26,422 nucleotides of DNA from a virus. Positions within the stretch are counted from its first letter, which is position 1; each line of letters opens with the position of its first letter. Under the pieces are notes generated by a model. It had not been told where the DNA came from. It saw nothing but the letters and a program-made list of their open reading frames with translations, and ran no database searches. The stretch is from positions 1 through 26,422 of IMG/VR virus record IMGVR_UViG_3300036770_000935. One strand, written 5' to 3'. Positions 1 to 26,422 of this stretch are shown in pieces. The position numbers and the translations under genes were made by a program.

Positions 1-179
1 TTGAACGGCCTAATGCCATCAGCATGCGCAGCTTTACGCATTGCCTCATATGCCTGGGCTGCCAACCAGTGCAGCCGACCGTAAGGCCTGATTGAGCGCA
101 GCAGGTATGCCGGTACTTCACCCGGTTTGACGTTTGCTAAATCAGCCGGGAGCCTGACTGGCTTGACTGGCCGGTTCAC
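1..179 (-). CDS. M15-family endolysin, 5' part only (haplotype A copy)
   Basis: This is the first 59 codons and two bases of the peptidoglycan peptidase seen complete at 14923-15534; the rest lies beyond the left edge. The start is GTG (177-179), embedded in a 4-base GTGA overlap with the holin stop, so translation is probably coupled to the holin. The visible residues are identical to the other copy although the DNA differs at about 14 sites, so every change here is synonymous. The zinc-binding motifs fall in the missing part. Identification rests on the complete copy. Confidence 0.85.
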   Translation of the reverse strand, partial: MNRPVKPVRLPADLANVKPGEVPAYLLRSIRPYGRLHWLAAQAYEAMRKAAHADGIRPF

Positions 180-352
180 TTGCGGCCGTACCGCGTGTCT
201 TTAGTGTTTGCCCAGGCGTAAATCATTGGCAGTACTGCTGCGAGCCCGGCTTTGACGGCGTTTGTTAGATCGTAGTCGCTTGTGATAAGCACGGCGACGC
301 TTCCAGCGACAAATGCTTTCAACCAATCTTCGAGCATTGGTGCCCACTTCAT
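176..352 (-). CDS. Small holin-like membrane protein (haplotype A copy)
   Basis: A 58-residue protein. It has a short polar N-terminus, a hydrophobic segment at about residues 10-23, a short acidic linker (SDYDLTN), a second hydrophobic segment at about residues 32-47, and a charged C-terminus. This layout and size match small actinophage holins of the r1t-like type, which open the membrane at lysis so the endolysin can reach the wall. ATG (350-352) shares one base with the stop of the upstream gene (TAATG), and its stop overlaps the endolysin GTG (GTGA). The protein is identical to the copy at 15531-15707 despite five synonymous DNA differences. The family call is inferred from layout and from position next to the endolysin. 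Confidence 0.7.
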   Translation of the reverse strand: MKWAPMLEDWLKAFVAGSVAVLITSDYDLTNAVKAGLAAVLPMIYAWANTKDTRYGRK

Positions 353-549
353 TAGCCCACCAATGCTTTGATTTCGTCGTCGGTAAGACCCAACGCCTTT
401 AGTTTTGTTTGCGCGGATTGAATTGCTGCAATCTTCTTATCAAAAGCTGCTTTATTTTCTGCGACATAAGCACGCTGGGCATCAATTACTGCGATTTCAT
501 CATGTGTCGCGTCCCGTACAACGTCATCGATCTGCACTTTGTAAGTCAT
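352..549 (-). CDS. Receptor-binding-protein partner, variant A (65 aa)
   Basis: A small, charged, probably helical protein directly downstream of the receptor-binding protein gene. The N-terminal part (about residues 1-48) has no visible similarity to its counterpart at 15707-15925. The last 16 or so residues follow a shared pattern (KLxALGLxxDEIKALVG). The start is supported by GAGG five bases before ATG, overlapping the stop of the upstream gene. Small proteins in this position are often tail-fibre assembly chaperones or fibre-associated subunits. Co-variation with the neighbouring fibre gene supports a fibre-specific partner, but no named family is recognised. The function is inference. 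Confidence 0.6.
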   Translation of the reverse strand: MTYKVQIDDVVRDATHDEIAVIDAQRAYVAENKAAFDKKIAAIQSAQTKLKALGLTDDEIKALVG

Positions 550-556
550 GATTTCC

Positions 557-1105
557 TCAATTTCTGTAACCGTAGACGCGAATGGTGCCGCCAGTGATCG
601 TGCCGGTCGACGGCGAAAGTGTAAAACCTGTGTAGCTAGTCGACACGGCGTGGCGACCGTTGGTTGTCCCAGCGATGTCGCCTCGCGTGATTGATGTTTG
701 TAACAATGTTGGTTTCGCTAAAAATGGATTGATTAGCGTCATTTCGAGCGACAATGTGGACGTACCTGCTGCGCCTAAAAACGTCCAGGCTGCCCCATTG
801 TTTGCGCCAACAACGGATGCGGTGGCAGCACCGTATGACGCATAAATTGTCGTGTTGTAATAGGAAGCCGTGCTGCCTGTCAAAATCAAATTGAATTCGC
901 CGTCCGATGCCGAAGCCACACCGCCGGTCACGGTGATTTTGTATGCATCGTAATCGGAGCTAAAAGCGTTTGTGACGGCGACGCTGGAGACTGCGCTGCC
1001 AATCGTGGTCGTTGAAATCAATGTAATGCCAGCTACCGCTGCGAAACTGTCGTTTAGTTGCTGGGCCTCGAGCACGTCTCCGGCGACAAATGTGTGCAAT
1101 GCCAT
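557..1105 (-). CDS. Putative receptor-binding / tail-tip protein, variant A (182 aa)
   Basis: The gene follows the tail-tip gene in the usual place for a host-recognition protein. Residues 1-34 form a conserved anchor (HTFVAGDVL, then AQQLNDSFAAV) nearly identical to the copy at 15925-16473. Residues from about 35 on are unrelated in sequence. The C-terminus again shares a short beta-type ending (TGTITGGTIRVYG) with variant B. The middle is rich in Ser, Thr, Gly and Ala and looks all-beta, as in small trimeric fibre heads. Both variants are exactly 182 residues. A GAGG Shine-Dalgarno (minus-strand GGATGAGGTAACTATG) marks the start seven bases after the upstream stop. The receptor-binding role is inferred from position and variability. 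Confidence 0.65.
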   Translation of the reverse strand: MALHTFVAGDVLEAQQLNDSFAAVAGITLISTTTIGSAVSSVAVTNAFSSDYDAYKITVTGGVASASDGEFNLILTGSTASYYNTTIYASYGAATASVVGANNGAAWTFLGAAGTSTLSLEMTLINPFLAKPTLLQTSITRGDIAGTTNGRHAVSTSYTGFTLSPSTGTITGGTIRVYGYRN

Positions 1106-1112
1106 AGTTACC

Positions 1113-2372
1113 TCATCCTAATACGTTCGTGCTATCCATTACGCCGTATGTCGCATCATCCAATATCAGCTCATACACGATGGTGGTTGGGCTGGTGTAA
1201 AACGTGATCCGATGGCCGGTGGCCACATTGATGATGCCTTGAATGCCCTCAATCGCTAATTCGGTCGCAATTTGGCTGCCTAGCCCCGGTATCTGCTTTT
1301 CCACGCTAATCGTGTCACCAATATCAACAGTGACAATGTCATCCCGTTGCGTGCTGGTCAGCGCAGCAAATGAGGTGCTCACACTGGTGTACCTGGGCTG
1401 TGGGCTGGGCTCGAGCAGGTAGGCGGCCAAATCGTCAATGCTGGTTTGTTCGTGCAGCAAGCTGTTGGTGATGCTGTAATTTTGAGTGAAATATTTCGTG
1501 ATGCTGGTGGCATCGCTGTCGGTTGCTTCCTTGCCATCCAAGCCACGCACATACGCCCGGTTGATTACGTTGTCGGCATCGAACTCAACTTCCACCGCGT
1601 CATATTTGGCCCCGGTGCCGTCATCCTTGAAAATGATTACTGGCGCGCTCAACGTGTTACCAATGCGATTTTGGAATGTGATCGTGCCATCACGTGCTAC
1701 GAACAGTCGGCCCTGCTCAGCCTGATTTATTTGCTGCAAATAAGCAAGCGTGTTGGTGCCCTGGGGCACCGTGTAAGCGCTGTCATGGCCGAGATTGACT
1801 GTGCCAGTAGCAATGCTGGTTGTGCCTTGGTAATCAACCTCAGGAAGGGCTAGCACGCTAGTGATGCGTTGGCCACTGGTTTCGGCAGACACGTTGTACT
1901 CATCAAGCTGGGTTTGCGCAAGTTTGTAGAACTCATCAGCGCATTGCACATTGACAATGTTCGGGCCTGCCAACTGAAAGTCATAGGTGTACCCGGTGAC
2001 TACGCCCACAAACAAATACTCGCCATCACGTGATAGGCGCACGGTACGCATCGGTGCCAGCCCCGGCTCTTGATTGGCTGGATCGTAATAGGGGCTAGTC
2101 GAATCGTATGGTCCGAGGATGCCGGTGTCATCGGTCATTGTGAATGCCATTACGCCTGCACCGAATTGATCATCGGTTTTTTGACGACCGCGTTTGTAAT
2201 TGATATCAGTGGTGTATTGCGTAATGTCAGCAAACTGCGTCAAACCATCCAACACATACGTGGTGTTATCTAGGACTCCGCGTGTGGCATCATCCAACGT
2301 GAACGCCGATACCGGGAAGCCTGTGTCCAGCTCGAGCAGGTAGTCACCTGATTGAACGACTGTAGAACCCAT
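1113..2372 (-). CDS. Minor tail / tail-tip hub protein (419 aa)
   Basis: This large protein lies between the tape measure and the receptor-binding protein, where siphoviruses encode the distal-tail or hub protein that closes the tail tube and carries fibres. An early motif (LDDATRGVLD, about residues 26-35) recurs at the extreme C-terminus (LDDATYGVMD, 404-413). The segment after the first copy, with RGR and then an FxAG pattern (about 61-74), resembles minor tail proteins of small actinophages. ATG shares one base with the tape-measure stop (TAATG). It differs from the copy at 16481-17740 at three residues near the C-terminus (Q/E, I/V, T/S). The exact tail-tip role is inferred. Confidence 0.7.
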   Translation of the reverse strand: MGSTVVQSGDYLLELDTGFPVSAFTLDDATRGVLDNTTYVLDGLTQFADITQYTTDINYKRGRQKTDDQFGAGVMAFTMTDDTGILGPYDSTSPYYDPANQEPGLAPMRTVRLSRDGEYLFVGVVTGYTYDFQLAGPNIVNVQCADEFYKLAQTQLDEYNVSAETSGQRITSVLALPEVDYQGTTSIATGTVNLGHDSAYTVPQGTNTLAYLQQINQAEQGRLFVARDGTITFQNRIGNTLSAPVIIFKDDGTGAKYDAVEVEFDADNVINRAYVRGLDGKEATDSDATSITKYFTQNYSITNSLLHEQTSIDDLAAYLLEPSPQPRYTSVSTSFAALTSTQRDDIVTVDIGDTISVEKQIPGLGSQIATELAIEGIQGIINVATGHRITFYTSPTTIVYELILDDATYGVMDSTNVLG

Positions 2373-3940
2373 TAGGACACCGCGACGTTGATCGGGCCGC
2401 TGCGACGGTTGTACTGTCGCAATGCATCAACAATTACGTCGCCGAGTCGTGCGTCAGCGACAGCTGCATTGACATTGATTGTGACATTGCCCATGCTGCC
2501 CATTCGATTCAATGGGATTACCGCTTCAGGGCCTGCCTCACCGACCACGGCCAATGTCGGCCCGGTAACGATGCCGCCATCAGCCAGACCAGGTATCTTG
2601 CCGATTAGACCGCCTACACCGCCAGCGATAGCACCGCCAACATTCGCTACTTTGCCGATTGCGTCAGCAACTTTGCCAGCAAGATCGAGGGCAGCCGCCA
2701 ACGGATTGATGATGTATTTCTCGAACGCATCCGCCAAAAACTTTGCTGCCGTGCTTACTACGCCAAACTTTTTTTCAAGTATGACAAAACCTGCGACCAA
2801 TCCGGCAACAGCAATAATGACCAAGCCAATTGGGTTGGCGCTCATGATGACATTGAGCAGGGTTTGAGCCACCTGCACTGCAACCAACGTGGCCCGGTAA
2901 ATCTTCATACCAATGTTGGCTGCGACAATTGCCGCCGCCAGACCACCAATCACACCAATGGCAATAATGGCCACGTCTTTGTTTGCCGATAGTGCGCCAG
3001 TAAAGCTGGAGATTAGTTTCACGCCTTTCTCAACGATGGGCAGCAGCACCATGCCAAGCTCTGCCTGTAGATCCTTGAACTGTGCTGTCAAGATGCGTTG
3101 GCTGTTTGCCAAGCCGTCGCTGGTGCGCTCAAAATCGCCCTGGGCATCAGTCGTCGCCTTCATAATCAGCGACTGGGTGGCCAGGGTTTTTTGCTGGGCC
3201 GTCAGTTTGTCGGTCGTACCATCCAGAGCTTTGTTCAGCGATATTTCGGCTTGCTCAAGCTGCAACCGTGTCCGTTGTGCCTCTAGCGAATCCTCACCAA
3301 ACTTGGCGACCGTTTCTTGATTCTTTTGGAATGCGATATCAACCTTCTGCAACGCAATGTTCAGCTTGTCCTCGTTGATTGTCGTTGTGACAAGGCCCAT
3401 AGCCAGCGCCTCGGCTGCTACAGCGTCGGCCGACAGCAGGACACCGAATCGGCGCAGGGGCTCGCTTTCGCCTCGCAGAGCGGCTCCTAGTGCCTGTACG
3501 GCTTCCTCTGGGCTCGTGTTGTTAAACGATGCCAGGTCTGATGCCAGGGTCGTAAAGTCGGTGCTGAATGATGCCAAATCTTGTCCAGTCAGCCCGGCTG
3601 CCTTGCCGAACGTGCCGAACGTGGCTGCCGCGTCGAGCGCCTGCTGGCGTGTCTGACCCAGGGAGGCTGCTGCCGTGTCAGCAAATATCTGCACCTCATT
3701 AGCAGCTTCACCAAAAATCACATTCGTCTTGCTGATGGTTTCATTGAGATCACTGGCCGCCTGCACGGCTGGTACAGCTGCCGCAGTCAAACCACCGAGC
3801 ACTGCGACAGCAGGCACAAAGGATTTCTTGAGTGCAAATTGGGCTTTCTGGCCGGTTGTTTCAAGTTGCTTAAACTCGGCAATAGCCGACTTGATGCCTT
3901 TTCCATCAAACTCGGAGATAATTGGGATTGTTACAGCCAT
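2372..3940 (-). CDS. Tape measure protein (522 aa)
   Basis: A long Ala-rich, mostly helical protein placed after the chaperones, as expected for the ruler that sets tail length and is ejected ahead of the DNA. The N-terminal third is helical with a hydrophobic stretch at about 42-60. Residues about 190-300 are coiled-coil-like and rich in Gln, Leu and Lys. Residues about 325-390 contain two or three strongly hydrophobic segments. A Gly-rich region follows, then the common tape-measure ending ADGGIVTGPTLAVVGEAGPE. At 522 residues it is short for the family. Start and stop are both TAATG junctions with the neighbours, so expression is translationally coupled. Confidence 0.9.
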   Translation of the reverse strand: MAVTIPIISEFDGKGIKSAIAEFKQLETTGQKAQFALKKSFVPAVAVLGGLTAAAVPAVQAASDLNETISKTNVIFGEAANEVQIFADTAAASLGQTRQQALDAAATFGTFGKAAGLTGQDLASFSTDFTTLASDLASFNNTSPEEAVQALGAALRGESEPLRRFGVLLSADAVAAEALAMGLVTTTINEDKLNIALQKVDIAFQKNQETVAKFGEDSLEAQRTRLQLEQAEISLNKALDGTTDKLTAQQKTLATQSLIMKATTDAQGDFERTSDGLANSQRILTAQFKDLQAELGMVLLPIVEKGVKLISSFTGALSANKDVAIIAIGVIGGLAAAIVAANIGMKIYRATLVAVQVAQTLLNVIMSANPIGLVIIAVAGLVAGFVILEKKFGVVSTAAKFLADAFEKYIINPLAAALDLAGKVADAIGKVANVGGAIAGGVGGLIGKIPGLADGGIVTGPTLAVVGEAGPEAVIPLNRMGSMGNVTINVNAAVADARLGDVIVDALRQYNRRSGPINVAVS

Positions 3941-4458
3941 TAGCGAATCAGTCTACGATTTGCTGCGTCAATGATTTGATTGACTAATTTCTGCATGTTG
4001 TCGTTGATTGTGGTTGCGTTGCGTTCATACGCTGGCCACATTCCGCGCGAAGGTTGCCCGTGTTTCCTCATCAAACCTTGAATCATTTTGGCTCCCCAAG
4101 GCGTAAGCGGCATATCTTTTTTGCCTGCCATATCCGCAACTGAGCCGAACGGGCTTTTCATTGTCACGCTGAACACAGCCAAGCTGTTTCCTCGTTTGCG
4201 ATTACTGAATCGAGGAATGACTGATTTGATTACGGCTGATTGATCCCAAGGGCCGATTGGTCGGCCTTTGTACACCCATTTGTACTTGAAACCACTCAAT
4301 GGCATTGGCATGATTGTTCGACGAATGTCATCTACCAATACTTTGACGACTTTTTTGTATTCAGCTTTGATTTCCTTGGCTGTGTCCGGCTCAAGCTTTT
4401 GCAGTTCACGCAACGTTTCTTTTAGGCCGACAATCGTGATGGATGATTCAGCGGTCAC
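3940..4458 (-). CDS. HK97 gp10-like tail completion / neck protein (172 aa)
   Basis: The N-terminus (ITIVGLKETLRELQKLEP, then a charged helix) resembles HK97 gp10-like proteins, which act at the head-tail junction or on the tail. I chose GTG at 4456-4458 because minus-strand AAGAAGG (4465-4471) lies six bases upstream. A TTG six codons earlier would sit inside the frameshifted chaperone sequence without its own ribosome site. The gene overlaps the end of the frameshift product by 11 bases. Its position between chaperone and tape measure is unusual, because gp10-like genes normally lie between the connector and tail terminator. The family assignment is by sequence pattern only. Confidence 0.6.
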   Translation of the reverse strand: MTAESSITIVGLKETLRELQKLEPDTAKEIKAEYKKVVKVLVDDIRRTIMPMPLSGFKYKWVYKGRPIGPWDQSAVIKSVIPRFSNRKRGNSLAVFSVTMKSPFGSVADMAGKKDMPLTPWGAKMIQGLMRKHGQPSRGMWPAYERNATTINDNMQKLVNQIIDAANRRLIR

Positions 4459-4851
4459 GGTTGGCCTTCTTTGCAATCAGCTGAACGGTAGCCAAGTCCT
4501 CCTGATCGAACTGCACATCGGGAGGCCAGTAGCCAGTCACGAACAGCAGCTCCGCTAACTGTCTGCGGATGCTGCCGGTTCCGTAGGGTTTGTCTGCGCG
4601 ACCTCTTGCACGTCAAACGATTCAACGGTGTTGAGCCACGCATCATATTCACGCGATTCTTTCTTGGTGACGGTCAGTTGATGCCAAACCATGAACATCA
4701 AATCGTCGACACCAATGCCGCCCTGGAGATCGCTGATGCGACGCTTGAACTTGCGTTCCCATGCAGCAATGGTGGCAATCGTTGTGGTAATCGTGTCCTT
4801 GACCGATTCCGCTGCCGGTGTCCTGTAAGACACCTGAATCGTTAGTTTCAC
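4448..4851 (-). CDS. Tail assembly chaperone GT, -1 frameshift product (134 aa)
   Basis: The first 89 codons are those of the G-like protein. Slipping back one base at AAACCCT (minus strand, 4585-4591) opens 45 more codons ending at TGA (4448-4450). The heptamer fits X-XXY-YYZ with AAC and CCT as zero-frame codons. The extension contains LAELLFVTGYWPPDV and a Lys/Arg-rich end, which resembles the T part of lambda-like G/GT chaperones. In that system G and GT coat the tape measure and recruit tail-tube protein. The -1 frame has a stop not far upstream, so the extension can only be reached by slipping or separate initiation, and I see no good start. Slip efficiency is unknown. Confidence 0.8.
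4555..4851 (-). CDS. Tail assembly chaperone G (98 aa, zero frame)
   Basis: A small helical protein between the major tail protein and the tape measure, the standard position for the abundant chaperone made without frameshifting. GTG (4849-4851) overlaps the upstream stop as GTGA, and GAGG lies about ten bases before it. The last nine residues after the slip site are low complexity, as expected for a tail of the short form. It probably binds the tape measure during tail assembly. The sequence is too divergent to name a family from the primary sequence, so the call rests on position and the frameshift signal. Confidence 0.8.
   Translation of the reverse strand: MKLTIQVSYRTPAAESVKDTITTTIATIAAWERKFKRRISDLQGGIGVDDLMFMVWHQLTVTKKESREYDAWLNTVESFDVQEVAQTNPTEPAASADS
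4585..4591 (-). promoter_or_regulatory. Programmed -1 ribosomal slip site AAACCCT
   Basis: Read on the minus strand, AAACCCT is a canonical heptamer in the correct phase: AAC begins at 4590, 87 codons after the GTG start. After slipping, both tRNAs can re-pair on AAA and CCC. The zero-frame stop follows 28 bases later. I did not identify a convincing downstream pseudoknot by eye. The same site is at 19953-19959. Confidence 0.8.
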
Positions 4852-5282
4852 GCCGTTACATCCTCAACCAAGGTGCCGCCAACCAGCGTGATTTCAATTT
4901 CGCTGAGTTCGCCAACCGACCCGTTGACCACATCGAGCGCTTCAAGGTAAGCGCCGGTGACCTGGAACTCTGGGTTGGTTGCGCTGATTGCGGCCGACGT
5001 GGGCTTCACTGCGACGTAGCAGCGCGTGCCGACCAAGGCAGTGAGATCGACGTAGGTGCCGGGCGTGGAGCTGTACTCCATCAGCAACGTGGCTGTCACA
5101 GTGACGTTGGTGAGTCCACCGACGAATTGACGGCCGCTGTCACCGAACGATGACTGGTCGAGCGACTCACGCGACTTGGTGATTACCACCGACTTGCACT
5201 GGTCAGTGAGATCAGCCGTGGAGCCCGATGATGCGCCGATTGCGAATGTGGGGCTTGCGAGGTAGGTAGTTGCGACAGCCAT
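4848..5282 (-). CDS. Major tail (tube) protein (144 aa)
   Basis: A beta-rich protein of the right size for a siphovirus tail-tube subunit, which stacks in hexameric rings around the tape measure. Features are an N-terminal Ala/Thr/Ser region, a central segment (SRESLDQSSFGDSGRQFVGG) and alternating hydrophobic strands to the end. It has one of the clearest ribosome sites in the unit: AAGGAG (5292-5297) nine bases before ATG, consistent with high expression. It sits between the tail terminator and chaperone genes, as in most siphoviruses. The call is mainly positional, with a supportive fold-like pattern. Confidence 0.75.
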   Translation of the reverse strand: MAVATTYLASPTFAIGASSGSTADLTDQCKSVVITKSRESLDQSSFGDSGRQFVGGLTNVTVTATLLMEYSSTPGTYVDLTALVGTRCYVAVKPTSAAISATNPEFQVTGAYLEALDVVNGSVGELSEIEITLVGGTLVEDVTA

Positions 5283-5339
5283 GTAACGAATCTCCTTGTG
5301 TTGGAGGCTCGCTGCAAGCCTGTTGGCATTCTAGTAGGT
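5283..5339 (-). promoter_or_regulatory. 57-base leader of the major tail protein with hairpin and strong ribosome site
   Basis: This is the largest gap within the structural block. On the minus strand, 5320-5306 can fold as GGCTT-GCAGC-GAGCC (5-bp stem with one G-T pair, 5-base loop), followed by AAGGAG at 5297-5292. The hairpin lacks a T-run, so it is not a typical terminator. It may expose the ribosome site or stabilise the message for an abundant structural protein. Confidence 0.4.
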
Positions 5340-5690
5340 CTATGGGCTGACTTTTGTGTTGATTGTCAGCTCATACGCCGGGTAGTCGGCTCCACCGTAA
5401 CTGACGGTTGTTGGCCGGGCCTCGGTCAAACCAATCTTGGCTTCACGGATTAAGTCGGCTAGATCGAGCAGCTGGTCAAGCGTGCGGTTGTCGCCGGTGC
5501 CCATACCGACGATGATGACACGGAATTGCATGTCTGCGACCACGTTGGTTTCCACAAAAATCGTCGGTGCCTCGACGATGCAGCAGGGCACGTTGATATT
5601 GCGTGGGTCGTTGAACACTGTCAGCCCGGTAATGGTCTGCAGTTTGGCTACCAGCTGGTCATAGCCAGTCTTAAACAGCGTGTCAGGCAT
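5340..5690 (-). CDS. Tail terminator-like protein (116 aa)
   Basis: A short alpha/beta protein immediately before the major tail protein, where siphoviruses encode the terminator that caps the tube and joins it to the head. Residues 1-30 are helical (TLFKTGYDQLVAKLQTITGL). Strands follow (CCIVEAPTIFVE, FRVIIVG), then a long helix at about 70-87 and two final strands. That order fits the lambda gpU / SPP1 gp17 fold. ATG shares one base with the connector stop (TGATG). No diagnostic motif exists, so the call is mostly positional. Confidence 0.6.
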   Translation of the reverse strand: MPDTLFKTGYDQLVAKLQTITGLTVFNDPRNINVPCCIVEAPTIFVETNVVADMQFRVIIVGMGTGDNRTLDQLLDLADLIREAKIGLTEARPTTVSYGGADYPAYELTINTKVSP

Positions 5691-6322
5691 CAGGCCACCT
5701 GCGGCTTATTGACTCCGAGCAGGCGCAGAATCTGGCCGTAGTTGCCGGTGACCGGGCCACCTGTGGCCAGTGGGTCAAACGATGCAAAAGCTTCGGTCGA
5801 GCCGCGCTCACGGTAAAGAATTGCCGCGTACTGCACGGTGGCAAGCTTGGCATCGCCACCGGGTACCGAGCTCGGGGAGTCAAAATAGCCCGATTCCTGG
5901 CGCTTTCGGTATGCAAATTGGTTAGCTGCGCTGACAGCCATGTTGGCCACATCCAAATCGGCGCTCGGATTGGTGAACGTGTAGCCCAGGTAATCCTCCA
6001 AATCGCCCAGGACAATCCAGCTGCACGTAATGGTGTACGTGACTGTGCCGGAGGCTGTTGCTCGATCAGCGTCATCCGTGGTCAGTGCAAACTGCACCTG
6101 ATTCGGGATGATGGTGTCAGTGTCGTACTGGTAATCGCCTTGCTGCGATACGCCAATGAAGTAATACTCCGGCAGCGCCAAAATCTTGTGCGTGCCATTC
6201 CACGTGGCATTGATGCCACTAATGGTTATTGACTGACCGACCTCAAAGTTGTGAGGCTCAAGCAGTTGAACGATGGCAACGTTACTGACAACCTGCTTAT
6301 GGGTTACCGAGTAAGTTGCCAC
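5690..6322 (-). CDS. Head-tail connector (gp6-like adaptor) with extra N-terminal beta domain (210 aa)
   Basis: From about residue 98 on (SWIVLGDLEDYLG, a helix with AANQFAYRKRQESGYFD, then LYRERGSTEAFASFD) the protein resembles gp6-like head-tail adaptors, which bind under the portal and extend the DNA channel. Residues 1-95 are different: they are beta-rich with a VGQSITISGINATWNGTHKI pattern that resembles small decoration-type modules on phage structural proteins. The start is GTG (6320-6322), with only a weak, distant AGGTGA upstream. Usual gp6-like adaptors are about 100 residues, so this one carries roughly 95 extra. The adaptor call is moderately secure, and the role of the N-terminal domain is unknown. 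Confidence 0.65.
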   Translation of the reverse strand: MATYSVTHKQVVSNVAIVQLLEPHNFEVGQSITISGINATWNGTHKILALPEYYFIGVSQQGDYQYDTDTIIPNQVQFALTTDDADRATASGTVTYTITCSWIVLGDLEDYLGYTFTNPSADLDVANMAVSAANQFAYRKRQESGYFDSPSSVPGGDAKLATVQYAAILYRERGSTEAFASFDPLATGGPVTGNYGQILRLLGVNKPQVA

Positions 6323-6355
6323 CGTTCAATGTCACCTGGAGGGAGTGAACTTGGA

Positions 6356-7426
6356 TCAGGTCCAGTTGACGTAACCGAACTTGGTCGCATCCAGCATCAA
6401 CGTGGCGAAGTAGCCACGGAAGCTAATTTGACGCGCCAGGATGTCCGGCTTCTCAACTGAGACTGCACCTTTTTGCTGCTCGAAGATTTCGAAGCCTGCG
6501 AACTGGCCTGCTGCGCAACCGACGATGAGTCGGTCCGCGCCTGCGCCAGTTGCAAAGTTCTTGTCCACGACCATCGTGAGGCCGAGTGGGTTGCCGTTCC
6601 AGCTGGCCGCGTTTTGCGTGCCTGCTGCGTTGAACGGTCCGACCGAGGGGAACAGTGGGCGGTCTGCGGTGTCAACCAGGCCACCGATCTTGGCCCATGA
6701 TGCCGGGCTGACGAACAAGTGGGTTGGCATGACGTTGCTCGAGGCGCTGATCCAGCGAGCAATTTCGTAGATCTCGGCAACGAGGGTTGTGGCCGAGCCG
6801 TTCCACGTACCACGGTTGGTGGCACCCGAGTACAGCTGGTCTGCCGCGTAGTTGTCGGTCTGATCTGCGTACTGGTTGGCCAGGTCTTGCAGAACGATGT
6901 TGACGAATGCCGGGTCTGACCAGTCGCCAAGTTGTTCAGCGACACGCACCGTGCCACCGAAGGTGAGCTTGGTGACGGTGTTGGATGAGACGACCATCGT
7001 GGTCGAGCTCAACGTGTCGAGCTGGTTGGCCTGTTGAGCGACCGAGCTGTGGGTCGTGATTTCGGGGCGGATGAACGTCGCGCCTGCGGCTGGCATCGCA
7101 CGTGCACCAATGGCCGATACGACTGGGCGCAGGTAGTTGATGTTGTTGTAGACCGGGCCGAGGATGGGCACTGGCAGCAAGCCGGGTGCATCGGTGGTCA
7201 CTTCGTCGCCGGCAGCAGCCTTCAACGGATTGTGGTACGCCTGATGGTCGGCGATCATGCGGTTGACGTTGCGGAATGCATCGCCACCTTGGATGAATGC
7301 CGATACGTATTCGGCGGCCGATGGAAGTCGATCGGGCACGCGACGTGGCTCAGCAAACGTGAGCGCTGTCGGCGCTGCGGCAGGCTTTTCAGCGGCGGTT
7401 GCGGCGCTGGCGGTCTGGTCGGTCAT
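6356..7426 (-). CDS. Major capsid protein from internal in-frame start (356 aa)
   Basis: ATG at 7424-7426 (codon 165 of the fusion) is preceded by AAGGAG at 7436-7441 with a nine-base spacer, one of the two strongest ribosome sites in the structural block. It should give an abundant capsid protein without the protease. The N-arm is short (about 40 Ala/Pro-rich residues before LPSAAEYVSAF), so the usual long delta/scaffold domain is absent. The body has the HK97-fold pattern of an E-loop region, long spine helix and A-domain. Whether the N-arm is cleaved is not visible. Confidence 0.8.
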   Translation of the reverse strand: MTDQTASAATAAEKPAAAPTALTFAEPRRVPDRLPSAAEYVSAFIQGGDAFRNVNRMIADHQAYHNPLKAAAGDEVTTDAPGLLPVPILGPVYNNINYLRPVVSAIGARAMPAAGATFIRPEITTHSSVAQQANQLDTLSSTTMVVSSNTVTKLTFGGTVRVAEQLGDWSDPAFVNIVLQDLANQYADQTDNYAADQLYSGATNRGTWNGSATTLVAEIYEIARWISASSNVMPTHLFVSPASWAKIGGLVDTADRPLFPSVGPFNAAGTQNAASWNGNPLGLTMVVDKNFATGAGADRLIVGCAAGQFAGFEIFEQQKGAVSVEKPDILARQISFRGYFATLMLDATKFGYVNWT

Positions 7427-7918
7427 TGGTTGGGACTCCTTGTCGTTGGACTTGCCTTCGGTCGCTGCAACCTCTGTAATCGTAGCACCCTTGAACGCTG
7501 GTGCCGTGACTAGCGATAACTCTACCCACTCGCCCTTGGAAATCACCATTACGCCTTCGTCGTCGTAACTGAACTCAATCGGGTTGACTCCGACGCTGAC
7601 GGCATCTACTGCCTCATCCTTGATCAGCTCGAGCATGTCGTTGCCTTCGGAGGTGGCGCTGATTCGGGCAGTGAACAGCATGCCTTCCTCAGAATCAAGG
7701 CGGCTGGTCACGATGCCGACTGGTTGCATGTCGTCGTGGTATTTGAGCAGTTTGGGCTTTTTGCCGGTCACTGGCAGGCTGCCTCGAGCGAACTTGACGC
7801 GAGTGCCATCCGAGACGGTGGCTTCTACATCCCAGGGTACGGCTACGCCGGAGATTGTCCTGGGCGATTCGCTTTCTTCAGCGATGATGAATGTTTCGGA
7901 TGCGGTGAGCTTAAGCAT
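6356..7918 (-). CDS. Prohead protease-major capsid protein fusion (520 aa)
   Basis: Residues 1-150 form an HK97-type prohead protease (S78/U35 family) with a plausible triad: H61 in KYHDDMQPVG, S108 in DAVSVGVNP and E133 in WVELSLVTAPAF. Residues from about 165 on form an HK97-fold major capsid protein, including the conserved late segment around VSPASWAKIGGL and the final FGYVNWT. The two halves are usually separate genes. Here one continuous frame encodes both, with an internal start at M165. ATG shares one base with the portal stop (TAATG). The full-length fusion may supply protease, and its N-terminal half may act as scaffold. Confidence 0.9.
   Translation of the reverse strand: MLKLTASETFIIAEESESPRTISGVAVPWDVEATVSDGTRVKFARGSLPVTGKKPKLLKYHDDMQPVGIVTSRLDSEEGMLFTARISATSEGNDMLELIKDEAVDAVSVGVNPIEFSYDDEGVMVISKGEWVELSLVTAPAFKGATITEVAATEGKSNDKESQPMTDQTASAATAAEKPAAAPTALTFAEPRRVPDRLPSAAEYVSAFIQGGDAFRNVNRMIADHQAYHNPLKAAAGDEVTTDAPGLLPVPILGPVYNNINYLRPVVSAIGARAMPAAGATFIRPEITTHSSVAQQANQLDTLSSTTMVVSSNTVTKLTFGGTVRVAEQLGDWSDPAFVNIVLQDLANQYADQTDNYAADQLYSGATNRGTWNGSATTLVAEIYEIARWISASSNVMPTHLFVSPASWAKIGGLVDTADRPLFPSVGPFNAAGTQNAASWNGNPLGLTMVVDKNFATGAGADRLIVGCAAGQFAGFEIFEQQKGAVSVEKPDILARQISFRGYFATLMLDATKFGYVNWT
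7436..7441 (-). promoter_or_regulatory. Internal Shine-Dalgarno AAGGAG for the capsid start
   Basis: Minus-strand AAGGAG lies nine bases before the in-frame ATG at codon 165 of the protease-capsid gene. It interrupts the coding of a charged linker (KSNDKESQP), where sequence is free to change. This supports dual translation from one gene. The repeat copy is at 22804-22809. Confidence 0.75.
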
Positions 7919-9006
7919 TACGCCTCACTTTCGTCATTAGAGGGTAGCCCCCGAGCAGGTGCAGCGTTGTCCTGCTCGGGAGACATGTCGGCTTCCTCCA
8001 GGTAGCTCTCAACGTCGAGGTAAATGTATCGGCCGCGTGGTGTCACGCTGTTTTGGCTGAGTGTCTGTTCGATGCAGTCAATGAATGGCTTGGCACCGAA
8101 CAAATACAAGTCTTGTCGGGCCTGCTGCGCGTTTTGGTACGTCATGCCGGATCCTGATGGTGCGCCAACCAGGTACGGCGGAATGTTTGCGATGCGTGCC
8201 ATTTCTAGTGCTTGGTATGTTCGTGCCTCGGTCAGCTGCAACTTGCTCGGATCCATGTAGGACTCTTTCCAATCCACGTACTGGTTCAACGCAGCAATCG
8301 CATTGTTGTTTCGGGCAGCGGCGAATCCGGCAGCAAGTTCACTCAGTTCCTCGGCGCTCAATGGCTCGCCCTCGGTTTGTTTTAGGACACCGGCTGGAGT
8401 TTGATTCTTTGCAAAGCGCTCAGCGCTGGTATCAAGGTTGATGTTGGTGCGAATTGCTCGAGCGCCCATGCTCAGCAAACCTTGAATTGGGCTCAGGAAT
8501 TGCACTACGTCGTTTGGGTCAAGGCTCAAGCCTTGAAACACAATCTGTTTGCTAGGTCCGTAATACAGTGGCCCAGCCTGATCGAGTGTTTGCACATCGG
8601 CCGCCGGAATCCACGTAAAGGTTGCCGGGAAGCCATTGCCGAATCGGCTGGTCACTACCCAGAATGCGCGACCGTAGAACATCAGGTCATCGGTTGTCCA
8701 GGACATGATGAAATTGCGTGTCGCGTTGGGATCTGGCTGATGAAACCACGTGTCATCGGGCAGGTGCACATCCTCATAGTCCTCACCGACCCACTGCTTT
8801 GAGTACTGGTGGATTTCCAGACAGCCAACCATTGAGCAGATCAGGTCACGTGCCCGGCTAATGGTGGGTATCTGGATTGCCTGCTGGCGGTTAAAATCGG
8901 CTGTGTAGTTGATGAAGTTGCCGACCAATGGGTTGCCGGCAGCGCCAGCCGCGCCAATCTGTGCGTTGGTGGTATTGGGTACTGCGCGCTTTAGTGAGAA
9001 TGCCAT
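7918..9006 (-). CDS. Portal protein (362 aa)
   Basis: An HK97-type portal, the dodecameric ring through which DNA enters and leaves the capsid. Visible family features are an N-terminal region with RARDLICSMVG (about 52-62), the ending of the wing region WTTDDLMFYGRAFWVV, IPAADV, the NDVVQF segment, and the conserved late block IANIPPYLVGAPSGSGMTYQNAQQA. At 362 residues it is shorter than many portals. It lies between terminase and protease-capsid with a 12-base upstream gap and no clear Shine-Dalgarno. The end overlaps the next ATG by one base. The acidic C-terminal tail (EEADMSPEQD, then NDESEA) is a common portal ending. Confidence 0.9.
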   Translation of the reverse strand: MAFSLKRAVPNTTNAQIGAAGAAGNPLVGNFINYTADFNRQQAIQIPTISRARDLICSMVGCLEIHQYSKQWVGEDYEDVHLPDDTWFHQPDPNATRNFIMSWTTDDLMFYGRAFWVVTSRFGNGFPATFTWIPAADVQTLDQAGPLYYGPSKQIVFQGLSLDPNDVVQFLSPIQGLLSMGARAIRTNINLDTSAERFAKNQTPAGVLKQTEGEPLSAEELSELAAGFAAARNNNAIAALNQYVDWKESYMDPSKLQLTEARTYQALEMARIANIPPYLVGAPSGSGMTYQNAQQARQDLYLFGAKPFIDCIEQTLSQNSVTPRGRYIYLDVESYLEEADMSPEQDNAAPARGLPSNDESEA

Positions 9007-9018
9007 CGTGCGAACAGT

Positions 9019-10791
9019 CTAGGCACTCGATGCAATGACTGGCCGGTTCACCATCGGTCGTGGTCGGCTCATCATGCCAACAGCCCACACCAAGCATCGT
9101 GCCAACTCAATCGGTCCCGATGATTTCTGTGATGACAACGCGATAGCGCCCGGAGTGCGTACAGCCACAGCTCTACCGACATGCTCAGCCAGCATTGTCT
9201 CCCCAGTGTGCGCAACACGACCCTCATTGATCAGGTTTTTGACCATTGATGTGTACCGGGTGATCTCCTGGTAGCCGACCAGCACCCTGCGACGTTGCAG
9301 ATCGGAGGGGCAGTTGGTGTCCAGTGTCGGCGTGATAGCAACTTGCAAGCCTGAGTTGGAGGCCAACTGAGCCCGAATGTTATCCCATACCTGTGTCACT
9401 GTTTCGCACATGAATGCGACAGTCGCAGTCAGCATCCCAGCAGTATTCGCGTTGACACGTACAGCCACGTATCGGCCATCGTCGAGCGAGACTTCCACGG
9501 CGAGCACGCCGCCCGGCGATGGTGGCAAGTCGGTAGCAAGTGATTCCCACCGCCCAGGCGGCAGCCACGACAACTCTGATTGCACCCATAGGTTCACGCT
9601 AGAACGCAGAAATCCAGCCCTGTTCGGGCCTTTGGCTTCGGCCTGAACTGTGCGTATGTCGAGCGTGTGCCCGAGCGCCGGGTTGGCGTACTCCCACGCA
9701 GCCTCGGTCATCGGATCCAGTTCAGGTGGTGGACTGTATTCAGCCAGGTACACCGAATTGGTGACTTCACCTGAATCAATCGCACGCAAGCCCTGCTCAC
9801 GCCACCTGAGCATCGCAATACTGTCTTCCGTGCCTGCGGTGCTCCACATCGAGCACAACGGATTCGGCCGGGCACGCTGAGTCGGCAGCAAACCAATGTC
9901 CAGTGTCTCGGAGTCAATACCGAACACTTCGTCAGCAATGATCAGGTCAACAGACATACCGTGACCACTCGATGGCCTGGCTGCTTTGACATACCACTTC
10001 GAGTCACCAACTTTGATGCTGTTACGGCCATAAGCCCACACAGCTTTGACACCAGCCTTTTCCTCAATGATCGGTGCCAGGTCTTGAAATAGCGCTGTGG
10101 CTAGATCCAGCCGGTGAGCTGTACTGAGAATGGTTTGTGGCCCGGCCGTCAGCGAGTACTTCAGCAGCCACCACGACAGCAGACTCTTGAGCGCTACTGT
10201 CTTTCCGTTTTGTCGACTGACACTGACAAGTGAAACGTGGTTGAGGAACCTCCCTTGAGCATCCACGGCAAGTTGACCGTTGAGAACATGCCTCTGCCAG
10301 GGCATAAGCTCCACTCCGAGAATACGCTGAGCCCAATCTGCAACTTCGGGCCCATAGCTTCCGGCAGCATCCTTGATGATCGTTTCGATTCGCGGCAGGT
10401 CATGACCTTTTCCTTTTCGCTCGGGCTTTGTCTTTTCGGATAACGAGAAGGATGGGCGCGGGGTGAGGGGTAGACGTTCATCCAAAAACGCTTTCGGCTT
10501 TTGCTTTGGTTTGGCTTTGCTTTGGGCAGGTGGCCGGTGTCCGGGTCGTCGGGCTTGCGTTGCTCTCTGCTTTGCTGCTTTGTAGTTGGCTCCGCGTCGC
10601 GCATTGCATTCCTTGCAGGCCGGCACCAAATTGTCCAGGTCATCCGTGCCACCTCGGTCAATCTCAATGATGTGATCTGCTTCGGTGGCTTGCCTGCGTT
10701 TGCACCAATGGCATCGGGGTTTGTCTTGGAGTACCACCCCCCGGTTTTTGTAGTACTGTTTTGACCGTACCCGGGTCTTTTTGCTTGGCAT
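9019..10791 (-). CDS. HNH endonuclease-terminase large subunit fusion (590 aa)
   Basis: Residues about 20-68 are an HNH nuclease: zinc-site C27/C30 and C59/C62, D39-H40, GGTDDLDNL with N54, and CN at 62-63. A basic, Pro/Lys-rich linker (about 75-128) follows. Residues about 135-420 are the terminase ATPase, with a Walker-A-like SRQNGKT (192-198), Walker B VDLIIADE (281-288, D287/E288) and a coupling motif STAG (317-320). The remainder is an RNase-H-like nuclease region starting at LAVEVSLDD (E433, D437, D438). It packages concatemeric DNA into the prohead through the portal. HNH proteins often sit beside terminase at cos sites, but here both are in one chain. No clear Shine-Dalgarno precedes ATG. 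Confidence 0.92.
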   Translation of the reverse strand: MPSKKTRVRSKQYYKNRGVVLQDKPRCHWCKRRQATEADHIIEIDRGGTDDLDNLVPACKECNARRGANYKAAKQRATQARRPGHRPPAQSKAKPKQKPKAFLDERLPLTPRPSFSLSEKTKPERKGKGHDLPRIETIIKDAAGSYGPEVADWAQRILGVELMPWQRHVLNGQLAVDAQGRFLNHVSLVSVSRQNGKTVALKSLLSWWLLKYSLTAGPQTILSTAHRLDLATALFQDLAPIIEEKAGVKAVWAYGRNSIKVGDSKWYVKAARPSSGHGMSVDLIIADEVFGIDSETLDIGLLPTQRARPNPLCSMWSTAGTEDSIAMLRWREQGLRAIDSGEVTNSVYLAEYSPPPELDPMTEAAWEYANPALGHTLDIRTVQAEAKGPNRAGFLRSSVNLWVQSELSWLPPGRWESLATDLPPSPGGVLAVEVSLDDGRYVAVRVNANTAGMLTATVAFMCETVTQVWDNIRAQLASNSGLQVAITPTLDTNCPSDLQRRRVLVGYQEITRYTSMVKNLINEGRVAHTGETMLAEHVGRAVAVRTPGAIALSSQKSSGPIELARCLVWAVGMMSRPRPMVNRPVIASSA

Positions 10792-10797
10792 GGGGGA

Positions 10798-10989
10798 CTA
10801 CCGCTGACGCGCTTCGCTTGTCCTAGCGCCCTCGCGTTGCTCGGTTGCTATCAATCGTTGGTGGCAGAGGTAGCACACTGGCCCGGCTTCGGTGAGTTGA
10901 TCACCGTATTTGGTTGAGAGGTTTTGCTCACCGCACTCGCGGCAGTCACCAATCTCGAGCACCGTTTCATAGCTGCATTTGATTTTCAT
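10798..10989 (-). CDS. Small zinc-ribbon protein (63 aa)
   Basis: Two CxxC knuckles (C16/C19 and C39/C42) with about 19 residues between them form a treble-clef or ribbon-like zinc site. The C-terminus is Arg-rich. I start at ATG 10987-10989. A longer GTG-initiated frame to 11049 would add 20 residues of unlikely composition. There is no strong Shine-Dalgarno. The gene ends six bases before the terminase start, so it may help with packaging or DNA recognition, but the function is unknown. The copy is at 26166-26357. Confidence 0.55.
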   Translation of the reverse strand: MKIKCSYETVLEIGDCRECGEQNLSTKYGDQLTEAGPVCYLCHQRLIATEQREGARTSEARQR

Positions 10990-11003
10990 GTTGTCAAGGT
11001 TAC

Positions 11004-11084
11004 TTAGGCAGAGTGCCCCCGGGCTCCATCCCGACCGTTGTTGAAGCACGGTTCACACTCGCCACACGATGGATCTGTTCGCAT
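11004..11084 (-). CDS. Possible 26-residue Cys-rich ORF
   Basis: ATG at 11082-11084 opens a short frame with CxxCxxC near the start (PSCGECEPCF), ending 14 bases before the zinc-ribbon start. A purine-rich stretch (GGGCAGGGCAG) precedes it but is not a clear Shine-Dalgarno. Tiny Cys-rich peptides occur in actinophages, but at this length the frame could be chance. Confidence 0.25.
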   Translation of the reverse strand: MRTDPSCGECEPCFNNGRDGARGHSA

Positions 11085-11190
11085 GGTCTGCCCTGCCCTT
11101 CTGATGGGCGAACTGATGATGATGAGTCACCGAGGATTTGCACCTACATCAGGTCACGCGGCCTGAACGCACCAATGTGATTGGCGTACT
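11085..11190. other. Only substantial non-coding gap in the unit; candidate cos, origin or promoter region
   Basis: About 106 bases (184 if the tiny ORF is not real) between the annealing protein and the pre-terminase genes. It holds two inverted repeats, CCAAT-GTG-ATTGG (11172-11184) and the imperfect palindrome CAGGTCACGCGGCCTG (11150-11165), and a short GAT-repeat (11114-11125). In cos phages the packaging site normally lies just upstream of terminase, which fits. No convincing -35/-10 pair or T-run terminator was seen. Confidence 0.4.
11172..11184. repeat. Perfect inverted repeat CCAAT-GTG-ATTGG
   Basis: Five-base perfect arms around a three-base centre, 22 bases centre-to-centre from a second imperfect palindrome at 11150-11165. 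They are located where a terminase or regulator binding site would be expected. Short palindromes do occur by chance, so only the pairing and position make this notable. Confidence 0.4.
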
Positions 11191-11814
11191 TCAGTTTTTC
11201 CAAGCAGTAATGACTGCTGATGCCTCCTGCTTAGTTAGCTCATCAAACTTGACTACGTTACGGCCAAGCACTTCACCAATCTCACGCATCGTTTGTGAGC
11301 CAGGCGTGAATCCTCGAGTTTTGGCGAGCACTCGAATCATCCCGATTTGCTTTTCCGATGCCTTGCCTGGGCCTGCTTTTAATGGCACCACGTTGGTTTG
11401 TGGTTCGCCTGTGAATGGGTCGGGGATGGGTTCGCCATCCGGGTAGCGCGCAATCTCGACACGCGGCTTTTCGGGCTCTTGCCTGGCTAACACTTCCTGT
11501 TTGCTGGCCATCTTGTGATCGATGCCGAAGCCCATCATGCCCAATGCTCGACCTAAGGCCGAGGTGCTGGCATTCATCTGCTCTGAATCTTTTGTGTATG
11601 GCGTACGCCCGGGAAATGGCTCCCAACAGTACGCAATGCAGGGCAGCTGGTCATCTTTGTCACGCCATACGGTGCAACGAATCTCAATGTACAGCTTTTC
11701 GTTGACCTCACGGAATGTGGGCTGTGATTCCTGCACACGCAAATCTGGAAACTTCTCTAGCGCCATGCGCAGGCGCGTTGGCACGTCAACGTAGTTGTCA
11801 AGGTTGAAACTCAT
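11191..11814 (-). CDS. Putative single-strand annealing protein (Rad52/Erf-like, 207 aa)
   Basis: Residues about 1-110 contain NLDNYVDVPTRL, a beta-rich middle (LYIEIRCTVW) and the block NASTSALGRALGMMGFGID followed by ASKQEV. This recalls the (E)TSA-x-GRAL-x-x-(L/M)G pattern of phage annealing proteins. A linker leads to a helical C-terminal domain (about 151-207) beginning ASEKQIGMIRVLAK and ending TKQEASAVI, a tail seen on several phage recombination proteins. ATG 11812-11814 overlaps the nuclease stop as ATGA. It likely anneals complementary single strands during recombination-dependent replication. A non-catalytic ssDNA-binding role is an alternative. Confidence 0.6.
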   Translation of the reverse strand: MSFNLDNYVDVPTRLRMALEKFPDLRVQESQPTFREVNEKLYIEIRCTVWRDKDDQLPCIAYCWEPFPGRTPYTKDSEQMNASTSALGRALGMMGFGIDHKMASKQEVLARQEPEKPRVEIARYPDGEPIPDPFTGEPQTNVVPLKAGPGKASEKQIGMIRVLAKTRGFTPGSQTMREIGEVLGRNVVKFDELTKQEASAVITAWKN

Positions 11815-12155
11815 GATCCCAATTCCTCCAATAGGCACATCAGTTCGTACCACTCTTTGACCGGCATGACCGCCATCCATTCGCCCACATCTGTGATTCC
11901 TGGGCGCTTGGCGATAATCACGCCTGTCCAGGCTTTGTCATTTGCAATCTGCCTGCGCAGCTGCTCAAAGTAGCCGTGCCAGGAGTGTGCTTTGCGGTCT
12001 TTGACTTCAATCACAATGCCCGGCCATCCGTTGATATCGCCCCGGTCTTTGTGCGTGCCGGCCTGCACGCGGTCGGCATTGATGCCTTTGGCACGTAGCC
12101 ACTTGACTACAGCCAGTTCGGCTGCATGACCTTTACGCTTCTGTGGGCTCGTCAC
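11811..12155 (-). CDS. Hjc-like Holliday-junction resolvase / PD-(D/E)XK nuclease (114 aa)
   Basis: The pattern GHAAELAVVKWL (E13), RGDINGW (D40) and IEVKDRK (E50, K52) is a compact PD-(D/E)XK active site arranged as in archaeal/phage Hjc-type resolvases, and the length fits. It would cut branched DNA left by recombination or replication before packaging. The start is GTG (12153-12155), overlapping the upstream gene by 23 bases, with no clear ribosome site. Pairing with an annealing protein downstream by an ATGA overlap supports a recombination role. A VRR-NUC or other nuclease of the same superfamily remains possible. Confidence 0.7.
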   Translation of the reverse strand: MTSPQKRKGHAAELAVVKWLRAKGINADRVQAGTHKDRGDINGWPGIVIEVKDRKAHSWHGYFEQLRRQIANDKAWTGVIIAKRPGITDVGEWMAVMPVKEWYELMCLLEELGS

Positions 12156-12501
12156 GATAAATCGCCATGTCTCCTACCACGTGCAATGGGGCATCGAGTA
12201 GCTGATCACGTGCATCAGCCATGTGCAGACAGTTCAGGTAACCAATCGCATCCACCAGCGAATCCTCGTGCATCTTGCCTTCCTCTAGCGACTTCCAAAG
12301 CCGAGCAAGTTTGACGCACACCATAAACATGATGGCCTCTTGGGTGCTGAGGTTGTGATGGAAGTTGGTGAAGCTGCCGAATATGCGACGTACCCGGGTG
12401 TAGTCATCAAATGGGTGCCCATATTGGGCCATGCGATCACCTTTGGTGAGTTGCCAGGCGCGATAGGCCGCGTCACCTGGATCAATGTTGCTGCTGCTCA
12501 T
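12133..12501 (-). CDS. DUF6378-like protein, possible MazG-like fold (122 aa)
   Basis: A helical protein with the phage-typical pattern RMAQYGHPFDDY, then MVCVKLARLW (about 60-69) and a DSLVDAIGYL end (80-89). This matches my recollection of DUF6378 proteins, which resemble all-alpha nucleotide pyrophosphohydrolases. I start at the second ATG (12499-12501) because AAAGG ends six bases before it; the ATG two codons earlier overlaps that site. The first 20 bases overlap the end of the 38-residue membrane protein gene. It may clean or adjust nucleotide pools, but no activity is proven. Confidence 0.55.
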   Translation of the reverse strand: MSSSNIDPGDAAYRAWQLTKGDRMAQYGHPFDDYTRVRRIFGSFTNFHHNLSTQEAIMFMVCVKLARLWKSLEEGKMHEDSLVDAIGYLNCLHMADARDQLLDAPLHVVGDMAIYRDEPTEA

Positions 12502-12598
12502 TGTCATCCTTTATAGGTCGTGCAAGGTACCAAATGGCTACCACAATGTAGATGGCAAACACGCTGAGCATGAATACTTCAGCCCACAACGCGGTCAT
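12482..12598 (-). CDS. Small single-span membrane protein (38 aa)
   Basis: Residues about 4-25 are strongly hydrophobic (FMLSVFAIYIVVAIWYL), followed by a charged, Gln-rich tail. GGAG five bases before ATG (12596-12598) selects this start over a longer frame with unlikely composition. It overlaps the transglycosylase end by 20 bases and the next gene by 20 bases, so it is in a coupled run. Its place next to an exported muramidase-like enzyme suggests a lysis accessory (antiholin or pinholin-like) role, but that is inference. Confidence 0.5.
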   Translation of the reverse strand: MTALWAEVFMLSVFAIYIVVAIWYLARPIKDDNEQQQH

Positions 12599-13121
12599 AC
12601 GTGCTCCAGTTGTCCCATCCGTATTTGGTTGCAATATGCCACGCCACCCACAAGTTGGTGAGTGGGTCAAATAGCTCGGTGCAGTCATTGATCATGCCCT
12701 GGGTTTGCAGGTAGCCACGTGGCCAGTATTTGTTTGGTTTGCACCACGATGGCGTGTGAATCTGCATCAGGCCGAAGCTGTCTCCGTTGTCACCGACTAC
12801 ATCCGGCAGGCACATTGACTCGAGCTCTGCGACCTGTAGGGCTATCCATAGGTCATCAAGCACAAAGCCTGCCCTGAGCGCTGTATCAGCCCATTCTTGG
12901 CAGCCTGGGCCTGTGTATGGGGGCATGGTCGTAACCACCCTCATATCGCTTCCTGGCGCGTCTGAGGGGCTGTCCAAGCCCACCGTGCCTCGAAGGGGAG
13001 CCGTGTACACGGTGGACTCGGACACCAGCCCTGCTGTGTCTGTTTCAGGATCTGATACCAGCATCAGGCCAAAGCCGGACACTGCGCATGCTGCCGCAAA
13101 GATGATGGTTAACGGATTCAT
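12579..13121 (-). CDS. Exported lytic transglycosylase (SLT-like, 180 aa)
   Basis: An N-terminal hydrophobic segment (residues 4-22) serves as signal or membrane anchor. A linker (23-70) leads to a lysozyme-like SLT domain: E101 in AELESM is the likely catalytic acid, followed by GDSFGLMQIH (113-122). Four Cys outside the signal (C74, C104, C127, C147) could form two disulfides, which fits an exported protein. It would cleave glycan strands. ATG 13119-13121 overlaps the upstream stop as ATGA, so the longer upstream frame is not the start. It lies away from the tail genes, so a lysis or secreted role is more likely than a virion enzyme. Confidence 0.75.
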   Translation of the reverse strand: MNPLTIIFAAACAVSGFGLMLVSDPETDTAGLVSESTVYTAPLRGTVGLDSPSDAPGSDMRVVTTMPPYTGPGCQEWADTALRAGFVLDDLWIALQVAELESMCLPDVVGDNGDSFGLMQIHTPSWCKPNKYWPRGYLQTQGMINDCTELFDPLTNLWVAWHIATKYGWDNWSTYDRVVG

Positions 13122-13327
13122 GCGACGCTCGGGTGTTCTGGGTCGATGCGTGGCTGATGGGTCAGCTTTGATGGTTCGCTCCAATCCTCGTCAGCGTTGA
13201 ATCGGTAACGCAGCTGGGCCTTCACGACCTCGCCTTCAGCGTTCCTGAACACTACCAAGTGGAATTGTTGCGCTGTCTCTGCACAAAGCCCTGTCAGGAC
13301 TTCGTAGGTAATCAGGTTGTGTGTCAT
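13118..13327 (-). CDS. Hypothetical protein (69 aa)
   Basis: No family recognised. The protein is soluble and polar, with a likely helix at 9-20 and a beta-type stretch (FHLVVFRNAEGEVVKAQLRYRF) resembling a small antiparallel sheet. The start is well supported by GGAGGGG (within 13335-13341) about seven bases before ATG. The stop overlaps the transglycosylase start as ATGA. One of the clearest ribosome sites in the non-structural block, so it is probably a real, well-expressed protein. Confidence 0.6.
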   Translation of the reverse strand: MTHNLITYEVLTGLCAETAQQFHLVVFRNAEGEVVKAQLRYRFNADEDWSEPSKLTHQPRIDPEHPSVA

Positions 13328-13357
13328 GTTTAGGCCCCTCCAGAGCCTGATATGACC

Positions 13358-13633
13358 TTAGCGCGTCTTTCGGCGCTTGTGGGGGATTTGCAACTTGATG
13401 ACTTTTCGGACCATTCGGGCAGGTATGAATAGCACATTGTCCGAGCCCTGCTCATCGGTGATCGACTGTGCCAGGCATAGGTGCCGGGCATTGGGCTTGC
13501 TAATGCGGTAGCCGACGCTGTGCACCACACACGGCGTGTCCTTCAGGTCGGATTCGTCGTACCAATTGTCGTTGTCAAGCGTGTGCGCATCGTGCCACAC
13601 CACCAGCACCAGGGGTTTGTCTAGTCCAGCCAT
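13358..13633 (-). CDS. Hypothetical protein (91 aa)
   Basis: No named family. The pattern VLVVWHDAHT (8-17), a DNWYDESDL acidic segment, CVVHSVGYR, then NVLFIPARMVRKVIKL resembles a small beta-rich protein I associate with actinophage genomes. ATG 13631-13633 overlaps the phosphoesterase stop by 13 bases. The same frame is open 63 codons further upstream, but those codons lie inside the phosphoesterase gene and are Arg/His-rich shadow sequence. The ribosome site is weak, so expression is probably coupled. Confidence 0.55.
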   Translation of the reverse strand: MAGLDKPLVLVVWHDAHTLDNDNWYDESDLKDTPCVVHSVGYRISKPNARHLCLAQSITDEQGSDNVLFIPARMVRKVIKLQIPHKRRKTR

Positions 13634-14625
13634 ACCACGTACTCTGCCGCCACTCGGCCCTTGTCTGGATCCACGAAGTGCAGGCGCTGGCTCGGTATGC
13701 CGGTGGCTGCCACGAACTCGCGTGCGTATTCGTTGTGCGATTCGGGGCTGCCGGTCACGAATATGCGACCGCCGTTGCTCATGGTCAGGCTCATTGGTGT
13801 GTGCCAGTGGCCCATGTAGCAATCATTGAAGTCCTCGATCACTCCACCGGCCCACGCATTGACCTTGCGCAGAATACCGAAAGCTGGAGTATTGCCACCA
13901 AAGCTTCGTATTTCGTCACCGTGCACCAGCAGGGCTGTGTAGTTGCCAATGCGCACAATCTGATACCAAGCGTCAGAGCTCTGCCAATCCTTGACCAGGT
14001 GACCGACTCGACTGCGCGCAATCTCATAGCTGATGCGATCAATGTTGTCACCCTTGGGCATCTCGCCATACCGCCCTATGCGGCCGTGGTTGCCGTATTC
14101 GCACACGACCCGGACTGACTCGAAGTTGTTAGCCAAAGTGCTAACAGTTTTGCTGATCAGCCTGGACACCTCGAACAGCTGCTCATAGAGGTGGCTGTCA
14201 ACCTCATACGCCTGGCCGGGGAATATGCCCATACCCTCAACCATGTCACCGCCCAGCATCAGCACAGCTTCACGTACTGGGTGATGCTTGCGTTGAATAT
14301 CGGTGATGTGCACCACCTTGTCAATGAATCGATCAATGCGCTGTGCGCAGGTCTCCGAGCCGTAAGACACGCTCTTTTTGCCGAGCTGCCAATCGGTGCA
14401 GTGAATGACTGCCACCTCGGGTTTGCCTTTGCGTGTGTCCTTCTTGGGTGGCGTGACCTTGATTGGTGGCATGCCCAGGCTGGCATCCTTAGCCGCCTGA
14501 TACACAGCCTCGACCAGTTCATCCCGGCTGACCTTCAATCTGCCGTACTGCTGCTGTGCTCGCTTTAGTGCCTCACGCAGCTGCTCGAGCGTCTGCTGCT
14601 CTTTGATTTCGTCACTTAGCGACAT
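13621..14625 (-). CDS. Calcineurin-like metallophosphoesterase (334 aa)
   Basis: After a coiled-coil-like N-terminus (residues 5-45) and a basic linker, the metal-binding motifs appear in order: CTDWQ (D78, Q80 in place of the usual His), LGGDMVEG (D127), YGNHGR (N179, H180), LVHGDE (H235) and MGHWHTP (H273, H275). This is the SbcD/Mre11-type fold that hydrolyses phosphodiester bonds in DNA or nucleotides. I chose ATG 14623-14625, overlapping the HTH gene by 14 bases. The longer upstream frame adds 16 residues from inside that gene. With an annealing protein and resolvase nearby, a role in DNA-end processing is plausible. Confidence 0.8.
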   Translation of the reverse strand: MSLSDEIKEQQTLEQLREALKRAQQQYGRLKVSRDELVEAVYQAAKDASLGMPPIKVTPPKKDTRKGKPEVAVIHCTDWQLGKKSVSYGSETCAQRIDRFIDKVVHITDIQRKHHPVREAVLMLGGDMVEGMGIFPGQAYEVDSHLYEQLFEVSRLISKTVSTLANNFESVRVVCEYGNHGRIGRYGEMPKGDNIDRISYEIARSRVGHLVKDWQSSDAWYQIVRIGNYTALLVHGDEIRSFGGNTPAFGILRKVNAWAGGVIEDFNDCYMGHWHTPMSLTMSNGGRIFVTGSPESHNEYAREFVAATGIPSQRLHFVDPDKGRVAAEYVVWLD

Positions 14626-14824
14626 GCTTCTGCCTGAATCGGTGCACCACATTGAAGTCACACTTGAAGCCATGCTTTGCCAACAGTGATGCGATGGCTT
14701 GGCTGCTGTACTGCTGATCGTAAATCAGGTCGTACCATTCCTCGCCGTTTGGCTGGTCATCCAACCATTTCGCCAAATCAGCCACTTTGTTTAGTTTTGG
14801 CTGTATTTCGTCGCGTAGTCCCAT
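14612..14824 (-). CDS. Helix-turn-helix protein, possible small terminase or regulator (70 aa)
   Basis: Residues 36-66 (YDQQYSSQAIASLLAKHG, then NVVHRFRQKH) fit a helix-turn-helix, with a basic recognition-like helix near the C-terminus. I start at ATG 14822-14824 because CTGGAGG ends nine bases upstream; an earlier ATG would ignore this site. It overlaps the DUF2746-like gene by 47 bases. No other small-terminase candidate is visible, so this could supply DNA recognition for packaging, but its distance from TerL makes a transcription regulator equally possible. Confidence 0.5.
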   Translation of the reverse strand: MGLRDEIQPKLNKVADLAKWLDDQPNGEEWYDLIYDQQYSSQAIASLLAKHGFKCDFNVVHRFRQKHVAK

Positions 14825-15002
14825 TGTCGTGATCCTCCAGGTGGTTGTCAATCTTGCGTTCCACCCTACTCAATATCTTGCGCACGTATGCGTGATCGTC
14901 GGCGTTTTCTCGCCGGGCACGCTCAATCAGGATTGCAGGCAGGACAGCCGCCGACACAATGGCAACGGCACTGATTAGGGCTACGTAGATTTCTGTCGGC
15001 AT
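14778..15002 (-). CDS. DUF2746-like small membrane protein (74 aa)
   Basis: One transmembrane segment (about residues 5-25, YVALISAVAIVSAAVLPAIL) followed by a charged helix with the ERARRENADDH and IDNHLEDHDNG patterns found in DUF2746-like proteins of actinophages, which lie beside lysis genes. The only plausible start gives an 80-base overlap with the end of the endolysin in another frame. It may be a second lysis membrane protein (antiholin or holin partner). Function in this family is not established. Confidence 0.6.
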   Translation of the reverse strand: MPTEIYVALISAVAIVSAAVLPAILIERARRENADDHAYVRKILSRVERKIDNHLEDHDNGTTRRNTAKTKQSG

Positions 15003-15534
15003 GAGTGTCCAGCCATTGCTGCACTCTGGCTGGTATTGATTCTGCCTTGAAATATCGAATGTGCCACGGTTCGGCCCCGGATCGGAACTCCCAGCAGAAT
15101 CCGAAGCTCAGGCAGTTGGCTTCCATCCATTCCAGGCGCTTTCCTGAAGCCTCAAAGATGTCAACGGCCAAGCCCAAATTGTGCGTAGAAGTGCCAGGCA
15201 CAGCCATCGGGGCCAGCCCCGGCTTCAGGTAATACTTTTGCCCTTTGTAAATCCTGATGGATTTGCTGTTGCTGATTGGTGCTGTGGTGTACCTAGCTAG
15301 AAACCCTCGCTCCTGGGTTGCCAAATCGCGATACGTGTCACCGACACTGGTGGGCTTGAATGGCCTGATGCCATCAGCGTGCGCAGCTTTACGCATTGCC
15401 TCATACGCCTGGGCTGCCAACCAATGCAGCCGACCGTAAGGCCTGATTGAGCGCAGCAGGTATGCCGGTACTTCACCTGGTTTTACGTTTGCTAGATCAG
15501 CCGGGAGTCGTACCGGCTTGACTGGCCTGTTCAC
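14923..15534 (-). CDS. M15-family endolysin, VanY/L-Ala-D-Glu peptidase-like (203 aa)
   Basis: The zinc-peptidase pattern SxHxxGxAxD is present at 116-125 (H118, D125), and EPWH at 155-158 supplies the catalytic E155 and third ligand H158. Such enzymes cut peptide stems of peptidoglycan and serve as phage endolysins. The N-terminal 110 residues look like an alpha-helical extension. The C-terminus (QCRCHCVGGCPAC, 188-200) has five Cys and is encoded where the next gene overlaps in another frame. GTG 15532-15534 overlaps the holin stop (GTGA). No signal peptide is seen, consistent with holin-dependent release. Confidence 0.85.
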   Translation of the reverse strand: MNRPVKPVRLPADLANVKPGEVPAYLLRSIRPYGRLHWLAAQAYEAMRKAAHADGIRPFKPTSVGDTYRDLATQERGFLARYTTAPISNSKSIRIYKGQKYYLKPGLAPMAVPGTSTHNLGLAVDIFEASGKRLEWMEANCLSFGFCWEFRSGAEPWHIRYFKAESIPARVQQWLDTHADRNLRSPNQCRCHCVGGCPACNPD

Positions 15535-15707
15535 TTGCGGCCGTACCGCGTGTCTTTAGTGTTTGCCCAAGCGTAGATCATTGGCAGCACTGCTGCGAGT
15601 CCGGCTTTGACGGCGTTTGTTAGATCGTAGTCGCTTGTGATAAGCACGGCGACGCTTCCAGCGACGAATGCTTTCAACCAATCTTCGAGCATTGGTGCCC
15701 ACTTCAT
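15531..15707 (-). CDS. Small holin-like membrane protein (haplotype B copy, 58 aa)
   Basis: Same protein, residue for residue, as at 176-352: two hydrophobic segments around a short polar turn and a charged end (KDTRYGRK). ATG 15705-15707 shares a base with the upstream stop (TAATG), and its own stop overlaps the endolysin start. Together with 14923-15534 this is a compact holin-endolysin pair. Confidence 0.7.
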   Translation of the reverse strand: MKWAPMLEDWLKAFVAGSVAVLITSDYDLTNAVKAGLAAVLPMIYAWANTKDTRYGRK

Positions 15708-15925
15708 TAGCCCACCAGTGCTTTGATTTCGTCGGCTGATAGGCCGAGCGCGGCAAGTTTGTTCAATGCGGCCTGGCGTGCAGCTTGCTTTGAGGCTTCA
15801 GCTTGCACTAGAGCCTCATTCTCTGCCTGCTGTGCTTGCCATGCAACATGTTCCGCATCGGTCATTTCTCGATCAATTACTTTGCCTGTGGCCGTGTCGT
15901 GAATGCGAATGGTTGGTTTGCTCAT
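15707..15925 (-). CDS. Receptor-binding-protein partner, variant B (72 aa)
   Basis: Counterpart of the gene at 352-549. The N-terminal 50 residues differ completely (IRIHDTATGKVIDREM, then an Ala/Gln-rich helix), while the end is shared (LAALGLSADEIKALVG). The DxxTGKVIDREMTDAEH pattern recalls small tail-fibre accessory proteins, with a helical C-terminus. ATG shares one base with the stop of the receptor-binding gene (TAATG), whereas variant A has a seven-base gap and its own GAGG. The role as fibre chaperone or subunit is inferred. Confidence 0.6.
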   Translation of the reverse strand: MSKPTIRIHDTATGKVIDREMTDAEHVAWQAQQAENEALVQAEASKQAARQAALNKLAALGLSADEIKALVG

Positions 15926-16473
15926 TACTTGACTCCGTAGATTTTGACGGTTCCTGCGCTAAACGTTCCCGCGCTGGGCGCGAATGTAATCGAACTAATA
16001 GCTGTCGTGGAGAAGTATGAACCTGCACCGTAATACACGCCTTTTGCGCCGTTATCAGTGTCCATGTAACCGTAAGAATGCCACGCTTTCATAGATGACC
16101 CGGCATAGTTGGGAATAGTTATCGCTTGAAAGTTGTCTTGTTGCGACGTGCCTTCGACCCACCCGGTTAGTTCGTAGGTGCTCTCTTGGGCTTGTGTTGT
16201 CGTGCCAACGCGGTGACGCTGATATTGCGAAATGTAGTTGCCGCTTGTCGTGTCGGCGTTCATGTAGCCACGCAAATAAGCGTTGCTTGATGCGTACCAT
16301 TTTTCAACAGTGATGAACAGCGTGTTGTACGTTTGATCGATATTGGTGACTGCGGTAGTTGCACCAGTCAATGTCGTTGTGCTCAATAAGGTCATGCCGC
16401 CGACAGCTGCAAAACTGTCGTTCAATTGCTGAGCCAGGAGCACATCTCCAGCTACGAATGTGTGCAATGCCAT
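15925..16473 (-). CDS. Putative receptor-binding / tail-tip protein, variant B (182 aa)
   Basis: It shares the anchor of variant A (residues 1-34, with four or so substitutions) and has an unrelated middle rich in Tyr, Ser, Thr and Gln, including aromatic clusters (LFITVEKWYASSNAYLRGY). The ending AGTFSAGTVKIYGVK is a beta motif common at the C-terminus of small phage fibre proteins. The ribosome site GAGG before ATG is the same as in variant A. The difference from variant A probably alters host range. Confidence 0.65.
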   Translation of the reverse strand: MALHTFVAGDVLLAQQLNDSFAAVGGMTLLSTTTLTGATTAVTNIDQTYNTLFITVEKWYASSNAYLRGYMNADTTSGNYISQYQRHRVGTTTQAQESTYELTGWVEGTSQQDNFQAITIPNYAGSSMKAWHSYGYMDTDNGAKGVYYGAGSYFSTTAISSITFAPSAGTFSAGTVKIYGVK

Positions 16474-16480
16474 AGTTACC

Positions 16481-17740
16481 TCATCCTAATACGTTGGTGG
16501 AGTCCATTACGCCGTATGTCGCATCATCCAATATCAGCTCATAGACGATGGTGGTTGGGCTCGTGTAGAACGTGATCCGATGGCCGCTGGCCACATTGAT
16601 GATGCCTTGAATGCCCTCAACCGCAAGCTCCGTAGCAATCTCGCTGCCTAGCCCCGGTATCTGCTTTTCCACGCTAATCGTGTCACCAATATCAACAGTG
16701 ACAATGTCATCCCGTTGCGTGCTGGTCAGCGCAGCAAATGAGGTGCTCACACTGGTGTACCTGGGCTGTGGGCTGGGCTCGAGCAGGTAGGCGGCCAAAT
16801 CGTCAATGCTGGTTTGTTCGTGCAGCAAGCTGTTGGTGATGCTGTAATTTTGAGTGAAATATTTCGTGATGCTGGTGGCATCGCTGTCGGTTGCTTCCTT
16901 GCCATCCAAGCCACGCACATACGCCCGGTTGATTACGTTGTCGGCATCGAACTCAACTTCCACCGCGTCATATTTGGCCCCGGTGCCGTCATCCTTGAAA
17001 ATGATTACTGGCGCGCTCAACGTGTTACCAATGCGATTTTGGAATGTGATCGTGCCATCACGTGCTACGAACAGTCGGCCCTGCTCAGCCTGATTTATTT
17101 GCTGCAAATAAGCAAGCGTGTTGGTGCCCTGGGGCACCGTGTAAGCGCTGTCATGGCCGAGATTGACTGTGCCAGTAGCAATGCTGGTTGTGCCTTGGTA
17201 ATCAACCTCAGGAAGGGCTAGCACGCTAGTGATGCGTTGGCCACTGGTTTCGGCAGACACGTTGTACTCATCAAGCTGGGTTTGCGCAAGTTTGTAGAAC
17301 TCATCAGCGCATTGCACATTGACAATGTTCGGGCCTGCCAACTGAAAGTCATAGGTGTACCCGGTGACTACGCCCACAAACAAATACTCGCCATCACGTG
17401 ATAGGCGCACGGTACGCATCGGTGCCAGCCCCGGCTCTTGATTGGCTGGATCGTAATAGGGGCTAGTCGAATCGTATGGTCCGAGGATGCCGGTGTCATC
17501 GGTCATTGTGAATGCCATTACGCCTGCACCGAATTGATCATCGGTTTTTTGACGACCGCGTTTGTAATTGATATCAGTGGTGTATTGCGTAATGTCAGCA
17601 AACTGCGTCAAACCATCCAACACATACGTGGTGTTATCTAGGACTCCGCGTGTGGCATCATCCAACGTGAACGCCGATACCGGGAAGCCTGTGTCCAGCT
17701 CGAGCAGGTAGTCACCTGATTGAACGACTGTAGAACCCAT
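16481..17740 (-). CDS. Minor tail / tail-tip hub protein, second copy (419 aa)
   Basis: Equivalent to 1113-2372. Three residues near the C-terminus differ (E, V and S here), and the DNA up to 16642 carries about 16 differences. From 16643 on the copies appear identical. The LDDATxGVxD motif is at both ends. Confidence 0.7.
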   Translation of the reverse strand: MGSTVVQSGDYLLELDTGFPVSAFTLDDATRGVLDNTTYVLDGLTQFADITQYTTDINYKRGRQKTDDQFGAGVMAFTMTDDTGILGPYDSTSPYYDPANQEPGLAPMRTVRLSRDGEYLFVGVVTGYTYDFQLAGPNIVNVQCADEFYKLAQTQLDEYNVSAETSGQRITSVLALPEVDYQGTTSIATGTVNLGHDSAYTVPQGTNTLAYLQQINQAEQGRLFVARDGTITFQNRIGNTLSAPVIIFKDDGTGAKYDAVEVEFDADNVINRAYVRGLDGKEATDSDATSITKYFTQNYSITNSLLHEQTSIDDLAAYLLEPSPQPRYTSVSTSFAALTSTQRDDIVTVDIGDTISVEKQIPGLGSEIATELAVEGIQGIINVASGHRITFYTSPTTIVYELILDDATYGVMDSTNVLG

Positions 17741-19308
17741 TAGGACACCGCGACGTTGATCGGGCCGCTGCGACGGTTGTACTGTCGCAATGCATCAACA
17801 ATTACGTCGCCGAGTCGTGCGTCAGCGACAGCTGCATTGACATTGATTGTGACATTGCCCATGCTGCCCATTCGATTCAATGGGATTACCGCTTCAGGGC
17901 CTGCCTCACCGACCACGGCCAATGTCGGCCCGGTAACGATGCCGCCATCAGCCAGACCAGGTATCTTGCCGATTAGACCGCCTACACCGCCAGCGATAGC
18001 ACCGCCAACATTCGCTACTTTGCCGATTGCGTCAGCAACTTTGCCAGCAAGATCGAGGGCAGCCGCCAACGGATTGATGATGTATTTCTCGAACGCATCC
18101 GCCAAAAACTTTGCTGCCGTGCTTACTACGCCAAACTTTTTTTCAAGTATGACAAAACCTGCGACCAATCCGGCAACAGCAATAATGACCAAGCCAATTG
18201 GGTTGGCGCTCATGATGACATTGAGCAGGGTTTGAGCCACCTGCACTGCAACCAACGTGGCCCGGTAAATCTTCATACCAATGTTGGCTGCGACAATTGC
18301 CGCCGCCAGACCACCAATCACACCAATGGCAATAATGGCCACGTCTTTGTTTGCCGATAGTGCGCCAGTAAAGCTGGAGATTAGTTTCACGCCTTTCTCA
18401 ACGATGGGCAGCAGCACCATGCCAAGCTCTGCCTGTAGATCCTTGAACTGTGCTGTCAAGATGCGTTGGCTGTTTGCCAAGCCGTCGCTGGTGCGCTCAA
18501 AATCGCCCTGGGCATCAGTCGTCGCCTTCATAATCAGCGACTGGGTGGCCAGGGTTTTTTGCTGGGCCGTCAGTTTGTCGGTCGTACCATCCAGAGCTTT
18601 GTTCAGCGATATTTCGGCTTGCTCAAGCTGCAACCGTGTCCGTTGTGCCTCTAGCGAATCCTCACCAAACTTGGCGACCGTTTCTTGATTCTTTTGGAAT
18701 GCGATATCAACCTTCTGCAACGCAATGTTCAGCTTGTCCTCGTTGATTGTCGTTGTGACAAGGCCCATAGCCAGCGCCTCGGCTGCTACAGCGTCGGCCG
18801 ACAGCAGGACACCGAATCGGCGCAGGGGCTCGCTTTCGCCTCGCAGAGCGGCTCCTAGTGCCTGTACGGCTTCCTCTGGGCTCGTGTTGTTAAACGATGC
18901 CAGGTCTGATGCCAGGGTCGTAAAGTCGGTGCTGAATGATGCCAAATCTTGTCCAGTCAGCCCGGCTGCCTTGCCGAACGTGCCGAACGTGGCTGCCGCG
19001 TCGAGCGCCTGCTGGCGTGTCTGACCCAGGGAGGCTGCTGCCGTGTCAGCAAATATCTGCACCTCATTAGCAGCTTCACCAAAAATCACATTCGTCTTGC
19101 TGATGGTTTCATTGAGATCACTGGCCGCCTGCACGGCTGGTACAGCTGCCGCAGTCAAACCACCGAGCACTGCGACAGCAGGCACAAAGGATTTCTTGAG
19201 TGCAAATTGGGCTTTCTGGCCGGTTGTTTCAAGTTGCTTAAACTCGGCAATAGCCGACTTGATGCCTTTTCCATCAAACTCGGAGATAATTGGGATTGTT
19301 ACAGCCAT
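17740..19308 (-). CDS. Tape measure protein, second copy (522 aa)
   Basis: Identical in protein sequence to 2372-3940: helical ruler with internal hydrophobic segments and the ADGGIVTGPTLAVVGEAGPE ending. Both ends are TAATG junctions. Confidence 0.9.
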   Translation of the reverse strand: MAVTIPIISEFDGKGIKSAIAEFKQLETTGQKAQFALKKSFVPAVAVLGGLTAAAVPAVQAASDLNETISKTNVIFGEAANEVQIFADTAAASLGQTRQQALDAAATFGTFGKAAGLTGQDLASFSTDFTTLASDLASFNNTSPEEAVQALGAALRGESEPLRRFGVLLSADAVAAEALAMGLVTTTINEDKLNIALQKVDIAFQKNQETVAKFGEDSLEAQRTRLQLEQAEISLNKALDGTTDKLTAQQKTLATQSLIMKATTDAQGDFERTSDGLANSQRILTAQFKDLQAELGMVLLPIVEKGVKLISSFTGALSANKDVAIIAIGVIGGLAAAIVAANIGMKIYRATLVAVQVAQTLLNVIMSANPIGLVIIAVAGLVAGFVILEKKFGVVSTAAKFLADAFEKYIINPLAAALDLAGKVADAIGKVANVGGAIAGGVGGLIGKIPGLADGGIVTGPTLAVVGEAGPEAVIPLNRMGSMGNVTINVNAAVADARLGDVIVDALRQYNRRSGPINVAVS

Positions 19309-19826
19309 TAGCGAATCAGTCTACGATTTGCTGCGTCAATGATTTGATTGACTAATTTCTGCATGTTGTCGTTGATTGTGGTTGCGTTGCGTTCATACGC
19401 TGGCCACATTCCGCGCGAAGGTTGCCCGTGTTTCCTCATCAAACCTTGAATCATTTTGGCTCCCCAAGGCGTAAGCGGCATATCTTTTTTGCCTGCCATA
19501 TCCGCAACTGAGCCGAACGGGCTTTTCATTGTCACGCTGAACACAGCCAAGCTGTTTCCTCGTTTGCGATTACTGAATCGAGGAATGACTGATTTGATTA
19601 CGGCTGATTGATCCCAAGGGCCGATTGGTCGGCCTTTGTACACCCATTTGTACTTGAAACCACTCAATGGCATTGGCATGATTGTTCGACGAATGTCATC
19701 TACCAATACTTTGACGACTTTTTTGTATTCAGCTTTGATTTCCTTGGCTGTGTCCGGCTCAAGCTTTTGCAGTTCACGCAACGTTTCTTTTAGGCCGACA
19801 ATCGTGATGGATGATTCAGCGGTCAC
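19308..19826 (-). CDS. HK97 gp10-like protein, second copy (172 aa)
   Basis: Identical to 3940-4458. GTG start at 19824-19826 with AAGAAGG six bases upstream; it overlaps the end of the frameshifted chaperone. Confidence 0.6.
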   Translation of the reverse strand: MTAESSITIVGLKETLRELQKLEPDTAKEIKAEYKKVVKVLVDDIRRTIMPMPLSGFKYKWVYKGRPIGPWDQSAVIKSVIPRFSNRKRGNSLAVFSVTMKSPFGSVADMAGKKDMPLTPWGAKMIQGLMRKHGQPSRGMWPAYERNATTINDNMQKLVNQIIDAANRRLIR

Positions 19827-20219
19827 GGTTGGCCTTCTTTGCAATCAGCTGAACGGTAGCCAAGTCCTCCTGATCGAACTGCACATCGGGAGGCCAGTAG
19901 CCAGTCACGAACAGCAGCTCCGCTAACTGTCTGCGGATGCTGCCGGTTCCGTAGGGTTTGTCTGCGCGACCTCTTGCACGTCAAACGATTCAACGGTGTT
20001 GAGCCACGCATCATATTCACGCGATTCTTTCTTGGTGACGGTCAGTTGATGCCAAACCATGAACATCAAATCGTCGACACCAATGCCGCCCTGGAGATCG
20101 CTGATGCGACGCTTGAACTTGCGTTCCCATGCAGCAATGGTGGCAATCGTTGTGGTAATCGTGTCCTTGACCGATTCCGCTGCCGGTGTCCTGTAAGACA
20201 CCTGAATCGTTAGTTTCAC
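19816..20219 (-). CDS. Tail assembly chaperone GT, frameshift product, second copy
   Basis: Same -1 slip at AAACCCT (19953-19959): 89 zero-frame codons then 45 in the -1 frame, ending at TGA (19816-19818). Confidence 0.8.
19923..20219 (-). CDS. Tail assembly chaperone G, second copy (98 aa)
   Basis: Zero-frame product identical to 4555-4851, with the GTG start in a GTGA overlap with the major tail protein stop. Confidence 0.8.
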   Translation of the reverse strand: MKLTIQVSYRTPAAESVKDTITTTIATIAAWERKFKRRISDLQGGIGVDDLMFMVWHQLTVTKKESREYDAWLNTVESFDVQEVAQTNPTEPAASADS

Positions 20220-20650
20220 GCCGTTACATCCTCAACCAAGGTGCCGCCAACCAGCGTGATTTCAATTTCGCTGAGTTCGCCAACCGACCCGTTGACCACA
20301 TCGAGCGCTTCAAGGTAAGCGCCGGTGACCTGGAACTCTGGGTTGGTTGCGCTGATTGCGGCCGACGTGGGCTTCACTGCGACGTAGCAGCGCGTGCCGA
20401 CCAAGGCAGTGAGATCGACGTAGGTGCCGGGCGTGGAGCTGTACTCCATCAGCAACGTGGCTGTCACAGTGACGTTGGTGAGTCCACCGACGAATTGACG
20501 GCCGCTGTCACCGAACGATGACTGGTCGAGCGACTCACGCGACTTGGTGATTACCACCGACTTGCACTGGTCAGTGAGATCAGCCGTGGAGCCCGATGAT
20601 GCGCCGATTGCGAATGTGGGGCTTGCGAGGTAGGTAGTTGCGACAGCCAT
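20216..20650 (-). CDS. Major tail protein, second copy (144 aa)
   Basis: Identical to 4848-5282, with the same AAGGAG ribosome site (20660-20665) and the upstream 57-base leader with hairpin (20651-20707). Confidence 0.75.
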   Translation of the reverse strand: MAVATTYLASPTFAIGASSGSTADLTDQCKSVVITKSRESLDQSSFGDSGRQFVGGLTNVTVTATLLMEYSSTPGTYVDLTALVGTRCYVAVKPTSAAISATNPEFQVTGAYLEALDVVNGSVGELSEIEITLVGGTLVEDVTA

Positions 20651-20707
20651 GTAACGAATCTCCTTGTGTTGGAGGCTCGCTGCAAGCCTGTTGGCATTCT
20701 AGTAGGT

Positions 20708-21058
20708 CTATGGGCTGACTTTTGTGTTGATTGTCAGCTCATACGCCGGGTAGTCGGCTCCACCGTAACTGACGGTTGTTGGCCGGGCCTCGGTCAAACC
20801 AATCTTGGCTTCACGGATTAAGTCGGCTAGATCGAGCAGCTGGTCAAGCGTGCGGTTGTCGCCGGTGCCCATACCGACGATGATGACACGGAATTGCATG
20901 TCTGCGACCACGTTGGTTTCCACAAAAATCGTCGGTGCCTCGACGATGCAGCAGGGCACGTTGATATTGCGTGGGTCGTTGAACACTGTCAGCCCGGTAA
21001 TGGTCTGCAGTTTGGCTACCAGCTGGTCATAGCCAGTCTTAAACAGCGTGTCAGGCAT
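20708..21058 (-). CDS. Tail terminator-like protein, second copy (116 aa)
   Basis: Identical to 5340-5690. Start in a TGATG junction with the connector gene. Confidence 0.6.
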   Translation of the reverse strand: MPDTLFKTGYDQLVAKLQTITGLTVFNDPRNINVPCCIVEAPTIFVETNVVADMQFRVIIVGMGTGDNRTLDQLLDLADLIREAKIGLTEARPTTVSYGGADYPAYELTINTKVSP

Positions 21059-21690
21059 CAGGCCACCTGCGGCTTATTGACTCCGAGCAGGCGCAGAATC
21101 TGGCCGTAGTTGCCGGTGACCGGGCCACCTGTGGCCAGTGGGTCAAACGATGCAAAAGCTTCGGTCGAGCCGCGCTCACGGTAAAGAATTGCCGCGTACT
21201 GCACGGTGGCAAGCTTGGCATCGCCACCGGGTACCGAGCTCGGGGAGTCAAAATAGCCCGATTCCTGGCGCTTTCGGTATGCAAATTGGTTAGCTGCGCT
21301 GACAGCCATGTTGGCCACATCCAAATCGGCGCTCGGATTGGTGAACGTGTAGCCCAGGTAATCCTCCAAATCGCCCAGGACAATCCAGCTGCACGTAATG
21401 GTGTACGTGACTGTGCCGGAGGCTGTTGCTCGATCAGCGTCATCCGTGGTCAGTGCAAACTGCACCTGATTCGGGATGATGGTGTCAGTGTCGTACTGGT
21501 AATCGCCTTGCTGCGATACGCCAATGAAGTAATACTCCGGCAGCGCCAAAATCTTGTGCGTGCCATTCCACGTGGCATTGATGCCACTAATGGTTATTGA
21601 CTGACCGACCTCAAAGTTGTGAGGCTCAAGCAGTTGAACGATGGCAACGTTACTGACAACCTGCTTATGGGTTACCGAGTAAGTTGCCAC
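21058..21690 (-). CDS. Head-tail connector with N-terminal beta domain, second copy (210 aa)
   Basis: Identical to 5690-6322: about 95 residues of beta-rich extension followed by a gp6-like adaptor; GTG start. Confidence 0.65.
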   Translation of the reverse strand: MATYSVTHKQVVSNVAIVQLLEPHNFEVGQSITISGINATWNGTHKILALPEYYFIGVSQQGDYQYDTDTIIPNQVQFALTTDDADRATASGTVTYTITCSWIVLGDLEDYLGYTFTNPSADLDVANMAVSAANQFAYRKRQESGYFDSPSSVPGGDAKLATVQYAAILYRERGSTEAFASFDPLATGGPVTGNYGQILRLLGVNKPQVA

Positions 21691-21723
21691 CGTTCAATGT
21701 CACCTGGAGGGAGTGAACTTGGA

Positions 21724-22794
21724 TCAGGTCCAGTTGACGTAACCGAACTTGGTCGCATCCAGCATCAACGTGGCGAAGTAGCCACGGAAGCTAATTTGAC
21801 GCGCCAGGATGTCCGGCTTCTCAACTGAGACTGCACCTTTTTGCTGCTCGAAGATTTCGAAGCCTGCGAACTGGCCTGCTGCGCAACCGACGATGAGTCG
21901 GTCCGCGCCTGCGCCAGTTGCAAAGTTCTTGTCCACGACCATCGTGAGGCCGAGTGGGTTGCCGTTCCAGCTGGCCGCGTTTTGCGTGCCTGCTGCGTTG
22001 AACGGTCCGACCGAGGGGAACAGTGGGCGGTCTGCGGTGTCAACCAGGCCACCGATCTTGGCCCATGATGCCGGGCTGACGAACAAGTGGGTTGGCATGA
22101 CGTTGCTCGAGGCGCTGATCCAGCGAGCAATTTCGTAGATCTCGGCAACGAGGGTTGTGGCCGAGCCGTTCCACGTACCACGGTTGGTGGCACCCGAGTA
22201 CAGCTGGTCTGCCGCGTAGTTGTCGGTCTGATCTGCGTACTGGTTGGCCAGGTCTTGCAGAACGATGTTGACGAATGCCGGGTCTGACCAGTCGCCAAGT
22301 TGTTCAGCGACACGCACCGTGCCACCGAAGGTGAGCTTGGTGACGGTGTTGGATGAGACGACCATCGTGGTCGAGCTCAACGTGTCGAGCTGGTTGGCCT
22401 GTTGAGCGACCGAGCTGTGGGTCGTGATTTCGGGGCGGATGAACGTCGCGCCTGCGGCTGGCATCGCACGTGCACCAATGGCCGATACGACTGGGCGCAG
22501 GTAGTTGATGTTGTTGTAGACCGGGCCGAGGATGGGCACTGGCAGCAAGCCGGGTGCATCGGTGGTCACTTCGTCGCCGGCAGCAGCCTTCAACGGATTG
22601 TGGTACGCCTGATGGTCGGCGATCATGCGGTTGACGTTGCGGAATGCATCGCCACCTTGGATGAATGCCGATACGTATTCGGCGGCCGATGGAAGTCGAT
22701 CGGGCACGCGACGTGGCTCAGCAAACGTGAGCGCTGTCGGCGCTGCGGCAGGCTTTTCAGCGGCGGTTGCGGCGCTGGCGGTCTGGTCGGTCAT
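21724..22794 (-). CDS. Major capsid protein from internal start, second copy (356 aa)
   Basis: Internal ATG 22792-22794 with AAGGAG at 22804-22809, as in the first copy. Confidence 0.8.
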   Translation of the reverse strand: MTDQTASAATAAEKPAAAPTALTFAEPRRVPDRLPSAAEYVSAFIQGGDAFRNVNRMIADHQAYHNPLKAAAGDEVTTDAPGLLPVPILGPVYNNINYLRPVVSAIGARAMPAAGATFIRPEITTHSSVAQQANQLDTLSSTTMVVSSNTVTKLTFGGTVRVAEQLGDWSDPAFVNIVLQDLANQYADQTDNYAADQLYSGATNRGTWNGSATTLVAEIYEIARWISASSNVMPTHLFVSPASWAKIGGLVDTADRPLFPSVGPFNAAGTQNAASWNGNPLGLTMVVDKNFATGAGADRLIVGCAAGQFAGFEIFEQQKGAVSVEKPDILARQISFRGYFATLMLDATKFGYVNWT

Positions 22795-23286
22795 TGGTTG
22801 GGACTCCTTGTCGTTGGACTTGCCTTCGGTCGCTGCAACCTCTGTAATCGTAGCACCCTTGAACGCTGGTGCCGTGACTAGCGATAACTCTACCCACTCG
22901 CCCTTGGAAATCACCATTACGCCTTCGTCGTCGTAACTGAACTCAATCGGGTTGACTCCGACGCTGACGGCATCTACTGCCTCATCCTTGATCAGCTCGA
23001 GCATGTCGTTGCCTTCGGAGGTGGCGCTGATTCGGGCAGTGAACAGCATGCCTTCCTCAGAATCAAGGCGGCTGGTCACGATGCCGACTGGTTGCATGTC
23101 GTCGTGGTATTTGAGCAGTTTGGGCTTTTTGCCGGTCACTGGCAGGCTGCCTCGAGCGAACTTGACGCGAGTGCCATCCGAGACGGTGGCTTCTACATCC
23201 CAGGGTACGGCTACGCCGGAGATTGTCCTGGGCGATTCGCTTTCTTCAGCGATGATGAATGTTTCGGATGCGGTGAGCTTAAGCAT
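21724..23286 (-). CDS. Prohead protease-major capsid fusion, second copy (520 aa)
   Basis: Identical to 6356-7918, with the protease triad H61/S108/E133 and the capsid domain in one frame. Confidence 0.9.
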   Translation of the reverse strand: MLKLTASETFIIAEESESPRTISGVAVPWDVEATVSDGTRVKFARGSLPVTGKKPKLLKYHDDMQPVGIVTSRLDSEEGMLFTARISATSEGNDMLELIKDEAVDAVSVGVNPIEFSYDDEGVMVISKGEWVELSLVTAPAFKGATITEVAATEGKSNDKESQPMTDQTASAATAAEKPAAAPTALTFAEPRRVPDRLPSAAEYVSAFIQGGDAFRNVNRMIADHQAYHNPLKAAAGDEVTTDAPGLLPVPILGPVYNNINYLRPVVSAIGARAMPAAGATFIRPEITTHSSVAQQANQLDTLSSTTMVVSSNTVTKLTFGGTVRVAEQLGDWSDPAFVNIVLQDLANQYADQTDNYAADQLYSGATNRGTWNGSATTLVAEIYEIARWISASSNVMPTHLFVSPASWAKIGGLVDTADRPLFPSVGPFNAAGTQNAASWNGNPLGLTMVVDKNFATGAGADRLIVGCAAGQFAGFEIFEQQKGAVSVEKPDILARQISFRGYFATLMLDATKFGYVNWT

Positions 23287-24374
23287 TACGCCTCACTTTC
23301 GTCATTAGAGGGTAGCCCCCGAGCAGGTGCAGCGTTGTCCTGCTCGGGAGACATGTCGGCTTCCTCCAGGTAGCTCTCAACGTCGAGGTAAATGTATCGG
23401 CCGCGTGGTGTCACGCTGTTTTGGCTGAGTGTCTGTTCGATGCAGTCAATGAATGGCTTGGCACCGAACAAATACAAGTCTTGTCGGGCCTGCTGCGCGT
23501 TTTGGTACGTCATGCCGGATCCTGATGGTGCGCCAACCAGGTACGGCGGAATGTTTGCGATGCGTGCCATTTCTAGTGCTTGGTATGTTCGTGCCTCGGT
23601 CAGCTGCAACTTGCTCGGATCCATGTAGGACTCTTTCCAATCCACGTACTGGTTCAACGCAGCAATCGCATTGTTGTTTCGGGCAGCGGCGAATCCGGCA
23701 GCAAGTTCACTCAGTTCCTCGGCGCTCAATGGCTCGCCCTCGGTTTGTTTTAGGACACCGGCTGGAGTTTGATTCTTTGCAAAGCGCTCAGCGCTGGTAT
23801 CAAGGTTGATGTTGGTGCGAATTGCTCGAGCGCCCATGCTCAGCAAACCTTGAATTGGGCTCAGGAATTGCACTACGTCGTTTGGGTCAAGGCTCAAGCC
23901 TTGAAACACAATCTGTTTGCTAGGTCCGTAATACAGTGGCCCAGCCTGATCGAGTGTTTGCACATCGGCCGCCGGAATCCACGTAAAGGTTGCCGGGAAG
24001 CCATTGCCGAATCGGCTGGTCACTACCCAGAATGCGCGACCGTAGAACATCAGGTCATCGGTTGTCCAGGACATGATGAAATTGCGTGTCGCGTTGGGAT
24101 CTGGCTGATGAAACCACGTGTCATCGGGCAGGTGCACATCCTCATAGTCCTCACCGACCCACTGCTTTGAGTACTGGTGGATTTCCAGACAGCCAACCAT
24201 TGAGCAGATCAGGTCACGTGCCCGGCTAATGGTGGGTATCTGGATTGCCTGCTGGCGGTTAAAATCGGCTGTGTAGTTGATGAAGTTGCCGACCAATGGG
24301 TTGCCGGCAGCGCCAGCCGCGCCAATCTGTGCGTTGGTGGTATTGGGTACTGCGCGCTTTAGTGAGAATGCCAT
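23286..24374 (-). CDS. Portal protein, second copy (362 aa)
   Basis: Identical to 7918-9006: HK97-type portal with the NIPPYLVGAPSGSG block and acidic tail. Confidence 0.9.
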   Translation of the reverse strand: MAFSLKRAVPNTTNAQIGAAGAAGNPLVGNFINYTADFNRQQAIQIPTISRARDLICSMVGCLEIHQYSKQWVGEDYEDVHLPDDTWFHQPDPNATRNFIMSWTTDDLMFYGRAFWVVTSRFGNGFPATFTWIPAADVQTLDQAGPLYYGPSKQIVFQGLSLDPNDVVQFLSPIQGLLSMGARAIRTNINLDTSAERFAKNQTPAGVLKQTEGEPLSAEELSELAAGFAAARNNNAIAALNQYVDWKESYMDPSKLQLTEARTYQALEMARIANIPPYLVGAPSGSGMTYQNAQQARQDLYLFGAKPFIDCIEQTLSQNSVTPRGRYIYLDVESYLEEADMSPEQDNAAPARGLPSNDESEA

Positions 24375-24386
24375 CGTGCGAACAGT

Positions 24387-26159
24387 CTAGGCACTCGATG
24401 CAATGACTGGCCGGTTCACCATCGGTCGTGGTCGGCTCATCATGCCAACAGCCCACACCAAGCATCGTGCCAACTCAATCGGTCCCGATGATTTCTGTGA
24501 TGACAACGCGATAGCGCCCGGAGTGCGTACAGCCACAGCTCTACCGACATGCTCAGCCAGCATTGTCTCCCCAGTGTGCGCAACACGACCCTCATTGATC
24601 AGGTTTTTGACCATTGATGTGTACCGGGTGATCTCCTGGTAGCCGACCAGCACCCTGCGACGTTGCAGATCGGAGGGGCAGTTGGTGTCCAGTGTCGGCG
24701 TGATAGCAACTTGCAAGCCTGAGTTGGAGGCCAACTGAGCCCGAATGTTATCCCATACCTGTGTCACTGTTTCGCACATGAATGCGACAGTCGCAGTCAG
24801 CATCCCAGCAGTATTCGCGTTGACACGTACAGCCACGTATCGGCCATCGTCGAGCGAGACTTCCACGGCGAGCACGCCGCCCGGCGATGGTGGCAAGTCG
24901 GTAGCAAGTGATTCCCACCGCCCAGGCGGCAGCCACGACAACTCTGATTGCACCCATAGGTTCACGCTAGAACGCAGAAATCCAGCCCTGTTCGGGCCTT
25001 TGGCTTCGGCCTGAACTGTGCGTATGTCGAGCGTGTGCCCGAGCGCCGGGTTGGCGTACTCCCACGCAGCCTCGGTCATCGGATCCAGTTCAGGTGGTGG
25101 ACTGTATTCAGCCAGGTACACCGAATTGGTGACTTCACCTGAATCAATCGCACGCAAGCCCTGCTCACGCCACCTGAGCATCGCAATACTGTCTTCCGTG
25201 CCTGCGGTGCTCCACATCGAGCACAACGGATTCGGCCGGGCACGCTGAGTCGGCAGCAAACCAATGTCCAGTGTCTCGGAGTCAATACCGAACACTTCGT
25301 CAGCAATGATCAGGTCAACAGACATACCGTGACCACTCGATGGCCTGGCTGCTTTGACATACCACTTCGAGTCACCAACTTTGATGCTGTTACGGCCATA
25401 AGCCCACACAGCTTTGACACCAGCCTTTTCCTCAATGATCGGTGCCAGGTCTTGAAATAGCGCTGTGGCTAGATCCAGCCGGTGAGCTGTACTGAGAATG
25501 GTTTGTGGCCCGGCCGTCAGCGAGTACTTCAGCAGCCACCACGACAGCAGACTCTTGAGCGCTACTGTCTTTCCGTTTTGTCGACTGACACTGACAAGTG
25601 AAACGTGGTTGAGGAACCTCCCTTGAGCATCCACGGCAAGTTGACCGTTGAGAACATGCCTCTGCCAGGGCATAAGCTCCACTCCGAGAATACGCTGAGC
25701 CCAATCTGCAACTTCGGGCCCATAGCTTCCGGCAGCATCCTTGATGATCGTTTCGATTCGCGGCAGGTCATGACCTTTTCCTTTTCGCTCGGGCTTTGTC
25801 TTTTCGGATAACGAGAAGGATGGGCGCGGGGTGAGGGGTAGACGTTCATCCAAAAACGCTTTCGGCTTTTGCTTTGGTTTGGCTTTGCTTTGGGCAGGTG
25901 GCCGGTGTCCGGGTCGTCGGGCTTGCGTTGCTCTCTGCTTTGCTGCTTTGTAGTTGGCTCCGCGTCGCGCATTGCATTCCTTGCAGGCCGGCACCAAATT
26001 GTCCAGGTCATCCGTGCCACCTCGGTCAATCTCAATGATGTGATCTGCTTCGGTGGCTTGCCTGCGTTTGCACCAATGGCATCGGGGTTTGTCTTGGAGT
26101 ACCACCCCCCGGTTTTTGTAGTACTGTTTTGACCGTACCCGGGTCTTTTTGCTTGGCAT
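24387..26159 (-). CDS. HNH-terminase large subunit fusion, second copy (590 aa)
   Basis: Identical to 9019-10791: N-terminal HNH zinc nuclease, basic linker, terminase ATPase and nuclease. Confidence 0.92.
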   Translation of the reverse strand: MPSKKTRVRSKQYYKNRGVVLQDKPRCHWCKRRQATEADHIIEIDRGGTDDLDNLVPACKECNARRGANYKAAKQRATQARRPGHRPPAQSKAKPKQKPKAFLDERLPLTPRPSFSLSEKTKPERKGKGHDLPRIETIIKDAAGSYGPEVADWAQRILGVELMPWQRHVLNGQLAVDAQGRFLNHVSLVSVSRQNGKTVALKSLLSWWLLKYSLTAGPQTILSTAHRLDLATALFQDLAPIIEEKAGVKAVWAYGRNSIKVGDSKWYVKAARPSSGHGMSVDLIIADEVFGIDSETLDIGLLPTQRARPNPLCSMWSTAGTEDSIAMLRWREQGLRAIDSGEVTNSVYLAEYSPPPELDPMTEAAWEYANPALGHTLDIRTVQAEAKGPNRAGFLRSSVNLWVQSELSWLPPGRWESLATDLPPSPGGVLAVEVSLDDGRYVAVRVNANTAGMLTATVAFMCETVTQVWDNIRAQLASNSGLQVAITPTLDTNCPSDLQRRRVLVGYQEITRYTSMVKNLINEGRVAHTGETMLAEHVGRAVAVRTPGAIALSSQKSSGPIELARCLVWAVGMMSRPRPMVNRPVIASSA

Positions 26160-26165
26160 GGGGGA

Positions 26166-26357
26166 CTACCGCTGACGCGCTTCGCTTGTCCTAGCGCCCT
26201 CGCGTTGCTCGGTTGCTATCAATCGTTGGTGGCAGAGGTAGCACACTGGCCCGGCTTCGGTGAGTTGATCACCGTATTTGGTTGAGAGGTTTTGCTCACC
26301 GCACTCGCGGCAGTCACCAATCTCGAGCACCGTTTCATAGCTGCATTTGATTTTCAT
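26166..26357 (-). CDS. Small zinc-ribbon protein, second copy (63 aa)
   Basis: Identical to 10798-10989, with two CxxC pairs. The repeat ends 65 bases upstream of its start, at the window edge, inside the possible Cys-rich ORF (26372 onward, incomplete). Confidence 0.55.
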   Translation of the reverse strand: MKIKCSYETVLEIGDCRECGEQNLSTKYGDQLTEAGPVCYLCHQRLIATEQREGARTSEARQR

Positions 26358-26422
26358 GTTGTCAAGGTTACTTAGGCAGAGTGCCCCCGGGCTCCATCCC
26401 GACCGTTGTTGAAGCACGGTTC

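Follow-up and report, generated by a model that had tools for sequence, protein, structure and literature searches.

The DNA analyzed here, which we call the window, is a 26,422-base virus record from IMG/VR; it comes from a small, probably aquatic phage. On the minus strand, the window carries genes for a tail protein (419 amino acids), a putative receptor-binding protein (RBP; 182 amino acids), a small partner protein (65 or 72 amino acids), a probable holin (58 amino acids), and a VanY-like endolysin. This order is found twice (Table 1), since positions 15356–26422 repeat positions 1–11055 (MAFFT alignment of the two copies). In other words, the record is a phage genome of about 15.36 kb that was assembled 1.72 times. 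A related contig, L003 (15,367 bp), goes round the same circle of genes a single time, and its ends overlap by 14 bp; together with the repeat, this overlap indicates that a genome of about 15.36 kb was walked 1.72 times. (The stated length of the record overstates the genome size.)

Table 1. Features of the locus, in window coordinates.
Feature	Position	Strand	Basis or remark
Tail protein, 419 aa, copy A (upstream edge)	1113..2372	-	PHROG 5313, E = 2e-15; weak Prophage_tail match below cut-off
Tail protein, 419 aa, copy B	16481..17740	-	3 residue differences from A (367, 374, 385)
Putative RBP, haplotype A, 182 aa, ends TGGTIRVYGYRN	557..1105	-	ORF; AlphaFold beta-rich domain, pLDDT 91.6
Putative RBP, haplotype B, 182 aa, ends SAGTVKIYGVK	15925..16473	-	ORF; AlphaFold pLDDT 86.7; identical in L081
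RBP A conserved N-terminus, residues 1–34, FxAGxVL..QLN motif	1004..1105	-	88% identical to B
RBP A C-terminal strand, residues 168–182, GTITGGTIRVYGYRN	560..604	-	Mean pairwise identity 0.79 in the tail/holin-anchored sample
RBP B C-terminal strand, residues 168–182	15928..15972	-	Sequence; AGTVKIYGV invariant in alignment A2, partly biased by search patterns
Partner, haplotype A, 65 aa, KVQIDDVVRDAT... / ...LKALGLTDDEIKALVG	352..549	-	ORF; homologues beside RBPs in many loci
Partner, haplotype B, 72 aa, TIRIHDTATGKVIDREMTDAE... / ...LAALGLSADEIKALVG	15707..15925	-	ORF; 51% identity to A over 67 columns
Partner A type-specific N-terminus, residues 1–20	490..549	-	Co-varies with RBP C-terminus; residues 1–13 have identity 0.71 within type
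Partner A shared C-terminal module, residues 48–65	355..408	-	Residues 53–65 have identity 0.75; similar module on unrelated N-termini
Partner B type-specific N-terminus, residues 1–26	15848..15925	-	RIHN type
Partner B shared C-terminal module, residues 55–72	15710..15763	-	Alignment
Probable holin, copy A (downstream cassette edge)	176..352	-	Weak PHROG holin match, E = 0.04
Probable holin, copy B	15531..15707	-	Protein identical to copy A
VanY-like endolysin, complete copy	14923..15534	-	PF02557, E = 5e-14
VanY-like endolysin, second copy, partial	3-179		
Tract differing between copies	1..1274 vs 15356-16642		MAFFT of two copies

All differences between the two copies lie within one tract (Table 1), and the other 9.8 kb of the repeat is 100% identical. 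Linked SNPs run through the holin and endolysin genes to the edge of the window. The tract also takes in about 55 codons at the end of the tail gene, and its left side lies beyond the window's left edge. Because the record is a 1.72-fold walk of one genome, the best and simplest reading is that the two versions, which we call haplotypes A and B, are alleles from two co-occurring strains that were joined by assembly. Haplotype B is confirmed by an independent contig, L081, which is identical to it across the 2.2 kb that surround the cassette. A search for a second contig with haplotype A found none, and near-identical records may lie outside the searched set. Elsewhere, 51 of the 52 SNPs between L081 and the window fall in a patch of about 1 kb (13976–14940) that covers a 350-residue ORF and its neighbors; it looks like a separate recombination patch.

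The nearest annotated relative of the tail protein is from Pontimonas phage phiPsal1, and that of the endolysin is from Actinomycetia phage DSL-LC01. These similarities hint at a host among the Actinobacteria. A search for relatives of the tail protein in GTDB genomes, which might have identified the host, found none. Two other ORFs in the window are of note: in a 590-residue ORF (9019–10791), the large terminase has an HNH endonuclease domain fused at its N-terminus, and a 520-residue ORF (6356–7918) has a prohead protease (Peptidase_S78) at its N-terminus, with the major capsid protein probably in the same ORF.

The putative receptor-binding protein and its partner

As the first-pass annotation of this locus described, the RBPs of both haplotypes have 182 residues, keep the same first 34 residues (30/34 identical, or 88%), and share a C-terminal motif (GTITGGTIRVYGYRN in A and GTFSAGTVKIYGVK in B). 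Residues 1–34, which contain an FxAGxVL..QLN motif, are presumed to be the docking part; a similar motif is found across relatives. (Residues 1–20 have low confidence in both AlphaFold models.) The bodies had been called unrelated, and a global alignment of residues 35–165 indeed scores no better than shuffled sequences (z = -0.14), but they are better described as diverged than as demonstrably unrelated. Profile-profile comparison of the last 140 residues (hhalign) gives a probability of 92%, or 30% without the C-terminal 18 residues, while glycine-rich and TITVMEV bodies give under 1% in the same comparison. Also, the AlphaFold models of RBP A and RBP B have nearly the same strand order. The two bodies probably have one common fold, as judged from these models and profiles. 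(We discarded an earlier hhalign score for the bodies, which was inflated by shared N-termini and by a misplaced sequence, L172.)

The position of the 182-residue protein and its fold matches suggest that it binds a receptor: some of the matches to RBP A in BFVD are named tail-fiber proteins (best E = 1e-19). We found no credible sequence homologues of the RBPs in the PDB, and a fold search of the PDB with both models gave nothing significant; the best match for RBP A, itself non-significant, was the tripod of the Tuc2009 RBP (E = 7e-3, TM 0.27).

In most of the loci that we examined, the gene directly downstream of the fiber or RBP gene encodes a small partner, whose size ranges from about 37 to 110 amino acids across types. 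The first-pass annotation considered the N-termini of the two partners in the window to be unrelated. This is incorrect: BLASTP aligns residues 2–65 of A with residues 13–72 of B (51% identity, E = 1.5e-10), and profiles of the N-termini by themselves also match (hhalign, 94%). By these alignments, partners A and B are homologues over their full length. Similar C-terminal modules (KLxxLGLTxDEIxALxG) are also found on N-termini that are unrelated, beside other types of RBP strand (for example, in L308, L363, L367, and L374). A search of the PDB with partner B found no credible homologue of solved structure.

The junctions between the two genes are as originally noted, with a 7-nucleotide gap in A (TGA-GGAAATC-ATG) and a TAATG overlap with the RBP gene in B. 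Junction style goes with type: 35 of 39 RIHN partners, which is the type of partner B, start at -1 or +1 relative to the RBP gene. Another arrangement is seen in L123 (at about 4511–4535), where the partner apparently starts at an ATG within the RBP's conserved VYGY codons (TATGG), so that its start overlaps the RBP gene. Such internal starts are likely in L087, L128, L142, and L143 as well.

Pairing of types among relatives

We scanned IMG/VR with six anchors (the tail protein, RBP A, RBP B, the holin, partner B, and partner A) and took from each locus the RBP and the gene that follows it. This gave 331 RBP-partner pairs, almost all of which come from uncultivated viruses. The tail-anchored and holin-anchored sets are unselected with respect to the RBP and the partner, and our main test rests on them. 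We typed each RBP by the residues at its C-terminal end and each partner by those at its N-terminal end. These classes were drawn up with the motifs of both proteins in view; the Mantel tests described below are independent of them.

The table of RBP type by partner type for the 331 pairs is nearly block-diagonal, and the pairing is almost one-to-one. For instance, RBPs ending in YGV(K/N) have RIHN partners in 36 of 36 cases, versus 3 of 90 for other YG-type RBPs (126 nonredundant pairs), and in the full set, two of those three exceptional loci retain an AGTVxIYG strand. GGTIRVYG strands are followed by a QIDD partner in 61 cases, a QIGD partner in one, and no recognizable partner in three; for GxYRVYG strands, the partner is of the QIGD type in 12 cases and of the NDNG type in 6, and in no case of the QIDD type. 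Across 86 nonredundant tail- or holin-anchored loci, the adjusted mutual information (AMI) between RBP type and partner type is 0.81 (null mean 0.00, maximum 0.12). In the same comparison, the AMI for the RBP's N-terminus is 0.32–0.36. The linkage that the first-pass annotation expected between RBP type and partner type is thus strong at the level of types. (One apparent mismatch, in L271, was due to a wrong reading frame.)

The two types also change together. When we compared loci with tail proteins of 85% identity or more, both types differed in 78 pairs of loci and the RBP type alone in 0; in 10 pairs, the coarse RBP type is kept and the partner subtype is different. We conclude from these comparisons that the RBP and partner genes are exchanged together as matched pairs. 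This joint replacement agrees with the original description of an exchanged unit that spans both genes, although the boundaries of the exchange are wider than that description had them, reaching from the end of the tail gene through the endolysin to the edge of the window.

The pattern is not confined to this group of phages. YGV(K/N)-RIHN pairs are also present on contigs as long as 37 kb, where the RBPs have other N-termini. Among cultured marine phages, HTVC023P, Bellamy, and CRP-207 (L394, L397, and L398) have a glycine-rich fiber-like protein that ends in a GGSG(I/V)V-type strand and is followed by a MAHF/MAHY-type gene, which is annotated only as hypothetical; P-RSM4 is an exception to this pairing. 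We did not find RBPs or partners of the window's own types in cultured phages by tblastn, a search whose low-complexity filter may have cost sensitivity.

Four contigs with type A RBPs (L144, L149, L153, and L154) have no recognizable partner anywhere on the contig, while the same search succeeded for 7 of 7 positive controls. Two of these contigs are incomplete (L149, 5.7 kb; L154, 13.7 kb), and in the other two, a small holin-like protein directly follows the RBP. So, a partner is not universally required nearby. In two other loci, a second RBP-like gene lies directly after the first (after 4478 in L084 and after 4472 in L161), and in L161 there is a partner-like frame further on, at 5722.

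Where the match lies

Of all the segments that we compared, the C-terminus of the RBP and the N-terminus of the partner are the most strongly associated (Mantel r = 0.69; 45 nonredundant tail-anchored loci). There is little or no linkage to the flanks: in the same loci, r is -0.05 for the partner's C-terminus versus the holin and 0.18 for the tail protein versus the RBP's N-terminus. Holin and partner are unlinked (r = -0.05 to -0.09). The C-terminus of the RBP and the N-terminus of the partner are adjacent in the DNA, so part of their linkage could be due to hitch-hiking.

Comparisons within type A, the commonest type, separate the body from the strand. There, the RBP body is uncorrelated with the N-terminus of the partner (r = 0.06 in RBP-anchored loci and -0.05 in partner-anchored loci), while the last 15 residues of the RBP have r = 0.28 and 0.27, respectively. 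Since bodies and partners assort freely within this type, the partner appears to be matched to the C-terminal strand of the RBP and not to its receptor-binding body. Also, reshuffling occurs inside the type and does not cross types. Nevertheless, the within-type argument is not uniform: for the GxYRVYG and YVRFKV types, co-variation with the partner extends to RBP residues -45 to -15, and the unselected type A set (n = 17) shows no significant within-type correlation. (When loci from different search anchors were pooled, the within-type Mantel test gave r of about 0 between strand and partner, which is an artefact of the mixture; the values above come from tests on each anchor separately.)

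Patterns of conservation were measured on tail/holin-anchored loci because the 34-sequence alignment A1 is biased by search patterns. In type A RBPs (n = 17 unselected loci), the last 15 residues are the most conserved (0.79), and residues ~93–152 are at only 0.24–0.36. In the partners from these loci, the two ends are conserved (0.71 and 0.75) and the Ala/Glu-rich middle is poorly conserved (0.29).

These results modify the claim of the first-pass annotation that the two proteins must match each other. They are exchanged as matched types, but the annotation placed the match in the body of the RBP instead of the C-terminal strand, and that they must match is something we infer. On free assortment, which the annotation had set against its own reading, the result is split: RBP and partner types do not assort freely, but partner variants and RBP bodies do so within a type.

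We propose that the RBP and its partner are a host-recognition cassette that moves as a unit, and that the partner is a miniature fiber chaperone or tip cap whose N-terminus recognizes the type of the RBP's terminal strand. We consider this fairly probable. The RBP would begin with a docking segment, continue as a beta-sandwich-like body, and end in a beta-strand, and the partner's N-terminus would contact this strand directly. The C-terminal module, which is the shared part of the partner, would be helical and is probably for oligomerization. Recombination in the similar sequences of the flanking tail, holin, and endolysin genes would replace the whole cassette. By analogy, the partner most likely works like gp25 of phage Pam3 or like Tfa. 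Our proposal would explain how host-recognition parts are swapped as a unit between near-identical backbones while leaving fiber assembly intact. It would also give a function to small hypothetical genes beside fiber genes in aquatic phages, and a rule of thumb for which fiber pairs with which partner. More tentatively, any body with the right last ~15 residues might be pluggable, if the terminal strand is read by interchangeable N-terminal docking elements on a common C-terminal module in many aquatic tailed phages. If such a modular recognition code exists, then many hypothetical small genes could be predicted to be fiber partners.

We also considered that the pairing reflects only hitch-hiking. 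The partner might have nothing to do with the RBP (it could be a lysis accessory that belongs with the holin), and the two would travel together if recombination finds homology only in the flanks. The linked segments are indeed only tens of bases apart, the tail, holin, and endolysin genes are similar enough for homologous exchange, and recombination in the flanks would still explain part of the linkage. However, hitch-hiking alone seems unlikely, as partner type follows the C-terminus of the RBP and not the adjacent holin, and bodies are reshuffled against partners within type A while types are not crossed. Furthermore, the same pairing is seen in phages whose RBP N-termini and contig sizes differ, and glycine-rich fibers of cultured marine phages other than P-RSM4 also adjoin MAHF/MAHY-type partners. 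An artefact of assembly, with A and B being a chimera of two strains and no cassette having been swapped, would fit with a contig that contains 1.72 genome units and with the lack of a second contig for A. We consider this very improbable, given that L081 independently confirms B with its flanks, that both haplotypes carry correctly typed pairs, and that L003 and L004, whose tail proteins are 91–92% identical, carry other intact pairs. Two other sources of variation were rejected: apart from the two genome copies, we found no direct repeats of 40 nucleotides or more, which argues against a target of a diversity-generating retroelement, and there are no pairs of inverted repeats of at least 40 nucleotides, as would be expected for an invertible fiber cassette (like the G segment of Mu).

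If the partner does act on the RBP, it might instead stay on the virion as a structural subunit of the tip (an adaptor or a second adhesin, for example) and not be a transient chaperone. An exact match to the C-terminus of the RBP would be expected in that case as well, and a passage in PMC10579305 cites TfaMu as remaining bound to the Mu fiber. Still, a tip subunit is doubtful: the Ala/Glu-rich and poorly conserved middle of the partner is unlike an adhesin, some partners are as short as about 37 amino acids, and gp25 of Pam3 was undetected in mature virions (PMC9608196).

Comparison with known fiber-chaperone systems

Tfa of phages Mu and lambda and gp38 of the T-even phages are each encoded by a small gene directly after the fiber gene and are specific for the distal part of the fiber (for Tfa of Mu, see PMC9608196). 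The partner gene has the same placement. Unlike those proteins, it matches no such model in Pfam or PHROGs: for partners A and B and four other types, we found no match to Tfa, Caudo_TAP, or chaperone families at E ≤ 1, so we do not file the partner among Tfa-type families.

The arrangement is also like that of gp24 and gp25 of Pam3, a freshwater phage with a small single-protein fiber, where the fiber gene is followed by the chaperone gene (PMC9608196). In gp25, a variable N-terminal domain binds the fiber and a conserved helical C-terminal domain trimerizes (PMC9608196); the partner seems to have a parallel layout, with a variable N-terminus and a conserved C-terminal module, as seen from sequence alone. 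On the other hand, gp25 has 162 amino acids, a beta-sandwich N-terminal domain, and a Tfa-like C-terminus, while the partners have about 37–110 amino acids and no detectable similarity to Tfa. Also unlike Pam3, the partners in the window are paired with RBPs that are not glycine-rich.

In the Alteromonas phages A5 and V22, the fiber and its cognate chaperone have been transferred together between unrelated phages (PMC10579305, PMC7289586), so co-transfer of fibers and chaperones is already established (PMC10579305). For our locus, the type linkage and the joint replacement likewise point to cognate specificity and co-transfer. Models of the A5 and V22 complexes join beta-strands of the fiber and the chaperone in one sheet, and the authors propose that the two proteins co-evolve (PMC10579305). 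Dependence on the chaperone varies between the A5 and V22 modules (PMC10579305, PMC7289586), and our type A RBPs that lack a partner resemble the chaperone-independent fiber of A5 (PMC10579305). But A5 and V22 have two variants of one homologous pair, while we see about ten types of strand against about a dozen types of partner N-terminus, many of them on one backbone. What our comparisons appear to add is that the partners can be much smaller, that their typing follows the RBP's terminal strand in about ten types, and that the body is free to vary within the commonest type.
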